Virus record (IMG/VR): IMGVR_UViG_3300020190_000035
Location: 1-64,000 of that record
Origin: a virus
Strand: one strand, 5' to 3'
DNA: 64,000 bases
Within the stretch, counting starts at the first letter, position 1, and the number at the start of each line of letters is the position of its first letter. The position numbers and the translations under genes were made by a program. The notes below the pieces were generated by a model. It did not search any database. It was not told where the DNA came from and saw nothing but the letters and a program-made list of their open reading frames with translations. Shown in pieces: positions 1 to 64,000 of the stretch.

Positions 1-3000
1 ACGACCAGACCCACTTCCAACAGATTCTCTCGATTCAGTTATATTTGTTTCAACTCTTACAAGCCTTGGAATTTGATCTCTAGCGCCAATAACAGATCGC
101 GGATTATTGTACTTTATTCCATCCATATAAACCTTTGCTAATCCATTAATAACTAGTTCCCAGTTGAGAGTAATTGGACTTCCATCCTCATAGTACTCAT
201 CCCAAGAAATTATTGGCCATTCAGATGCTTTTTGATACATCTGATTTGTCAAAAGAATATTCATCAAAATATTGAAGTTCCTTATTTCAACTTCAGATAA
301 TTGCGAATCACCAGAAGCTAATGGATCCTCCTGACCAGTTGCTGAGAAATGCTCTAGTAAGTCAGACATTGAATCCAGTGCGGCATACAGTTGCTTAAAA
401 TAGACAAAAGATGGAGATTCTGGATATAACATCTTTTTAACATCCTGCTTTATTGTCTCATTAAAATCTTGAACAAACTGATTATTCCTCTGCCTTAAGA
501 ATAAACCTCTTAATTCATTATATAGTTTATCATAAGTATTTGAACTAACTCTGCAAAATACTGTAGACATATATCTATCTTCTGAATATGTTTGACCAGA
601 ACTCTTATATGCTATAGCATAATTTTCTGGTCTGTTTTGTTCTGAACCTGGCTCGTACGCATCTTCTACTGGTATCACCATAGAGGGATCTTTTGGATTT
701 GTTCTCAAAACGATAAGTTTACCCTTCACTGCTTCTTGAACAAATCTTAATGCTTTTCCAGCAGAAGAATTTTCGTTGACTATAGCTGTTTTAAAAGAAT
801 CTGTTCCTGTAGCAGCACCAACGTTCATCTTTGCCAATTCAGATGTGTCTATTCCTTCAAATCTGACTGTATATCTGATTGGATTTGATGTTCCAGAACT
901 CAATATGTCTTCTACTTCAAATGTATCACCGTCTTTAACGTGAACAACTTTTACAATTGATTTAAAATATTCATTTAAGGCTGTTTTCTCTGGACCTATT
1001 CCAGAATATTTTAATATTTGAGAATGAACAATGGCATTCTCTAAACTAATATAACGAACAAGATTGCCTATTTCCTTTTCTTTCCAGCCAAAACTCTTGA
1101 AGATATCATCTGCTCTAATATACATGTTGCCCTCTGATGATCTGACAAAAGATCTTGTACCGAGAATTCCAGGAAGAAGTTTCTTTGAATGATATCTACC
1201 AACCACCATTCCTTGATTAAAAGAAAGCCCTGCATCCATCGGCTGACCATTCTTATTTAGGTATTGAATATAGCAACCGTGTTGATCAAGTACATTGTCC
1301 CTGATCTTTTTCCATCCACCCCACACACCATCACTAGCAAGAGCCATCACTCCAGCTGTAACTCCAGTTCGAAAAGCCCCACTTGCCAACGCTGAAGTTG
1401 CTGCTGCAGCTGCAGGAGCACCCGCTCCCATTGTTAGAATTCCAACAGCAGCTGTCACGCCAACGGTTATTGCAGGCATGCCTAGTGCAGAAAACACTGC
1501 CATCCCCATAGATCCATGCTGTTTACCAGTATTTTGTCTTATTAAGGCTTCCATTCTTTGCTTTGTATCTGGAATTGATTCTGCTAATTGATTTGCAACA
1601 ATATCTTTGACAAGTGCAGAATGTCCATGAGTATACTGAACTGCTCCAGTTAACTGTGTTCTCAATCCTTCTGATATCTTGTTGAGAGAAACGTCTCCGT
1701 TTGTTGTTAAGATGTTATTATTTGAAGCTGCAGATAACATGAGTCTTGTATTATTTCTTAAGTCCTGCATACTAAAATGAGATGCGATCCAAGAAGACAT
1801 GAACCATCTTGATGGATCATTTACGGATACAAATGCGTTTGGAGTTATAGATGTAACAAATCCCATTTGTGGAGTGAAGTGATGTACAACTTGTTCTACT
1901 TCAAAAATTCCGTACATTCTTTCGTAAACATCAGCTAAATAAACCAAGTCAAATGGTCTTATGTCGGCATTACCGATAATAAGAAGTTCTCCACCATATA
2001 TATCTTTAAGTGATTCTCTTAGATAAGAGAGTGCTACTCTTTTTGCGGTAATTTCATCTGGTTCTCCAGCTGCGCTCTTTGCTATTCCTCTAATTGTTTC
2101 CAGAGGATGCATAAGGGGATGTAAAAATCCGGTTATTCCAGAACCCTTTAGATTATCAAAATAAATACCAGTCTCTACTGTTTTCTCAACTTGTCTTTCT
2201 GGCGGAGCAGCTTTGTCTAAAGCCACAGTAACTGGATATTTCCCATCTGATACAGCAGTAATTTGAGTTGCAACTCCTCCAATATTTTCTTTAATATTAT
2301 TAGAAATAATGTGAGAGAAAGAACTGATATAATGCATTCTTTGAAACGGCTCTCTTACTTCTACAACTGGTTCGCCATACTCTCTTGTAAATGGATTGTC
2401 TACTGCTCTAAGAAGAGAGCCAGGTCTACCAAGAGAATAATAAATTGAATCATTATATGCTTTATTGAGTATGTTAGCCTGTTGAGTAAAATTCTCCAAC
2501 TGAGAAAGACCATATCCAAGTTGTTGCATGGATATCTGGAACATGTTTAATAGGCCGCCTAGCGAAGACTTAAAAGCTGAAAATATTGGGCCTATATTTC
2601 TATCCCAGAAAGAACCAAGGTCTGATTTTAATCCAGTAAGATAATTTGTTGCACTATTTCCTTCTTTTGCATTCTTCTGCAAAAGTTTTTTAAATGCGTT
2701 ATCATCACTGGCATAGTTCACATTGTAGTCAATAAAAGCCTGCCATATTTTATCTACTGGTCTAAAACTCCATGCTTCCTCATGATCTATTGAAAGTTCT
2801 GCAGCGGCTCCAGCTGCAATTGAAAGACCAGCAGTAAATGGTGCAGCAAGAAGGCCAAGACCAAAAGCTCCACCTTCCTTTTTTCTGTCTGGTCTTAGCA
2901 CTAACCATGCTCTTGAGTATGGATCAGACCACATTTTTTGTCTAAAAATTCCAACCATAAAAAGGAATAATTGTTTTGGACTCTTTATTTGAGATAAATA

Positions 3001-5991
3001 ATCATCAATGTCTTCTTCAGTTATATCACTGATAGCTTCTGGATTTCGAAATCTCATTGCATCCCATTTTTTATTAACAGAATTAGTTTCAGCAGATGAG
3101 TATTTCGATTGAATCTCTTGTGTAGTTACGTCAGTCGAGGTTGCATTTGACACTGCAGATTTATATTCTTTTTGTTGTTCTTTCTTATTGTAGTTATATA
3201 GATAGGTATATTGTCTGACCATATTTCTTATATTAGAAACTTTTTTGTATATTAAAAAATTGAAGGTGTCTGTAAGGCCCTTCTCTTCATTCAAGATTGG
3301 TTTTTCTGACTCGTTGTATCCATCGAATCCAGCATTAATGTATTCTTTAACAGCTATATCAACTACTTCTTTTCTCTGCTGTGGATCTCTACTGCCTTCA
3401 AACCAGTCTGGTCCAAGTATTGCTGAAAAATCTCTTGTTGAGTTAGAGATTAAATAGTCATCAATTGTTTTTTTTGACTTTGAAGTAATAATACTAAAAA
3501 GTGGATCAGATGATTCTGAATCATCATCTGGATCTAGATTATACATTTGCTGCCATATATTTTTTACAGAATCATAATTGTGATAGCCAGTTCTAAACTG
3601 GTCCCATATTCCTTGGGCTTGACCAATTGTTCTGCCATTGCCAGCAATTACTTTTATTTCTGAATCAAACTTTTCATCAAAAAATGCTCTAGCCTGTATT
3701 GATACAGGATTATCTGCTGTATATACAGCGGCAAATTGCTCCCTATAATTACCAGCATTCTTAGCATCTGCGTCTTTTTCTAGAATATCTTTTAGATTAT
3801 CTTGCTCTAGATTTGAAAGATTATCATCAAAAATTTCAGAGAAGTAAGCTTTATAATTTCCACCATTATTCTGATCTCTCTTAAGAGCATCAGATGATCT
3901 GAGAAATAGTGACTCATCTGGAGTATAGATGAAAGACGGTCTTAGTCCTCCTCTTATCCCAGATCTAGTTTCACCTACAAATTCTCCCGCAACTGCAACA
4001 AGATCTCCCTCTTCCAGAGTTTGAAGATCTGTTTTCCCTTCTTTTCTATATACGCCAAATCCTATTAAGTTTGGCTGATAGCTCCCAAATGGACCAGTAG
4101 GAGTTCTTCTGCTTGCGCTAAATTCTTGAACAGGATTGACTGCAGTGGTCACTACTCCTAATGGAACTGAGTCAGAAACAAAAGTGAAATAACACTCAGG
4201 TTGACCAAGAGTAGATGGATCTCCCATTTTTTCTTTAAAGTCAGCTGTAGTCTTCATTGGAATAGTATCTAGAATGTCTTCATTGTCTGAAACTTCACCA
4301 AATGGATCTGAGCCACTAAGAGGAAAATTAATTTTTCCTTCATCGTTTATAATAATTTCTTCTAAGAAATACGCAGCGTCTGGAGATACTATTGCATCTA
4401 CATCTATATTCTCTCCCCACATAAAATATGCAGGAGCGCAAACAACTGCTCTTTTAGTGTTTGGATTATATACTAAGACTTTTCTTCTCTTATAGTCTGA
4501 TACGTTACCATACAAATCGCTATCGCTAAAGCCATATCTTTTCTTAAACATTTCTCTCATTTTACTATTGTCTTCGCCTGCTTTATAGGGCCATCTCATA
4601 GCAATATAGAATTGTTCGTGTTCTGCGTCTATTGGCATGCCCCACTCTTGAAAATCAAGACGTTGTTTCTCATCTGAAATATATGCGTCTTCATAAGCTG
4701 GGTCTAAATCTTGATAGACTTCAGAATAGCCTTTCGTAAAAGATATTTTTGCTTCTGATTCACCCTGGGAATTTTTATTATACGATATACTAGTTCCCTC
4801 TGAACCTTGTATAAATACTGGTAGCGGCATTGTTACTAGCAAGCTTGCCTCTACTCCAGATCTGGTAGTACTAGGTCTTAGTCCTGATGGATCGAATGCA
4901 GCGCTTTGTGCAGTAAAATAATCTCCACCTATTAATTTTAACTTTGATGCAAATGAAAAATTAAAGTCTAGAGACTTTTCATCACCTTTAGTTGTAACAA
5001 GAGATGTGTCTTTTCCATCACCTTTTTGATCAATCATCTGTTTTTCAATCAATGCAACGTCTACAATATTCGACATTGATCTTTGAATGTCATCTATATC
5101 TTCTATTCTTAGAATTTTATCTAAGTCAAGAGAAGGAAGAGTTCCACTTATTCTATCGGTAAAAAACGGATAACTATATCTGATAGGAAGCTGTGGAACC
5201 TGTTTGTGATCATCTTGAATTTCTCTTACAATACCACCAGAACCAAAAGGTAAGTGAAAACCAACTTGTACTTTACCTTTATTTTTAGGAAGCACTGAAA
5301 CAACTTCTACATTTCCAGTATCTTTAAATAAATTTATTCTTGAGTAATACTTTAATCTTTCTGGATCTTCAAGATCTATTACCGTACCACCAAGTCCTCC
5401 AGAAGAAGATTCAGCACTGGGTTTAAAAATTCCTCCGTACTCTGACATGTCCTTTGCAAAAGAAGCTAATGTATCAGACATTGGAGACTCTTTAAGCTGC
5501 AGAGCGGCTGCAGCATCTCCTAGTGGAGATGTTTCTTTATTAATAGAATTAAGTATTGACTTGAGATCATCATCAGCTTTAATGTAACCTGGAATATTAA
5601 CTCCATCTTTTTGCGCTTGCTCTTCTGATGGGAAGCCAGTTGAAATCGGAACTACACCAGATGTATACAGCCAATGTGGTTTTCCATAAAATATTGTTGA
5701 TCTATCTTCAAATGGTCTAACTGCAACTATATAGTTTGGAAGAAGTCTTGCACATAGCTGAAACATATCCCATACTGATCTCATGTAGGTTTGTGCTCTA
5801 AATGAAACTTCATCATAAATATCATCATCTGTATTATTTAATAGTCCCATAGTCGAAAACAGATTCTTGAATCCTCTGCCCGATAGAGTTTTTAAAAGCT
5901 TAGTTCCTAAAATAGCTCCACCTGTAGCCATTCCTATTGGTCCGTGCATATCTGGCAAGTGATACGGCAAGTGTACTAGTGGCCAAACCAT
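1..5991 (-). CDS. Giant baseplate hub-like protein with SNase-like domain (partial)
   Basis: Open for 1997 codons from an ATG at 5991 to the left edge, where it continues out of the window. The start has an AGGA ribosome site seven bases upstream and lies 92 bases inside the preceding gene, in another frame. Residues about 457-545 (RWPY, then RKVLVYNPNTKRAVV) recall RlpA-like double-psi barrels of phage lysin/hub proteins. Residues about 1327-1380 (GELLIIGNADIRPFDLVYLA, then YGIFEVEQVVHHF) resemble late-control-D hub domains. Residues 1494-1557 are a Gly/Ala-rich hydrophobic stretch. Residues 1687-1690 (DGDT) and 1710-1718 (RFEGIDTSE) match the staphylococcal nuclease active site. Inferred role: baseplate hub or cell-puncturing component. 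The hub assignment is moderately secure and enzymatic activity is untested. Confidence 0.85.
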   Translation of the reverse strand, partial: MVWPLVHLPYHLPDMHGPIGMATGGAILGTKLLKTLSGRGFKNLFSTMGLLNNTDDDIYDEVSFRAQTYMRSVWDMFQLCARLLPNYIVAVRPFEDRSTIFYGKPHWLYTSGVVPISTGFPSEEQAQKDGVNIPGYIKADDDLKSILNSINKETSPLGDAAAALQLKESPMSDTLASFAKDMSEYGGIFKPSAESSSGGLGGTVIDLEDPERLKYYSRINLFKDTGNVEVVSVLPKNKGKVQVGFHLPFGSGGIVREIQDDHKQVPQLPIRYSYPFFTDRISGTLPSLDLDKILRIEDIDDIQRSMSNIVDVALIEKQMIDQKGDGKDTSLVTTKGDEKSLDFNFSFASKLKLIGGDYFTAQSAAFDPSGLRPSTTRSGVEASLLVTMPLPVFIQGSEGTSISYNKNSQGESEAKISFTKGYSEVYQDLDPAYEDAYISDEKQRLDFQEWGMPIDAEHEQFYIAMRWPYKAGEDNSKMREMFKKRYGFSDSDLYGNVSDYKRRKVLVYNPNTKRAVVCAPAYFMWGENIDVDAIVSPDAAYFLEEIIINDEGKINFPLSGSDPFGEVSDNEDILDTIPMKTTADFKEKMGDPSTLGQPECYFTFVSDSVPLGVVTTAVNPVQEFSASRRTPTGPFGSYQPNLIGFGVYRKEGKTDLQTLEEGDLVAVAGEFVGETRSGIRGGLRPSFIYTPDESLFLRSSDALKRDQNNGGNYKAYFSEIFDDNLSNLEQDNLKDILEKDADAKNAGNYREQFAAVYTADNPVSIQARAFFDEKFDSEIKVIAGNGRTIGQAQGIWDQFRTGYHNYDSVKNIWQQMYNLDPDDDSESSDPLFSIITSKSKKTIDDYLISNSTRDFSAILGPDWFEGSRDPQQRKEVVDIAVKEYINAGFDGYNESEKPILNEEKGLTDTFNFLIYKKVSNIRNMVRQYTYLYNYNKKEQQKEYKSAVSNATSTDVTTQEIQSKYSSAETNSVNKKWDAMRFRNPEAISDITEEDIDDYLSQIKSPKQLFLFMVGIFRQKMWSDPYSRAWLVLRPDRKKEGGAFGLGLLAAPFTAGLSIAAGAAAELSIDHEEAWSFRPVDKIWQAFIDYNVNYASDDNAFKKLLQKNAKEGNSATNYLTGLKSDLGSFWDRNIGPIFSAFKSSLGGLLNMFQISMQQLGYGLSQLENFTQQANILNKAYNDSIYYSLGRPGSLLRAVDNPFTREYGEPVVEVREPFQRMHYISSFSHIISNNIKENIGGVATQITAVSDGKYPVTVALDKAAPPERQVEKTVETGIYFDNLKGSGITGFLHPLMHPLETIRGIAKSAAGEPDEITAKRVALSYLRESLKDIYGGELLIIGNADIRPFDLVYLADVYERMYGIFEVEQVVHHFTPQMGFVTSITPNAFVSVNDPSRWFMSSWIASHFSMQDLRNNTRLMLSAASNNNILTTNGDVSLNKISEGLRTQLTGAVQYTHGHSALVKDIVANQLAESIPDTKQRMEALIRQNTGKQHGSMGMAVFSALGMPAITVGVTAAVGILTMGAGAPAAAAATSALASGAFRTGVTAGVMALASDGVWGGWKKIRDNVLDQHGCYIQYLNKNGQPMDAGLSFNQGMVVGRYHSKKLLPGILGTRSFVRSSEGNMYIRADDIFKSFGWKEKEIGNLVRYISLENAIVHSQILKYSGIGPEKTALNEYFKSIVKVVHVKDGDTFEVEDILSSGTSNPIRYTVRFEGIDTSELAKMNVGAATGTDSFKTAIVNENSSAGKALRFVQEAVKGKLIVLRTNPKDPSMVIPVEDAYEPGSEQNRPENYAIAYKSSGQTYSEDRYMSTVFCRVSSNTYDKLYNELRGLFLRQRNNQFVQDFNETIKQDVKKMLYPESPSFVYFKQLYAALDSMSDLLEHFSATGQEDPLASGDSQLSEVEIRNFNILMNILLTNQMYQKASEWPIISWDEYYEDGSPITLNWELVINGLAKVYMDGIKYNNPRSVIGARDQIPRLVRVETNITESRESVGSGSGR

Positions 5992-8900
5992 TACTAGTTC
6001 CTGCAGCCTTTTTATCTTCTGGAACAGAATATAAGCCTTTTTGTCTGGCTTCTAGAGCTGCTGATGCATCAGGATTATTTGGAGCTGATTGAATTAAATT
6101 GCTCCATGTAGATCCAGACAGTCTATCTAGATATCCAAATTTTTCATCTAGCACCTTACTTTCATCGATTGATGCCAGTGTTGCCCATCCATCATCAAGG
6201 TCCCCACCAAGGAATTGTGCTACACCTATTCCATTACCTGGATATATATTTCTTTTAAATATTTCAAGATCTCTTTGAGTGCTAAAATTTGCCCAGAGAG
6301 TTTGCATAGCAGCAACTACCGGAGTTCTAACTGACCCACCTGCTGACTGCATTCCACGAAAATCAGTAATTGATCTGTCTGGAACAAGAGAATTAACACC
6401 AGGAACATTATTTAATAATCCAGTTGCTCCACCTGTGACTATGTTTGCTGCGCTATTCCATGCTAAACCAACAGTGCCTGTTATGGGATTGTTTCCTACT
6501 GCATTGAATGCATTAGTTACACTTTGTTTTAACATCTGTGATCTTTGCGCTTCCGCTTCTGTTAGTGGAGCATAAAGTATTGAACCAAAGTGTCTAATTC
6601 CAAATTTGTTTTCAGAAAAAACAGCTCCTCTGGTAGCATGTGCAAATGCTTCCCTGGTCCTAGAAGAGCCCATTGAAAGAAGTCTAATCATAAGGTCTCT
6701 AGGTTCTGACATCCAAAGACCAGTATTAATACCTCCGTCTATTTTGCCTGAATCACCTTTTTTGTTTGTTGAGTTGATAATCGGACTAAGCTCTATTGCG
6801 TCTGACTGAGCAACAATTGTAATAATCTCACCATGATCGACTTCAGTCACAATGCCATTAAATACAGTTTGAAGAGAATTTGGATTTGATCCATACCCAG
6901 CCCTTAGATGAACTCTAACTCCAGGCTTCATTCTCATATTTTGTATTTCAACCACATAAGAAGAATTCATGTGAGATCTTAAGTTAAGGGATCTAGTTAT
7001 TAATTTATCTACAATTCTTAAAGTGCCCTCTCTTATGCCTTCTTGAATTCGCGATTTATCTACATTATATATTTCGCCATTATTAATCAATGAAGTAAGA
7101 GTTTTTTCTGGCTTGCTCAATTTTGAGTAAGTATTGGAAATCCTCAGCACTAGTGTGTCGCCAAGTAGATCTTCTGATTGAACAATAGAAAAATCTATAA
7201 CAGACTGTAAACCATAGAAATTATCAAATAGTTTTACTCCAGCAAAAAAATTAGAATCATCTATGAGCCACAACATATATGTTGGAAATGCTCTTAGCAT
7301 TCTTCCAGATATATCTCTATACTGAGAGTCCATCATCATTTTTTGCCAATGATTTCCAACGCTTTGATTTTTTCCAGAAGCATTCACGGATTGCATTTTG
7401 CTTTCTGAAGTTCCGTATGCGTTCATGTAGCTATCTAGCGACTTTGCTCCAGGAATTCCAGTATGAACGTCCTGCTTTTCTCTATCAGGACAAGAGGTAT
7501 CAGATATCTTCATCGTCTGATTACCAGTTATTTTTCCGTTAATGTTTCTTCTAATATTATCTTCTGCTATGTAGAATCTTCCATCATGAGTATCGGAATG
7601 ACCAAATATATATCCACCATCTGGAGTCTGATAAATTGCCGGTATCTTACCAAGTTCATTTGAATCAGCCGCTGGTATGTAATGCATGATTCCAAAATGC
7701 TGCGAATCATCTGGATCAAAAGATGGCCTTGGATTCTTGTCGTTTTCCTTGATGCTGTCCTGTACAAGTTTATTAAATGCTTGTACTTGTTTTTCTACTC
7801 CACCAAGAATCTCAGATACATTAAGATTTCCGTACTTTGTCTTAAACTCTAAATCTTCAAAATTATATAGAATATCAGAATCATCTCTAAAGTTTTCAAT
7901 CATATCCTTCCATATTGTTGGATATTTATTAACTATATTTTGATCCCTAGAAAGACCCTGCTGTTCAATTATAGTATCATTTTGAGAGTCGTAAATTGCA
8001 ACTCTAAATAGTTTCATGGCCTCGTATGGATTTACTCCCATCTCTTTTAAGAGATAGTTTTTTACCTGTTCCATATCTCCGTTGCTAGAAATGAGAATTT
8101 CTTTTATCGAATTGACAATAGCTACAAAGTTTTCTTTTGATTGAATAGTTTCAGCTAACTTAGAAGTACTTTCCTGATCTATCTCAGGAATACTAAATTG
8201 ATCTGGTTCAAGCACATTATTAATTACATCATTATCAAACATTTCAAATGATCTAAAGTAAAAGTCTGGATCTAAAGATCCTACATGATCATTAGTGTCT
8301 GGATCTTTAATAGACAACGGCATATCTGGATATGTATTTATCATTGACCATCTTTGCTTCAGCCTGAGAAAAGGATTCCTCTTTGTTCCAAATTCCTTAA
8401 TGAGAGCAATCTGTGATTCAGAACTAATATTCTCTCTCTTTTGCTGGAATATATCAAAATCAACAAAGCCAAGTCTTACATTGTAGACGTGTGGATAACC
8501 AGGAATTGTATCGACATTATAAGATACTGGAAGAACATATTTGATTCCACAAAGAGCAGTAAGAATGTTTTTAATTCCCATGAAACCTATGACTCCAGCT
8601 GCCTGCTCTAGTCTTGCAAGTCCGCTTAAAAAGTCAAACATTCTTGTTAATTTAGCTAATTCTTTTTCACCAAAAACAGTCAATGACATATTAATAAAAG
8701 AATCATTACAACCTATATACTGAAATGTAGGTTCATCTTGCATCTGTAGTTGCATCTTTGCCATATTATTAGACAATGTAACTGCAACATTAGTTACAAT
8801 AACTGATTTTTCATCTAGAGAAACTTTCATCATGGGAACTGCCCACTCTTTTATTGTAAAACTTCCTCCAGTTTTAGCTGCATGAGCATCGAATATTTCT

Positions 8901-10759
8901 TTTATTCCCTCATCGCTGTAAAAGTTTTCATACAAAGAAACATGAAATGCATCAACGTATCGTCTTTCAACTTTTGCCTTAGTCTGTTTCCAAACTGCTG
9001 AATTTTGATCAGTGACTGGAGGAACTAGTTTTAAGCATTCTTCTTTAGTTGCTTCCTGTATTTGGTATTCAAGATATCCTTTGGGCATCTTAGCAAAAGT
9101 ATATATTTCATATTTATCTTGCTTTAACTTATTGGTTAGTTCAGGACTCAATTGACCAGGAACCTGAACAGACGGATCATCTGGAGACTTTTTGGTCTTG
9201 ATATAATCAATAACTTTTGGATTGGTTATATTATTATTTGATATATAATCTATTGCTAATGCATCATATACTTTGTCGTATATAGTTGAGCTATTTGATC
9301 CAGCTAGTGCTACTTGAACAATTTTTTCTGCGACTTTTTTATCTGACATAGTAAATTGACTAGACCTACTCAAATCTACAACTGTATCCAAACTTCTATA
9401 TAGTGCAGCTTCTGCTATATCAATTCCGATTTTTTTAAGAATTCCTTCCCAGAAAGCTCTACCAAGATCTGTTAAGTTTCTTTCTTCATCTGTTCTAAAT
9501 GCAGATACGTCTGGTGATGTAAACTTAGATTGTATTTGTTTTGGAATATAAAATTGAACATTGTTTCCATCAGTCCATTGCTTGTATATATTTGTTACAA
9601 GCTGGCCAGACAAAGAACCAACGTTATCATCTTTTACTATTGTTGCTCCTGGACCATTAATTGATATGACAGAAGAAAGTTTCTCTTCTTTTGAAGCGTC
9701 GTAGCTATCTGATGAAATTTCATCATCCGTTAAAAGGAACTCTTCATTTGCTGAATCAGCTATAGCATTAGCGGCTCTTCCCATGTAGAATCTATATCTT
9801 GACCAATCCACTGCCTGATTAAAGTCACTCAACATAGGGAGAAATGGCTTATGGTTAAACACCTTTAATTCTAGATCAACAGAGACAGCAAATGGAAAGT
9901 TAGGAATTGTAGAAACTGACATTGAAGAAAGAGCAACACCAGTAATATTAAATACAGAATTAAGATAGTGATTTCTAATTGGCAGAATTGGAGCATACTT
10001 GAATGAAGCTATTAATCCCCTGAGTGAAGAAAGAAATTTATCTATTTTTTCTTGTTGATTTGGATCAAGAAAATCTGTCTTAATATCGACGTTAAACTTC
10101 GATCCCAAATTCATTTGTGCAGCATCTTTTGCGGTAATGCCCCAGATCTCTTCATAGTTTGGAAAGAATAGTTTTAAAACTATGGTTGTTTCTTTATACC
10201 CAGCATTGAACTTTGGTGATGATTTTTGTCTAATTGCTCCACCTGTAAGACTTCCAGTTTTGAATCCTGTATTAACAGATATTGAGAGTGGTGGAACATA
10301 AAAATTAGATGCACCTAATCTAAGATGAAATGCGTCAGGAGTCTTAGGTGCAACACCAGAAGGCCAACCTATCTTTTTGATAGCGTCTTCTATCTTCATA
10401 GCAGTAATAAAGTTATCTACTGCCCAGACTGGCTTGAATACTGCCTTGCCATCTTGGTCTACTCCAAAAGATTTAAACATCTGCTCAATAATCTGTCTTT
10501 GATTATTAAGTGCGTCCTCTTCTGAATATCCATAATCCGCAGTAGCAGCAATTGCAGTTACAAATAAATTAAAAATTCTTGGAAAAAACTTATAAATTGT
10601 TGCTAATGCTAAAGGGTCTCTAACAAAATAATTTTTTACTTCTATTAATTTGTCCATCCAGAATACATCACGTTCTGGCTTTGTGTAGTCGGCTGCAGAT
10701 GATCTTAATGAAGTTTCTGAAGAAAATCTTTGTCTAGAAAACTCTTGTATTCCGACCAA
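5900..10759 (-). CDS. Large baseplate protein with gpD-like domain
   Basis: A 1619-residue virion protein following two small tail genes. Residues about 1270-1325 contain MKPGVRVHLRAGYGSN, then FNGIVTEVDHG and ITIVAQSDAIEL, a pattern of phage late-control-D / VgrG-type hub domains (beta-barrel with a G-x-V-x-V-x-x-G-Y strand). The rest is beta-rich and not recognised. The frame opens at TTG (10759), directly after a TGA and without a convincing ribosome site. The first ATG is about 35 codons later (WMDKLIEV), so the start is uncertain. The 5' end overlaps the upstream gene by 26 bases and the 3' end overlaps the next hub gene by 92. It probably forms part of the baseplate with the downstream giant protein. 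Confidence 0.85.
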   Translation of the reverse strand: MVGIQEFSRQRFSSETSLRSSAADYTKPERDVFWMDKLIEVKNYFVRDPLALATIYKFFPRIFNLFVTAIAATADYGYSEEDALNNQRQIIEQMFKSFGVDQDGKAVFKPVWAVDNFITAMKIEDAIKKIGWPSGVAPKTPDAFHLRLGASNFYVPPLSISVNTGFKTGSLTGGAIRQKSSPKFNAGYKETTIVLKLFFPNYEEIWGITAKDAAQMNLGSKFNVDIKTDFLDPNQQEKIDKFLSSLRGLIASFKYAPILPIRNHYLNSVFNITGVALSSMSVSTIPNFPFAVSVDLELKVFNHKPFLPMLSDFNQAVDWSRYRFYMGRAANAIADSANEEFLLTDDEISSDSYDASKEEKLSSVISINGPGATIVKDDNVGSLSGQLVTNIYKQWTDGNNVQFYIPKQIQSKFTSPDVSAFRTDEERNLTDLGRAFWEGILKKIGIDIAEAALYRSLDTVVDLSRSSQFTMSDKKVAEKIVQVALAGSNSSTIYDKVYDALAIDYISNNNITNPKVIDYIKTKKSPDDPSVQVPGQLSPELTNKLKQDKYEIYTFAKMPKGYLEYQIQEATKEECLKLVPPVTDQNSAVWKQTKAKVERRYVDAFHVSLYENFYSDEGIKEIFDAHAAKTGGSFTIKEWAVPMMKVSLDEKSVIVTNVAVTLSNNMAKMQLQMQDEPTFQYIGCNDSFINMSLTVFGEKELAKLTRMFDFLSGLARLEQAAGVIGFMGIKNILTALCGIKYVLPVSYNVDTIPGYPHVYNVRLGFVDFDIFQQKRENISSESQIALIKEFGTKRNPFLRLKQRWSMINTYPDMPLSIKDPDTNDHVGSLDPDFYFRSFEMFDNDVINNVLEPDQFSIPEIDQESTSKLAETIQSKENFVAIVNSIKEILISSNGDMEQVKNYLLKEMGVNPYEAMKLFRVAIYDSQNDTIIEQQGLSRDQNIVNKYPTIWKDMIENFRDDSDILYNFEDLEFKTKYGNLNVSEILGGVEKQVQAFNKLVQDSIKENDKNPRPSFDPDDSQHFGIMHYIPAADSNELGKIPAIYQTPDGGYIFGHSDTHDGRFYIAEDNIRRNINGKITGNQTMKISDTSCPDREKQDVHTGIPGAKSLDSYMNAYGTSESKMQSVNASGKNQSVGNHWQKMMMDSQYRDISGRMLRAFPTYMLWLIDDSNFFAGVKLFDNFYGLQSVIDFSIVQSEDLLGDTLVLRISNTYSKLSKPEKTLTSLINNGEIYNVDKSRIQEGIREGTLRIVDKLITRSLNLRSHMNSSYVVEIQNMRMKPGVRVHLRAGYGSNPNSLQTVFNGIVTEVDHGEIITIVAQSDAIELSPIINSTNKKGDSGKIDGGINTGLWMSEPRDLMIRLLSMGSSRTREAFAHATRGAVFSENKFGIRHFGSILYAPLTEAEAQRSQMLKQSVTNAFNAVGNNPITGTVGLAWNSAANIVTGGATGLLNNVPGVNSLVPDRSITDFRGMQSAGGSVRTPVVAAMQTLWANFSTQRDLEIFKRNIYPGNGIGVAQFLGGDLDDGWATLASIDESKVLDEKFGYLDRLSGSTWSNLIQSAPNNPDASAALEARQKGLYSVPEDKKAAGTSNGLATSTLAVSLARYARTNRNGYRWSYFRN

Positions 10760-11102
10760 TCATTTCTGACAACTCAATTAAACCTGAATTTTTTATTTTT
10801 TCAATTAACTTTTCTGCTTGATCTTCAGTGAGATTTATTCCATAGGAATTCCATTGAAGTAGATCATTACTCCCTTGGTCTCTTACATCATCGCCACTTT
10901 TATCTCTTCCCCATGTCCAATTGAGATTATTTGGTCCTCCACTTGTAACATCTGAAACATAGTTGACTGCAGCATTTAGCCCACTAGATATTCCGCTTGC
11001 TATTTTACTCCAAGATCCCCTTTTTTTAGATATCTCTATCAACTTACTAAATGGTTGAAGGTCTGATTCAGAATATGTTTCTGTTGTTCTGGGATCAGTC
11101 AT
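10734..11102 (-). CDS. Small tail/baseplate-region protein
   Basis: A 122-residue protein of unknown family starting at ATG. It is polar, with a Ser/Gly/Asn-rich middle (SGISSGLNAAVNYVSDVTSG) and a C-terminal helix (EDQAEKLIEKIKNSGLIELS). It sits between two large virion genes and its end overlaps the start of the 1619-residue baseplate gene by 26 bases, which suggests translational coupling. A minor virion or baseplate assembly role is inferred only from position. Confidence 0.75.
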   Translation of the reverse strand: MTDPRTTETYSESDLQPFSKLIEISKKRGSWSKIASGISSGLNAAVNYVSDVTSGGPNNLNWTWGRDKSGDDVRDQGSNDLLQWNSYGINLTEDQAEKLIEKIKNSGLIELSEMIGRNTRVF

Positions 11103-11123
11103 TAAATCATCTCCATAAAATTA

Positions 11124-11558
11124 TTAAAAAAACTTATTTGTTTGTAACATATCATTAAGTTTGAAAGCTGATGTATTAGATGCAGCTATAGAACTATAAT
11201 TATTTATTATACCATTTTGTTTAAAAGATGACAAACTTGATAAACCATTTTGAGCCTGAGAAATTTGAGCTATCTGCTTTTTTGAGTATCTTGCCTTCTG
11301 AGCATCTTTAGATGCGTAGCCAGTTCCTTCCATCTGAATCATGGTTGATGAACCATTTTGAAGCCCCTCAAAAGAACCTCTTACTGGGTCAGAAACTCTC
11401 TGCTTGGTACTATTTCTAGGGGCATGGTCTACATTTGTTTGATTTGCTACATTTTGAGAATCTGATTTTTTATTATTAGACGCTATTTGAGCTGCATATT
11501 TATTGTCAGTAACAGCTCTTCTGCTATTATCCGGTCTTTTACCAGCAGCATCGGACAA
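11124..11558 (-). CDS. Small Asn/Ser/Gln-rich tail-region protein
   Basis: A 144-residue, low-complexity polar protein rich in Asn, Ser, Gln and Lys, without a recognisable domain or membrane segment. The frame has no ATG near its beginning. TTG at 11558 is the first usable start, and about ten further codons lie between it and the upstream in-frame TGA, so the N-terminus is uncertain. A five-codon ATG reading frame just upstream (ATGATTTATCGGATTTGA) overlaps the region in another phase. It lies between the 1426- and 122-residue genes of the tail module, so a structural or assembly role is plausible but unproven. Confidence 0.65.
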   Translation of the reverse strand: MSDAAGKRPDNSRRAVTDNKYAAQIASNNKKSDSQNVANQTNVDHAPRNSTKQRVSDPVRGSFEGLQNGSSTMIQMEGTGYASKDAQKARYSKKQIAQISQAQNGLSSLSSFKQNGIINNYSSIAASNTSAFKLNDMLQTNKFF

Positions 11559-11601
11559 GCTTTTATTTTGTTGATCAAATCCGATAAATCATAATTTAAA
11601 C

Positions 11602-14600
11602 CTAAAATCTAGAGGCTACCTCGGCATAGCGATCTTGCCCGAGGTTTGGAAGACTGTTATACATAGTACTGTTAATTGGACCATCTACCACACCGCCTAG
11701 CATTGAAGATAGATTTTCTGCTTGATCTGTAGATCCATTTAGATATACTTTATACTGCATTCCTACAGAAGATTGATTTGAATAAGAATATGGATTTGAA
11801 GACATTTCCATCTTTGGATAGTCCGTTTCATATGCGCTTCCTCCTGGAAGCATTGGAGGGCCTGTCATTTCTTGTTGCCCTCTCTCTTTCTTTGCAGAAT
11901 ATATAAAACCAAATGCTGCTAATGCTGCAGCAGCTACAACCGCAGTCTTTACGCCTTTGTCTCTAAAAGCATCGCCAAGTGCACCTGTTTTAAAAGAATC
12001 TTTAAATCTTTTATAACTTGTTCTTACCACAGAAACAGGACTTGAATTAACAACATTGCTTAATATAGTTCTCATAGAGTTATCTATCTGAACGTTGCTT
12101 GACTGAAATAAATCTAAAGCTTGCTGCTCTGCTTGCTGAACACTTCTAGAAGAAGTATAAAAATTGTACGCATTAATTACTTCTGGTGAACCATCCAAAA
12201 AGTCTGTTGCAGAATTTTTTCTAGTTCTTCCTGCTAATTCTTTTACTAAGTTGATTGCTTCTTCCTGTTGATCTGTTAAATCTGGAATTAAACCACTTGA
12301 ACGGAGTTGATTTATGATAACTGCATCTTCGCCTTTTCCTTTTCCTGTTAAAGACCTAAGTTCAGAAATATATTCTTTAGCTTGGTCTGCTGACATTTCA
12401 GTAATATCAGTTACGGAAGTAAGTCTCGATCCAGTAATTCGCTGTCTTAAGTCCTCAACAATATCAAATGCATTTGACATTCTTGACATAGCGTCTAGAT
12501 CTGTAGATCTCCTTTGCAGAACTGCAAGTCTTCTGATTCTAGACTGATTAAATAATTTTATAACCATCGCAACATCTGGATTATCTTCAGTTATCATTTC
12601 TGATTTTAATATAGCTGCAACGGTTACATCTTTTTGTTCTAGTAGAGCATCAAATGTATCAACTATATCAAGAACGCTTTTACCAGTTGCTGTAGCTGCT
12701 TGACTTTGCTGTATACCAAGAATTGCTTCTCCTATTTTGGTATTAAGTTCAATCCTTAATTTTCTTAATTGATATATCTGTACATCAGAAGTATTATTAA
12801 GCATTTTTTCTATTTTTGATATTTCTTTTATATTTTTATCATATTTATCAATTACTGCTTTAACTTTTCCTGTATACTCTGGATCAGCTGTAGCTGTCAT
12901 ATTAAGAGCTTCTTGTCTTGCTTTTCTAAGAGAAGAAGACTTTGTTAGATCTGCAGTCGCTTGTATTTCTTTCATCATTTGAACTACTTGATCATGCTTT
13001 GCATATTTTTCATAGGCCTCTGTACCCTGTCTCATAAAAAAACTATAAAGAGCACCGCCTGTTATTTTACCATCTCTGATTACAAGTCCTTTTTCTCCAG
13101 ATTCGAGAATTTCAATTTGCTGCCTCAAATACTCTTTTACTTGATTTTCTGCTTGATTACTTAGATTTAGTCTTTGCTTATTTGCTTCAACATATTCCAA
13201 AAATTCATTAAAGCCTCTTAGAATGTGTACTCTAATTTTTTCTATTTCTTGTTCGTTTCCAACCCTTGCATAGCCAGTGGCTCTTTCAAAGAGACTTCTT
13301 TCAAGACCGAAAAGTTGATCCTCATCGATTGAACCTGTAGAAAGAACTTGATCTAAAACTTGTTTTCCTCTTGCAAAAGATATACCAGCTTGTGACCTTA
13401 ACATATTTTCTCCAACAGGTGACAATCTAAGCGAAGCTCCTTGACCACCAGCTAAGGCAATTCTTTCTTCCTCAGACATTGAGTCAACATATGCCTGCCA
13501 TACTTTTTCTGCTACTTCGTCTGATATACCCTGCTCTATTCTAATTGCTTGTGCTGCTCTAGAAAAATGATCAACTTTTAATTGTAGACCAACAGATTTT
13601 GCTATGTCGACGGCGTTTGAAGCAGAAACAGTAAGGAATGCAGACGATTTTTGAAATGCTTCATAAAGTGCTCTATCTCCACCCCCAATAATAGACGCTG
13701 CTGCATCCACTGTGTAGGTAGCCATTGATTGTCTATTAATAAATACGCCAATTGTATCTTCAATTCCTACATTAGCTGCTTGTTTTTGAATTAACTCTAA
13801 AAACTTTTCAGACTCTGCTGCTATAATATGTTCTATGCCACGGAAATATCCTGGTGCATTCTTACCAAGAACAAGTTGTGAAACAACTTCCATTTTTTCT
13901 TCATCTGTTGATCCAGAAATTTCAAAACCAAGCTTTCGTTCAAGGGATGATATTAATTGAGCAGTTCTTTCATTTTCTCCTTCTGCTTTAAGAACCTGAT
14001 AAACAAGATCAGATTGATATCCAGGGGCAACACTGTTAGGATCGATTCCTAACTCTGTTGCCATTTGAGCAAATGGCTTTCCTGAAGAAGTTATTGCATC
14101 AAGTCCCAGCATTGATGGACTTTGAATCATTGCCATTTTAACCATTTGCCTTGGAGTTAATTCTGGAAGCAAAGAACCGTAGGCTTTTTCTTTGATTTTT
14201 ATAATTACTGCTTCAATATCTTTTAAAGGTGTATTAGGAAGAATAAGTTCATCTTGTTTTCTTGAGCCTATAGCTCTTTTTATTCCATTGATTATGGGTG
14301 AGTCACTAGATATTCCTATTTCACGCAAAGCTTGAGGATCATTTAAAATAGATAAAAACTTTTTATCTTTACCAAGAGCAGCTTTTAATGTTCCATGATG
14401 TCTTAAGTCTGCTGACATAGCAATTGACTCTTGAAATGCTGTTGGCTGTCTTAACGTCATAAATGCTAGTCTTTTTTTGCCTGATGAATCAGTAAATGTT
14501 GACATCAAAGGAACGCCTTTGTCGTCCAAGTCGAATCCACCAAGAGAGTGCTGATATAGATAAGCTGCCTCACCAGCCAACATCATTGCCTTGCCCTTGA

Positions 14601-15882
14601 TTCTAAATCCTAATAAGGGAATTTCTGATGGATTACTTACTGGCGTCGTTAACCCTGTTAGTTTACCGTAGCCAGGTTGTTGTACGAAACCACTCGGTGA
14701 ACCGTACCTTGCTAGATCTACAGGTATTCTAGCAACTTCTTTTTGGAAATCTTCAAAGCCCAAAGCTTTATCTAATCTAACGTCAAATGTTCTAAGGTTA
14801 TACCTATTTGCTGTTGGCATAATAACCTCTGCTCTTCCGTCTTTCAATCTAACAACTTGAGCGTTGTAATAGTCAGTTATTCTTCTTACTAGTTGGGGTA
14901 TTTTTCTTGGATCTACACCTGAAGCTAAAAGTCTTTGAATGTCTTGAGCTTCATTTATTCTTTTTAGATGTGAATATTGATGACGAAATGGTATTCTATC
15001 AATATCTTCCATGCCGCCAGGAATCGATAAAGCTTCTGTACGTATCTGCTCAATGACAGCTTTTGGTATCGCTTCGATTGCTGCATCTCTGGTAGCAGCA
15101 CCCATAAATTCATTGGTTTTACCAATGCCTTCTAAAGCATTTTGTCGCAAAATTCGAATCATGTTTGGCTGCATAAAATATTCACTGTGACTCAAGAACA
15201 TTAGTGGATCGGTAAATACTTGATCTCCACCACTTCCAATATTCATCAATAAATTTCTTACTGCATCAGTACCAACTTCTGTCTTTACTGCTGATGAATC
15301 TGCTATTACATAAGGTATTAATCCATCTTTAAGTCCAAATATTTTTTCAGCTTTTTTGGAGCCCATAACCATTGCTTCACCCTTGAATTGACCAGCACCT
15401 AAATTAATTCTAGTAATTACATCATCATTTCCTTGGACTTTTGCAAGAACCCTACCTATGCCGTCTACGTCTTTTTGCAAGGCTATAATCTGCTCCATGA
15501 CATCTTCGCTTAATCGTCCTGCATTTTTTAACTTATCTATTTCAGATTCATAGTGAGACTTTATGTCGTAAAGTAGTTGCGTTGTCACAATGAATTGTCC
15601 GTCATTACTTTTTTCTAATCCAGTGGTCATAGCTTCTATTTTTTTATCAATGCCTCTAAACATATGACCAGTGCCAGCAGACGTTGTCCCTGCTATGGTT
15701 GCTGTTCCCGGAACGTTGTTAATTCTCTTTGAATTAATTGTATCTCCAAAGATTCTTCTTGTAGCTGTTGCTAGAGTCTCTCCTGGTCGCATATCTCCCG
15801 CTCGTGCTGCAGATTTTGATTGCTGCCAATACTGTCCAAGAATATCTATTTCTTGATCAGTAAAGCGATACAACTGTCTCAT
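11602..15882 (-). CDS. 1426-residue virion protein, possibly DPBB-polymerase-like
   Basis: A very large protein starting at ATG, one base after the preceding stop. Two segments are suggestive. Residues 161-203 contain GAGQFKGEAMVMG (Lys167) and ADSSAVKTEVG (Lys200). Residues 447-457 contain LGGFDLDDKGV. The order and roughly 280-residue spacing recall the lysine barrel and D-x-D metal barrel of single-chain QDE-1/YonO-type RNA polymerases, but the usual third aspartate (DxDGD) is a lysine here. Long charged coiled-coil-like helices fill the middle. One transmembrane-like segment (AVVAAAALAAFGFIYSA) lies about 110 residues from the C-terminus. Its place after the tape measure suggests an internal virion or ejected protein. 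The CDS is certain and the enzyme identity is speculative. Confidence 0.85.
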   Translation of the reverse strand: MRQLYRFTDQEIDILGQYWQQSKSAARAGDMRPGETLATATRRIFGDTINSKRINNVPGTATIAGTTSAGTGHMFRGIDKKIEAMTTGLEKSNDGQFIVTTQLLYDIKSHYESEIDKLKNAGRLSEDVMEQIIALQKDVDGIGRVLAKVQGNDDVITRINLGAGQFKGEAMVMGSKKAEKIFGLKDGLIPYVIADSSAVKTEVGTDAVRNLLMNIGSGGDQVFTDPLMFLSHSEYFMQPNMIRILRQNALEGIGKTNEFMGAATRDAAIEAIPKAVIEQIRTEALSIPGGMEDIDRIPFRHQYSHLKRINEAQDIQRLLASGVDPRKIPQLVRRITDYYNAQVVRLKDGRAEVIMPTANRYNLRTFDVRLDKALGFEDFQKEVARIPVDLARYGSPSGFVQQPGYGKLTGLTTPVSNPSEIPLLGFRIKGKAMMLAGEAAYLYQHSLGGFDLDDKGVPLMSTFTDSSGKKRLAFMTLRQPTAFQESIAMSADLRHHGTLKAALGKDKKFLSILNDPQALREIGISSDSPIINGIKRAIGSRKQDELILPNTPLKDIEAVIIKIKEKAYGSLLPELTPRQMVKMAMIQSPSMLGLDAITSSGKPFAQMATELGIDPNSVAPGYQSDLVYQVLKAEGENERTAQLISSLERKLGFEISGSTDEEKMEVVSQLVLGKNAPGYFRGIEHIIAAESEKFLELIQKQAANVGIEDTIGVFINRQSMATYTVDAAASIIGGGDRALYEAFQKSSAFLTVSASNAVDIAKSVGLQLKVDHFSRAAQAIRIEQGISDEVAEKVWQAYVDSMSEEERIALAGGQGASLRLSPVGENMLRSQAGISFARGKQVLDQVLSTGSIDEDQLFGLERSLFERATGYARVGNEQEIEKIRVHILRGFNEFLEYVEANKQRLNLSNQAENQVKEYLRQQIEILESGEKGLVIRDGKITGGALYSFFMRQGTEAYEKYAKHDQVVQMMKEIQATADLTKSSSLRKARQEALNMTATADPEYTGKVKAVIDKYDKNIKEISKIEKMLNNTSDVQIYQLRKLRIELNTKIGEAILGIQQSQAATATGKSVLDIVDTFDALLEQKDVTVAAILKSEMITEDNPDVAMVIKLFNQSRIRRLAVLQRRSTDLDAMSRMSNAFDIVEDLRQRITGSRLTSVTDITEMSADQAKEYISELRSLTGKGKGEDAVIINQLRSSGLIPDLTDQQEEAINLVKELAGRTRKNSATDFLDGSPEVINAYNFYTSSRSVQQAEQQALDLFQSSNVQIDNSMRTILSNVVNSSPVSVVRTSYKRFKDSFKTGALGDAFRDKGVKTAVVAAAALAAFGFIYSAKKERGQQEMTGPPMLPGGSAYETDYPKMEMSSNPYSYSNQSSVGMQYKVYLNGSTDQAENLSSMLGGVVDGPINSTMYNSLPNLGQDRYAEVASRF

Positions 15883-15883
15883 C

Positions 15884-16900
15884 TCATCTTGATAATTTTG
15901 AATTCTTCCGCGTTAGTCCATCTCCTGAACCAACGTTTAGATATTGTCGTTCGGATTGTTCCAAAGATCTCACGTTGCCACTAAATGCTGCTTCAAGTTT
16001 AGATGCTACTCTATCTATTACAAGCATTCTATCTTGGAATAAGATATTATGCCTGATAGAAGGTATTCCAAAAGCATCAAGAGTATCAACTGCCCTATCA
16101 GCTTCCGACATACTAGAGGTCAAGCTGTATAAATCACCTCCAAAAGCATAAGTAATTTTTGACTGATCTAAGAATTGTGATATAAAAGTTTCGCCAATTG
16201 AAAAGTCTCTTGGAGATATATAGCTTTGCATTCTCTTTGCAATCTTTGCAACGTCTGCCCAATTTTTAGAACCATCTTTTTGTGCTACTTTTTTAAATAA
16301 TTTTGATAAATATTCTTTTCTTATTGGAGAAGCTCCAACAACTGATTTGAGAAGTTTTGATTGTTCTCCAGTTAACTGTAGACCACTTTCGGAAAAATAT
16401 TCCAATATTGAATAACCTTCATCGGTTATTGATACGGTTGTTCTCCTACTTTCGTCAATTGTTTGATCTAAAGCTTGAATAACTCCTTTTTGATTATTCT
16501 GAGTGTTTGACTTATAAAATTTAGCTCCTATTGAAGTTCCAGCTAAATGGCCTAAACCAACATCTGTTAGCTGTTGCATTTTTACTGGATTAGATGCAGC
16601 TTCTCTTAAAAAGTCGTTAACAACTTTTACTTCACTTGCTAATTGATTTGCACCTCGAGTTACAGAAAAATTATTAAAAGGACCTTCTGACGTAGCAGAA
16701 GAAAATATTCTAAAATCTATTAAACCTAATACGTTGACAGAATCAAATGCATCTGATATTTCATCAAAAGATTGACCAGTTACTTTATTAACATATTCAA
16801 TTTTTCCATCTGACTCAACAACATCAATTGCAAATCTATATTTTGGAATAGAAGTTAATGCTCTTCTTGCAGTCTCTAATTTAGGATTTATATTAGTCAT
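15884..16900 (-). CDS. Unknown 338-residue tail-region protein
   Basis: An ATG start two bases after the tape-measure stop, ending one base before the 1426-residue gene, so the three are surely co-translated. Mostly alpha-helical sequence with segments such as RTTVSITDEGYSILEYFSES and KEYLSKLFKKVAQKDGS. No catalytic motif, signal peptide or membrane helix was recognised. It could be an internal tail protein, a chaperone or a partner of its large neighbours; only its location supports this. Confidence 0.8.
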   Translation of the reverse strand: MTNINPKLETARRALTSIPKYRFAIDVVESDGKIEYVNKVTGQSFDEISDAFDSVNVLGLIDFRIFSSATSEGPFNNFSVTRGANQLASEVKVVNDFLREAASNPVKMQQLTDVGLGHLAGTSIGAKFYKSNTQNNQKGVIQALDQTIDESRRTTVSITDEGYSILEYFSESGLQLTGEQSKLLKSVVGASPIRKEYLSKLFKKVAQKDGSKNWADVAKIAKRMQSYISPRDFSIGETFISQFLDQSKITYAFGGDLYSLTSSMSEADRAVDTLDAFGIPSIRHNILFQDRMLVIDRVASKLEAAFSGNVRSLEQSERQYLNVGSGDGLTRKNSKLSR

Positions 16901-16902
16901 AA

Positions 16903-19900
16903 TTATCTAACACCAGAATATATATCTATACCAGAAGATCCAAAACCATTTAACACTGGAACAACATTTCCACTAATTCCATTTCTGGACATCATCATTC
17001 TTATTTGAGCAGCAACGTTTTCTGAATCTTGTTCTTTTTTAAATTCAGGATAGCTTGGATTGACCAGTTCTGCTTCACGCACCTGTTGAGGATAGTAACC
17101 CATTTGGGACATATTAATTCCCATAGATTCTCCCATTTTTATTTTAACATGATCCATATTTGTATTTGGATGCCAGCCTTCCCATCCAAGGTCTGGAAGT
17201 TCATGTCTAGAGAAGTATTCTACAAGATCTGGTCTAGACTCTACTTTCATTCCCCAAGCTGCTTCATATATTCTTCTTTCAAGTCTTGGAGCAGTAGAAA
17301 GAATCCTTTCTCTTTCTTGAAGTGGAGCATTAATCATTGCTTTAAAATGTTCACGTTTTCTTTTTGGAATTGCCAAAGATAAAGTTTGTACAGAAGAGTT
17401 TTCTAAATCTGCTCCATACATCGTTCTTTTAGCAGCCTGGCTAAATTGAGCTGCTGCGGCCATATCACCTTGAGTTTTTGCCTCGTTTGAAAGCCTAGTG
17501 TTTTTTACGTAACTTAATATATCAATATACTCTTCAAGAGCAAGTTGTTTTTTTCTTTCTTGTGGCATAAAGCGTTCGCCAGTAATTGCTTGTTTTGTTT
17601 TCGAATACAAAGAATAACCAGCTCCAGTAGTAAAACCTATTAAAGAACTTCCAGTTTTTGCTTTGGGAGAACGACCAAACTGAGACATTACTCCTGACAT
17701 AACCAAACCGCTAGTTAAAGGATTTCTTCCTTGACTTTTATATAACATTGGTTTGATAAAGCTATCTATTGGGTTTTGCCACTCTGGGAATGTTGCTCCA
17801 TATACATTTCTTCTTTCCCAATCTTCTTGTGCAGTTCTATCAGAAAGGAGTTTTGTATTTATAAAAGTATCTCTGTGAGCTATATATTCACCAACTCTAC
17901 CAAGAGTGAGTGCTGATATAGATAAATTTAATTCTTCTGGACTTGAATATTTATACTTATATTCACTAAAAGTATATTTTGTTGTTGCCTCGTCAACTCT
18001 GGCTCTGATTTCTTGCAGCTTCTCTCTTTGACCCGGATCAATAGATGCCATTGTAATTTGAGTATTGAGTTTTCTAAACTGCTTTGAATAAGGTGCAATA
18101 TCGCCCAATATATCTAGTTGAGTAATTGGATCATTATATCCAGACATATCAGGATTAAGTCTTTCATACCCAATACCTGGAAGCCTAAGCTCTCCTTCTT
18201 GCACCCTAGTAAATGGATCACCCTGTTGGAAATTCATAAAATAGTCGGCACCTGGTAAAAATGGGTACTTTATTCCCATTGTATTTTGAATTGGGTTTAT
18301 ATAGTTAATATCTGTTCTTTCTTTAGGAACAAATCTTCTAACTATTTCTGATATTTCAACATTACCAAGTGCACCTTCAGGCTTAATTGGTATGTCTCCC
18401 AAACCACCTAGATTAAGATCCCAGAATGCTCGTGTTGATCCATAGGCTTTAGATGCAGACTGCAGCATTGACCTCTGAGGTTGCAAATCTCCTTGTCCAA
18501 ATCCAAATTTTTCTCTTAGAGAAGCAAAAGCAAATCCATATATACCAGCTGTCTCCTGCAGTCTATAACCAATTTCTCCAGATACCATTCCAAATCTGTT
18601 AGACTCAACTGGTTGACCAGCTGCTACAATTCCTGGAGGAACATTACCTGGCACTGGTGGTGGACCAAACTGTGCTGCTTGAACATATATGTTATTAATA
18701 TTTGCAATTGATGAATTAGAAATTCTACTTGCAGTTTGCAGGGGCATTCCGCCCATGTATGAAAGTCTGGAGTTAGCTTGAGATATTTGATTTGCTACTG
18801 GACCATAACCTCCACCAGTGCTTGATACCAGTGCAGATCCCCCCTGGCCCATAGCTGGACCAGATATTCTTTGAACTCTACCACTTGAAATCAAACCCTG
18901 AGGATTATATGCACCGCTTTGACCAGCAGAAACATATTGACCTAAAGCACTGATTGTTTCTTGCTGATGCATAAGCCTTTGTGGCTTAAGAAGTTTACCA
19001 AAAGTTGCATTAAGAACTGAAGTAACCGGACCCCATGGTCCAGTAAAATATTCGCCAGTTGTTGGATATGGTCTATCATAATATTGTTTTTCTTCAAACC
19101 TATAAGGATCAAACGGCCTTAAGGGAGAAAAGTCATATCCAAAAGCAAATCTTTCTAGTGGACTACCAAACGATTCGCTTGTGTAGTTTGCGCCAGCTTG
19201 AAGCCTCTTATAATAAGAAGGCCTATAATACATGACCTTTCCACCCTTAAATGGTGTAACACCAAGTGGCCAGTATCTACCTTGTCTGATTGGAACTTCA
19301 CCTTCTAAGAGTTGTTCCTTTTTTTCCTCATAGGACATGCCACCTGGAGTAATTCCAGACAATACTGACTGTGCTTCTACTGCAGATCTTGCTAGCTTGC
19401 TAGTAAAATAAGGAGAGTAAACCCTTTCTCCTCTTCTATCTCTTTCATTTGCAAGTCCGCCTATTGTCCTATCTGCAGTTAAAAGTGCCGTTCCTCCAAG
19501 AACTAATGGAACTGCTCTTTTGGCAACCATTCCACCCGCATAAAGAGACATAGGGCCAGAATACTTTGATTCATCAAGTCCTAATCCAAATGTCTCAAAG
19601 TATTTATTTAATCTTTGAACACCATGAGAAACTGGCACAGACGCGGCACTGAATGCCTCTGCGTCTGAATATGTTGAAAATCCTAGTGCGCTCTTTGCTG
19701 CTCTACCAAAACCAACAGAAGAAACAACAGTTCCAAATGTTGGAACAAAAACTGTGCCTTGATTACCTAGTTCATTTACTGCTGTCTCTTTTAGTCTATA
19801 TTCTGATGGCTTAAATGTTCTTGAAACAAATGGCCTAAATATACTAATTACGTCATTTCCAATTCCACCGGTTCCAACGTTTACTATATTTTGACTAATA

Positions 19901-22900
19901 AATGGATCAAGCAATGTTGCAAAACTTTGAGAACCTGAATCTCTTATTGACATCAAGCTTTTTAATGCTTGCGTTAAGTTCTCTGATTCAGTTGCTGATT
20001 TTTTATATCCCCTAAATGCCACAAAGTTTAATACAGATGAAAGACCAGCTGCTCTTGCTTCGGTAGCTTGATTTTTGCTTATTATGTCTCTTGATAATAG
20101 CTCTAATATTATCTGTTCTATGTCAATTACAAATTGACCAATGTCTACATTTCCAGTATTTTGTGCAGCAGCAAATGCTCTTCTTTGTAGGGCTAATTGA
20201 AATATAGCTTCTCTTAATTCATCAACTTTTGTTGTAATAGTCGGAGAAGTTGCAACTCTTGGTGACATTTCATCTAAATCAAATTCCTCTAACTTAGATC
20301 TGACGACTCCCATTGATGCTGTTAGAGAACGTGTATCAACCGATTGAGAAGAAACTGCAGCAGAAGTTGCTTGTGCTTTCTCTATTTCTTTTACAGCAAA
20401 TTCTCTCATTTCAGCTTGAGACCTAACTTGACTCAAGTTGATTCCCTCATCCGAACCACTAAGTATATTTCTTAAGAAATTTTCAGAACTATACTTTTGT
20501 TCTGCTCCTCTAATGACTGGAACAGGAGTACCATATGATTGTATTCTTCTTCTGAAAGATTCATAGGCTCTGAGCACTTCTTGATGGCCATATACTTGAT
20601 CTCCAGACTCATCAACAACCTTCAGTAGATTATCTGCTTCACTTGTCAATGAGAGAGTGGATCCTCTTTTAGTTTCTACGACTTCATTTCTTAATAGCTT
20701 TCCAAAGACAACTGGATTATATAAGTCTTGTCGTCTTTGCCTGAATCTACCAAAGTATCTTAAAAGTGAGTTGGGCTGTTCTTCTGCTACATCAAATCTT
20801 CTTTGAATTTTTTCTAAAATAGATAAACCAGATTGTTCTTGCTGACCTGCTTGTGGAAGATTCTGGTTTATTTGTCTACCAGCAACAATTCTTGCTGTTC
20901 TTGAAAACATATCGTTTTCATTTGTAGCGAACTGTCTAAAAGTTCCAGTTAGTTTTGATACTTTTTTAGCTAATGAATCTGAAGTTCCACTGATAGAATA
21001 TATTGATCCAGTTGGGCCAAAAAATCTTCTTCTTTCCTGCGCAAATACGAGTGCACTGGCACCTTCTGATGCTATCTGACCAAATGGCTGAAAGGAAAGA
21101 GATGGAACCATAGAAAATATGTTTCTATGATCTATTCCTTGCGGTCCACCATAACCAATCATATCCAAAGGATTAAATTTGATAATTGGTATTTGCAGCT
21201 GATCTCTAACGAAATTCATTGCACCAAAAGCTGCTGACCTTAGCCTGGTTGTATCTATTATATTCCCAGACTGAGTTCTGTAAACACCCTTAAGTTCTGA
21301 ATAACCTATACTAGAAGAAATAGGATCAGTTCTTGCTATTTCGCTTGCTAATCCTTCGATAACATTTGTTTGATTATCATCGAGATAACCAAACATTCCC
21401 ATATCAAAAGCTTCATCAATTAATAAAGGCTTTAATCCAAATAAGTTATAACCTTCTTTTGATGTAGAAGAGGTCATTCTCTTCTGCTGCATCAGGAATG
21501 CTCTTAATTGACCAATATTTGATATATCTATTCCACGCCTAGCTAAACTATCACCAATAACAGCCCTAGATACTCTTTGTCCATTTTCGTCTAATAGATT
21601 TATTCCAAGTTCATCTGCTGCAGACCTTGCTAGATAATCTGCTTTGTCTTGTGATATATCGCCTTCAAAATCTTTATACAAAGCTTTTTGAGCTCTGACC
21701 ATTTTCCTACCAGTAGGAATAGCTACATCATCATAGAATGCGCTCCATGCTCTATTTATTTTGGCTTTTAAATTTTGTTGAAATTGTTTATTAGCAAAAA
21801 GAACATCTGTTAAAATAACAGCAGATTCAAATGCTTCAGGAGTAAATGTTGCATCTGCTATTTTTTCTAGTTCATTATCTCTACTAATAACTTGTTTGAA
21901 AAAATCTTGTGTATTATTTTTGTCAATAATTTTAGTTGCGCCAAATTGCATTCTTTGGCTTATATTTTCTGCAGAACCGTATGATCTAGGGATACTGACT
22001 AAACCAACTTTTTTAATAAATACGTCTGCTGTTCCTTCATTGACACCATTAGAAACAAGATGTCTGTATAGAGCTTTTTTATACTCTTCAGTTTCTATCT
22101 CTTTTGCGAATTTTCCTTGACTAAGACCTTGTCCAGCAATTGCAGAAGGACCCATAAACCTAAGAATAGAGTTAGAGTAATCAGAGAATATACTGCTGTG
22201 CAGTGATCTCACTTGCTTAATGCTAGAAGCAAGAAGCTCTTGAGGATTTGCTGATCTAATTCCACTAACAGCGGCTAATCCTTGATCATAAGATATGGCG
22301 CCATTGACAACATCATACGCTGTTCTAGCTGCTTTAAATCTTGTTCTAAATTCTGCTACACCAAGAGTAATACCCTTTAGAGATGGAACAGCATCGGCAA
22401 AACCCTGGAGTCTTGTTCCATGATCTATATGCCCAACATTTTGAATCTCATAGCCAAATAGATAAGCTTTTACTGAAGCTGCTGCTTTTCTTAACTTTCC
22501 AGCTTGACCTCCAGCACCTGCTGCTGCACCTGCTTCACGAGAACCTCTTCTAGCCTGTCTCATTGCAAAGACAACGTTGCCTTCTGCAGCTCCTCCTTCT
22601 TTTACTGCAGTAGCAAAAGCTGCAGTCATAGCTGTTGTATTTCTTGTTAGCGAACCAACAACTTTTTCTACATCTTGACCAAAAGCAGAAAGGATTGTTT
22701 TCACATCTAGAATTGCATTAGAGAATTTTGTTTGTCTAGCTGTTAATCTTAAGTTTGGATTCTTAGCTGTTGGAGCTGCAGCTAAGAACTTGATTCGAGA
22801 AATTGCTGCCCCACCCAAATCAAATGGCGTAAGCATTGTTGCCATATTAATGGCAGACTGCTTAGAAAAGTCTGCTATAACATCTACTGGGTTATACCAT

Positions 22901-23568
22901 TTAACCCTTCTTCTATCTTGCTCTGTACCAAAGAATGGATCTACAACAGCCCTTTGTGTGACATACATTGCTGGAAGCTCAAAAGCTAGATTTCTAGCTC
23001 TTTTAACTAAAGCTTGTTGCATATCATCTTTGAAAGACCATACTGCTGCTGGCTCTCTAGTTACTCCAGCTGAAGCCTGCCTAATTTCTCCACTAGTTAA
23101 AAACTGATTTCCCTCTAACTGAAAAAGACCACCCTGAAGACGAGTAAGATTTTGTTTAGCAGTGCGTCCATCTATTTGAAAAATTAATTTTGAATATACG
23201 TCAGATGGATCTACACCATCTATTTGCCTCGTTACACCTTCAAGTTCGTCAAGAGCTTTCTTTATCTTTCCGGCACTCTCGACAAATCTTGTCGCGGATC
23301 CAGCAAATTTTCCACCCGAATCAGCTGTTGACTGAATAAACTTTGCTAGTTTTATTCCACCACTTTTTATAATTTTTGATGCAACTACAGATCCTGCCAT
23401 TGTTGCTGTACTGGCAGCAAAAAAGCGCATAACGGGATGACCGTTAAGCGCTTTACTTAAAATGCCTGAGTTAGGACTTGGACCTTCTGTCTCGCCCTCT
23501 CTGATGGGAATATCTCTGGATGTTACACCAAAGCCTAAAGAACTAATGGGGCCACGATCTCTGATCAT
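16903..23568 (-). CDS. Tail tape measure protein
   Basis: At 2221 residues this is the longest complete gene here and directly follows the two tail-assembly-chaperone-like genes, the conserved position of the tape measure. It is rich in Ala, Gln, Ser and charged helices. It has hydrophobic patches near residues 44-75 (AASTATMAGSVVASK) and mid-protein (AVPLVLGGTALLTA), and a Gly/Pro-rich stretch (GPPPVPGNVPPGIV) in the C-terminal half. The ATG start has a GGGGAA ribosome site. By the usual 0.15 nm per residue, 2221 residues would span roughly 330 nm, meaning a very long tail. No lysozyme or peptidase motif was recognised inside it. Confidence 0.88.
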   Translation of the reverse strand: MIRDRGPISSLGFGVTSRDIPIREGETEGPSPNSGILSKALNGHPVMRFFAASTATMAGSVVASKIIKSGGIKLAKFIQSTADSGGKFAGSATRFVESAGKIKKALDELEGVTRQIDGVDPSDVYSKLIFQIDGRTAKQNLTRLQGGLFQLEGNQFLTSGEIRQASAGVTREPAAVWSFKDDMQQALVKRARNLAFELPAMYVTQRAVVDPFFGTEQDRRRVKWYNPVDVIADFSKQSAINMATMLTPFDLGGAAISRIKFLAAAPTAKNPNLRLTARQTKFSNAILDVKTILSAFGQDVEKVVGSLTRNTTAMTAAFATAVKEGGAAEGNVVFAMRQARRGSREAGAAAGAGGQAGKLRKAAASVKAYLFGYEIQNVGHIDHGTRLQGFADAVPSLKGITLGVAEFRTRFKAARTAYDVVNGAISYDQGLAAVSGIRSANPQELLASSIKQVRSLHSSIFSDYSNSILRFMGPSAIAGQGLSQGKFAKEIETEEYKKALYRHLVSNGVNEGTADVFIKKVGLVSIPRSYGSAENISQRMQFGATKIIDKNNTQDFFKQVISRDNELEKIADATFTPEAFESAVILTDVLFANKQFQQNLKAKINRAWSAFYDDVAIPTGRKMVRAQKALYKDFEGDISQDKADYLARSAADELGINLLDENGQRVSRAVIGDSLARRGIDISNIGQLRAFLMQQKRMTSSTSKEGYNLFGLKPLLIDEAFDMGMFGYLDDNQTNVIEGLASEIARTDPISSSIGYSELKGVYRTQSGNIIDTTRLRSAAFGAMNFVRDQLQIPIIKFNPLDMIGYGGPQGIDHRNIFSMVPSLSFQPFGQIASEGASALVFAQERRRFFGPTGSIYSISGTSDSLAKKVSKLTGTFRQFATNENDMFSRTARIVAGRQINQNLPQAGQQEQSGLSILEKIQRRFDVAEEQPNSLLRYFGRFRQRRQDLYNPVVFGKLLRNEVVETKRGSTLSLTSEADNLLKVVDESGDQVYGHQEVLRAYESFRRRIQSYGTPVPVIRGAEQKYSSENFLRNILSGSDEGINLSQVRSQAEMREFAVKEIEKAQATSAAVSSQSVDTRSLTASMGVVRSKLEEFDLDEMSPRVATSPTITTKVDELREAIFQLALQRRAFAAAQNTGNVDIGQFVIDIEQIILELLSRDIISKNQATEARAAGLSSVLNFVAFRGYKKSATESENLTQALKSLMSIRDSGSQSFATLLDPFISQNIVNVGTGGIGNDVISIFRPFVSRTFKPSEYRLKETAVNELGNQGTVFVPTFGTVVSSVGFGRAAKSALGFSTYSDAEAFSAASVPVSHGVQRLNKYFETFGLGLDESKYSGPMSLYAGGMVAKRAVPLVLGGTALLTADRTIGGLANERDRRGERVYSPYFTSKLARSAVEAQSVLSGITPGGMSYEEKKEQLLEGEVPIRQGRYWPLGVTPFKGGKVMYYRPSYYKRLQAGANYTSESFGSPLERFAFGYDFSPLRPFDPYRFEEKQYYDRPYPTTGEYFTGPWGPVTSVLNATFGKLLKPQRLMHQQETISALGQYVSAGQSGAYNPQGLISSGRVQRISGPAMGQGGSALVSSTGGGYGPVANQISQANSRLSYMGGMPLQTASRISNSSIANINNIYVQAAQFGPPPVPGNVPPGIVAAGQPVESNRFGMVSGEIGYRLQETAGIYGFAFASLREKFGFGQGDLQPQRSMLQSASKAYGSTRAFWDLNLGGLGDIPIKPEGALGNVEISEIVRRFVPKERTDINYINPIQNTMGIKYPFLPGADYFMNFQQGDPFTRVQEGELRLPGIGYERLNPDMSGYNDPITQLDILGDIAPYSKQFRKLNTQITMASIDPGQREKLQEIRARVDEATTKYTFSEYKYKYSSPEELNLSISALTLGRVGEYIAHRDTFINTKLLSDRTAQEDWERRNVYGATFPEWQNPIDSFIKPMLYKSQGRNPLTSGLVMSGVMSQFGRSPKAKTGSSLIGFTTGAGYSLYSKTKQAITGERFMPQERKKQLALEEYIDILSYVKNTRLSNEAKTQGDMAAAAQFSQAAKRTMYGADLENSSVQTLSLAIPKRKREHFKAMINAPLQERERILSTAPRLERRIYEAAWGMKVESRPDLVEYFSRHELPDLGWEGWHPNTNMDHVKIKMGESMGINMSQMGYYPQQVREAELVNPSYPEFKKEQDSENVAAQIRMMMSRNGISGNVVPVLNGFGSSGIDIYSGVR

Positions 23569-23582
23569 TTTTTATTCCCCCC

Positions 23583-24212
23583 TTATTTTAGGCCCCAAAG
23601 CTTCTGAGCAACAGGATCTTCGTATACTGCTTCGCCTGGCTTCTTGGACTGATTATATCTATTGGCAAAATCTTTTTGCTTTTTTGTTTCTTCTTCTGGA
23701 TCAATCAACTGCAAGCTTACATTCGTTGATTCAATTCCAAGTATGCTTTGTTTAATTTCTATGATTTTTTCTGCCAAAGCAACATTTTCTGCCAACATTG
23801 TATATGTCATATTGTCTAAATCATCAGGACTATATGTAGCAATAGTAGCCAAAACAAAGGCTTTCATTAAGCTTCTCACCTCTGAAGCTTTTAACCTTTT
23901 TTCTTCTAAAACATTTTTAGCTTTTTTAATAGAAGAAAAGCCAGACTCTTCCAATATCTCATCGGCAAGAGAAGATATTAATCCAGCAGGATATTTATCG
24001 CAGTTAAACTGTTCTGGAAAAACAACTACATTTTTTATTATTAAATCTTCTATATCTACATTAGTGTAGTCACTAGAGTTTTGATATTCACAAATCTTGT
24101 CAAACTCAGAAAAAGTTAACTCTCTAAATACAATATCTTGACCTTTTATCTGTGTTACAAATAAAGATCCATAATTTTTTTTTAGTTCGTATAACTTTTC
24201 TGAGTCTAACAT
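23583..24212 (-). CDS. Tail assembly chaperone-like protein (second of pair)
   Basis: A 209-residue protein immediately before the tape measure. Its N-terminus (YGSLFVTQIKGQDIVFRELT, then FSEFDKICEYQ) parallels the middle of the preceding 172-residue protein (GDVYVTSITYDKHIAWRTLT, then RLEYKNLVRKM), so the two share a domain. Both continue with an acidic region and a motif like AGLISSLADEILEESGF / AGLPSLIAQEVLEASGF. In many tailed phages two proteins made from this position (gpG/gpGT) chaperone the tape measure. Here the second gene is in the same frame, separated by one TAG, one codon and then ATG. Function is inferred from position and pairing. Confidence 0.8.
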   Translation of the reverse strand: MLDSEKLYELKKNYGSLFVTQIKGQDIVFRELTFSEFDKICEYQNSSDYTNVDIEDLIIKNVVVFPEQFNCDKYPAGLISSLADEILEESGFSSIKKAKNVLEEKRLKASEVRSLMKAFVLATIATYSPDDLDNMTYTMLAENVALAEKIIEIKQSILGIESTNVSLQLIDPEEETKKQKDFANRYNQSKKPGEAVYEDPVAQKLWGLK

Positions 24213-24215
24213 TAA

Positions 24216-24734
24216 CTATAACTGACGAACCTCAAGGGCAACGAAGCCAGAAGCTTCTAGAACTTCTTGAGCTATAAGCGAAGGAAGTCCTGCCAACTCT
24301 CCAACAATACTCTGCTTGTCATAAGCGGGATAAAGAACACAAATCTCAGAAATTGCTTCTTCATTCCAAAGATTGGCTTCCGCTGAAGATAACTGACCAG
24401 CTTCAATTAACTGTTCCATCTTTCTTACAAGATTCTTATATTCTAATCTCGTAAGAGTTCTCCATGCTATGTGCTTATCATAAGTGATTGAAGTAACGTA
24501 AACGTCTCCATGCTCACTCTTCCAGTCTTTAATCATTCGTGCAGTTGGTCCATTTGGCCAAATCAACTCTTCATCATCAAGATCTTCAACCGTACTTGGT
24601 TCTTGTGCAATCTCTATTTCTTCTTCTTCAATCTCAGAAATATTTTTTTCTTGGACTATATATGCTTCATCCGAACCAACCTCTTGTGCCAATTCAGGTG
24701 ACTGTTTTACAACTACTTTTCTTCCTTCAGTCAT
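24216..24734 (-). CDS. Tail assembly chaperone-like protein (first of pair)
   Basis: A 172-residue protein with an acidic N-terminal half (runs such as EIEEEEIEIAQEPSTVEDLD) and a C-terminal domain shared with the next gene (WRTLTRLEYKNLVRKMEQL, AGLPSLIAQEVLEASGF). The ATG at 24734 follows an AGGAGAAATA ribosome site and a promoter-like sequence. It ends in an amber codon in the same frame as the following gene, so occasional readthrough would give a fused product of about 382 residues. Position upstream of the tape measure supports a tail chaperone role. Confidence 0.8.
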   Translation of the reverse strand: MTEGRKVVVKQSPELAQEVGSDEAYIVQEKNISEIEEEEIEIAQEPSTVEDLDDEELIWPNGPTARMIKDWKSEHGDVYVTSITYDKHIAWRTLTRLEYKNLVRKMEQLIEAGQLSSAEANLWNEEAISEICVLYPAYDKQSIVGELAGLPSLIAQEVLEASGFVALEVRQL

Positions 24735-24761
24735 TATTTCTCCTATTTAAATAAATACACT

Positions 24762-24798
24762 TTGACATATTATAACATGAACAAATTTTAAAATACAA
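24762..24798 (-). promoter_or_regulatory. Promoter ahead of chaperone/tape-measure genes
   Basis: On the minus strand, an extended -10 (TG-T-TATAAT, hexamer at 24769-24774, perfect consensus) lies 18 bases after TTGTAT (24793-24798). It sits in the 65-base gap between the tube-like gene and the chaperone gene and points toward the latter. It would let the chaperone, tape measure and downstream genes be transcribed apart from the sheath/tube genes. Seen in the sequence; activity is inferred. Confidence 0.5.
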
Positions 24799-24799
24799 A

Positions 24800-25858
24800 T
24801 TATTTAGTTCTTTCATTTAGTAATCTTAGCTCATTAGGTGTTAATGGTGGCTGTACCTTGTTTGAATCTGTTTGTTTTGTTCCTTCCGATTCAACATCAG
24901 AAAGTATTGACTTATCTGTAGATCTTATATTTCCATTAGAAACATACATATCTCTTGCTATAAAAGAGTAGTTTTCAACAACTGCAACTCCACCAGGAGT
25001 GACACTTAGATTCATCGATGACAGATTTACATCTTGTATAACTATGTCCATTTCAACAGCTACTTTTCCTGGCTTTACAAGTCTCTCGTTAAAATCTGTT
25101 GCCATCAATCTATCTAGAGTATCAAAATCATCTTCTGAATTAGTTCCCTTATTTCTAGCTATTGTTGAAACTGATCCTTCTTGAGTTCCGTATTTAATAA
25201 TTAAATTAAATGGTGGGTGCGCACTAAAAATGTTTCTTTGATCCGAGCCATCTGAATCTGCGGCTAGTCTATCTAAATTAGATCTATTCCAGTATCTTCT
25301 TATGTTTTTTTCATCTTCAATAGACTGTTCATCTCTGCCCGATAAGTAAGATTGTATTCTGGCATTCTTATCTCCATTGTTAAACAAAATTCTTTGTTCA
25401 GCGGCAACAGATAGTAGCTCACGCATTCTTCCTGGATACCTAGAATACATCGAGAACTGGCCATTAATGATTCTTACTCCACTCATAATGACATCATACG
25501 TATAGGACCAAAAACCATACAGTGGTTGCTTTTCTTGGCTAATTGAAAATGCAACTCCGGCTAAATCCAATTCATATTCTGGATCAAATAAACCATCTAT
25601 ATAAACTCTAATGTCTTCGCCAGTAAAATAATAATCATAATAGGTATTAAATTTTTCCCCATCAGATGTTTTGCCAGCCCACTGTGCATCGACTTTTTCA
25701 TTCAGTGGATCAAATGACTTGCCTGTTCTGATTGTTGTAGATGGAAGTGATCCTCCACGACCATAAAGTCTTTCTTGAAGATCTGCTGGCAAATAAGTTG
25801 TAAACGGTCTATAAGATCTATTTCCAACAACATCTTTATAATCAAAATCTGATGCCAT
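24800..25858 (-). CDS. Tail tube-family protein (third paralogue)
   Basis: A 352-residue protein next to two tail tube genes. Its central part (LAGVAFSISQEKQPLYGFWS, then IINGQFSMYSRYPGRM) matches the layout seen in both tubes: a short strand, S-x-x-x-E-K/N-x-P-x-Y/R, a glycine-rich turn and a hydrophobic strand. It is longer than them, with an added N-terminus (SYRPFTTYLPADLQERLYG) and a polar C-terminal tail. It could be a tube-capping, tube-initiating or baseplate-tube connector version of the tube fold. ATG start; it ends just before a promoter-like site. Confidence 0.75.
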   Translation of the reverse strand: MASDFDYKDVVGNRSYRPFTTYLPADLQERLYGRGGSLPSTTIRTGKSFDPLNEKVDAQWAGKTSDGEKFNTYYDYYFTGEDIRVYIDGLFDPEYELDLAGVAFSISQEKQPLYGFWSYTYDVIMSGVRIINGQFSMYSRYPGRMRELLSVAAEQRILFNNGDKNARIQSYLSGRDEQSIEDEKNIRRYWNRSNLDRLAADSDGSDQRNIFSAHPPFNLIIKYGTQEGSVSTIARNKGTNSEDDFDTLDRLMATDFNERLVKPGKVAVEMDIVIQDVNLSSMNLSVTPGGVAVVENYSFIARDMYVSNGNIRSTDKSILSDVESEGTKQTDSNKVQPPLTPNELRLLNERTK

Positions 25859-25864
25859 TTATTA

Positions 25865-26596
25865 CTACCTAACGTTTCTTGGAGCTTTAGGTTGTGGTGG
25901 AACTATTCTATCAATTAATTCAGTATAAGACTTGAGTGTTTTTTCAGAGTAGAAATTCTTCTGCCTTTGAAGATACATTGCTCTTTCATCATTAGGCAAA
26001 AGTAGTGGATCTGTTTCCATGCTTACTAATGGCTGAATTCCTCTTGCCATATATACATATGTCTGCTCAGTAATTAAGTCATCAACAGACATTGTCTGAC
26101 CTTCATCTACTATAGTAACGCCATAAATTTTCATTTTTGCACCGAGGCCATACTCATTAAAAAAGCTAAGAACGATATCAAATGGCGGTAACATATCTGC
26201 AAGTGGAGCAAAAAATAGACCTGTTTCAGACATCATTTGTCTGAATTCTCTAATCCTATAAAAAGCATACTCGTTAAAGACTGTGAAGATTAAAGACCCA
26301 CCTATTGTTCTTCCACCCTTTATAAAGCCCCTTGGATTTACGTGGCCAATTGTTCTTACTGGTGCATTTTCTCTGTGGACTGAATATGATATTGTTTGTA
26401 GTTCGCCAAGATTAAGAACATCTGTTCCCTCTATTGTTCCAGTATCTCTGTTGATTGCTGGTATTACCATTGCTGCGGAGATATCGACGCCAGCAAATGA
26501 CATGTTTGAAAAAGGATCTGGAAGATTATGATCTATTCTATATTTTGAAAAAGAACCTTCATCATAATTCCAAGAATTATTTTTGTTAAACATCAT
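25865..26596 (-). CDS. Tail tube-like protein (second paralogue)
   Basis: A 243-residue paralogue of the next upstream 235-residue tube gene. Shared features include a segment like ISYSVHRENAPVRTIGHVNP followed by RGFIKGGRTIGGSLIFTVFN, and a C-terminal region PPFDIVLSFFNEYG / VDEGQTMSVDDLITEQTYVY. Tandem tube paralogues occur in several myoviruses, one making the tube and the other a tip or junction ring. The ATG start (a double ATG) lies after a hairpin terminator, so it is probably expressed less than the upstream tube gene. Confidence 0.8.
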   Translation of the reverse strand: MMFNKNNSWNYDEGSFSKYRIDHNLPDPFSNMSFAGVDISAAMVIPAINRDTGTIEGTDVLNLGELQTISYSVHRENAPVRTIGHVNPRGFIKGGRTIGGSLIFTVFNEYAFYRIREFRQMMSETGLFFAPLADMLPPFDIVLSFFNEYGLGAKMKIYGVTIVDEGQTMSVDDLITEQTYVYMARGIQPLVSMETDPLLLPNDERAMYLQRQKNFYSEKTLKSYTELIDRIVPPQPKAPRNVR

Positions 26597-26604
26597 TATC
26601 CTTT

Positions 26605-26647
26605 ATAAAATAAATGTGGGGACTAGAAAAAATCCAGCCCCCACATT
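26605..26647 (-). terminator. Hairpin terminator between tube genes
   Basis: Arms 26613-26621 and 26639-26647 form a perfect nine-pair stem (AATGTGGGG / CCCCACATT on the transcript), followed by TATTTTATAAA. It lies in the 73-base gap between the two tube paralogues. It probably stops most transcripts leaving the abundant 235-residue tube gene and passes a fraction to the downstream paralogue. Confidence 0.65.
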
Positions 26648-26669
26648 ATTTAAATATAATATTTAGATT

Positions 26670-27377
26670 TTATGGTCTAATTATCTTAGTGCCGTTTTTG
26701 TTTAGACCGGCTGTAGTAGGAGTGCTCTCGTTGATGATCTTCTTAAGTGGATTATCTCCACCAAAAATACCACCAGTCAACTGAGCGTTTGATATCTTAT
26801 ACATTGGGCCAATTTCACGAGCAACGTAGGTCATTGTCTCTTCGATAACAATGTCATCCATTGAAGCTCCTGAACCTTCATTAAGAAGCTCAACTCCATA
26901 GATTGATCTTACCGCACCCTGGCCATACTCGTTAGCAAAGGTGATTGTAATATCAAATGGCGGAATCTGGTCTGCGTAGAAAGGAACCTGAGAAACGATA
27001 TCAAGCTCTTGCTTATCAAACTCTGCAATGCCTCTCTTATGATTCGCATCACCAGGAAGAGTATTGCTTACTCTTGTGAAAAAGTTCTGTGGATTGCTAT
27101 TGGTGTAGTTAGTCTCAAGCATTTGATAGAGGGCTGGTCTATCAAAAACTGTAAAGATTAATGATCCTGCGATACCTCTCTTGCCTCTTGAGAAAGAACG
27201 TGGGTTTGGTGAACCCATTGTGTAGATTGGGGCTTTTTCTCTGGTTACCGAGAAGGTAATGCCAGAAAGTGCACCAATTTCAACGCCACCAAAGGTAGCA
27301 ACTATATCTGCGCCCGAAAAGGTTGTGTAAGTATTAAGATACTTATTAACCGGGCCATCATAATAATCATCAGCCAT
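26670..27377 (-). CDS. Major tail tube protein
   Basis: A 235-residue protein directly downstream of the sheath, the usual tube position. Key segments are IGALSGITFSVTREKAPIYT, then MGSPNPRSFSRGKRGIAGSL and IFTVF, and later PPFDITITFANEYGQGA and DIVIEETMTYVARE. All three tube paralogues share this pattern. Codon use is slightly richer in G and C than in neighbours, as in the capsid gene, consistent with high expression. A hairpin terminator follows. It polymerises inside the sheath to form the DNA channel. Confidence 0.82.
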   Translation of the reverse strand: MADDYYDGPVNKYLNTYTTFSGADIVATFGGVEIGALSGITFSVTREKAPIYTMGSPNPRSFSRGKRGIAGSLIFTVFDRPALYQMLETNYTNSNPQNFFTRVSNTLPGDANHKRGIAEFDKQELDIVSQVPFYADQIPPFDITITFANEYGQGAVRSIYGVELLNEGSGASMDDIVIEETMTYVAREIGPMYKISNAQLTGGIFGGDNPLKKIINESTPTTAGLNKNGTKIIRP

Positions 27378-27403
27378 TTATATACCCTCCAATACGGTAT
27401 TTA

Positions 27404-28666
27404 TTATATGCTTAGTGCGACTTGAACTTCAATTGTCTTGAGTTCAAATGCTGGTGTTAATACGAGGTCAACAAACGCCTTGTTTTCTGCAGGGAAGTAG
27501 CTTACGCTAAAGTCACTGCTGAGCAGGGCACCCATTTGTTGCATACCTCTAAGTGCAGAAGTAATTGCTGTCTCCATTGAGTTACGTGTCTGAAGTGTTG
27601 ATGCTTCACCAATAAACTTCTGACATACTTGTCTCACCAAAGTAGCTGCTTCTGAGATTATTCTAAAAGTAGAAATTCTTGTGTAGTCAGAAGTTGGCTG
27701 TGCCATTGTGAGGCCTTCAACAAATGTAGGAACCTTATTGAAGTTAAGAGCAATAAAGTTGGATCCCTTCTCTGACATTGCGAGTTGCTGAGTTCTAGTT
27801 GGGTTGTATCTGATTGATGCAACGTTGTATGCTGTCTTGTTTATTGGAGAAGTAAACGAAGCCATTCTTGAAATAGCTGCAGCAAATGTAGTTGCACCAT
27901 TAGCAAATCCCCATGTGCTGTCGTAGTTAACGGGCTTGAGTTCTGAAGCAATAACAACAACGTACTTATTTGCTCCGTCATTTGCACCACCAGCTTCAAA
28001 AGTTGCATCTGTTCTTGACACAAGACCTGCAAGACCACCTGAGCCAATATGTGTTGCTACTTCACTTGGTGTCATAATCTCTGAAGAACCATCAACATAA
28101 GGCTTGACACCCATGATCGCAAAGCATGGGTAGCTATTCTCTGAAATTTCCTTAATTTTTTTACCAACCTTAGCAACAAAGCTATTTGCTGAGCTTGAGT
28201 TGTCAGCAACAAAGCCATAAACATCGCCTGGCCAGCCTGGTGTTGCTCCTGGTTCATAGTCAAAGTCAGTTGTCTTTGCGCCTCTACCCCAAGGAACAAT
28301 AATGTCTGGCTGACAAGACTCAGCTGCATCAAATGCGGCATCAAAAACGCTTGTGCCACCTGATGTTACTGTGCCAGATGAGTAGTTCCACGCTGTATTT
28401 GATGGTAGTGGAACAATGAAAATTCTTTCAGCTCCACCTGCAATCAATTCAAAGTATGCTTTATGTGCATCTGAATCTAGACCAAATGCATCAATAACAT
28501 CTTTTTCGCTAGTAGCTTGAACTACGTCAAGATCCTTCACGTTGCCGGTATTATCGGCATTATTTCTCTTAGCGATTACACAGATCTTTGGACCGACAGG
28601 AATGTCTTGTCTAGAAATGCTGTAAAAGCGATCCTTTATAATTGTTTTTACACCTGGTAGAGCCAT
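27404..28666 (-). CDS. Tail sheath protein
   Basis: About 420 residues. The N-terminus (ALPGVKTIIKDRFYSISRQ), the GGAERIFIVPLP strand and the C-terminal domain (EAATLVRQVCQKFIGEAS, ending FVDLVLTPAFELKTIEVQVA) are typical of contractile tail sheath proteins. The frame is open nine codons further upstream to a TTG at 28693. The ATG at 28666 is preferred because a strong GGAGGT ribosome site lies ten bases before it. The sheath surrounds the tube and contracts on infection. It is followed by the tube gene after a short gap. Confidence 0.85.
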   Translation of the reverse strand: MALPGVKTIIKDRFYSISRQDIPVGPKICVIAKRNNADNTGNVKDLDVVQATSEKDVIDAFGLDSDAHKAYFELIAGGAERIFIVPLPSNTAWNYSSGTVTSGGTSVFDAAFDAAESCQPDIIVPWGRGAKTTDFDYEPGATPGWPGDVYGFVADNSSSANSFVAKVGKKIKEISENSYPCFAIMGVKPYVDGSSEIMTPSEVATHIGSGGLAGLVSRTDATFEAGGANDGANKYVVVIASELKPVNYDSTWGFANGATTFAAAISRMASFTSPINKTAYNVASIRYNPTRTQQLAMSEKGSNFIALNFNKVPTFVEGLTMAQPTSDYTRISTFRIISEAATLVRQVCQKFIGEASTLQTRNSMETAITSALRGMQQMGALLSSDFSVSYFPAENKAFVDLVLTPAFELKTIEVQVALSI

Positions 28667-28716
28667 TGGACTATAGACCTCCGATTGCGGCAAATAAGAA
28701 TATGTTTACTTCAGGA

Positions 28717-28746
28717 AATATAGTAACAGAGAACTTGTAAAAACAA
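28717..28746 (-). promoter_or_regulatory. Promoter-like site ahead of sheath gene
   Basis: On the minus strand, TTGTTT (28741-28746) and TATATT (28717-28722) are 18 bases apart in the gap upstream of the sheath gene. The -10 matches consensus at five of six bases and the -35 is weak. It would drive the sheath and tube, the most abundant tail proteins. Confidence 0.35.
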
Positions 28747-28752
28747 ACTACA

Positions 28753-29490
28753 TTAACAGTCTGGAGTAGCACTTTGATATAGGTCTATTATATTAACTTC
28801 AGTCCCAGCGAAATTGGGAGTAGCAGGAGATAAGGCTTCTTCCCATATAGAATTTTCATAAGCCATATACCTTCTCACGTCTATGACTATCTTCTCAATT
28901 TGATCGATTGTCTGTGCAAATAACTTCTCAGTTGTTAACATATAGGTAACAGTTCTTTTACAAATGTCGGCACTGTCTCTATTTTCATCTGAATCAGAGA
29001 GCCTTCTAGAATACACGAATTCTGAAGCTCCTAATCTTTTAAAAACAGGAGTATGCTCAAGCATAAAGTCCTCAAATATCTCTACAATATTATCTGCAAC
29101 TTCTGACCCAGAATATCTCTTAGCAGTGCCCTGGGCTATTCCAGAGTCAGCTTCTGTCATTACGGTAAAACTGACAATATTTTGAAATCTTTGTCCAAAA
29201 ACAACAACATTCTTATTTGTTTGAGTAGTTCTTGTTCTTGGCTTTGGCTCACTTGTGTGAGTTTTTCTAAGTTCGAGCCCATATGCTATCACAGGATATT
29301 CTGCATACCTGCCACCTTGTGATGGAACTATTTTAATATCTGGATATGCATTTTCCCAAAGTGCTTTAACTACTGCTATAAATTCAAGGTATGTTAAATT
29401 TCCACTAGCCTGAAGTGGCTCACCAAAAATTCTATCGTAACTTATATCATTGGTATTTCCAGATGGGAATCCAATTGTATTTTGGGTCAT
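28753..29490 (-). CDS. Tail terminator / tail completion protein
   Basis: A 245-residue protein between the two sheath-like genes. Segments such as YLEFIAVVKALWENAYPDIK, YPVIAYGLELRKT, QRFQNIVSFTVMT and ADNIVEIFEDFMLEH have the alpha/beta layout of tail-terminator proteins that cap the tube and join it to the connector. The ATG at 29490 has an AGGGGATATA ribosome site and overlaps the preceding stop. The assignment is from position and fold-like pattern, with no signature motif. Confidence 0.6.
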   Translation of the reverse strand: MTQNTIGFPSGNTNDISYDRIFGEPLQASGNLTYLEFIAVVKALWENAYPDIKIVPSQGGRYAEYPVIAYGLELRKTHTSEPKPRTRTTQTNKNVVVFGQRFQNIVSFTVMTEADSGIAQGTAKRYSGSEVADNIVEIFEDFMLEHTPVFKRLGASEFVYSRRLSDSDENRDSADICKRTVTYMLTTEKLFAQTIDQIEKIVIDVRRYMAYENSIWEEALSPATPNFAGTEVNIIDLYQSATPDC

Positions 29491-31088
29491 TATATCCCCT
29501 TACCTGTCGCAACATTAAAAGATATTTCTCTTAAAGTTCTTGAGGAAGTAACTGATATATTAAAATATAAGACTCCTCTTTCTTCTCGATCTGCGTAAGA
29601 ATCCATCCTATAATTAACAAGTGCTCCTGATGATTTTAATGCAGATAAGAATTCTTGAACATAGCTTATAATTTTCTCATAACCAAATTTACCTATTGCT
29701 AAATTGCCCAAAGACTGAACTTCGTTAATAATAGTTGCAACTAATCTAACATTTGAAGAGTCTTCATAGTTTTGACTAATAGATTGAGTATAATCGCTAG
29801 TTAGATATATATCGTATAAAGCGGCTCTTCTTGATCTTTGCCCTCTAACTGCTGTATTGATCTTCTTTTCTTGTAGTCTTTTTACTTGGGCGGCATTTAT
29901 ATCAATTCCGTGCAATGATAATGCAGAAGGTATCCTAGTTTTTGTTAGTCCCATATCTATTCTAGTTGAAGACAACATTCCTGCAACTGCAGCTGCTAAA
30001 GTTGACGTATAGCTTCTTTGAAGTTGCTTGTGACTAAAAACTGCTTCGCCATAGAGTAAAATAACATATCTTCCATCATCTTTTGTAATATAACCATCTG
30101 GAGTAATTGAGCTATCTATGTCAAAATCTTTTGTATACAGTTCATCTATATCTTCTTGTTTGACTCCATTGCTTCTAGAGCCAATAATTCCAATTTGCAC
30201 TTCGCCAGTTTCTTCTTGCATTTTATTGCAATGAATAGCTAACTGTTTTACGAAATTATTTGAACCAGTATTTATTATAGAAGCTTCTAATGGAACAATA
30301 ATGTCAATGAACTCATAGTCTTCTAATAGCCTATAACATTCTACTAGCCTGTTGTAATATAGGTCATAGAAACTATATGTGTTTGGAGTTGTTGAATTGT
30401 CTTTAAATATTAATATATTTCTTGAATCGATATCAGGAACATACTCTGCCATATATCCTGCAGACATCAAATATATATCTCTTGCTCCAGAAGTGTATGC
30501 ATCGAACATTCCTCTTAGGAGAGGTGAATTAAAGTCACCTCTTAGTATATTAATGCCTTCTTGCATTGACTTCACTTTAACAATACCATATGGTTGTATT
30601 GCGTCTGTATGACCAATCAATAAAACATTCATTGTTGATGAATCAGAAACACTGTCATATCTTGCTCTATTGTCAATCTTTATTGATTTAGAACCTATAT
30701 CATATCCATCTTGATATGAAGCGTAGCCTTTTTTTGATTGAATATTTATTTCTTTAAAATCTTGAACTCCTGCAACTTCTGCTGTTATCTCTACAGAATA
30801 AAATCCATCAAAAAGATTTTGTGGAGTTTTAAATGATAATGTGTAAGATCCTACAGAATTTTTTTTCAAAGTATGAACAGGATCACTTGAACCTATTGGA
30901 AATAAATATCCAGTTGATATTGTTGACTCATTTGGGCTCACTGAATAAGGTCCAAGTATTGTTGGACCTACTCCATCCATTCCTCTGCGAAAAAGTATTT
31001 TAATATTTCCAGTTGGATCAGTGTAATTTACGCCTGATCTAAATATAATAGGAATCTCTACTTGAGTATTTGGACTTATTACTAGCAT
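29490..31088 (-). CDS. Sheath-like tail protein (second sheath-fold gene)
   Basis: A 532-residue protein with an Ig-like N-terminal part (EIPIIFRSGVNYTDPTGNIK) and a sheath-like body. The body has MNVLLIGHTDAIQPYGIVKV, then GARDIYLMSAGYM, a conserved YGEAVFSHKQLQRSYTSTLA and a C-terminal assembly domain (ATIINEVQSLGNLAIGKFG). It is separate from the canonical sheath gene and may form a specialised ring at the neck or baseplate end, or a second sheath protein. ATG start, one base after the preceding gene. Confidence 0.7.
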   Translation of the reverse strand: MLVISPNTQVEIPIIFRSGVNYTDPTGNIKILFRRGMDGVGPTILGPYSVSPNESTISTGYLFPIGSSDPVHTLKKNSVGSYTLSFKTPQNLFDGFYSVEITAEVAGVQDFKEINIQSKKGYASYQDGYDIGSKSIKIDNRARYDSVSDSSTMNVLLIGHTDAIQPYGIVKVKSMQEGINILRGDFNSPLLRGMFDAYTSGARDIYLMSAGYMAEYVPDIDSRNILIFKDNSTTPNTYSFYDLYYNRLVECYRLLEDYEFIDIIVPLEASIINTGSNNFVKQLAIHCNKMQEETGEVQIGIIGSRSNGVKQEDIDELYTKDFDIDSSITPDGYITKDDGRYVILLYGEAVFSHKQLQRSYTSTLAAAVAGMLSSTRIDMGLTKTRIPSALSLHGIDINAAQVKRLQEKKINTAVRGQRSRRAALYDIYLTSDYTQSISQNYEDSSNVRLVATIINEVQSLGNLAIGKFGYEKIISYVQEFLSALKSSGALVNYRMDSYADREERGVLYFNISVTSSRTLREISFNVATGKGI

Positions 31089-31469
31089 TTAAGAACTTGG
31101 ACTTTCTTTTGTTGCACCAACTATCCAATAGTTGATTTTTCCTTGACGACCCCTAACACCATGTGCGCTATCTATTACATAGATCATAGCATCTTCTAGA
31201 GAACCGTCTCCTTCTTCATATATTCTATCTCCAGATTTTGGTTTTACCCAATCTTCGAAATAATAAATAATGTCTGCATTGACAACGTAACCTTCCATCT
31301 CTTCTTGTAGTCTAGTTGCCATTGTGGAGGTCTTTGCAACCATGCTTCTTGTTGTAATTCTCTCTAACGTATCAGAATATACGAAGTCATCTGACAATCT
31401 TCTTTGGTAGAAGATATCATGACCCCAATCGCTCAGAATCTTTTTAAAAACTCTTTTTGCATCAATCAT
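31089..31469 (-). CDS. Head-tail joining protein (stopper-like)
   Basis: A 126-residue protein in the connector position between the adaptor and the tail genes. It contains GHDIFYQRRLSDDFVYSDTL and a beta-rich C-terminus (EDAMIYVIDSAHGVRGRQGK), similar in plan to head-closure proteins that form a ring under the adaptor. It overlaps the upstream gene by eight bases, indicating coupled translation. The assignment is by position and size. Confidence 0.55.
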   Translation of the reverse strand: MIDAKRVFKKILSDWGHDIFYQRRLSDDFVYSDTLERITTRSMVAKTSTMATRLQEEMEGYVVNADIIYYFEDWVKPKSGDRIYEEGDGSLEDAMIYVIDSAHGVRGRQGKINYWIVGATKESPSS

Positions 31470-32361
31470 ACTGCCTTAGACCTCTATCTGGCATGGGGTC
31501 TTCTCCATCTACCACTCTTTTGCCAGGACCATATAGTTCTCTGTCAGATAGATAAATAACTCCACCAGTATTAGGATCTATTGTCTTTCCGGAGCTAAAG
31601 ATCTTCTTTGTTGGAAGACCCTTAGGAATAACTCCACGCATTGAAACTTTCTTAGCGAGAATCTCTCTTCTTAAAGAAGATGCTATTTGACACCATGTAG
31701 TTGCATTTGATCTAGTTGCGACACTTCTGGGTGCAGAACTATTTCTTATTTCTAAATCTGCAAGTTTAACACTAAGTTCATCATCTCCGCCAAAACCATA
31801 AGTTCTGCTTAATTCACAAGCTGCAGCTGCTTTAATATATTCAAGAACGGTAAAAGGAAGTTCTGGATTAGTATTATCATCTTGTATTGCATACATTTCT
31901 TTTACTTCTAATGAATAATGATATATTAGTTCACCTATTTCAAGCAGGCTCGCATCTGGAAAAATCGATCTGAGTTCTTCTGGATCTAAATACAATGGTT
32001 CTATATCTGGAGCAAAAGTAATTGTTTCATCTGCCCTTAGTGTTACTGTTGGTTTAAATTCCTCCGTTGGAGTACTAACATAAAGCTGTTGATTAACAGT
32101 TATAAAACTTCCATTAGTTAAAGTTCCAATAAAAGTTACCTTATATTGACCAGCTTCAGTTGGAGTATAATCATAATAAAACTGAGAAGAAGTTAAAGAA
32201 GTTGCAGAAGTTGAGACTATTTCTGTGTCATCAGAATCGTAGATCTTAACCGATACTGTCGATGGACTAACATCTATTTGACCACCAGTTGCAGGATCTG
32301 TGTCAATAAATCTAACTTTAATCCTTACGGTATCATTTACTAGGACATTGCCAACGGTCAT
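31462..32361 (-). CDS. Head-tail adaptor with Ig-like N-terminal domain
   Basis: 299 residues. Residues 1-95 are an Ig-like beta domain (VRIKVRFIDTDPATGGQIDV, then SVKIYDSDDTEIVS). Residues about 120-200 are helical (DPEELRSIFPDASLLEIGEL, then EYIKAAAACELSRTYG), like the gp6/gp15 family adaptors that sit on the portal. A basic segment follows. The ATG is preceded by GGAGTCTAT. Ig-like decorations on neck proteins can help surface binding. Function is inferred from this architecture and the neighbouring joining genes. Confidence 0.6.
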   Translation of the reverse strand: MTVGNVLVNDTVRIKVRFIDTDPATGGQIDVSPSTVSVKIYDSDDTEIVSTSATSLTSSQFYYDYTPTEAGQYKVTFIGTLTNGSFITVNQQLYVSTPTEEFKPTVTLRADETITFAPDIEPLYLDPEELRSIFPDASLLEIGELIYHYSLEVKEMYAIQDDNTNPELPFTVLEYIKAAAACELSRTYGFGGDDELSVKLADLEIRNSSAPRSVATRSNATTWCQIASSLRREILAKKVSMRGVIPKGLPTKKIFSSGKTIDPNTGGVIYLSDRELYGPGKRVVDGEDPMPDRGLRQYD

Positions 32362-32426
32362 ATAGACTCCAAATTAAAATAAAACTATGTAGTAATAGTA
32401 GTGTTTTTAGGCTTTATTTTGAATAC

Positions 32427-32678
32427 TTAAACTGTCTCTATTGAGACTTCGCCATAATATTCATCTTTAAAGTTTTCAAAGGTGATAATTCCATTTGGAA
32501 CATAATCAAAAGTAACATATCCAATTGTAGTTGCATTTGAAAAATCTTCTGCTGAAAATATAACAAAAGTTATATTGTTTAAAATAATAGGATTAGAAAT
32601 TCCGGGAACATTAATTTGAACTACTCCCGTATATGTTATATTTGTTTCATTATAAGTTATAATATCGTTATATAGCAT
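32427..32678 (-). CDS. Small beta-rich protein
   Basis: An 83-residue protein of alternating hydrophobic/polar strands (NITYTGVVQINVPGISNPII, YVTFDYVPNGIITFENF). No known family was recognised. The ATG has an AGGATCTGGAAT ribosome region and a promoter-like TTGACA box lies about 55 bases upstream. It is the first gene of the tail block after the enzyme cassette and could be a small virion decoration or fibre-base protein. Confidence 0.65.
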   Translation of the reverse strand: MLYNDIITYNETNITYTGVVQINVPGISNPIILNNITFVIFSAEDFSNATTIGYVTFDYVPNGIITFENFKDEYYGEVSIETV

Positions 32679-32709
32679 ATTCCAGATCCTAAAATATTAG
32701 TTTTATGCT

Positions 32710-32737
32710 TAAATAGTATACGTATATCTTATGTCAA
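32710..32737 (-). promoter_or_regulatory. Promoter-like site at start of tail module
   Basis: On the minus strand, a perfect TTGACA (32732-32737) is followed after 16 bases by TATTTA (32710-32715). A TATACT alternative is too close. It lies in the 60-base gap between the last enzyme gene and the 83-residue gene. It would restart transcription for the connector and tail genes independently of the cassette. Confidence 0.4.
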
Positions 32738-32738
32738 C

Positions 32739-33680
32739 TCAGTCATAATTGAGATCTTCTTTTCTATCATAAGACGAAGGATCTATTTGATATAGATCTG
32801 TCAGTAAACTTGAACAAAGTTTTCTAATTTTTCTACTTTTATCAATTTCATTTAAAAATACTTGACTTAAATCATCGGCGTAATAGATGCTAGCCGTATT
32901 ATGTGTTTCCGATCTTTTTCTAGCTATTTCATACCATTTTTCTTTACCATGAATAAGTTCACCATCAATCCATTTTTGAGTTGGACCAACGCGGTGCTTT
33001 AGATAGTTTCTTACAAGAAGCTTACTTGAACCCTTAACCATATTAACTGCATGGAAATATGGTTCTCCTCCAGGAAAAATAGGAGAACCGGATGGGAAAA
33101 CAATTATGTCACCAGCTTTTGGTTTATAAAAAATAATATCATTTTTTACCAAGAAGACAATTTCTCCATCTTCATAATCATCATTAAGGTAAGTTGTGCA
33201 TGTAAGTAAAAACTTTTCTCCTGGCCAATACCATTCGCCAATCCCATAGTCTGTATGGAATTGCATTGTTTTCTTCTCTCCAGTATCAACATTGATATCA
33301 TACCTAGCGATATTTGGTTTTGTAATAAAACAGTTGCTTGGAAGTGGCACCTTGTTTCTAGATGCATATTCTGTTATCGCTATTGTATTAGACTCAATAG
33401 TTCTTTGTAGAAGATTTTTTTCTTTTAGATGAAGTTCTATATCATAATTTTTAGAATTGATTATATTTTTAATATAAAAATTTTTTATTTCTTCTTCGTT
33501 TTTTGTGTGAGCATATTTTCCAAATATAAACCAATCAGTCCAATCAGTGAATATAGCACTCTTGCTCACTTCCTCTGAATTGAACATCGTTTTAGCAAGT
33601 TCATTTGTATCGGGAAGCAAATTGCTATAAACGCATATATAGGGATATATCTCTGTGTAGGAGGTGTCAAAAGGTAGCAT
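32739..33680 (-). CDS. 2OG-Fe(II) oxygenase, prolyl-hydroxylase-like
   Basis: 313 residues with a double-stranded beta-helix oxygenase core. Metal ligands are His142 and Asp144 (FHTDYG) and His210 (YFHAV), with Lys220/Arg224 able to hold the 2-oxoglutarate carboxylate. The turn motif is [13 protein letters not shown] rather than the usual [17 protein letters not shown] is the conserved strand before the distal histidine. N- and C-terminal extensions are unique. It is the last gene of the leftward enzyme run. Predicted to hydroxylate a protein or small molecule; substrate unknown. Confidence 0.82.
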
Positions 33681-33681
33681 A

Positions 33682-34209
33682 TTAATCGGCCAATTGATGA
33701 AAAGTTGTATAGGAGTATTTTTCTCCTGAAATTATTGGCCTTGTTTCATGATAAACGCTAGAATCAAAAAAAACGCACATTCCTGCTTTTGGCTTTATCT
33801 CTAAATAAGGCCTATCTGAGTCCTTAGACTTAAAAAAACATATTTCTCCGCCAGTATAATCATCATTTATATAATAAACGGAAGCTAAATCTATTCTAGG
33901 TTTTTTGTTTTCTATAACATAAGGATCGCTTGGTTCCCAATCTCTATGTCTTCCTATAAAATTAGCAATAGTATATCTTGCTATTGATTTTCCTGTACTA
34001 AATAATATTTGTTTTTTATAATATAAGTTTATATTATATTCTATTTTTGTAGAAAGATAACTAAAGTCATTGTATGTTTTTTCTATTCCAAAACTTTCAA
34101 AATGAATATTATTTGGAGCTTTTTCAAAAAAACCATTTAATATTGAGTTTTGAATTTCGGTTACTTTTTTGTCCTCAATAATATTGTCGACTATAATCAT
34201 TGGGTACAT
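33682..34209 (-). CDS. 2OG-Fe(II) oxygenase, compact
   Basis: A 175-residue minimal oxygenase fold. Ligands are His88 and Asp90 (GRHRDWEP) and His154 (YHETRPI). YTGGEICF and [12 protein letters not shown] are the standard core motifs, and Lys164 (GEKYSYTTF) sits where the 2OG-binding Arg/Lys is expected. ATG start one base before the neighbouring stop. Likely soluble in the host cytoplasm during assembly. Substrate unknown. Confidence 0.85.
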
Positions 34210-34791
34210 TTAGAGTGTTTCCCATCTTAAATATTTTCTAAATTCATTAATGCTAAATACTGATGGGTCAACCCACCAATCTTCGTGTTTTTCCCTTACA
34301 ACCAGTGCGTAGCCTAAGCTATCCAATATCTCTCTTTGAGCATCCCTCATTGCAGAATTTCTGAAATACATATTGGCATCGTGTTCAAAAGTTATTATTG
34401 AGAACCTATATTGAGTCAGGGGAAGTGATATTAATCCCAATAAACTTAGGTAGTGGTTACCGAATGGTCTTCCATCGTGCTGATATCCTGCATCTATATC
34501 AACTTGTAAATAGTCTATTTGTTTTGGAAAATTATTATTTTCAAAATAAGATATATAATTGAAACTTAAAGCGTCACCAAAACAAGGATTTTTTCTATTT
34601 GTGCTAAATTCATTTCTTCTATCTTCTAGAATTTCAAAAGAAACTCCACTCCAATTATAGCTTGATTCTAAGTAAAATGTGTTGCTTCCTAACTTAGAGT
34701 CAAAAGCACCTAGCTCAACATAAAAACCATTATTTTTTTCGTTAAAAATTTCTACTACAAATTTTTCCTGAGAAGAACTTCCTTTATACAT
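34210..34791 (-). CDS. FkbM-like SAM-dependent methyltransferase
   Basis: 193 residues matching the FkbM methyltransferase pattern: ELGAFD (26-31, SAM-binding loop), SNTFYLE (36-42), WSGVSFEILEDR (47-58, the acidic ribose-binding strand) and YLQVDIDAG (94-102). FkbM enzymes O-methylate sugars or hydroxyl groups of natural products and surface glycans. In this oxygenase cassette it could methylate a hydroxyl made by a neighbour or a glycan on a fibre (inference). ATG start; it adjoins the next gene without a gap. Confidence 0.8.
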   Translation of the reverse strand: MYKGSSSQEKFVVEIFNEKNNGFYVELGAFDSKLGSNTFYLESSYNWSGVSFEILEDRRNEFSTNRKNPCFGDALSFNYISYFENNNFPKQIDYLQVDIDAGYQHDGRPFGNHYLSLLGLISLPLTQYRFSIITFEHDANMYFRNSAMRDAQREILDSLGYALVVREKHEDWWVDPSVFSINEFRKYLRWETL

Positions 34792-34805
34792 AGAATATTC
34801 AAACC

Positions 34806-35612
34806 TTACAATTTATATTCTTTACTATTTATTTTATTATGAACATCTTTAATTATATCTGGCATCCAAAATTTATGTGGATTTTCTTGTCCAACAATCT
34901 CTTTTTGCTCAAAAGAAGTTCCATAGCAAGATATGCTCAAGAATGCATATCTTTGTCCAAATGTTACTGGATAAACCTCATGCCTTCCCATGTATGATGA
35001 TGGATATATTGCTACACTGCCACTTTTGGGTGCATAAACATATGGAACATTCGGAAAATGAATTTGTCCACCCAAGTAAGAATAATCAGTCATTTCACTT
35101 TCGCTAGACACGCAGTCATTAAGATAGAGATTTATACTTGAGCTATTGTGCATTGATACTTGATTTCCCGTTTCTTTACCCCACTCATATGGTACCTGAT
35201 CGTCACAGTGTGGTCCTATTCTTTGACCATTTTCATATCCAGCTATATGACCAGTTGGTCTCCACCATGAAGTAGTCGCTGCATCAGGGAAATAACAGCA
35301 ATATTCTACTAAAGCATCATAAACTGCATTTTCTAAATTGTCTACAAAATTAATATATTCCTTTGGTGTTTCTGTATAAAAATTTTGGCCTTTAGTGTCT
35401 AGATATCTCTGGGGCGCTTGTTGTACATCTTCTAATTTAAACTTAAATCCAGTTTTATTAACTGCATACTTTACTCCATTTTCTTCGTGGTAAGTAAATG
35501 TATCTTCTTGATTTTTGCGAATCCAATTTATATATTCAAACAAAAAATCTTGATCTATATCAATAACGTCTTCGCAAATTACAACTCCCATTCCAATATG
35601 TCTTGACTTCAT
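34806..35612 (-). CDS. 2OG-Fe(II) oxygenase, WW-GHI subfamily member 1
   Basis: 268 residues. Ligands are His135 and Asp137 (IGPHCDDQ) and His211 (MGRHEVYPV), with Arg221 (GQRYAFLS) for 2OG. It is the first of four consecutive related genes with the signature WW(K/R)xxGHI about 15 residues before H-x-D, and PKxGxxxxxPSxY before the distal histidine. The N-terminal helical region with YAVNKTGFKFKLEDV is also shared and may bind the substrate. The YLGGQIHF turn is intact. Confidence 0.87.
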   Translation of the reverse strand: MKSRHIGMGVVICEDVIDIDQDFLFEYINWIRKNQEDTFTYHEENGVKYAVNKTGFKFKLEDVQQAPQRYLDTKGQNFYTETPKEYINFVDNLENAVYDALVEYCCYFPDAATTSWWRPTGHIAGYENGQRIGPHCDDQVPYEWGKETGNQVSMHNSSSINLYLNDCVSSESEMTDYSYLGGQIHFPNVPYVYAPKSGSVAIYPSSYMGRHEVYPVTFGQRYAFLSISCYGTSFEQKEIVGQENPHKFWMPDIIKDVHNKINSKEYKL

Positions 35613-35620
35613 AATTTTCC

Positions 35621-36502
35621 TTAGTAATTTGACTTAGTAATATAATATTGTTCAGAGTTTTCTGAATACCCACATTCTTTAAGGTATCTCTGAAAATCCT
35701 CTCTAAGCGTTGACATATATACGTTAGTCGCCTTTTCTGCCAACTCTGGTTCGGTAACGGGGTCTGCAACATATTCGTGCACTGCTGGATTTGGAGTTCC
35801 TTGACTATACCAACCTAGATAACTATATCTGAACCCATTGGTAACTGGTTTCACTTCATGAGCTGCCATATAATTCGATGGAAACATTATTATATCTCCC
35901 TTTTTAGGAGAATAATCTATATTTAAGTAATTAAAGTAATGATGACCACCAGTATAATTTTGACTATTTAAATCCTCTTCGTTATCAACAGAATCATTGA
36001 AATAGACTAAACTAGTGAGGACATTTCTTAAAGCTAATTGATCTTTTGGTTCTAATATTCCATATATATAGTCTGCGCTTATATCAGAATGAGAACCAAG
36101 ATACACATTTTTTGGATACTGCAATATATGACCTTTTACTTTCCACCAAATACATTTATACGCTAGAGGAAAAATTTCCAGATATTGTAGGAGGCACTTA
36201 TCTTTACATTGTTCTAAAAAGTTTAGAATTTCTTTTACATTTGAGTCATCTTTATAATGTATTGAACTAGCTCTCTTTGGCATTAAGTCTATACTTGTTT
36301 TATTGAAGAAGTAACCACTTTTATTAACATATATTTCTTCACCAGTTTCTGGATCTATTCCAGGGCTATACATATCAGACCATTCCTCTTGGATTAATTG
36401 ATCTGATTTTTTAATTAAATAATCCCAGTCTAATTGAATACAGTTTTCAAAAAGAACTACTCCACCACCAAGATTTTTAGGATCAACTTTATTAAATAAC
36501 AT
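35621..36502 (-). CDS. 2OG-Fe(II) oxygenase, WW-GHI subfamily member 2
   Basis: 293 residues. WWKVKGHI (119-126), His138 and Asp140 (GSHSDI), YTGGHHYF, PKKGDIIMFPSNYMAAHEV with His215, and Arg225 (GFRYSYLG). All expected catalytic residues are present. The N-terminal YVNKSGYFFN segment aligns with its paralogues. Its start overlaps the end of member 3 by 11 bases, so the tandem is translationally coupled. The extra C-terminal tail is helical and charged. Confidence 0.87.
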   Translation of the reverse strand: MLFNKVDPKNLGGGVVLFENCIQLDWDYLIKKSDQLIQEEWSDMYSPGIDPETGEEIYVNKSGYFFNKTSIDLMPKRASSIHYKDDSNVKEILNFLEQCKDKCLLQYLEIFPLAYKCIWWKVKGHILQYPKNVYLGSHSDISADYIYGILEPKDQLALRNVLTSLVYFNDSVDNEEDLNSQNYTGGHHYFNYLNIDYSPKKGDIIMFPSNYMAAHEVKPVTNGFRYSYLGWYSQGTPNPAVHEYVADPVTEPELAEKATNVYMSTLREDFQRYLKECGYSENSEQYYITKSNY

Positions 36503-37427
36503 TTTTTATAATTTCCCTATTGGTATCATGACTTGTCATGGGTCTTTTAACTGCTTCAGTTAAATACGTATTTTTTTCTGAGTATATATCAATATTTCTT
36601 TTTTTAAGATGGTCAATATAATCATCCATTATGGATGGCATCCAGACTTGACCACTATCTATTACATCAGAAGGCTGCCTTATATTTACTCCGACTTTTT
36701 CATCGTTTGATCCTTGCGCAAAATATCCAACATATGCATATCTTTCTCCATGTTGACATTCAAGCACTCTGTGTGTGCCCAAATAATTAGAAGGAAACAT
36801 AAGAACATCTCCAGCTTTTGGAGAATATTTATAGTCTGCATAAGGAAAGTATATTTCGCCACCAACGTAATCATAATTATTTTTGATTAGTTCAACAGAT
36901 TCAACAGAATTATTAAAATAAATTAAACCACCAAGAACATTTCTGATAGCAAGTTGCTGATCTGGTTCTGCTCCTGGCTGATAATTAACATCATTATCAC
37001 AATGTATACCAAACTTTGCGCCAGGGCCATATCCAACTATATGGCCCTGAGTTCTCCACCACAAACATGGGATCATCATTGGAAAAAATTCCACATATCT
37101 CAACATACAGTTGTACAAAACTTCTTCACATATCTTAAAAAATTTAAAATATTTACTATCTAATGTTTTATCTTCAAGAAAATTCATTATGTGGTTGCAC
37201 GATATGTTAATGTCCTCTAATGAATATCTATGACCGCTTCTGTTTATTGCATACAGAGGATTTTCATCTTCATCTTTTATGTAAGTAAAATCTTGCTCAA
37301 GCGCTGTTTGTCTTAGTGAGGCTGCAAAATCTATTATAAAAGAATAATCTTCCATTGGTATAACATTCTTAAACAGAATGATTCCCATGTCGTGTTTTTC
37401 TATATTATCTTCTTTAACATCAAACAT
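36492..37427 (-). CDS. 2OG-Fe(II) oxygenase, WW-GHI subfamily member 3
   Basis: 311 residues. WWRTQGHI (123-130), His142 and Asp144 (GIHCDNDV), YVGGEIYF, PKAGDVLMFPSNYLGTHRV with His219, and Arg229 (GERYAYVG). It is closest in layout to members 2 and 4 (YAINRSGHRYSLEDI in the N-terminal part). ATG start seven bases after the preceding gene. Predicted active hydroxylase with unknown substrate. Confidence 0.87.
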   Translation of the reverse strand: MFDVKEDNIEKHDMGIILFKNVIPMEDYSFIIDFAASLRQTALEQDFTYIKDEDENPLYAINRSGHRYSLEDINISCNHIMNFLEDKTLDSKYFKFFKICEEVLYNCMLRYVEFFPMMIPCLWWRTQGHIVGYGPGAKFGIHCDNDVNYQPGAEPDQQLAIRNVLGGLIYFNNSVESVELIKNNYDYVGGEIYFPYADYKYSPKAGDVLMFPSNYLGTHRVLECQHGERYAYVGYFAQGSNDEKVGVNIRQPSDVIDSGQVWMPSIMDDYIDHLKKRNIDIYSEKNTYLTEAVKRPMTSHDTNREIIKNVI

Positions 37428-37433
37428 ATAATT

Positions 37434-38552
37434 TTACACCAATTTTGGTTCTGTTCCACATGGTCCTTCTGGAAGATCAACAGCTTGGGGTTCTTTATTC
37501 ATTAAATCATTATCTTCAAAAGTAATTGTATCGTGACTTTGACCATATTGAGTAACCTCCCTACCCTGATACACTGGATTCCATCCTGCTTCTAGACCAA
37601 ATTGTTCAGCTTTAGTCTCCCATCTAGAATATTCTGTTCTACAATACATTTCATAATCATCATAAATATTGTTCAACCAAACTGGTGGGCACCATTCAAA
37701 ACTCTCTTTTGGCTCAGTGATAACTATATTACACGATTGGTCTGAAGATCCTTGTCCAAAAAAGGTTAAATAGGAATATCTAACTCCTTTTCCCATTCTT
37801 TCTACGTCATGAGCTGCAACATAATTTGTTGGAAAAAATATTATATCTCCCTTTTTTGGTTTATAAGAAATTTTTAAGTGTACAAATCTTAAATTTCCAC
37901 CAGTAAAATTCTTTCCATTTAATTCTTCCTCTGAGTCAACACAATCGTTTAAATAAATTAATGCACCACATGTTTGACGAGAGGCAACCATCCCCTTAGG
38001 CATATATCTAATACCTTTAGTAACCTTATAGTTTGTGTCGTTATCTGCGTGACAACCCAATATTCCACCATCACCATATCTAAGAATATGACCTCTAGTT
38101 TTCCACCAAATTGAACCTATCATCAAAGGATAGTAGTCTATATATTTAATAAGACTTTTGTATATTTGATCTTCTAAATAGATAAAGAAATTTTTTATTT
38201 TCTCTTTTGTATTTGGATTTACAGGATCAAGTATTCTAACTGGTGCTGCTGGAACATCTTCCATTCGATACCTAAAACCATCTTCGTTAATTCCATAAGT
38301 TACACCATCTATTTCTTTGTAATTCCATCTGGATTCATGGGCCTTTTGTGCTCTTTCGTCTATGTGGCTCAGAATAAGATTTTGATCAATTTCAAAGGCG
38401 TTTTTTACAACTATGATACCTGGCGCAAGTTCTTCTGTCTCAAGCTTAGCTATTTCATTGATAACATTTTTATCAAACTCTGGAGACACTGGATATGCTT
38501 CTGAACTCATTCTAGACTCATCTCTTAAGAAGAATTCTTTGTTATCTTCCAT
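37434..38552 (-). CDS. 2OG-Fe(II) oxygenase, WW-GHI subfamily member 4
   Basis: 372 residues, the longest of the tandem set. WWKTRGHI (149-156), His168 and Asp170 (GCHADNDT), FTGGNLRF, PKKGDIIFFPTNYVAAHDV with His248, and Arg258 (GVRYSYLT). It has about 40 extra N-terminal residues and a C-terminal extension of some 100 residues, either of which could bind a partner. Its ATG shares one base with the stop of the upstream peroxidase-fold gene (TAATG), so the two are made together. Confidence 0.87.
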   Translation of the reverse strand: MEDNKEFFLRDESRMSSEAYPVSPEFDKNVINEIAKLETEELAPGIIVVKNAFEIDQNLILSHIDERAQKAHESRWNYKEIDGVTYGINEDGFRYRMEDVPAAPVRILDPVNPNTKEKIKNFFIYLEDQIYKSLIKYIDYYPLMIGSIWWKTRGHILRYGDGGILGCHADNDTNYKVTKGIRYMPKGMVASRQTCGALIYLNDCVDSEEELNGKNFTGGNLRFVHLKISYKPKKGDIIFFPTNYVAAHDVERMGKGVRYSYLTFFGQGSSDQSCNIVITEPKESFEWCPPVWLNNIYDDYEMYCRTEYSRWETKAEQFGLEAGWNPVYQGREVTQYGQSHDTITFEDNDLMNKEPQAVDLPEGPCGTEPKLV

Positions 38553-39166
38553 TATCCTAAGACCTCATCTATTGCTTCTCTTACTGTCCATCCTGCACCT
38601 TGAATTCTGGGAATTGTATCTAGAGGCATATCTTGCCAATTGAATCTAGACATCATAATGCCATCTCTACTTACTAAGAACTTTTCATAATTATGAGATA
38701 TCCTAGCTATAGCTTGCCCTGCTAAATTTTGCCCCATTATTGCTTGATCAGAAGCGTCTGCTTTACTATCGGAATATGCTCTTTTTTCATAACCTTTTAA
38801 GGCTGAAAATAATGGGTGCTCATTTTTTCCATTTACTTCAACTTTTTCTAGAATTGGAAAAGTAACAAATGAATAATTATCTTTTATAAAATTATCAATT
38901 TCTTCATTAGTTCCTGGTTCCATAAAGCCAAATTGGTTACATGGAAATCCCAATACAGAAAAGCCTCTGTCTTTAAATTCTTCATGTACGTGTTGTAGTT
39001 GCCATAATTGTCTACATGTTCTTGCGTAGGACCAAAACTTTGAGCATTGTGGACTATATCCATACTTACTAGATATATTGACCATTAAAGTAATTTTACC
39101 ACGAAAATTAGATAGATAATTATTTTCACCAGTAATAGAATTTATTTGTATATCATAAACAGACAT
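38552..39166 (-). CDS. Glutathione peroxidase-fold protein lacking peroxidatic Cys
   Basis: 204 residues with clear glutathione-peroxidase motifs: VNISSKYGYSPQ (29-40), LGFPCNQFGFMEPG (72-85), FPILEKVEVNG and NYEKFLVSRDG (159-169). The position that is Sec or Cys in active enzymes (SKCGFTPQ) is Tyr35, encoded by TAT. Gln78 and Asn159 of the catalytic tetrad remain and the tryptophan is replaced by His158. Cys76 and Cys41 could still do thiol chemistry. It may be a non-peroxidase redox, metal-handling or binding protein for the adjacent oxygenases (inference). Confidence 0.85.
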   Translation of the reverse strand: MSVYDIQINSITGENNYLSNFRGKITLMVNISSKYGYSPQCSKFWSYARTCRQLWQLQHVHEEFKDRGFSVLGFPCNQFGFMEPGTNEEIDNFIKDNYSFVTFPILEKVEVNGKNEHPLFSALKGYEKRAYSDSKADASDQAIMGQNLAGQAIARISHNYEKFLVSRDGIMMSRFNWQDMPLDTIPRIQGAGWTVREAIDEVLG

Positions 39167-39474
39167 TATTTTTCTCCAACAAAATTTACTTGTAAATAAT
39201 TGTCAACTTTTATTTGACCAAAAAGATTATCATCATCCAACGATAGGTTCATGGTCAATGTACAAGGTATGGGGAATTCAGTTTTTCCAACCAGCATTAT
39301 GAAATTTTTTGTGTTATTTTTTTGCTGAAGATTAACAAAGCCTTTTTCATTATATATTTTATAATGAGCTATATTATCTAATATAGATATATCAAAATAA
39401 CATTCTTCTTCTCCAAATGGTGTATCTATTTTAAGATTCCATTTACCTAAAAAATTTTTATTATATTCATCCAT
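39166..39474 (-). CDS. Small beta-barrel-like protein
   Basis: 102 residues, predicted almost wholly beta: FLGKWNLKIDTPFGEEECYF, then FIMLVGKTEFPIPCTLTMNL and FGQIKVDNYLQVNFVGEK. The plan (opening G-x-W, closing F-x-G strands) resembles small lipocalin-like or fatty-acid-binding-like barrels, but no family is certain. The stop overlaps the start of the peroxidase-fold gene by one base. It might bind a small ligand used by the cassette enzymes. Confidence 0.7.
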   Translation of the reverse strand: MDEYNKNFLGKWNLKIDTPFGEEECYFDISILDNIAHYKIYNEKGFVNLQQKNNTKNFIMLVGKTEFPIPCTLTMNLSLDDDNLFGQIKVDNYLQVNFVGEK

Positions 39475-39497
39475 AGATATAATTATATCACAAAGTC

Positions 39498-40169
39498 CTA
39501 TTCGTAATAGAAACTTCCATTAGATAATGCTAGAGGTGGATTATCCTTATGCCAAAGATTAACAACAAGCACTTGTCTTATTCCAGACTTTGACCCAACT
39601 GTATTGTGTAATACATGACCGGCATCAAAAAAAATAGCTCTATTTCCTTTGTAGGCTATTTTTTCTCTATCTTTTTTTAAAGATATATATTTTTTAATAT
39701 ATTTTTTTTCTAGTATATTTTTTTTGCCATCTTCTAATGTTTTTTTATGAATTTCTAAAAATCCACCATCTTCATTTTCTTTGCCATAAAAAACACAACC
39801 ATATATTGGTCCTTTAAAAATTTTTGATTCTGCGTAAAGAAATGTATCTTCATCTACATGAATGTCTAAATATTGTCCTGGAAGATAAGTTCTTGTCCAA
39901 TATTCAAATCCCAAAATATCATTTAGATCCCAAATCATTAGATCTTTCCATAAAGATTGGATAACTTTTTTCTTTAAAGTATTAGCTGGAGTTCTCCACC
40001 AGCCATCCCAAAACATGTATGGGGCAAAGCAGTCGCTTTTTTCATCATGATATGAATTTAGATGTTCTGCTATTTTTTCTCCATAATTCATTATCTCGGG
40101 AAAAAAAAGATTGTCAGAAATTACTTCCTCATATGTATCTTGATCTAAACAATTGTCTTTTATCAACAT
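39498..40169 (-). CDS. 2OG-Fe(II) oxygenase, divergent
   Basis: 223 residues. His104 and Asp106 (YLDIHVDEDT), DGGFLEI (134-140), FFDAGHVLHNT with His185 or His188 as distal ligand, and Arg198 (SGIRQVLVVNLW). A Lys-rich insertion (about 142-172) lies between the GG turn and the distal histidine. It is more distant from the WW-GHI set. WWRTPANT upstream of the core recalls but does not match their WW motif. Confidence 0.82.
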   Translation of the reverse strand: MLIKDNCLDQDTYEEVISDNLFFPEIMNYGEKIAEHLNSYHDEKSDCFAPYMFWDGWWRTPANTLKKKVIQSLWKDLMIWDLNDILGFEYWTRTYLPGQYLDIHVDEDTFLYAESKIFKGPIYGCVFYGKENEDGGFLEIHKKTLEDGKKNILEKKYIKKYISLKKDREKIAYKGNRAIFFDAGHVLHNTVGSKSGIRQVLVVNLWHKDNPPLALSNGSFYYE

Positions 40170-40185
40170 GTAAATTGAAATTATT

Positions 40186-41397
40186 TTACTGATCTTCTTC
40201 TTCTGAAGATTCTTGCTCAGAAAAATTCATTGGTTGAATAATTTGATTCAAATAATTTTTAACTGATTTTTTTTCTGTTCTAGAAAAATATTTAAGAACA
40301 ATATCTTCTATAGTATTGTTTTTTCTTCTATCGTCTAAATAGTCAGATGAATTGTATATCATATCCAATATATCAACACTTGAAACTGTTTCTAAATCTA
40401 GTGAGTTATTTACTGCAAATTCATATATCTTAGATTCAAAAAATTCCTTTTCTTTATCGATAATTGATTGTGGAATAGATATTGGTAGAGGAAAATTTTC
40501 TAACAATGAAGATAATGTTCTGTATCTTATGTTTAACATAAACCATTTTTTGAATTTTGAACCAAGCTCAGCTGGCTCAACTATTGACTGTCTAGGATCT
40601 TCATTTCCATTAAAATAATGCTCTAATACAGTACTTGGCTGAGAATCAATTAATTCTTGTATTGCATCTGATGGAATATCCCAATCTTGAAATGCTTTTT
40701 TGCATTTTATTGCAATTGTGTCATTTGAATTCCATGGATCTTCCGCCAAGATAGACCATTGATATGCCATTTTTAAAATATGTGGGAAAGTCTGAGACAT
40801 AAAAACTCTACCTGGCCAATCTTTATACGCCCTATCAGTAATTGATCCATGTGTTAATTTTGCAATATAAAGGTTAGACATTGATGCTAAAACCAACTGC
40901 CAACCAAGTACGCCGTCATTTCCAAGATAATCTCTATCTACAATATCTGGTGCACCTTCTTTATTAGCATCTGCGAACGGCATAGATGCATAGTTATCAT
41001 CGATCAAATCACATCTTCTCTTTGGATCTATGGCTGACCCAAACCATTCACCATGTTCATCTTCTGATACATTAGCAACGGAGTTGTGAAGTATAAAAGT
41101 GTGAGACTCTTTATCGTAATCTCCACTTAGAATATCCTCAAGTGACTCAAATGTTTCAGCGTTTATATCTTGTGAATAATTTTCTGATTTAATTCTATAA
41201 ACAAATTCAGTTTTGAAAAAAAACATTTTTGTAAAGGCTATTAGAACATGATCTTCAATTTCATATAAATCATAATGAAATAACTCTTTTAGACCACTTG
41301 AATGAACTGTATATATGCCAAAATCTTCTTTAATATCAGTTATGGCATAACATGCATATAGCGATGGATCGTAATTTTCTACATTTTTATAAATCAT
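40186..41397 (-). CDS. Unknown 403-residue cassette protein
   Basis: No family recognised. The N-terminal half is mixed alpha/beta with a segment HGEWFGSAIDPKRRCDLID and aromatic-rich stretches (KDWPGRVFMSQTFPHILKMA). The C-terminal half is helical and ends in a very acidic tail (ESSEEEDQ). No H-x-D/GGE oxygenase motif, membrane helix or signal peptide was seen. ATG start, 20 bases after the short-protein gene. It could be a scaffold, substrate or partner of the surrounding enzymes, but nothing in the sequence decides this. Confidence 0.75.
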   Translation of the reverse strand: MIYKNVENYDPSLYACYAITDIKEDFGIYTVHSSGLKELFHYDLYEIEDHVLIAFTKMFFFKTEFVYRIKSENYSQDINAETFESLEDILSGDYDKESHTFILHNSVANVSEDEHGEWFGSAIDPKRRCDLIDDNYASMPFADANKEGAPDIVDRDYLGNDGVLGWQLVLASMSNLYIAKLTHGSITDRAYKDWPGRVFMSQTFPHILKMAYQWSILAEDPWNSNDTIAIKCKKAFQDWDIPSDAIQELIDSQPSTVLEHYFNGNEDPRQSIVEPAELGSKFKKWFMLNIRYRTLSSLLENFPLPISIPQSIIDKEKEFFESKIYEFAVNNSLDLETVSSVDILDMIYNSSDYLDDRRKNNTIEDIVLKYFSRTEKKSVKNYLNQIIQPMNFSEQESSEEEDQ

Positions 41398-41416
41398 TGA
41401 AAATTTAATCTTCCTT

Positions 41417-41662
41417 TTAATTAATTAAATTGGATAATTCTTTAATTTTTTCTTCTACTTTTTTAATTTTTAAAATTAATTCTTTTATATAAAATTCAGA
41501 CATTTTATCTTCCTCTGGAATAAAATTATCTATATCAAAACTTTCTGGATCTTTACCTATTGCGCACAATCTTTGTATTAAATCTTTTTCAAAAGATTTT
41601 TTTGTCTGTTTATATGTAAGTAGCTTTTCTTCTAGAGTCAAAGAAAAATTCATTTTATTCAT
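41417..41662 (-). CDS. Short helical protein, paralogue of upstream neighbour
   Basis: 81 residues, helical and highly charged. It shares with the next gene the order: KxxExLxxY, acidic helix, a G-x-D-P-x-x-F-D-x-D-x-F motif (GKDPESFDIDNF here), then a second helix ending in K-x-x-E-L-x-N. The start overlaps the neighbour's stop by eight bases. Possibly a small adaptor or binding helix-hairpin. Function unknown. Confidence 0.7.
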   Translation of the reverse strand: MNKMNFSLTLEEKLLTYKQTKKSFEKDLIQRLCAIGKDPESFDIDNFIPEEDKMSEFYIKELILKIKKVEEKIKELSNLIN

Positions 41663-41912
41663 TTTCCAATTGATTGATTTTGTTTTTTATATTAACATAG
41701 ACCTCAGTGTGTAACTTTAAAATAAGTAAGTTTGAATATGTATCAATAGATTCATCTATCTCTTCAAATGACCCAAGAAAAGAATCAGGATCAAAATCAT
41801 CAGGATCTAACCCAGATTCTAGAATCTTTTCAAGAATTGCTTGCTCTCGAGAAATCAGAACTTTGTTATAAACTTCTAATTTTGTTTCTTTTTTTAAGTT
41901 TGAAAAATTCAT
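41655..41912 (-). CDS. Short helical protein, paralogue of downstream neighbour
   Basis: 85 residues with the same two-helix plan as the following gene and the shared turn GLDPDDFDPDSF. The pair looks like a tandem duplication that has diverged. ATG start, after a 64-base AT-rich gap. No known family. Acidic, soluble, no membrane segment. Confidence 0.7.
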   Translation of the reverse strand: MNFSNLKKETKLEVYNKVLISREQAILEKILESGLDPDDFDPDSFLGSFEEIDESIDTYSNLLILKLHTEVYVNIKNKINQLENE

Positions 41913-41976
41913 TTATTAATATCTCTTTTCTACTCTGATCTTAGCTATAGTACTGCTAAAATGAATACAATCAATC

Positions 41977-42675
41977 CTATTCTGGTTCCTTAAACTTTGG
42001 TAGACCTTCCGTTTTTGGACCTATTGTATTACCTTTTTCGTCTAGACCAGTTCTGATTCCATTCATCCAAGTCCATGGTTGTTCATGTAGTTTTTTCATT
42101 TTTGCATCACCGTATGCTTGTCTTTTTTCCATTAATTCTTTTTTATCCCATAAATTTTCTATTGAAAAATCTACTTCTTGTAGTAGGTTGTTTGGATAAA
42201 TATTAAAGAACATAAATGGCGTGCCGCTTTTAAAAATTACTGGCTCACCAATTTTTGTAATTTTCCAATTCATATTAAACTCATCTGGCCACCAAGAACT
42301 AGGTATGCTTGCAGACAAAGGAACTGCTCCATCAACGAAATAATTTGGAGATCCAGTGATCCAAGTATCGTACCCTTCCTCTGTATTGATTGCCCATCCG
42401 GTAGCAAATGACATAATACCTATTATTGATGGTATTACAACAGGTCTGCCATTTAAAAATTCTCCGTCAAGGACTTTTGGAGGAGAATTTCCACCATCCC
42501 ACTGAACCACCACATCTTGCTGAAGAATTAATTCCCATCCATTAACATTTGCTGCTGACATTGGCAAGCATCTATACGCATGTTTGTTGTACGTTTCGTC
42601 CATCCAATCTCTTTTGAGTCTGGATTGCTTAATGCTAGGCGGATTCTGATGAGTTTTCGTTAATGTTACTTTCAT
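41977..42675 (-). CDS. DUF6065-like protein
   Basis: About 232 residues. The N-terminal motifs RDWMDETYNKHAYRCLPMSA and ANVNGWELILQQDVVVQWDG, then IGIMSFATGWAI, GSPNYFVDGAVPL and the SWWPDEFNMNW strand, match my memory of DUF6065 proteins, found mostly beside oxygenases and other biosynthetic enzymes in bacteria. Biochemical function is unknown. The frame opens at a GTG (42687), but the ATG at 42675 is the likelier start; it overlaps the preceding gene by 41 bases. Cupin- or oxygenase-like roles are guesses. Confidence 0.75.
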   Translation of the reverse strand: MKVTLTKTHQNPPSIKQSRLKRDWMDETYNKHAYRCLPMSAANVNGWELILQQDVVVQWDGGNSPPKVLDGEFLNGRPVVIPSIIGIMSFATGWAINTEEGYDTWITGSPNYFVDGAVPLSASIPSSWWPDEFNMNWKITKIGEPVIFKSGTPFMFFNIYPNNLLQEVDFSIENLWDKKELMEKRQAYGDAKMKKLHEQPWTWMNGIRTGLDEKGNTIGPKTEGLPKFKEPE

Positions 42676-43291
42676 TATAGCTTTCACTTAATAATTTTTC
42701 TATGGTTTTTTTTATATTATTTAATGCTTGTTCAGAATTAGTTTGCCTATTACCACTATTAAATGCCAAATCTAATAAATCAGAATTGCAAAATCTTACA
42801 TATCTTTGACCGTCTCTAGAAACAATAAATTTTTCAAAGTTTCCATGAACTGGGTCTCTATTCTTTTGAAATTGTTCATATAGTGCATGTTGTTTTCCGC
42901 TAACTTCATAATAACTTAATTTACAATTTTCATTTAATATATTTACCATTTCAGAAAATGGTAAATCCGTATCATACAATACTTTCATATGATCTCTCAT
43001 GTTTTCTGCACTTGTGTTTGAATCAGCAAATTCTCCATAGGCGTCTTGACAAAAATCAATACTTGGAATTGCTAGAACTTCAAACCCCTGATCCCTATAC
43101 TCATTATAGAGATTTTGAATAATGGGATACTGTGCTGAATTTGCACATTCTCCAGTAACATTGACTATCATTGTTACTTTTCCCTTTAATTCATGAAGAA
43201 TATTTTTTTTACCGTCTATTGAATTAAGGTCAATAGTATATATATTAGTTTCGGCTTGCTCAACTATTGATTCTTCTGAGTTTTGTTCCAT
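42635..43291 (-). CDS. Glutathione peroxidase-fold protein retaining Cys
   Basis: 218 residues with a thioredoxin/glutathione-peroxidase core: VNVTGECANSAQY (43-55), GFEVLAIPSIDFC and HGNFEKFIVSRDG (149-161). Cys49 stands exactly where the peroxidatic Cys/Sec lies in NVASxCGxTxQY, and Asn151 of the tetrad is kept. The usual FPCNQFG loop is degenerate (IPSIDFC), losing the catalytic Gln, and Trp is replaced. It complements the cysteine-less paralogue at 38552-39166. Overlap with the preceding oxygenase gene (32 bases) implies joint translation. Confidence 0.82.
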   Translation of the reverse strand: MEQNSEESIVEQAETNIYTIDLNSIDGKKNILHELKGKVTMIVNVTGECANSAQYPIIQNLYNEYRDQGFEVLAIPSIDFCQDAYGEFADSNTSAENMRDHMKVLYDTDLPFSEMVNILNENCKLSYYEVSGKQHALYEQFQKNRDPVHGNFEKFIVSRDGQRYVRFCNSDLLDLAFNSGNRQTNSEQALNNIKKTIEKLLSESYNESNINENSSESA

Positions 43292-43949
43292 TTTCTTCTT
43301 TTTCTTCTTTAAATTTATTTGCTATTTGATTATATTGTAAATTATTATCCTTATAATCAAACATTGTTACAGCTGAATACTTGATCCCATCTGTAACAGG
43401 CATAGCGCCATGCGCATAAATATAGGTTGAAGGGAAGAAAATTACATCACCTTTTTGTGGTTTGAAATTTATTTCAAGATATGGAAACCATAACTCTCCA
43501 CCTTCATAATCGTCATTAAAATATACTATTGAAGACAGGGTACAGTTGTAGGAAAATCCATGGTCTGTATGGACAGCAAAATGCTGACCTGGATTATACT
43601 TCACGAAGTTTATTGCTTCCATAAACTCCATTTTAAAGTTATATCTGCTTTCATAATCTGATAAACAGCTTCTTAAAATAGATTCTGTATCTTCATATAT
43701 ATTTTTAATTTCTGACAATTCCTCTGGGAGCACCTGCCAGTGCGCTGAGCTCACTTTAAGGTCAAGACAATCTCTATAATCTGGCATACTTTCTTTGTAT
43801 CCAACTGTTGCCTCGTTCCACTTAAAGTATTCGTGAGAACTGTCTTTTAGACAAGTTTCCAATCTTTCTGGAATATTTAAATCAGTAGATACAGCTTTTC
43901 TGTACAAAATGATTCCAAATTTTGGGTCTTCTACATTATATATTTCCAT
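43260..43949 (-). CDS. 2OG-Fe(II) oxygenase, prolyl-hydroxylase-like
   Basis: About 229 residues, first gene of the leftward enzyme run. Ligands are His127 and Asp129 (FAVHTDHG) and His180 (YAHGAMPV), with Lys190 (GIKYSAVTM) for 2OG. YEGGELWF and PQKGDVIFFPSTY are textbook P4H-like core motifs. The ATG at 43949 with GAGG close upstream is chosen over a TTG four codons earlier that lacks a ribosome site. Transcription probably starts at the divergent promoter just upstream. Confidence 0.87.
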   Translation of the reverse strand: MEIYNVEDPKFGIILYRKAVSTDLNIPERLETCLKDSSHEYFKWNEATVGYKESMPDYRDCLDLKVSSAHWQVLPEELSEIKNIYEDTESILRSCLSDYESRYNFKMEFMEAINFVKYNPGQHFAVHTDHGFSYNCTLSSIVYFNDDYEGGELWFPYLEINFKPQKGDVIFFPSTYIYAHGAMPVTDGIKYSAVTMFDYKDNNLQYNQIANKFKEEKEENGTKLRRINS

Positions 43950-43979
43950 GTTCCTCTGCAATTCGTTAATATGCTTTTG

Positions 43980-43994
43980 TGATATACTATATCA
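43980..43994 (+). promoter_or_regulatory. Rightward extended -10 promoter with inverted repeat
   Basis: TGATATACT (43980-43988) is an extended -10 element pointing to the three rightward genes. It is half of a perfect inverted repeat, TGATATA-C-TATATCA (43980-43994), which also contains the leftward -10. No good -35 is visible at the expected distance, which is normal for extended -10 promoters. The symmetric site could also be an operator. Confidence 0.5.
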
Positions 43995-44014
43995 TAGTAC
44001 GTAACATATATCAA
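43986..44014 (-). promoter_or_regulatory. Leftward promoter of the enzyme cassette
   Basis: On the minus strand, TTGATA (44009-44014) and TATAGT (43986-43991) are separated by exactly 17 bases, each matching sigma70 consensus at five of six positions. It lies in the only divergent intergenic region of the window and would drive the sixteen leftward cassette genes. Its -10 overlaps the -10 of the opposite promoter. Confidence 0.6.
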
Positions 44015-44036
44015 CGCAAAAACGGAAAATATCACT

Positions 44037-44675
44037 ATGAACAGTAGGGCAGACGAAGAAAAATCCTTAATTGAACCTGGACATTTTGGATCTAGCGCTG
44101 AAAATATCAAAATAATTACTAACTTTATTAGTATTAATGATATAAAAATCATTCAAAATTTTCTTCCAAATATCAATGAATGGATGGATTCTGGCGAAAA
44201 TAAATACGACGAAAATGGCACCTGCATATATGATGCTGCATATTGGTCAAATCGCCAATGCAGTGGAGATATTTTAAAAAGAATAAATCCTGAAGTTTAC
44301 AACATAATTGATTTTTATATAAATAAAATGAAGCTATTCTTAGACCAAGAATTTAAAGTTGACCTTTCAACTAGGCCACCTGTTATTATTAAGTGGAAAC
44401 CTGGAATGGAACAACAACCCCATGCAGATAAACAAACGAATGATGGAAAACCCAATCCATTTCCAACGTATGATATTAATTCTCTTTTTTACTATAATGA
44501 TGATTTTGAAGGTGGCGAATTGTATTATCCTCAACACGATATCGTCGTCAATCCCAAGCCAGGTTTAGCGGTTGCCCATCCTGGTGATATACATTATCTA
44601 CATGGTGTAAAAACCATAATTAGCGGATATAGATACACTACTCCATCTTTTTACACAATAAACAAAGTTTATTAA
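44037..44675 (+). CDS. 2OG-Fe(II) oxygenase, prolyl-hydroxylase-like
   Basis: 212 residues, first of three rightward genes. His129 and Asp131 (QQPHADKQ), FEGGELYY, His189 (YLHGVKTI) and Arg199 (GYRYTTPSF) complete the active site. TRPPVIIKWKPGMEQ is the strand leading into H-x-D as in P4H-like enzymes. The ATG lies about 40 bases from the extended -10. The nearest relative in the window is the oxygenase at 45462-46007, with shared YYNDDFxGGELYxP. Confidence 0.87.
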   Translation: MNSRADEEKSLIEPGHFGSSAENIKIITNFISINDIKIIQNFLPNINEWMDSGENKYDENGTCIYDAAYWSNRQCSGDILKRINPEVYNIIDFYINKMKLFLDQEFKVDLSTRPPVIIKWKPGMEQQPHADKQTNDGKPNPFPTYDINSLFYYNDDFEGGELYYPQHDIVVNPKPGLAVAHPGDIHYLHGVKTIISGYRYTTPSFYTINKVY

Positions 44676-44677
44676 TA

Positions 44678-45469
44678 ATGAATATTTCTCCAATAGAAAA
44701 TGTTTCTTTTAAAGATATTATAAATAATATAGATAATTATTATAATCTTTTTTTAAAAAATGGTTTAATCTTTTTTAAAAATGCAAACGTTTCTCCAGAT
44801 GAGCAGCAAAAAATTTCTAATGAGTTAGCTAAAAAAATTAAATGTAATTATGTGGCACCGATAGATTATGAAGATCATTCATTTACTTTTAAAAAAAATA
44901 ATAAAATTTATTCAAAAAACGATCTTTTTATACCCTGGCATTTAGAGCATTGCGAGAAACCATTTTCTCAAGTAGCAACTTCTTGGAACATGGTACATCT
45001 ATCTTCCGACTATGGAATTGGTGATACTGGATTTGTTAATTCATACGAACTGTTTAATAGAATGCCCTATGAATGGAAAGAGCTATTGAATCAATCATAC
45101 ATAATTGATCATAACAAAAATTTTCCTGCTAGAAAATGTATTCAAAAACATTTTTTTAAAAATCAAAACATAATAAAACTATCACCCAATAAAGAAGATA
45201 AATTATATTCGGTTAATAATCAATTGCCTTCAGATAAGAATTCAAAACTTTTTTTAGAAATTACAAATTGGTATTTAAATGAAACTGCTAACAACACAGA
45301 CTTACAGGTCTGGTGGCATTGGTCTGAAGGAGATTTACTAATAGTAGATTTGTCCCTAATGGCACATGCGGTAAAAGGAGGTTTTACTTTGGGAGAAAGA
45401 GTTATAACAAGAAATTGGATTTTTAAAGAAGAATCTGATTATCTAAACCAAAAGGAACACAATGAATAA
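44678..45469 (+). CDS. TauD/TfdA-like 2OG dioxygenase
   Basis: 263 residues and the only member of a different oxygenase branch here. NGLIFFKNANVSPDEQQKIS is a typical TauD-like N-terminus; His88 and Glu90 (WHLEHCE) give the H-x-E pair instead of H-x-D; His230 (LMAHAVKGG) is the distal ligand; Arg241/Arg245 (GERVITRNW) bind 2OG. Members oxidise small molecules such as taurine or free or carrier-bound amino acids. It follows the previous stop by two bases and overlaps the next ATG. Confidence 0.82.
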   Translation: MNISPIENVSFKDIINNIDNYYNLFLKNGLIFFKNANVSPDEQQKISNELAKKIKCNYVAPIDYEDHSFTFKKNNKIYSKNDLFIPWHLEHCEKPFSQVATSWNMVHLSSDYGIGDTGFVNSYELFNRMPYEWKELLNQSYIIDHNKNFPARKCIQKHFFKNQNIIKLSPNKEDKLYSVNNQLPSDKNSKLFLEITNWYLNETANNTDLQVWWHWSEGDLLIVDLSLMAHAVKGGFTLGERVITRNWIFKEESDYLNQKEHNE

Positions 45470-46007
45470 TCTTTGTATTAAAAGAAATGTTATCGATATT
45501 TCATATAGTCAAAAGATAATAGATTATTTAAAAAATAATAGTCCATCCAAAGATCCTACTGGATATTCTCCATTTGGAGTGTATTCAGGCATTTCTAGTA
45601 ACGAAACATTTCAAGATATATTTAAAATAATATATTCAAATTGTAAAAATCTTATTCAAGATAATTTTAATTGTCAAGTATACGACGAAGGAATGAGTGA
45701 CATAACGGAAATGAGTACAGGACATTTTCTACCTGTTCACTATGACCACAACCCAGCTTTAAATAAAAATGTTTTAACAAAAACTGGTGCAGGTCACCCA
45801 GAAAGAAATATAAGTTCTGTATTTTATTATAATGATGATTTTCAGGGTGGAGAATTATATTTTCCAAATCAAAATATTTTAATAGAACCAGAACCTGGAT
45901 TGTTCGTCTCATTTCCAGCTAATGACGATTTTCCTCATGAAGTAAAAGTGATAAAAAATGGTCGTCGTTGGTGTTCTACTTCTTTTTGGTGTATTAAGAA
46001 AGATTAA
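45462..46007 (+). CDS. 2OG-Fe(II) oxygenase, prolyl-hydroxylase-like
   Basis: 181 residues. His93 and Asp95 (LPVHYDHN), YYNDDFQGGELYFP, His159 (DFPHEVKVI) and Arg168/169 (NGRRWCSTSF) form a complete site. The ATG follows AAGGAACACA and overlaps the TauD-like gene by eight bases. The stop TAA shares its bases with the stop of the convergent fibre gene (46004-46007), so the cassette abuts the fibre locus with no spacer. Confidence 0.87.
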   Translation: MNNLCIKRNVIDISYSQKIIDYLKNNSPSKDPTGYSPFGVYSGISSNETFQDIFKIIYSNCKNLIQDNFNCQVYDEGMSDITEMSTGHFLPVHYDHNPALNKNVLTKTGAGHPERNISSVFYYNDDFQGGELYFPNQNILIEPEPGLFVSFPANDDFPHEVKVIKNGRRWCSTSFWCIKKD

Positions 46008-47614
46008 GCTTGTAGGTCTCCTATTGCGACCCAAGTATTTGTTGCTCGTTTAATCAACGTTGCAGATGACCATTGTGCTCTTAACTTGAGTCCCGGAGTA
46101 GCATTTATTGTTACACCAGCACCAGCAGTAATTGTAGTCTGCCCTGCACCAGTTTGAAGTATTATTATCTGAGATCCAATTGGGAATGCAACAGAAGAGT
46201 TTGGTGGAACAGTTAAGGTATTTGCAGCAGCATTTGATACTTCAACTAATTTATCTTTGTCGGTTAAAACAACAGTGTAGCTCGCAGCTTGGGTGTTAGT
46301 AACCAATGTGCTTGAGGGGAAGTCTATTACTGTTGTACCATTGCCAACTTGAATCTTTTTATTTGTAGAATCCCAAGACATTATTGCGTCTGTTGATGAT
46401 GAAGAAGTTGATAAGGTCAATGTTGGTGTTGTTATAGTGGGACTGGTTATTGATGGACTAGTTGCTAGAACAACAGAGCCAGAACCAGTTGTTCCATTGC
46501 TTAAAGCAGATGCTGCAATCTGCGACCCATTGATATGAACTGCGCCGACATCAATGGTTCCAAGTGTTCCTGAGAAAACTTCAGATGTATTTGTTGCATC
46601 TGGTATAAATGTAAACTTACCAGTTGAGTCGTCGTATCCAAAAAATCCGGCCTTCGCTGATGTTCCGTCGTGCCAGCGAAACTCGACACCACGGTCTTTG
46701 TTGTCATCCGACGCTGGAGCAGTATCACCACCAACCGTGATGATTGGGTCATCTACGGTAATCGTTGTTGAGTTAACAGTTGTTGTTGTCCCGTTAACTG
46801 TTAAGTCTCCGCTAACAGTGAGGATTCCGGCAACAGTGATGTTGCCTGTTGTATTTAATTGGGCAAACTGCACAGATGCGTCTGTAGCTACAGATTGGCC
46901 AATTGCAATTGAAGCACTAGAGCCCTCGCCTGGTGTGTGAGTAACGGTAACCCCAGTTCCAGCGGTTATATCAGAGATGTAATTTCCTGTCGTATCTGTT
47001 CCAAGGGCAACTGAGTTTGCAGCGATTGTTGCGGTGATTGACGCATTAGCCGAGCCATTGAACGAGGCGGAACCAGTGACATCGCCTGTCAACTCAATCG
47101 TTCTTGAGGTGGCAAGCGTGGTTGCGGTATCTGCATTGCCCGTCAAATTTCCAGTGACATTGCCCGTTACGTTACCCGTCAATGGTGCGTTGACACCTGC
47201 AAAAGTCACGGTAGAGTCAGTACCGACGGCCTGACCAATAGCAATTGTGGGTGTTGCGGCTTCCCCAGAGTTATTGCTCAGGGTTACACCAGTGCCAGCG
47301 ACAAGAGACTCAACATACGAGCCGACCGTATCCACGGAGAGATTGACGGCGTCGTTTACCCAGGCGGTGCCGTTCCAGCGCAAGAAGTCACCATTTGCAG
47401 CTGAAGTTATTGTAACGTCAGCGAGACCATTAAGATAAGCTCCACTTATATCTGCAGTTAGATATGAAAGAGAATTCCAGGCTGTTGTTCCATCTCCAAC
47501 TTTAAGTTTACCGGTATTTGTTTCATATCCGATTTCTCCTGCGTACAAAACTGGATTATTAGTTGACCAAGACGATGAAGTAGCCCTTTTAAACTGAATT
47601 CTTGCGCCAGACAT
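46004..47614 (-). CDS. Tail fibre/appendage protein A
   Basis: 536 residues. The N-terminal base domain (IQFKRATSSSW, then AGEIGYETNTGKLKVGDGTT) resembles the attachment module of Mtd-like receptor-binding proteins. Next come glycine/threonine-rich beta repeats (LTGNVTGNVTGNLTGNADTA, TIELTGDVTGSASFNGSANA) and a segment VDDPIITVGGDTAPASDD, ending in a beta-rich tip. A block of about 130 residues (about 110-245) is nearly the same as in fibre B (48412-50454). Its middle is richer in G and C than the flanks, suggesting exchange between fibre genes. Likely host-recognition fibre. Confidence 0.85.
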   Translation of the reverse strand: MSGARIQFKRATSSSWSTNNPVLYAGEIGYETNTGKLKVGDGTTAWNSLSYLTADISGAYLNGLADVTITSAANGDFLRWNGTAWVNDAVNLSVDTVGSYVESLVAGTGVTLSNNSGEAATPTIAIGQAVGTDSTVTFAGVNAPLTGNVTGNVTGNLTGNADTATTLATSRTIELTGDVTGSASFNGSANASITATIAANSVALGTDTTGNYISDITAGTGVTVTHTPGEGSSASIAIGQSVATDASVQFAQLNTTGNITVAGILTVSGDLTVNGTTTTVNSTTITVDDPIITVGGDTAPASDDNKDRGVEFRWHDGTSAKAGFFGYDDSTGKFTFIPDATNTSEVFSGTLGTIDVGAVHINGSQIAASALSNGTTGSGSVVLATSPSITSPTITTPTLTLSTSSSSTDAIMSWDSTNKKIQVGNGTTVIDFPSSTLVTNTQAASYTVVLTDKDKLVEVSNAAANTLTVPPNSSVAFPIGSQIIILQTGAGQTTITAGAGVTINATPGLKLRAQWSSATLIKRATNTWVAIGDLQA

Positions 47615-47859
47615 TAAACTTCTCCTCCATCATATGTAATTGAAATATGATTTGTTACTTCTGCTTCAAAAATATCAGGAAGAGCATTTCCGCCATCAAT
47701 ATTCAAAGATTGACCAGGTGAAAACTCTACAACGTTTCCTGATGAATCCTTGTAGAACATCTTACCATCAGCGTAATTAAGAGCTAATTCTCCGTGTTCA
47801 AGCGATGCTGGAATCTGAGAAGAAACTCCTGATCTTTTTATTTTTATAGTATTAGACAT
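47614..47859 (-). CDS. Orphan fibre-base domain protein
   Basis: 81 residues, essentially only the attachment module found at the N-termini of the two long fibres: IKIKRSGVSSQIP, then GELALNYADGKMFYKDSSGN. A short tail (NHISITYDGGEV) replaces the repeat shaft. It could occupy fibre sockets, act as an adaptor, or be a remnant of a fibre whose shaft was lost. The ATG start adjoins the fibre A start. Confidence 0.75.
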   Translation of the reverse strand: MSNTIKIKRSGVSSQIPASLEHGELALNYADGKMFYKDSSGNVVEFSPGQSLNIDGGNALPDIFEAEVTNHISITYDGGEV

Positions 47860-47870
47860 ACGTTAACCCT

Positions 47871-48356
47871 TTATTTAAAGCTTGGTGGGAAGTATGGTGG
47901 GAAGTATGGTGGGAAGAAAGGTGGGAAGTATGGTGGGAAGTATGGTGGGAAGTATGGTGGGAAGTATGGTGGGAAATAGGGTGGAAAGAAAGGTGGGAAG
48001 AAAGGTGGGAAGTATGGTGGGAAGAAAGGTGGGAAGAAAGGTGGGAAGAAAGGTGGGAAGAAAGGTGGGAAAAAGGGTGGGAAGAAAGGTGGGAAATATG
48101 GGCTATACTTAGTATAGGCAACTGGTTCTCTACGAGGATAAACAGTATTAGCAGAAGGGCTAGAAGAAATTATTTCATCTAATCTTGTCAATAAAGGCTG
48201 ACCAGCAGTTGGGTCATTTAATGCAGTATTTGTTACAGTTCCTTTAGTAAAATCTGCTGCTGTTAATTTGGGATCAGCAACAGGTGGTTTATCCCCAACA
48301 ATATTAGGGACATTATTTTTTCTTGTTCCAGACGCATTACCAATATTAAAAGCCAT
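47871..48356 (-). CDS. Aromatic/proline repeat protein, 18 x [F/Y]FPP
   Basis: 161 residues in two parts. Residues 1-86 are a polar, Asp/Thr/Pro-containing domain ([18 protein letters not shown], then [19 protein letters not shown]). Residues 87-158 are 18 uninterrupted tetrapeptides, FFPP or YFPP, followed by SFK. Such a tract should form an extended polyproline-II-like, aromatic and sticky rod. Position inside the fibre locus suggests a virion surface or adhesive component. Proline-proline and tyrosine content make it the obvious in-window substrate candidate for the hydroxylases 2 kb away. The gene has a good promoter of its own. Function unproven. Confidence 0.8.
47884..48099. repeat. 12-bp tandem repeat, 18 copies
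   Basis: Exactly 18 head-to-tail 12-base units of GGTGGGAAG followed by TAT or AAA (plus strand), with three slightly variant units (ending AAATAG, AAAAAG and AAATAT). The last triplet decides Tyr or Phe in the encoded tetrapeptide. Near-identity of units with few silent changes points to recent expansion by slippage or unequal recombination, so copy number probably varies. The G-rich strand has repeated GGTGGG tracts. Confidence 0.95.
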
Positions 48357-48390
48357 AATTTAACCTATAATCTTTTTAAAAAAATTTAAA

Positions 48391-48431
48391 TGTATAATAT
48401 ATATTATACACCTAGAAGGTTCCGCCATCAA
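48391..48431 (-). promoter_or_regulatory. Promoter and palindrome ahead of the FPP-repeat gene
   Basis: On the minus strand, TTGATG (48426-48431, inside the 3' end of fibre B) and TATAAT (48403-48408) are 17 bases apart. The -10 is embedded in a perfect 20-base AT palindrome (48391-48410, arms TGTATAATAT). The palindrome may be an operator or part of a weak terminator for fibre B. The gap holds nothing else. Confidence 0.55.
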
Positions 48432-50454
48432 TTGTAAAACCAGCTAAAACACTACTGTTTCCATATAGGGCACCAGAGATTCCAACACCACCTGTGACGA
48501 CTAATGTTCCAGTTGTATATGAACTGGACGCAGTTGCGGCGGTGAACGTAACGGCACCATTTGCAGCTAATGAGGTAAAAGCACCTGTTCCTGGAGTTGT
48601 TGCGCCTATGCTAGAAGTATTAATTGTTTTATTACTAAGGTTTTCAGACCCAGCTAAAGTAGCTAAAGTTCCACTTGTTGGAAGGGTTAACGATGTTGTT
48701 GCGGTTGTGGTAAGAGTAGTATTATGAGCACCTGAGGTTTCAAGATTTCCACCAAGAGTAATTGTCTTAGAACCATTATTTACACCAGTGCCACCATAGG
48801 TTGGTCCAACAATTGTACCCTGCCAAACACCAGATGAAATTGTTCCAACAGATGTCAAGCTAGAAGCTGTAACCCCTGAACCAAGTGTTGAGCCACTAAG
48901 AACTGATGTTCCATTAATGGAAAATGCTTTTCCTGAAGCAAGATCTAGATGCTCTGAAGAAGTCCACGAGTCTGTTGCATCAACCCAGTTAAATGTTTTA
49001 TCAGTAGTTCCTTTAAGAGTAATACCGCCACCGTCAGCACCTGCATCAGTTGGAGACCCTGTAGAACCGAGCTCCAAGTTCTTATCATCAACTGTGACTG
49101 TTGTTGAGTTGACGGTTGTTGTAGTTCCATTTACCGTTAGGTTTCCAGTAATTGTTACGTTTCCGCCTGCAGCTACGTCATTAAACTGAACATTGCTATT
49201 TGTTGCCACTTCTTGACCAATTGCAATTGTTGCGTTTGACCCCTCTCCTGGAGTATGTGTAATGGTTACACCTGTTCCAGCAGTAAGGTCTGACATGTAG
49301 TTACCAGTAGTGTCTGTACCAAGAGCAACGCTGTTTGCCGCAATTGTTGCCGTAATTGATGCGTTTGCGGAGCCATTAAATGAAGCAGAACCAGTGACAT
49401 CACCAGTAAGTTCAATCGTTCGCGAGGTGGCGAGGGTCGTGGCGGTATCTGCGTTTCCAGTAACATTGCCCGTGATGTTTCCAGTAACGTTGCCCGTCAC
49501 GTTTCCTGTTAAGGGCGCCGTAACACTCGCAAAGGTTACGCTAGAGCCAGTACCAACTGCCTGACCTATAGCAATAGTTGGAGTTGCTCCTTCTCCTGAG
49601 TTATTACTGAGTGTTACTCCAGTTCCAGCAACTAGTGAAGATACATAATCACCAGTCGTATCAGTTCCAAGGGCAACTGAGTTTGCAGCGATTGTTGCTG
49701 TCAATGTTGCGTTGCCGAGGTTTGTAACAGTAGCACTACCGCTAAGGTCTCCCTCTAATGTTATTGTAAAGTCGGCAACATCAAAATCTAATGTATTATC
49801 AGTATCGTCGTAGCTTACGCTAATTCCAGATTCTGTGTTTGAAGATACCATTGCTCCAACAACATCTGCTACAGCCTCATTAAAGTCTGTAACTGCTGTA
49901 GATGCTATTGCAATATTTGTTGATGCGGCAGTTGTTAAACGACCCTGTGCATCAACAGTAAATGTTGCTACTGCCGTAGCTGAACCATATGAGGCTGCTG
50001 TTACTGCTGTATTATCAAGATTGATTGTAACTGTATCTGTTGCAGAAGCGACTGATGTAAGACCTGTACCGCCAGAAATGGTCAAAGTGTCTGTGCCAGA
50101 AGTTATCGTTTGGTTAGCGCCACTGTCTGCAGCTACCGTAAACGACGTTGCAACGGCTCCAACAGCAGTATCGACATATCCTTTTGTTACAGCGTGTGTG
50201 CTGGAACTGGGAGCCGGAACTATTACTGTCCCTGAAAATGTTTTATTACCAGAAATTGTCTGAGTGCCAGTTAGTGTTGCAAAAGCTCCGGGACCGGCTA
50301 TTGCAAGGACGGACGTTGCATCTCCGCCCGAGTCACCTTTGCCATAATAAAGTGTTTCATCAACCTCGTTAAATGCTAATTCAGCATTTTTTAAACCAGA
50401 CGGAGCGCCAGATGCTCCACTTGTTCTTCTTTTAATTCTAATTGTATTAGCCAT
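48412..50454 (-). CDS. Tail fibre/appendage protein B
   Basis: 680 residues. The N-terminal base domain (NTIRIKRRTSGASGAPSGLK, then NAELAFNEVDETLYYG) is shared with fibre A and the 81-residue protein. A long shaft of beta repeats follows (TGNVTGNVTGNITGNVTGNA, TIELTGDVTGSASFNGSANA, LVAGTGVTLSNNSGEGATPT), then a C-terminal segment GSENLSNKTINTSSIGATTP, NGAVTFTAATASSSYTTGTL typical of marine phage fibres. It is Thr/Ser/Gly/Asn-rich, with no collagen G-x-y pattern. Probably a receptor-binding or whisker fibre. Confidence 0.85.
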   Translation of the reverse strand: MANTIRIKRRTSGASGAPSGLKNAELAFNEVDETLYYGKGDSGGDATSVLAIAGPGAFATLTGTQTISGNKTFSGTVIVPAPSSSTHAVTKGYVDTAVGAVATSFTVAADSGANQTITSGTDTLTISGGTGLTSVASATDTVTINLDNTAVTAASYGSATAVATFTVDAQGRLTTAASTNIAIASTAVTDFNEAVADVVGAMVSSNTESGISVSYDDTDNTLDFDVADFTITLEGDLSGSATVTNLGNATLTATIAANSVALGTDTTGDYVSSLVAGTGVTLSNNSGEGATPTIAIGQAVGTGSSVTFASVTAPLTGNVTGNVTGNITGNVTGNADTATTLATSRTIELTGDVTGSASFNGSANASITATIAANSVALGTDTTGNYMSDLTAGTGVTITHTPGEGSNATIAIGQEVATNSNVQFNDVAAGGNVTITGNLTVNGTTTTVNSTTVTVDDKNLELGSTGSPTDAGADGGGITLKGTTDKTFNWVDATDSWTSSEHLDLASGKAFSINGTSVLSGSTLGSGVTASSLTSVGTISSGVWQGTIVGPTYGGTGVNNGSKTITLGGNLETSGAHNTTLTTTATTSLTLPTSGTLATLAGSENLSNKTINTSSIGATTPGTGAFTSLAANGAVTFTAATASSSYTTGTLVVTGGVGISGALYGNSSVLAGFTIDGGTF

Positions 50455-50793
50455 TTAAAAATTTCCTCCATCCGTAACTTCTTTTTCAGGCGCATTGACC
50501 CAAACAGCTCCGTTATATCTTAATATATCATTGTTCGCAACTGAACTGATAGTAACATCAGTTAAACCATTTAAAACTGATTGTGTAGTTATAGCTGATT
50601 CTGCTGCTATAATTCTATCTTTAACTGTTAAATGCGATCCAGCTGGACTAAGACCCAAAACTGTCTCAATAGCTTCTACTGCATCATTTAGGTCAGCATG
50701 CTGCTGATGATGTGGCACTGTAGCTGAGTTTAGTTTATCTGTTGAAGTTGGATTAACAAAATTATCCAATGTACCAGGATATAGCGTAGGCAT
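50455..50793 (-). CDS. Small fibre-associated protein
   Basis: 112 residues. The N-terminal part (MPTLYPGTLDNFVNP, then VPHHQQHADLNDAVEAIETV and LG) is a module common in phage fibre/appendage proteins. The C-terminal part (VLNGLTDVTISSVANNDILR, YNGAVWVN) matches a segment in fibre A (LNGLADVTITSAANGDFLRW, NGTAWVN). This reinforces exchange of blocks among the genes of this locus. The ATG has an AGGAGAACA ribosome site. Likely an appendage base or connector. Confidence 0.75.
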   Translation of the reverse strand: MPTLYPGTLDNFVNPTSTDKLNSATVPHHQQHADLNDAVEAIETVLGLSPAGSHLTVKDRIIAAESAITTQSVLNGLTDVTISSVANNDILRYNGAVWVNAPEKEVTDGGNF

Positions 50794-50801
50794 TGTTCTC
50801 C

Positions 50802-51215
50802 TTATAGGCTAAATATTTTATATTGGTCATTGTTCCAGTTAATTGTAACTGAAATAGTTTCTGCTGTAGCAGATATGGGCAAACCAGTGGCTGTATCAAT
50901 ATAAGCTATTAATCTAGATGTTGAGGCAACACCTGTATCTCTGTAAATAACTAGATATGCAAAACCAGAATTGCCATAATCTTCTATTGTTATATTATCT
51001 GCGTCAAAAATACCAAGAGAAGTTGATTTTTCAGTTAAAATACTTGAAGTTGCAGCAATAGCATCATTAGATATATCTGATAAAAATTGATCGGTATTTA
51101 AGTTAACAGAATAATTATTTTTTACTAAAGCAATTTTTATTGTATTATCAGTTAGATCCAATAAACCCTCAAGTAAAGCTTCTTTGGCTTTGGCATAAAG
51201 TGCATTGGCCATCAT
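50802..51215 (-). CDS. Conserved phage structural protein
   Basis: 137 residues of a widespread but uncharacterised virion type: an N-terminal helix (LYAKAKEALLEGLLDLTDN), TIKIALVKNNYSVNLN, FLSDISNDAIA, GFAYLVIYRDTG and a C-terminal TISVTINWNNDQYKIF strand. It usually lies among minor structural genes. The start is a double ATG overlapping the previous stop by four bases. Confidence 0.7.
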   Translation of the reverse strand: MMANALYAKAKEALLEGLLDLTDNTIKIALVKNNYSVNLNTDQFLSDISNDAIAATSSILTEKSTSLGIFDADNITIEDYGNSGFAYLVIYRDTGVASTSRLIAYIDTATGLPISATAETISVTINWNNDQYKIFSL

Positions 51216-51985
51216 GGGCCAACTTCTGAAGAAACAATTAACCTATACTTATAACCTGATTCAAAGTATTCTTTATTATCAGTATTATAAACTGGAGTAG
51301 CGTCATCGGATGGAAAATCTATGTATACATCAGCTTTCCATGAATGCATTGATATTTCTGTATCTACAGTTTCCCATCTACATGGTGTTTTCTGTATTTT
51401 CTTTTTTTGAGCCTTAAAATACTTTGAGGTCAAAAAGTTTGAAGCTGGGCGAGAGCTAAAGCTTATAGTAACTCTTCCGTTGTTTTCATCATTATAGATA
51501 TAAAAACTACCAGTTAAAGGATCTGTTGAAATTATGTAAAAATCTGGATTTTTTGCTAAAATCTGATAACCAGTCTCTATATCCACCCTAACTGATTTAT
51601 CTTCAACTAAAACCTCATTAAGAACAGTACCCTGAACCTCCTGGAGAATAGATGGTGTAGCGGAATTGGTCTGACTCGCAAAATTAATTTGTTCTTCTGG
51701 AATAGTTAAACCAGAAGAATCTACTAAATTAGCTACTTTTATAATATAATCTGAACCAGAAGATAGTACAACATTCCAATAAAGAGTTAAAGTTCTACTA
51801 ATCTGATTATAATCAGTTATTGTATTTATAGTTCTAAAAGCAGAACTAATTTCAACTGGTGTAGCAGCATCAGTAAATAATTTAAAGTTAGCGTTTACTA
51901 AAGAAGCTATTTTTATTGTTCTACCAAATTTAATATTAACTGTATTAACAGTTACGGTAGCGTTGTCTATTAAATACAAGCTCAC
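51212..51985 (-). CDS. Ig-like minor structural protein
   Basis: 257 residues, beta-rich. Segments ATVTVNTVNIKFGRTIKIAS, RTLTLYWNVVLSSGSDYIIK, VRVDIETGYQILAKNPDFY and YRLIVSSEVGP look like bacterial Ig-like or fibronectin-type strands. The start is GTG (51985), supported by GGAG eight bases upstream and no better ATG. It is the first gene after the capsid terminator, so it is likely transcribed by readthrough or a weak promoter in the 133-base gap. Probable virion surface protein. Confidence 0.7.
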   Translation of the reverse strand: MSLYLIDNATVTVNTVNIKFGRTIKIASLVNANFKLFTDAATPVEISSAFRTINTITDYNQISRTLTLYWNVVLSSGSDYIIKVANLVDSSGLTIPEEQINFASQTNSATPSILQEVQGTVLNEVLVEDKSVRVDIETGYQILAKNPDFYIISTDPLTGSFYIYNDENNGRVTISFSSRPASNFLTSKYFKAQKKKIQKTPCRWETVDTEISMHSWKADVYIDFPSDDATPVYNTDNKEYFESGYKYRLIVSSEVGP

Positions 51986-52027
51986 TCAGTACACTCCATT
52001 AATAAAACCTAATTTAATAGTAACAAA

Positions 52028-52080
52028 CCAAAACAAATAAAAGCATAGGGGGTAGCAGATTTCTCTACTACCCCCTAGCT
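52028..52080 (-). terminator. Strong intrinsic terminator after major capsid gene
   Basis: On the transcript, AGGGGGTAGTAGA-GAAA-TCTGCTACCCCCT forms a 13-pair stem (one G-U) closed by a GNRA tetraloop, directly followed by TTTTATTTG. Arms lie at 52047-52059 and 52064-52076. It ends the capsid transcript and so isolates its very high expression from downstream minor genes. Confidence 0.85.
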
Positions 52081-52118
52081 ATAGGGTTAAATCGCAACTA
52101 TAACAACCCTAAGGTCTA

Positions 52119-53177
52119 TCAGGTTGCCTCGTTGGTAACCATGATTTCGTAGTTACGGCTTAGTCTGACATTCTTGGCTACAGTAATACCTTCACCATCA
52201 CCTAGCATTACGATGTCATAGCGCTCCTTCATCTTCAACGAACGAAGATCGCGGCTTGGATCATCGAATTGGTCGGTGCTCATGTCGTCCTTAACCAGTA
52301 GTGTACCTACCTCGTTACGGTCAATCAGGAACAAATCTGACTTAGCTGCATTTGCACCACTCTTAGCGGTAAAGCTTACGAATGGCGAAACAAGGACGTT
52401 TAATCCCATTGGGGCTGTTGCATTAAGAGCGCCCTGAGCTGACTGAGGACGGTAACCCCAACTTGTGCCAACAGCAGAAGCTGCACCGCCGGCGTGGAAG
52501 ATGGAATCCTTAAGGAATACCGACCACATTAGGGGGTGAAGAATAAAGTCTGTTGGTACATGATTTTCAGCCATCAGAACAGCAGCCATATCTACAATGT
52601 TATCCCAGGTAATTGTCTTATTGGCAACGCCGTTAATGTCAAAACCTGTTGTATCATCATATGAACCACTATCATTGTCAAAAACGATAGTAGCTGCGTC
52701 CTTAAAGCGACTAAGTGCTATTTGCTCTTTCAAGCGAGCCATGGCACGACCGGCTGCACGAACATGTAGACCGACAATGTCCCAAAGTGAATCGGCAATT
52801 ACCTCTTCTGTAAAGGCGAGCTTAACGCCTTTCTTTGAAACCTTACCTTCTACCTGCTTTGCAAAAGCGAGTGCTTGCTCTGGATACTCTTGTCCTTCTG
52901 GGATCTCTGCTGCTTGGATTGCATTGACTGCTGGGAACTCCAAAGAGCGCCCCTTGCCGAGGCGAACTGTAGAAAGAAGAGGCGTAACCAGCAATTGTGG
53001 CTCAGCTGCTTCTCTTAGCGTACGAGAGAGAACTTTGGGGAAAAGAGCTGCTGCGTCTGGTGAAGCAAAAGCCTCCTTAATGGTTACTCTATTGTCTGCA
53101 TCGATATACCCGTCCTCAGTCATTGCAGTCTCCCAAGCTGGGAGACCACAGAGGAGCTCTTGGATTGTCTTACTCAT
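52119..53177 (-). CDS. Major capsid protein
   Basis: 352 residues with HK97-like plan: an N-arm helix, then LRTLREAAEPQLLVTPLLST-type start (LSRTLREAAEPQLLVTPLLS), E-loop region EFPAVNAIQAAEIPEGQEYP, spine helix ADSLWDIVGLHVRAAGRAMA, and A-domain (PTDFILHPLMWSVFLKDS, MGLNVLVSPFV, ERYDIVMLGDGEGITV). Codons are visibly more G/C-ending than in neighbours, as expected of the most expressed gene. A strong AGGAGG site precedes the ATG, overlapping a small AGGAATATTCCT palindrome. Followed by a GAAA-loop terminator. Confidence 0.88.
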   Translation of the reverse strand: MSKTIQELLCGLPAWETAMTEDGYIDADNRVTIKEAFASPDAAALFPKVLSRTLREAAEPQLLVTPLLSTVRLGKGRSLEFPAVNAIQAAEIPEGQEYPEQALAFAKQVEGKVSKKGVKLAFTEEVIADSLWDIVGLHVRAAGRAMARLKEQIALSRFKDAATIVFDNDSGSYDDTTGFDINGVANKTITWDNIVDMAAVLMAENHVPTDFILHPLMWSVFLKDSIFHAGGAASAVGTSWGYRPQSAQGALNATAPMGLNVLVSPFVSFTAKSGANAAKSDLFLIDRNEVGTLLVKDDMSTDQFDDPSRDLRSLKMKERYDIVMLGDGEGITVAKNVRLSRNYEIMVTNEAT

Positions 53178-53210
53178 CTTAGGAATATTCCTCCTGTGTT
53201 ATTGTTTTGA

Positions 53211-53981
53211 TTAGAGTGTCAAATTGACGCGGAAAGCACCAGTGACATTATATACATCTAGGTTGGCACGGATACCGAGCTTGCCCTTATGGCTTCCGCT
53301 ACGAGTAAGTTCGTATACGGTTTTTAGTGCACCTGGATCTGATGGGAGCTGCATGTAGCTAAGGAGGCCATCATCGAAGTTTGTAGCAAACTTCTCAACC
53401 TCAATAACCTTACCGACCTGTAGGTAGGCGTATACAGCTGAACTGTTATAAAAATCAGCTGCAGCTGCAGCCACTGGACGTCCCATAAAATCAGAACGGA
53501 TTAGTGACCCAACTGTTACATCGTCATTGATACCAGCAACCATGGGGTACTCTACATAACCATGGGTGATAAAGCCAGCACCTTGTGATGTGCCCTTATC
53601 AAATGGCCTATAGAGATCATATTGTGCGCAACCGATAGGAATTGAACGAGCCGGAACTGTGACTGTGTCACTTGAACCAGTTGTTGATGTTGGTGTAGCA
53701 CCGTCTAGTGGATTCCAGCTTGGCATTACATCACCATAGCTCTTGCTAGATGATGTACCATTCGCTGGTACCACACGGGCATCACCGTTGCTATCGGCAA
53801 CCACGGAAAGAATGGTACCCTTAGGAATAACAATCTCGAAACGATCATCTTCGCTATCTAGATACCATGTTGGCAAACCAGGGTGGGGAAGCAGGTATGC
53901 ACTGGGGGCTATGCCCTCAGAAACAACAAACCGGCCAGCGCCTGTCTTGCTATGAACCTTACGGAACTTTGCTAAACTCAT
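53211..53981 (-). CDS. Capsid-associated (decoration-like) protein
   Basis: 256 residues between the protease-scaffold and the capsid gene, with the same high-expression codon style. It is beta-rich (FEIVIPKGTILSVVADSNGD, DTVTVPARSIPIGCAQYDLY, YAYLQVGKVIEVEKF) with no enzyme motif. It has an AAGGAGATAG ribosome site. In many phages a gene here encodes a decoration, stabilising or pre-capsid partner protein made in near-equal amounts to the capsid protein. That role is inferred. Confidence 0.7.
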   Translation of the reverse strand: MSLAKFRKVHSKTGAGRFVVSEGIAPSAYLLPHPGLPTWYLDSEDDRFEIVIPKGTILSVVADSNGDARVVPANGTSSSKSYGDVMPSWNPLDGATPTSTTGSSDTVTVPARSIPIGCAQYDLYRPFDKGTSQGAGFITHGYVEYPMVAGINDDVTVGSLIRSDFMGRPVAAAAADFYNSSAVYAYLQVGKVIEVEKFATNFDDGLLSYMQLPSDPGALKTVYELTRSGSHKGKLGIRANLDVYNVTGAFRVNLTL

Positions 53982-53999
53982 TTTCTATCTCCTTAATTA

Positions 54000-55619
54000 T
54001 TAAAGTTTACGTCTGCCCATTAGAGCATCTACTAAAACCTGTTCAAAAGAATCTACGGAAGAAACAGGCTTGCCAATTTCTTCTTCTTTACCAAGAGTCA
54101 AAACATTATCCTCTAACTTATTTACCTCTGCCTCAGAAGTAACTTCTGGCATTCCAACAAAATTAGAAAGTCTTTTATTAAGTTTTGCAGGAGTCTTAGC
54201 CAAATCTCTAAGAGTATCAGCTAGTGATGAGGCCGTGCGAGCAACGTGCTCTTCGATCAACTTTTCGCGATCATCAACAGACTCAAAACCTAGACTAATC
54301 TTGGTATCGACAACTCTTTCAACCAAAGTTCTATGTAAAGCACTCTTAAGCTTTGCATTTTCTTCTTCAAGAAGCTCAATTCTAGCCTTAAGTGGATTGA
54401 TGTCTTGCTCAACGCCCTCTTTGTTATCGCTGAGCTGATCAATCTCTTCGGCCTCTTCTTGATTCTCATCAGTCATTTCGACCAATGACTCTTCTGGCTT
54501 TTCAGCATTTTCGGAATCTACAATCTGTACATCCGCCTCTTCTGAATCGTCAGCTGAGTTCTTTTCTTGCGAATCTGTTGAAGCAGACTCTTCTGAAACC
54601 TCTTCCGCTTTCTCTTCTGAAAACCCTTCGGCAACGTCTTGATCGGTTGCCCCTAAAGTGTCTTCGGAAGAAGAAGCTGCTATATTAGAGAGATCCTCGC
54701 TTAAGCCTTTGGCTACAGCCAGAATATCCTCTTCTTTATTAACATCTTTCATGCTATGAGTCTCCTCAGAATTATTTTTTTCAGAATCTTCATTGGATAG
54801 TAATGAATTAGAATTAATTATATAACTTTCACTTTCTTGAAGGGCTAGCGCTGTTAAAAATGCACCCTTTAAGTGTAGATAAATTGGTTTAGATTCTTTC
54901 TTTTTCATATCTGAAAAAATTGATCTATTTTCCTCAATTGAGACAATATCTTCATTATCCATACTTAAAATAAAAGCAGAGCTTTTTGCCATCCAGTCAT
55001 CGGAATCTGAAAGCTCTGCTTTACCGTCTTGAATCTTTGTAGATCTAACTCCAGATTTTTGATCTGCTGGTTGATTAACAAATGAATACTCTTTAAATGA
55101 TATATCTTGCATATCAATGTAGGCAAGTTTGCCTTTGTAAACCTTACCTCTTTTAAACTTTGGCATACGAGGACGACCGGAATCATCTTCGGTAGCTAGA
55201 TCGTCACCAGATATGCTGCAAACAGCTTTTGCAGCTCTTCCCCCAACTGAGCCAGTTAAATATCTTTTATCAACAACTTTTTGAGCTGCGACAGGATCAG
55301 TGATTGCAATTTGCAATCTTACAAATGCACTTCCGTCCGACTCTTTATCCATTTTAGCTGCCATGACCCTGCCAATTGGCTCTGCGTTTAAATCGTGGTT
55401 AAGAATGATGGGTTTTGGATAAGGCTCAACCCATGACTGCAAAGCTTTTTCTAACTCTAAAGCTGAATAGTGGTTATAATTAGCAGTCAAACCCTCGTGT
55501 ATTGCGGCAACCTCGATTATTAAACCGTGCTTGGAGTTAAATGACTCCGAAAAATCTATATCTGATTTCGAAAAATCAGGAAGCTGTAATATAAAGTTTT
55601 CCACAAAATCAAAAGACAT
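54000..55619 (-). CDS. Prohead protease-scaffold fusion
   Basis: 539 residues. Residues about 30-190 are a serine-type head maturation protease: AIHEGLTANYNHY, KPIILNHDLNAEPIGRVMAA with His75, and YLTGSVGGRAAK with the likely nucleophile Ser124, then PKFKRGK and FKEYSFVNQPADQ. Residues about 240-410 are strongly acidic and low complexity (E/D/S-rich). Residues about 410-510 are coiled-coil (LKARIELLEEENAKLKSALH), ending in a basic patch. The protease and scaffold are thus one chain; the scaffold half is presumably degraded on maturation. Confidence 0.82.
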   Translation of the reverse strand: MSFDFVENFILQLPDFSKSDIDFSESFNSKHGLIIEVAAIHEGLTANYNHYSALELEKALQSWVEPYPKPIILNHDLNAEPIGRVMAAKMDKESDGSAFVRLQIAITDPVAAQKVVDKRYLTGSVGGRAAKAVCSISGDDLATEDDSGRPRMPKFKRGKVYKGKLAYIDMQDISFKEYSFVNQPADQKSGVRSTKIQDGKAELSDSDDWMAKSSAFILSMDNEDIVSIEENRSIFSDMKKKESKPIYLHLKGAFLTALALQESESYIINSNSLLSNEDSEKNNSEETHSMKDVNKEEDILAVAKGLSEDLSNIAASSSEDTLGATDQDVAEGFSEEKAEEVSEESASTDSQEKNSADDSEEADVQIVDSENAEKPEESLVEMTDENQEEAEEIDQLSDNKEGVEQDINPLKARIELLEEENAKLKSALHRTLVERVVDTKISLGFESVDDREKLIEEHVARTASSLADTLRDLAKTPAKLNKRLSNFVGMPEVTSEAEVNKLEDNVLTLGKEEEIGKPVSSVDSFEQVLVDALMGRRKL

Positions 55620-55695
55620 GAATTCCCCTATTGATTAATATCTATTTTAATAGTAAGTTTGTTTTTATAACATTGAACAATTTTATATAAATATA

Positions 55696-56475
55696 TCACA
55701 CTTTAGCATAGTTTTCAAAAATTAATTCAGATCTCTCATCTCCATGCTTTAGATATTGACGGTACATCACTTCAGACATTATATGTGGAGCATATATATA
55801 AGAGGCACAGTACAAATTATACCCTGCCTCTTTACAAGACCATGACCAACTAACATCTTCGCCCTGCTCATGGATTCTATAGTTTATACTAGAGTATACT
55901 TTTTTGCTCATCATTTTTGCTGCCATAATTACATCAGACTTAAAATAAGTTCCAAGAGAATACTGCTCTTGTCTAAAAGCTTTTCCGGGGACATCTGATC
56001 TCCATGTCATAACACTGGGGTACATTGTTCCAAACGGAGTCATGAACATTAGTGGATTAACGGCATCTGCGCCAGATTTAATATGAGCTATTAATAATTC
56101 TATTGTGTTTGGATTGACTAGAAGTATATCTGAATCTAAACTAAAATAATAATCAGGATTGATATCTCTTACTGTTTTTAATAAAGAATTTCTTAGTGAC
56201 ACCATATTTTCATATTTAGAAATAGTCCATTGTCTTCCATTGTTTTCATGCTGGAAATGAGGTATGTCTTCTCTTATGTTTATATAAAAATAAGGTATTC
56301 TATTATCGTATTTCTTCCAAGCTTCAAGACAATTTATTGTTTCTGTATCATCTGGTGAAACTTCAAATACAAAACCAATATCCTTAAGTGAAACAGACTG
56401 GCTAGCAATACATCGGATCCAGTCAGGCAATATCCAGGATCTCTTATACATTGGGCAACCTATTAAAAGCTTCAT
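55696..56475 (-). CDS. GT-A family glycosyltransferase
   Basis: 259 residues of an Anp1-like / family-2-like glycosyltransferase: start MKLLIGCPMYKRSWILPDWI, acceptor-side MVSLRNSLLK, the metal-binding DSD at 114-116 (YYFSLDSDILLVNP), NPLMFMTPFGTMY, and a catalytic-type HEQGEDVSW (202-210). It likely transfers a sugar from a nucleotide sugar to a protein or glycan in the cytoplasm. A glycosyltransferase between portal and protease genes is unusual and suggests glycosylation of virion proteins. Coupled to the previous gene by a four-base overlap. Confidence 0.8.
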   Translation of the reverse strand: MKLLIGCPMYKRSWILPDWIRCIASQSVSLKDIGFVFEVSPDDTETINCLEAWKKYDNRIPYFYINIREDIPHFQHENNGRQWTISKYENMVSLRNSLLKTVRDINPDYYFSLDSDILLVNPNTIELLIAHIKSGADAVNPLMFMTPFGTMYPSVMTWRSDVPGKAFRQEQYSLGTYFKSDVIMAAKMMSKKVYSSINYRIHEQGEDVSWSWSCKEAGYNLYCASYIYAPHIMSEVMYRQYLKHGDERSELIFENYAKV

Positions 56476-56837
56476 TGGGGATTTTTAGTCTCCTCAGCCT
56501 TCATCTCGGCATCCTTTGCTTCTTCGATTACAGGCATATCGTCCTTTTTTACCTCTTCTTTGACATAAGACTGCATAGGCTGGTCTAGTACGATGGGCTC
56601 TTTATCTTGCGTATTTTCAGGTGCATCAGCTTCATTATAAATACTATTATCAACTGAATAAACAATATCTTCTAAATCCATAACTCTTTGTGTTAATTCA
56701 GAAACAAGATCCAAAACGACTTGAAGAGCAAGTCTTGTTTGACCATTTTCTACGGCTTTCTCTAAGGCTTCAATCGAATCATCTGTTGCCAAATAAGCTA
56801 CTAACTGTTCATTCTTGAGTGTTGGGTTGATCGACAT
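56472..56837 (-). CDS. Small acidic helical protein beside portal
   Basis: 121 residues. The N-terminal half is helical (LVAYLATDDSIEALEKAVEN, LQVVLDLVSELTQRVMDLED) with coiled-coil potential. The C-terminal half is charged and disordered (EEVKKDDMPVIEEAKDAEMK). It overlaps the portal gene by 29 bases. It may be a portal- or scaffold-interacting assembly factor. No family recognised. Confidence 0.7.
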   Translation of the reverse strand: MSINPTLKNEQLVAYLATDDSIEALEKAVENGQTRLALQVVLDLVSELTQRVMDLEDIVYSVDNSIYNEADAPENTQDKEPIVLDQPMQSYVKEEVKKDDMPVIEEAKDAEMKAEETKNPQ

Positions 56838-58473
56838 GATTATATTCCTTTTCCTCTTTTGTATAAACTATAGTATACTCTGATTCAAGGGCATTTTCAA
56901 CTAATGTCAGCCATGTATTATCGGATCTTCTTATGTTTGGTGAAATATTTCTACCTTGCTGATTTGCGGGACGAGTTGCATTGCCAACTCCTCTTCTGTT
57001 ATTTGGTAGATTTCTTTGACCCTTTTGTGCAGAAGGCTGTTTATCGCCATCTCTTAGCACATCTTTTGGTTCCGCCTTAGTCATTGTCAGCTCAGCTTGA
57101 TTTTTTGCTAAATCCATCTGCACTTTACCCTGTATAGCGGCAAACATTTCCTCTTGTTCATAATCAGGATTTAATCCCAGTTCTAATCTTGCTTCTTTTA
57201 TGGAAATCATATTATTGACATATTTTTGTATAACATGTGTTTCCTTTTTAACCTGGGTATCAACATCAATCTCGTTAAACTTAAAATAACACCTATCAGA
57301 TAAACCTTCTTCTAGCGGAGTGGTTACGGGATCAAATCCGCCTTCAAGTAAAAGTTCATTGAATATATGCACCCTAATCATTTCTGCAACTATTTTTTGA
57401 TACTGTTTAATCTTATCGTACAGAGCGGTGTCGAGACGATCTGACACTGCTCTGTTTCCGCCATTCATCGTCATACCCAGGTGATGAGGGGCAACACCCA
57501 AACCAACAGCAACTCTTTCCTTGAAATGCTCCAGGTACTTTGAGGCATCTAGTGCGGTATTGTTTGCTCCAATTACCTCAATATTATGTCTATAAGGAAG
57601 TATTAAACCCCCCTCCGATCTTAGGGACTCTATCTCGGACGCAGCGTTAGAGATTTCTTGCGGCTCTGCTGGTTGATCTGCTGTACCTATAATATATTTG
57701 TATAATGGAAATAGTTCTCTATGAACTAAATTTTGGATATCCTCCTCTATTTGACGCAAAGCTACAACATCGTCTAAAACCGAACTTAAGAACGGCGTGC
57801 CAAAAGCTCTTCCAGATTTTTTATCCAAATACATATGTATGACACGATCAGCTGACCACACAGGGTCTCGTTCTGACGGCATATAGGTTAATGGATCCGT
57901 AGCCTGCTGATATGATCTTGGTCTATTAAACTTATCTCTTAAAATTCTTACCTGTTCTGTTGGAATTAAGTAATAACCAACTACTGGTTGAGCTGCATTG
58001 ACGCCTGATATTGATATTGGGAAATATTCAGATATATCACCCCTAGCTTTAACAATAAACACATTTGCATATTTAACAATATGTTCTGTAATTTCAATAA
58101 GAAAATCTAGAAATGGTCTTTTCATAGCCATTTCCATATAATCTATTCTTTGATATAAATACGATACAGCTTCTGGATTTTCGCCTACTATTGACCAGTT
58201 TTCCTTCCAGAATAATTCCTTATATTTATTTATTGCCTGCTTCACATAAGAATCCGTATCAGCTGCTTGCATAATCCTATCAAAATCATAGGGAGAAGGC
58301 TCAAAGGTAGCTCTATTATTATAATAATAGGTGTTACCCTGGAAACCAAGTGCGAGAGCAGCCACTTTCATAGCTTTGTTGATGGAACTTATCTCTTCTG
58401 GCTTTAGAGCTTTTGCTACAAAGTTATTTTTTTTATCGACTTGCCTAAAAGGCAAGAAATCAGCAACTGCCAT
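56809..58473 (-). CDS. Portal protein
   Basis: 554 residues with portal motifs: SYVKQAINKYKELFWKENWS in the wing/stem, RDPVWSADRVIHMYLDKKSG, AFGTPFLSSVLDDVVALRQI, a stem helix region IQNLVHRELFPLYKYIIGTA, and VGLGVAPHHLGMTMNGGNRA / VSDRLDTALYDKI in the crown. The C-terminal tail is disordered and basic/Asn-rich. Dodecameric DNA gate of the capsid, working with the terminase encoded at the right edge. ATG start after GGAGAACACAT. Confidence 0.87.
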   Translation of the reverse strand: MAVADFLPFRQVDKKNNFVAKALKPEEISSINKAMKVAALALGFQGNTYYYNNRATFEPSPYDFDRIMQAADTDSYVKQAINKYKELFWKENWSIVGENPEAVSYLYQRIDYMEMAMKRPFLDFLIEITEHIVKYANVFIVKARGDISEYFPISISGVNAAQPVVGYYLIPTEQVRILRDKFNRPRSYQQATDPLTYMPSERDPVWSADRVIHMYLDKKSGRAFGTPFLSSVLDDVVALRQIEEDIQNLVHRELFPLYKYIIGTADQPAEPQEISNAASEIESLRSEGGLILPYRHNIEVIGANNTALDASKYLEHFKERVAVGLGVAPHHLGMTMNGGNRAVSDRLDTALYDKIKQYQKIVAEMIRVHIFNELLLEGGFDPVTTPLEEGLSDRCYFKFNEIDVDTQVKKETHVIQKYVNNMISIKEARLELGLNPDYEQEEMFAAIQGKVQMDLAKNQAELTMTKAEPKDVLRDGDKQPSAQKGQRNLPNNRRGVGNATRPANQQGRNISPNIRRSDNTWLTLVENALESEYTIVYTKEEKEYNHVDQPNTQE

Positions 58474-58492
58474 ATGTGTTCTCCAATATAAA

Positions 58493-58511
58493 AGCTACTG
58501 TAATAGTAGCT
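58493..58511 (-). terminator. Hairpin in the portal leader
   Basis: AGCTACT-ATTAC-AGTAGCT on the transcript (seven perfect pairs) followed by TTTATATT, in the 59-base gap before the portal gene. The U tract is short, so it may be a leaky terminator, attenuator or processing site that sets portal levels. Confidence 0.4.
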
Positions 58512-58532
58512 CTCTGGATTTTTTTTTATAAG

Positions 58533-58733
58533 TTACTGGCCAGATTGCTGTGATCTAGCAAATGCGTTATTTAAAATGAGGGCTTTGACAGATTCCATCC
58601 AGAAAATAGTTTCTGCTTCATTAAAATCACTCTTATATTGTAGGTTTGCATCTGAAATCTTAATTTCAATTGTAAACTCTTTTTTCGCTTCAGTTGCTTC
58701 TGGTACCTCTGTTGCCTCTGTTATCTGTGACAT
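58533..58733 (-). CDS. Small acidic protein before portal
   Basis: 66 residues. The first part is Thr/Glu/Ala-rich (ITEATEVPEATEAKKEF), then TIEIKISDANLQYKSDFNEA and a hydrophobic helix (FWMESVKALILNNAFA). The ATG at 58733 with GAGG six bases upstream is chosen over a GTG four codons earlier. Unknown family; it adjoins the coiled-coil gene and may act in packaging or head assembly. Confidence 0.65.
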   Translation of the reverse strand: MSQITEATEVPEATEAKKEFTIEIKISDANLQYKSDFNEAETIFWMESVKALILNNAFARSQQSGQ

Positions 58734-58741
58734 TTTTATCC

Positions 58742-58927
58742 TCACTTAAACTCTTCTGGTTTATCTACTTTTGTTTGTTTTACTGGCTTTACGTTTTCAG
58801 TTAACTGCTGAATCTGTGCTGTCAACTGCTTAATTGTTGCCTCTTTAATAACTATTTCAGTCATCATTTGAGACATACGCTCATTAAATACTTGAATCAA
58901 TATATTAATATCAAGATCATTATTCAT
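58742..58927 (-). CDS. Short coiled-coil protein
   Basis: 61 residues, mostly one helix with heptad-like spacing (MMTEIVIKEATIKQLTAQIQ, QLTENVK), and a Lys-rich end. It has an AGGAGT-like ribosome site and lies 29 bases after the tail-spike stop. Possibly a small assembly or scaffolding helix. No known family. Confidence 0.65.
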   Translation of the reverse strand: MNNDLDINILIQVFNERMSQMMTEIVIKEATIKQLTAQIQQLTENVKPVKQTKVDKPEEFK

Positions 58928-58956
58928 GATTACTCCTTAAATAGGAGTCTATTATA

Positions 58957-60903
58957 TCACTTATTTTCTAGAATTTCTAATCTTTCTATTATTTCCTTAA
59001 CAGCTGAAGATAATAGTGTTGTTATCATACTATAGTTCAACGCTTGATGAACTGGTTGACCATCTTCTGATATTTTATCTTTCACACCTACCACTGCGTA
59101 GGGCATTATTTCCTGAACTTCGTGGGCTATAAAACCAATTGCTTGCTCTTCTGGTTTATGTAGATAGGTAAACCTTAAGGGGTTCAATTTTTTCACTAAA
59201 CTACATGAGTCAATAATAGATTCAAAATTTTCCTTTATTCTATAATCGGAAAACGTAATAAATGCCTTTGCATAAACATTAACCCCCACAGCATTATTCA
59301 AACCTTCTGTAAAATATAGGGCGTCGCTGCCACCTAATCTAATTTGAGCAGAATATGTTCCATTCTGTGCTTTAAAACCTAATGAAACATTAGCATTGGA
59401 TGTATTCATGATTACATTGGCACTGTTGACATCTGCTGCATTTGCAGCTGTATCTAGATGAAGGTCTGATGCAATAATTCTAACATTTGTTGTGTCGTTA
59501 TAATTTCTAAAATAGAAAAAATTAGCACCGCCGCCAGAACGTATTTGACCCGTATCGTTATCAGTGGTCCCTCTAAAGGCTATTGAACAGTTTCCAGTTG
59601 TATCAGCTCTGGCTATAATATTAGCGGTTCTCCAATCTGTGGTTACATTTTTTCTTACATCTATGGTTCCATCTAAGACTTGTAAATATGCTCCAGCTTC
59701 TAATCTTACTCCAGTTGTTCCAATATCTCCAGGATAGTAACCAATACTCATTGTTGAACCTTGAGCGCTCACTTTGATAGCACCAGTACTAGTTATTAAT
59801 CCATAATCTGTTGAGCTGGCTGGATTAAAAGTAATAGTTGATGTATCACCGGAACCAGAAGAATATAAGTTGAATGAAGTCTCACTGAGAACAATTCTTT
59901 TGCCACTAGATGCAGTTTGAACTGTTCCGCCTGTTACTGTTGCACCAGATATTGTACCACCAGATATTGTGCCACTTGCTGTAATTGTTCCGGTAAATGT
60001 TCCTGAGCTAGCATTAATTTCACCACTGACAGTAACTCCAGTAGCAGTTAGCGCACCTGAGCTAGAAACTTTAAAAGGTGCGGAAGCGTAGCTTGCATTA
60101 CCTAGCCACATGTTACCATTTGCATCTACATGAAAGGATGTTGAATCTGATCCACCTATATCAATAGTTGCACCGACAACCGCTCCCCTGACTGTAACAT
60201 TATTAAATTCAGCTAAACCATCACCTCTAATTAACCAACCAGTTGAACCAGACTGATAATTAGATGTTCTTAATACAGCCATATTTGCTGGTGGAGTATA
60301 AGAGTATGTAGTTCCTGGCTGAGTTAGAATGATTTCATGTGCACCGATTGTTCCTGCAGTTATTTTTGCTGCGGTGAGTGAGCCAATGAATTCCTCATCA
60401 ATAAGAGGAGTATCACCAGAAGCTACAATAGAAGTCCAATCACTAATATTTCCTGCGCTATCTATTGCGCGAACCCTTCCGTAGTATTTAACTGGATTGG
60501 TTACAGAAGAAGTGCTGGTAGTTGCGCTGTTATCATCGACTGATACTAGAAAAACATTTGTTTGCACAAAGCCAGTTCTATGGGGAGTTAGCGGAGTTGC
60601 AGCAGAAATAACTTGATACCCGCCTCCAACACTTTCTATTTGCTCCTGCTTATAAAGTTCGTATTCGTATTTAGCTGTATCTTCGTCAACACTATCAGTA
60701 TATTTAAATAAAACATTTAAGAATGACGCCGCTAAAACTAGGTTGGTTGGAGCATTTGGAATAGTAGAATCTGTTGGTGTAGAAAATCTTACAGAATCAG
60801 TATATGCCGAAACAACATTGACATCATTGTTCTTGCTTCTAACTGTAACAATATATTCTTTATTTGGTTTTAGATTTTCTATATTTACAGGTATAATAGC
60901 CAT
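58957..60903 (-). CDS. Tail spike/fibre with S74 self-cleaving chaperone
   Basis: 648 residues. Residues 1-50 look like the end of a fibronectin-type III domain (LKPNKEYIVTVRSKNN) and 50-160 like a second one. Residues 180-330 are spike repeats (GTITASGTISGGTISGATVT). A beta domain with IRSGGGANFFYFRNYND follows. From residue 552, FSDYRIKENFESI starts a peptidase S74 intramolecular chaperone with the Ser552/Lys557 dyad, GFIAHEVQEIMPYAV and a C-terminal coiled coil. The chaperone trimerises the shaft and then cuts itself off before Ser552. Host-binding appendage. Confidence 0.85.
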   Translation of the reverse strand: MAIIPVNIENLKPNKEYIVTVRSKNNDVNVVSAYTDSVRFSTPTDSTIPNAPTNLVLAASFLNVLFKYTDSVDEDTAKYEYELYKQEQIESVGGGYQVISAATPLTPHRTGFVQTNVFLVSVDDNSATTSTSSVTNPVKYYGRVRAIDSAGNISDWTSIVASGDTPLIDEEFIGSLTAAKITAGTIGAHEIILTQPGTTYSYTPPANMAVLRTSNYQSGSTGWLIRGDGLAEFNNVTVRGAVVGATIDIGGSDSTSFHVDANGNMWLGNASYASAPFKVSSSGALTATGVTVSGEINASSGTFTGTITASGTISGGTISGATVTGGTVQTASSGKRIVLSETSFNLYSSGSGDTSTITFNPASSTDYGLITSTGAIKVSAQGSTMSIGYYPGDIGTTGVRLEAGAYLQVLDGTIDVRKNVTTDWRTANIIARADTTGNCSIAFRGTTDNDTGQIRSGGGANFFYFRNYNDTTNVRIIASDLHLDTAANAADVNSANVIMNTSNANVSLGFKAQNGTYSAQIRLGGSDALYFTEGLNNAVGVNVYAKAFITFSDYRIKENFESIIDSCSLVKKLNPLRFTYLHKPEEQAIGFIAHEVQEIMPYAVVGVKDKISEDGQPVHQALNYSMITTLLSSAVKEIIERLEILENK

Positions 60904-61841
60904 TATCTAAGCCCACCTATCTTTGTAAAACTATTATCTATTTGATTTATTAATTCGGTTCCGACTTTAAGATAAAGATTATAGCTAAAAGAATATTTAG
61001 ATATTTTAATATTATTTCCTCTAGAACCAATATTTTTTTCATATAATACTTCTAGTTCAGCTACGTGATCTTTTTCTTCAAAATCTAATTTTGAAAATAA
61101 TTCTATATTATCTGAAAAACTTGAAGAAAAACAATCTATTGTTTGCCAATCTAATGCAAGCACTGCTGGTGTTTCGGCATTTTGTAATGCTGTAAATTTA
61201 ATTCTAAATTTTCCATAGTTAATTCCCTTTGAACCATACAACGTAAACTTTGGCCCAGAAAAATTAATATATAATTTAGATCCGGGTTTATTTGACAAGC
61301 CATTGTCCCAATCTGTCATTGAATTAATGAAAGAAAAATTATAACTTGAATCTGAATTTAAATTAACTTCATATTGATCTGTTGAAACTTCAGAGTAAAG
61401 TCCGCAATATGGATTAGGAGGTGATAAATTAACTTGATAATCATTAGTTCCAGCATTATCAACTTCATTAAGCTTTCTAAGATTTGGCGTTGCATAATAA
61501 ACAAAGTAGCTACCTTGAATTTCATTTACGGCTGTATGTTCTTCTGCTGTTTCGAAATATATATAGTCTCCATTAATAACTGTTTTAACAGGATTAAAAG
61601 TTATACCTTTTTCATACACAACAACATAAGAATTGGCGTCTTCCAAAGTTTCCAGCGTTGAACTTTTGTATGTATTTATATTTAAATCTTTTATATTTGC
61701 AAAAAGCCAAAAATCAGCAGACAACGTATCCCTGGGTGTAAATTTAGAAATAGCCCTTTTACAGTAGGGATATGAATAGCTATAATTAGGAGTTGCAGAA
61801 CTAATGCTTTGATCTAACTTAAAATATTTAAACCACGCCAT
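60903..61841 (-). CDS. Structural protein of unknown family
   Basis: 312 residues, beta-rich. It begins MAWFKYFKLDQSISSATPNY and contains DLNINTYKSSTLETLEDANS, SYNFSFINSMTDWDNGLSN and an end KISKYSFSYNLYLKVG. It shares one base with the start of the tail spike. No enzyme motif, signal or membrane segment. Probably an appendage base or neck protein working with the spike and the 593-residue protein. Confidence 0.7.
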   Translation of the reverse strand: MAWFKYFKLDQSISSATPNYSYSYPYCKRAISKFTPRDTLSADFWLFANIKDLNINTYKSSTLETLEDANSYVVVYEKGITFNPVKTVINGDYIYFETAEEHTAVNEIQGSYFVYYATPNLRKLNEVDNAGTNDYQVNLSPPNPYCGLYSEVSTDQYEVNLNSDSSYNFSFINSMTDWDNGLSNKPGSKLYINFSGPKFTLYGSKGINYGKFRIKFTALQNAETPAVLALDWQTIDCFSSSFSDNIELFSKLDFEEKDHVAELEVLYEKNIGSRGNNIKISKYSFSYNLYLKVGTELINQIDNSFTKIGGLR

Positions 61842-61842
61842 A

Positions 61843-63624
61843 TTAAGTTACTTCCGTATAAATAATTTCATATTCATAATTATCTATTATATCATCAACT
61901 ACTTCTATATTCAGAACTGCATCACACCTAGGTAAACCATTAACAATATCTACAATAAATTGGCTGACACTTATTGATACTGGCTTCTTCGCAGCATCTA
62001 GGCTATAATCTACACTTCTAGCCAAACTATAATCAATATCCAAAGAAGATATCTTCTTAGAGCCATCTGCGCCAGTATGCGCATGATCACTTAGGTCTAC
62101 TCCATCTATAGTAATACCTTCTGCAACTTCTATATCACCAATAATTTTCCCACCATCTTTTAATAAATATTGAGGATGATCATTTTGATCTAATCCAGAT
62201 AAAAGTTGGTGATCTGATTGAACTACATCTTTTCTTGTTAAGGAAATAATTGCTCCATCAAATATTTGAGCATATACGTCATTATCTACATTCAGCAGAA
62301 CATTTGGCTTTGGCAACCCCTTAACGGAAAGCTGAGATATATAGTTGGCATATTTTCTTTTTTCATGAATTAACTGCATAAGGGAATCTGTTTTTCCCAT
62401 AACTATATGATGTCTATCTACAACATCAGCCATGATTGAAGTAAAATTACCCTTTAAAAGAATTGAAGCCAGTAACATTTCTTCAGTTAAAAATGGAAAT
62501 CTTTTCTTAAAAGAAGTTGTTTCATAATCCAAATCAAAGGGACTTCCTATTTCAGAAGAAAATTTTAATCCAGGAGCTAAATATCTTGTATAAAAAATTA
62601 CAGAGTTCTCTTCTAAATCTCTCTTTAATGATTGTAATATGTCTTCTATTTCTGAATCTACAGCGTTTAATTTAATCGCAAAAAAAGCTTGAAATTTTGC
62701 GGCATGTTCTTTTGAGATTTTATCCAATTCGGTTGAGGGAATCGCTCCTGGTTTGGATACGATTGTTTTTGCAATCCTGCTCGAATAATGTTTGGCCGTT
62801 TTACACCATGAGTCGTAGTGCGATGCGACTTTTTGCTGCAGTTCGTTTTCATAAACCTCCCTAAAATCTTGGTTTAAAGATAATTGTATTGCATATACTT
62901 CTCTCTGAAGAGACTTTAATAATTTTCTGAATTGTAGAAAATATGAAAAGGTAGAGTGAGCTATAGAATAATAAAACTCTTCTAAAAATTTTCTTGAAGA
63001 GGTAGAGTTTAACTTTTCCGCAAACATTATTTGTTGAAAATTGATATGACCAGGAATTGGTATTCTCAACTTTACCATTTCGTCTTTACGATCTTTGTAC
63101 ACATCGCTGTTTGGAGGTGGATAAGGAAGTATTGTAGCAATGTCATCAGATTCTTCTAGATCTTTTTCTGACACATCTATTTCATTTGATTGTGGTAAAT
63201 TTTGCGATGAATTTATCTTTAAAGAATCTGCTACACGCTGATTATAAACTGCTACAGCTTGAGGCTGTGTTGTATAAAGGTTTCTATGCAGTTCGTTCCA
63301 AAGATTTTGATGTGCCACCAAAAGATCATTATTGATATTAGGATTAATATAAACTTTTTTCATCAAGTTTTCAATATCATTAATCGTGTCAGTTATGAGC
63401 ATCTGAGCTGATTCTGATTCTTTTCTAACAAAATCTATAGGTATAGAATATGCCTGTTTAATTCCAGATTCTGCTGTTCTATTATAGGCTTTTTCTCCTA
63501 CAGCTTTATAGGCTTCTGCTCCTGTGGGATTTGTAAATGGAGCATCTTGGAATTTATAATCCCCATAAATATTATTTGGAACTTGTGAATAAGATTCCTG
63601 ATAATTTACACCAATATCACTCAT
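61843..63624 (-). CDS. Large appendage/minor head protein with fibre motif
   Basis: 593 residues. The N-terminal two thirds are helical (SYFLQFRKLLKSLQREVYAI, ISKEHAAKFQAFFAIKLNA). Residues about 471-520 hold a fibre-type motif (LLSGLDQNDHPQYLLKDG, then GITIDGVDLSDHAHTGADG) that usually joins trimeric fibre shafts. It lies between terminase and spike genes and shares one base with the terminase stop. It may anchor the spike to the neck or portal. Confidence 0.75.
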   Translation of the reverse strand: MSDIGVNYQESYSQVPNNIYGDYKFQDAPFTNPTGAEAYKAVGEKAYNRTAESGIKQAYSIPIDFVRKESESAQMLITDTINDIENLMKKVYINPNINNDLLVAHQNLWNELHRNLYTTQPQAVAVYNQRVADSLKINSSQNLPQSNEIDVSEKDLEESDDIATILPYPPPNSDVYKDRKDEMVKLRIPIPGHINFQQIMFAEKLNSTSSRKFLEEFYYSIAHSTFSYFLQFRKLLKSLQREVYAIQLSLNQDFREVYENELQQKVASHYDSWCKTAKHYSSRIAKTIVSKPGAIPSTELDKISKEHAAKFQAFFAIKLNAVDSEIEDILQSLKRDLEENSVIFYTRYLAPGLKFSSEIGSPFDLDYETTSFKKRFPFLTEEMLLASILLKGNFTSIMADVVDRHHIVMGKTDSLMQLIHEKRKYANYISQLSVKGLPKPNVLLNVDNDVYAQIFDGAIISLTRKDVVQSDHQLLSGLDQNDHPQYLLKDGGKIIGDIEVAEGITIDGVDLSDHAHTGADGSKKISSLDIDYSLARSVDYSLDAAKKPVSISVSQFIVDIVNGLPRCDAVLNIEVVDDIIDNYEYEIIYTEVT

Positions 63625-64000
63625 TAAAACATCCTTCTTACTCTTTTAGAAGAAGTAGATCTACGAAAACCTGTTGAAGGATTCAGTGCATCAACTCGAC
63701 CACTAATTATAACTTTATTTTTTTCATCATCTTCTTTATCTACTTTTTTATTGTCTGGAACAAAAAAATGATTAGAGAAAGTTTCAGTATTTGTTGCATA
63801 CTGCCCCTGAGAAAACTCTCCATAATTTTGCGTAATAGCCAACAAGGCTAGCATTAAAGCATCGTGTGCGTGATCCATCGCAGATCCTGCAGCCTCAAAA
63901 ACTGGTCGACCAGTTTGAGTTGTGCGAACAACAACATAAGATATTAGCTGCATATATAGCTCTTCGTCAGAGTCTGGAATCATTAATTTTTCTTTTTCCA
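63624..64000 (-). CDS. Terminase large subunit, C-terminal end (partial)
   Basis: The frame is open to the right edge, so only about 125 C-terminal residues are present; an in-frame Met at 63983 is internal. ELYMQLISYVVVRTTQTGRP leads to SAMDHAHDALMLALLAITQN, the D-H-x-x-D-A motif carrying the last metal-binding aspartate of the terminase RNase H-like nuclease. A disordered basic tail (STSSKRVRRMF) follows. The enzyme cuts concatemers and drives packaging through the portal. Confidence 0.8.
   Translation of the reverse strand, partial: EKEKLMIPDSDEELYMQLISYVVVRTTQTGRPVFEAAGSAMDHAHDALMLALLAITQNYGEFSQGQYATNTETFSNHFFVPDNKKVDKEDDEKNKVIISGRVDALNPSTGFRRSTSSKRVRRMF

Follow-up and report, generated by a model that had tools for sequence, protein, structure and literature searches.

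A putative virion RNA polymerase with a rearranged metal loop encoded among the tail genes of an uncultured ~200-kb phage

The window, a stretch of 64,000 nucleotides (positions 1 to 64,000 of IMG/VR record IMGVR_UViG_3300020190_000035), carries a gene for a 1426-aa protein within the tail-gene block of an uncultured phage of about 200 kb (Table 1). Its neighbors on either side are giant proteins, of which the 2221-aa protein matches the 1949-aa protein of MTATph1 and the KLEB27-3 proteins gp031 and gp033 (phmmer E-values of 8e-83, 4e-29 and 1e-42), and this gene position suggests that the 1426-aa protein is carried in the virion. A jackhmmer search with the adjacent 338-aa protein matches the N-termini of the long ORFs of relatives (for example, L011 at E 2.8e-104 and L010 at E 1.1e-86). 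Of 91 distinct loci, 84 have K200 and D451 on a single ORF, and in the other 7 the chain is broken between the Lys motifs and the Asp motif.

Table 1. Features of the putative polymerase locus, with positions in the window; fractions give conservation among aligned sequences.
Feature	Coordinates	Strand	Remarks
Putative virion RNA polymerase main chain, 1426 aa	11602..15882	-	both proposed barrels and downstream conserved region
338-aa protein, N-terminal part of the same putative polymerase	15884..16900	-	separate gene here; most relatives have it fused to the main chain
2221-aa neighbor, tape-measure-like position	16903..23568	-	homolog of MTATph1 1949-aa protein and KLEB27-3 gp031/gp033 structural proteins
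1619-aa neighbor, hub-like	5900..10759	-	homolog of KLEB27-3 putative baseplate protein and MTATph1 endolysin; phrog_20474 E 7e-86
D94-G95, counterpart of DG motif of YonO and eukaryotic RdRP	15598..15603	-	57/57 each; 93/93 and 92/93; YonO HtDGcG
R158, counterpart of Arg before KG	15409..15411	-	56/59; YonO MvRlPwvKG, RdRP QIRYGGYKG
K167, first catalytic Lys of proposed barrel B, in QFKGEAMVMG	15382..15384	-	59/59
K200, second catalytic Lys of proposed barrel B, in SSAVKTE	15283..15285	-	59/59 and 95/95
R360, end of P-x-x-R segment before barrel A	14803..14805	-	59/60; RDR2 NPCLHPGDIR
Metal loop GGFDLDDK, residues 448-455	14518..14541	-	D451, D453, D454 invariant, 61/61 and 96/96
R478-x-P480-x4-E485, strictly conserved after metal loop	14428..14451	-	61/61; RSPNGYGE in paralog A
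G712-x3-N716	13735..13749	-	G 58/59, N 54/58; counterpart of RDR2 DTLGVIST and YonO NIGEYSN
D759 in NAVDIAK	13606..13608	-	54/54; counterpart of RDR2 AVDFAK, YonO IDYAK, crAss VDNAK
C-terminal hydrophobic segment (about 1313-1330) and conserved GPPMLPGGSAYE (1341-1352)	11827..11946	-	GPPxLPGG..YE in 74 distinct ORFs

Scans for close relatives with the 1426-aa protein alone returned identical copies only, and relatives were recovered when the 1619-aa neighbor was used as an anchor. No homolog was found among 50,697 sequenced phage records, and no relative of the 1426-aa protein in bacterial and archaeal genomes. In KLEB27-3, the slot between the homologs of the 2221-aa and 1619-aa proteins is filled by gp034, a 2434-aa protein annotated as structural. 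It is likewise large and has a polymerase-like metal loop, but that loop is Rpb1-like (ADYDGD), with a PF00623 match (E 0.015) under the cut-off of that Pfam domain. As a detectable homolog of the 1426-aa family gp034 was ruled out, because the family profile does not find it; the slot alone is common.

The original prediction, made from the DNA letters, had proposed that a virion protein might hold a single-chain RNA polymerase core of the two-barrel kind, possibly a divergent one, and had named QFKGEAMVMG (K167), SSAVKTE (K200) and LGGFDLDDKG as its motifs. All three are present in the 1426-aa ORF, the last of them carrying D451, D453, D454 and K455 (codons at 14518-14532, minus strand). Among the 61 rows of alignment A3, which are 16-42% identical to the query, two conserved Lys precede the metal motif, as expected of barrel B, with K167 and K200 each kept in 59/59 rows; D451, D453 and D454 are kept in 61/61, and K455 in 51/61. 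A larger profile alignment, with up to 96 rows at the metal motif, has each of the three Asp in 96/96 and K200 in 95/95, and all five Lys and Asp residues are invariant in about 90 distinct viral loci. Strictly invariant columns are rare (11 of 826), and the probability that four of the predicted residues would fall among them by chance is about 2e-8, or about 9e-6 when the calculation is restricted to K and D residues. Motif order and spacing had also been likened to those of QDE-1/YonO-like polymerases. The ordered motifs do match YonO and RdRP, but the bare spacing is not above chance, since shuffling the 1426-aa protein reproduces KG-x25-40-K-x220-290-DxD in 52% of copies.

The canonical barrel A motif DxDxD is usually DxDGD, a form described as universally conserved (PMC7598289); every cell-type RNA polymerase is described as sharing this three-Asp loop, DxDGD or DxDxD. 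It is absent from the 1426-aa protein and its direct family, which read D-x-D-D in 96/96 rows. Lys455 had been taken for a replaced third Asp, in an enzyme that might be divergent or inactive. Since D454 never varies whereas Lys455 does, the metal triad is D-x-D-D; the motif does depart from DxDGD, but its third Asp is present, and so nothing points to an inactive enzyme. A catalytically dead structural or ejection protein descended from a polymerase would fit a Lys at the usual third-Asp position and a gene among tail proteins, but we regard this as highly improbable, as the invariance of K167, K200, D451, D453 and D454 in every aligned row would be unexpected without catalysis, and the DxDD signature is also kept in non-structural paralogs A and B (see below).

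The accessory motifs DG, R-KG, SxxK, P..R, GxxxN and D.AK follow the same order as in YonO and RDR2, in a correspondence drawn by eye. YonO, the single-chain enzyme of SPbeta-like phages, has in common the ordered series DG, R..KG, SxxK, P....R, FDxD(x)DK, GxxxN and D.AK, and the eukaryotic RdRPs (QDE-1, RDR2) have QIRYGGYKG, SMLKF, NPCLHPGDIR, GGDLDGD, DTLGVIST and AVDFAK in the same order. The context of K200 is SSAVK, versus SQFK in YonO and SMLKF in RDR2, and G712-x3-N716 is probably the first helix of a trigger loop. Neither the Gly of KG nor the A-K of D.AK is conserved across the family; thus, of the predicted KG...K motif, K167 is invariant but the glycine after it is not. YonO and the RdRPs also differ from the 1426-aa family in their DxDGD metal loops. 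In addition, the YonO gene lies outside the tail block and its product has no significant profile similarity to the family, and the RdRPs are cellular enzymes.

The AlphaFold model of the 1426-aa protein (pLDDT 82, pTM 0.82) has strand-strand-helix-strand at both motif sites, with the metal loop between helix and strand, and its strand order is compatible with double-psi beta-barrels; a single-sequence model of residues 1-643 was uninformative (pLDDT 38). Foldseek comparison of the full model with the PDB yielded nothing at E <= 0.001; chains of RNA polymerase II and of E. coli RNA polymerase turned up only at E 5.6-7.6 with a TM of about 0.06. Comparison with viral models matched three uncharacterised phage proteins, without function. 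Searches of Pfam, PHROG and PDB sequences with the 1426-aa protein yielded chance matches only. There were no matches to the beta/beta-prime domains PF00562 and PF00623 in five relatives (controls positive, 14/14), to the T7-like single-subunit polymerase PF00940, which was not matched in control genomes either, or to the eukaryotic RdRP PF05183 in 13 related phage records. Comparing the family profile with those of known polymerases has no power here, as hhalign of the family against crAss gp66 and YonO (E 0.08-0.5) was insignificant and so was the positive control of YonO against crAss (E 0.06-0.2). A merged paralog profile gave the best score against YonO (31.6, versus 21.7-24.9 for reversed decoys), an insignificant result in which KGLL, GxxSN and ID were paired unaided and the metal loop was misaligned.

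A near-identical 202-kb genome encodes, away from the tail-block copy, two smaller, non-structural paralogs, A and B, with the same signature. Paralog A (857 aa), which the 1426-aa family profile detected in this genome (E 5e-4), is present in 11/17 related records at 47-69% identity, and paralog B in several. Profile-profile comparison of the paralog set with the 1426-aa family gave E 1e-11 (probability 97%), and paralog B alone (five rows, all DxDD) gave E 1e-9 (96%). A sister subfamily, C, of related phages has the canonical DxDGD (HDTWDQDGD, 7/7), and its profile matches paralogs A and B (E 1e-21 and 3e-24), its direct comparison with the 1426-aa family being weak (34%, E 4e-4). At the level of sequence profiles, these comparisons establish homology of the 1426-aa family to the paralogs and, via the paralogs, to the DxDGD subfamily. 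As its own motif is DxDD and that of the homologous subfamily C is DxDGD, we file the 1426-aa family as a divergent variant of the two-barrel superfamily rather than a canonical member. The proposal of a divergent two-barrel core in a virion protein thus draws support from invariant catalytic positions, ordered motifs, paralogs and gene slot.

The 202-kb genome also has LGGYDLDDK, apparently by chance, in an unrelated 60-aa ORF after paralog A; this ORF is unlikely to be a polymerase fragment, as the similarity of its homologs is mostly confined to the first ~42 residues.

Could the protein instead be another metal-dependent enzyme, such as a nuclease or other nucleotidyltransferase, that is injected with the DNA and whose Lys and Asp motifs are coincidental? 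That no RNA polymerase is matched significantly in fold or profile, that the raw spacing arises so easily by chance and that the 60-aa ORF has LGGYDLDDK would all suit such an enzyme, but the full ordered motif set agrees with YonO and RDR2, a homologous subfamily with DxDGD exists, and one phage holds a virion-module copy together with non-structural copies; we therefore consider it unlikely.

A virion polymerase paired with a non-virion one is a known scheme in P23-45 (PMC10770324) and in the jumbo phages phiKZ and AR9 (PMC7598289). As here, P23-45 has a virion-module copy in the tape-measure region (gp96) and a non-virion paralog (gp64) in one phage (PMC10770324), but its loops are DFDGD/DYDGD, gp96 forms a single chain with the tape measure rather than belonging to a separate gene pair, a third paralog occurs only here, and there is no detectable sequence similarity. 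Some relatives of the present phage are split between Lys and Asp motifs, which recalls phiKZ and AR9, but those enzymes are multisubunit, with beta/beta-prime domains not recognisable in our relatives. The original prediction had pointed to crAss-like virion polymerases in comparable places, and phi14:2 gp66 (PDB 6VR4) is indeed a large virion protein beside giant structural proteins, with two invariant Lys, GSDFDIDK and D-x-A-K. Its third Asp is at the usual place, however, its profile comparison is insignificant, and the closest motif match of the 1426-aa protein is YonO/RdRP.

We postulate that the 338-aa and 1426-aa genes together very probably encode a virion RNA polymerase of a divergent two-barrel type, in which one catalytic Asp has shifted; its fold, activity and packaging we infer. 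Barrel B would contribute K167 and K200, and barrel A the metal loop with D451, D453 and D454, whose third Asp lies one position ahead of its place in the usual D-x-D-x-D. The polymerase would travel in the tail tube or close to it, next to the tape-measure-like and hub-like proteins, and would enter the cell with the phage DNA to transcribe the first phage genes, while the two smaller paralogs, made in the cell, may transcribe later ones. A hydrophobic stretch precedes GPPxLPGG..YE in 12/12 ORFs inspected of the 74 carrying this motif, and it is possible that the C-terminal hydrophobic segment and GPPMLPGGSAYE contact the membrane or ejection channel. Simple word counts for an early promoter in the 202-kb genome gave nothing above shuffles. 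This would suit a two-barrel polymerase with a role other than early transcription, such as making replication primers during entry, which we think quite unlikely, as the characterised single-chain two-barrel phage enzymes YonO and P23-45 gp64/gp96 transcribe DNA into RNA (PMC5467207, PMC10770324).

For the putative early polymerase and its kin, it is reasonably likely that they form a new lineage, in which the DxDGD loop has been rearranged to DxDD yet remains active, with up to three paralogs per phage (one virion, two non-virion) and a DxDGD sister subfamily in relatives. If so, a large group of uncultured phages of ~200 kb would join P23-45 and the crAss-like and phiKZ-like phages as carriers of virion two-barrel polymerases, and these enzymes would explain how transcription could start in them independently of the host. 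A lineage with its third Asp moved by one residue would then be a natural experiment on the most conserved active site of transcription.

The three motif stretches that suggested a two-barrel RNA polymerase core are present in the 1426-residue protein at K167, K200 and D451 to Lys455. Their spacing had been offered as evidence, and yet the pattern KG-(25-40)-Lys-(220-290)-DxD fits 52% of shuffled copies; the bare pattern is no proof, and gains weight only with relatives. Searching with the 1426-residue protein by itself recovered only identical copies; relatives were reached through neighbouring genes. The conserved start of the 1619-residue hub-like protein, used as the query, retrieved 80 viral loci, most of which encode a relative of the 1426-residue protein upstream of the hub-like homolog. 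After a second scan there were 153 distinct rows in total, and 91 distinct loci held both motif regions. The bacterial genomes searched yielded no relative, and neither did 50,697 records of sequenced phages.

Across 61 aligned rows, 16-42% identical to the 1426-residue protein, no variation occurs at D94, G95, K167, K200, D451, D453, D454, R478, P480, E485 or D759, and little at R158 (56/59), R360 (59/60), G712 (58/59) and N716 (54/58). Four residues named in the original prediction are thus among 11 invariant columns of 826, for which the chance is about 2e-8, or about 9e-6 if only K and D are counted. Two details of that prediction did not hold: the glycine of the "KG" after K167 is not conserved, and the third aspartate, thought to be replaced by Lys455 in a possibly divergent or inactive site, has its role taken by the invariant D454, K455 being present in only 51 of the 61 rows.

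Aligned YonO relatives and solved RdRPs share a motif order of R then KG, SxxK, P....R, D-x-D-G-D, G-x-x-x-N/T and D-x-A-K, preceded in YonO by a DG motif. Compared by eye, the 1426-residue protein has the same order: D94-G95, R158 then K167, SSAVK200, P..R360, GGFDLDDK, DTIG712VFIN716 and AVD759IAK. Automatic profile comparison of its family with YonO and crAss was not significant; neither was the YonO versus crAss control, so this comparison decides nothing. According to the authors of the P23-45 study, polymerase families likewise lack similarity to one another beyond the DxDxD region (PMC10770324).

A bridge to the canonical loop is provided by smaller, non-structural paralogs. On a near-identical 202-kb genome, the family profile picked out one further long ORF, paralog A, with the full motif set (LLDGGFVIS, RIFTPEGVIKG, NLKKE, GGHDQDD, RSPNGYGE, GRFVN, AID) and homologs, 47-69% identical, in 11 of 17 related records. 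Paralog B, encoded about 15 kb from paralog A, is more distantly related. In profile-profile comparisons, the 1426-residue family matched the merged paralog set with a probability of 97% (E 1e-11) and the paralog B set, in which every member has DxDD, with one of 96% (E 1e-9). A further subfamily from related records (L320, L326-L331) carries HDTWDQDGD in 7/7 members and matches paralog A at E 1e-21 and paralog B at E 3e-24, its direct match to the 1426-residue family being weak (E 4e-4). A chain of significant matches thus ties the DxDD proteins to ones that carry the canonical metal loop. In the gap-free loop alignment, the Gly of DxDGD becomes Asp in DxDD and the final Asp another residue. 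The N-terminal extension of the L320 member weakly resembles a 2OG-Fe(II) oxygenase (PF13640, E 0.036, below the cut-off). Paralog A is followed by a small ORF that includes LGGYDLDDK; because homologs of the ORF's 60-residue coding part match mostly what precedes this motif, its presence there is probably due to chance.

Coordinates of the features discussed (positions without a locus or genome prefix refer to the window)
Feature	Position	Strand	Remark
1426-aa ORF	11602-15882	minus	carries the three motif stretches
2221-aa tape-measure-like protein	16903-23568		homologs in Moorella phage MTATph1 and Bacillus phage KLEB27-3
1619-aa hub-like protein	5900-10759		homologs in Moorella phage MTATph1 and Bacillus phage KLEB27-3
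Paralog A, 872 aa	G001:51189-53804 = L294:13189-15804	plus	1426-aa family profile, E 5e-4
Paralog B, about 810 aa	G001:35633-38059; also L316-L319	plus	non-structural, GGxDxDD
DxDGD subfamily member	L320:16-3411 (G020)
Small ORF after paralog A	L294:15776-16060
KLEB27-3 gp034, 2434 aa	L005:11460-18764
MTATph1 1309-aa protein	L004:11721-15650
2OG-Fe(II) oxygenase run	32739-38552
Two phrog_9206 genes	25865-27377
Separate capsid-like gene	52119-53177

An AlphaFold model of residues 75-900, built with the alignment (pLDDT 82, pTM 0.82), shows strand-strand-helix-strand order at both motif sites. In the first unit K167 occupies the second strand; in the other unit D451-D454 fall between helix and strand. 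Such order and residue placement are expected for the double-psi barrels of RNA polymerases. Foldseek matched the model to three uncharacterised phage proteins in a viral library and to no PDB chain at E <= 0.001, with RNA polymerases at noise level only.

K200 and D451 lie in a single ORF in 84 of the 91 loci and are split in 7; a later split parts D451 from G712 and D759 in 19. At its C-terminus the protein has a hydrophobic segment and GPPxLPGG..YE, the latter recurring in 74 distinct ORFs. The gene is flanked by those for the tape-measure-like and hub-like proteins. The corresponding slot of KLEB27-3 is occupied by gp034, a protein with the annotation 'structural protein', which contains VNRYPTINQSTIQAM and ADYDGD, an Rpb1-like metal loop unannotated there, and weakly matches Rpb1 (PF00623, E 0.015). 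Its start has a short stretch in common with the 1309-residue MTATph1 protein of that slot, which matches an RNase_T exonuclease (E 5e-5) and lacks a DxDGD motif. Elsewhere in the window there is a local expansion of four or more adjacent genes with matches to 2OG-Fe(II) oxygenase families (phrog_61). A pair of neighbouring genes has matches to phrog_9206 'major head protein', but from their place beside the sheath they probably encode tail-tube proteins, the annotation given in KLEB27-3; a separate capsid-like gene is present.

A literal DxDxD test on the 1426-residue protein failed, and it is by way of its homologs that we file it as a putative divergent two-barrel variant. We consider it very probable that the protein is a two-barrel virion RNA polymerase with a shifted third Asp and non-virion paralogs, belonging to a lineage of large uncultured phages. 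Judging from gene position and from P23-45, crAss-like and phiKZ-like phages, it would be packaged in the virion and injected.
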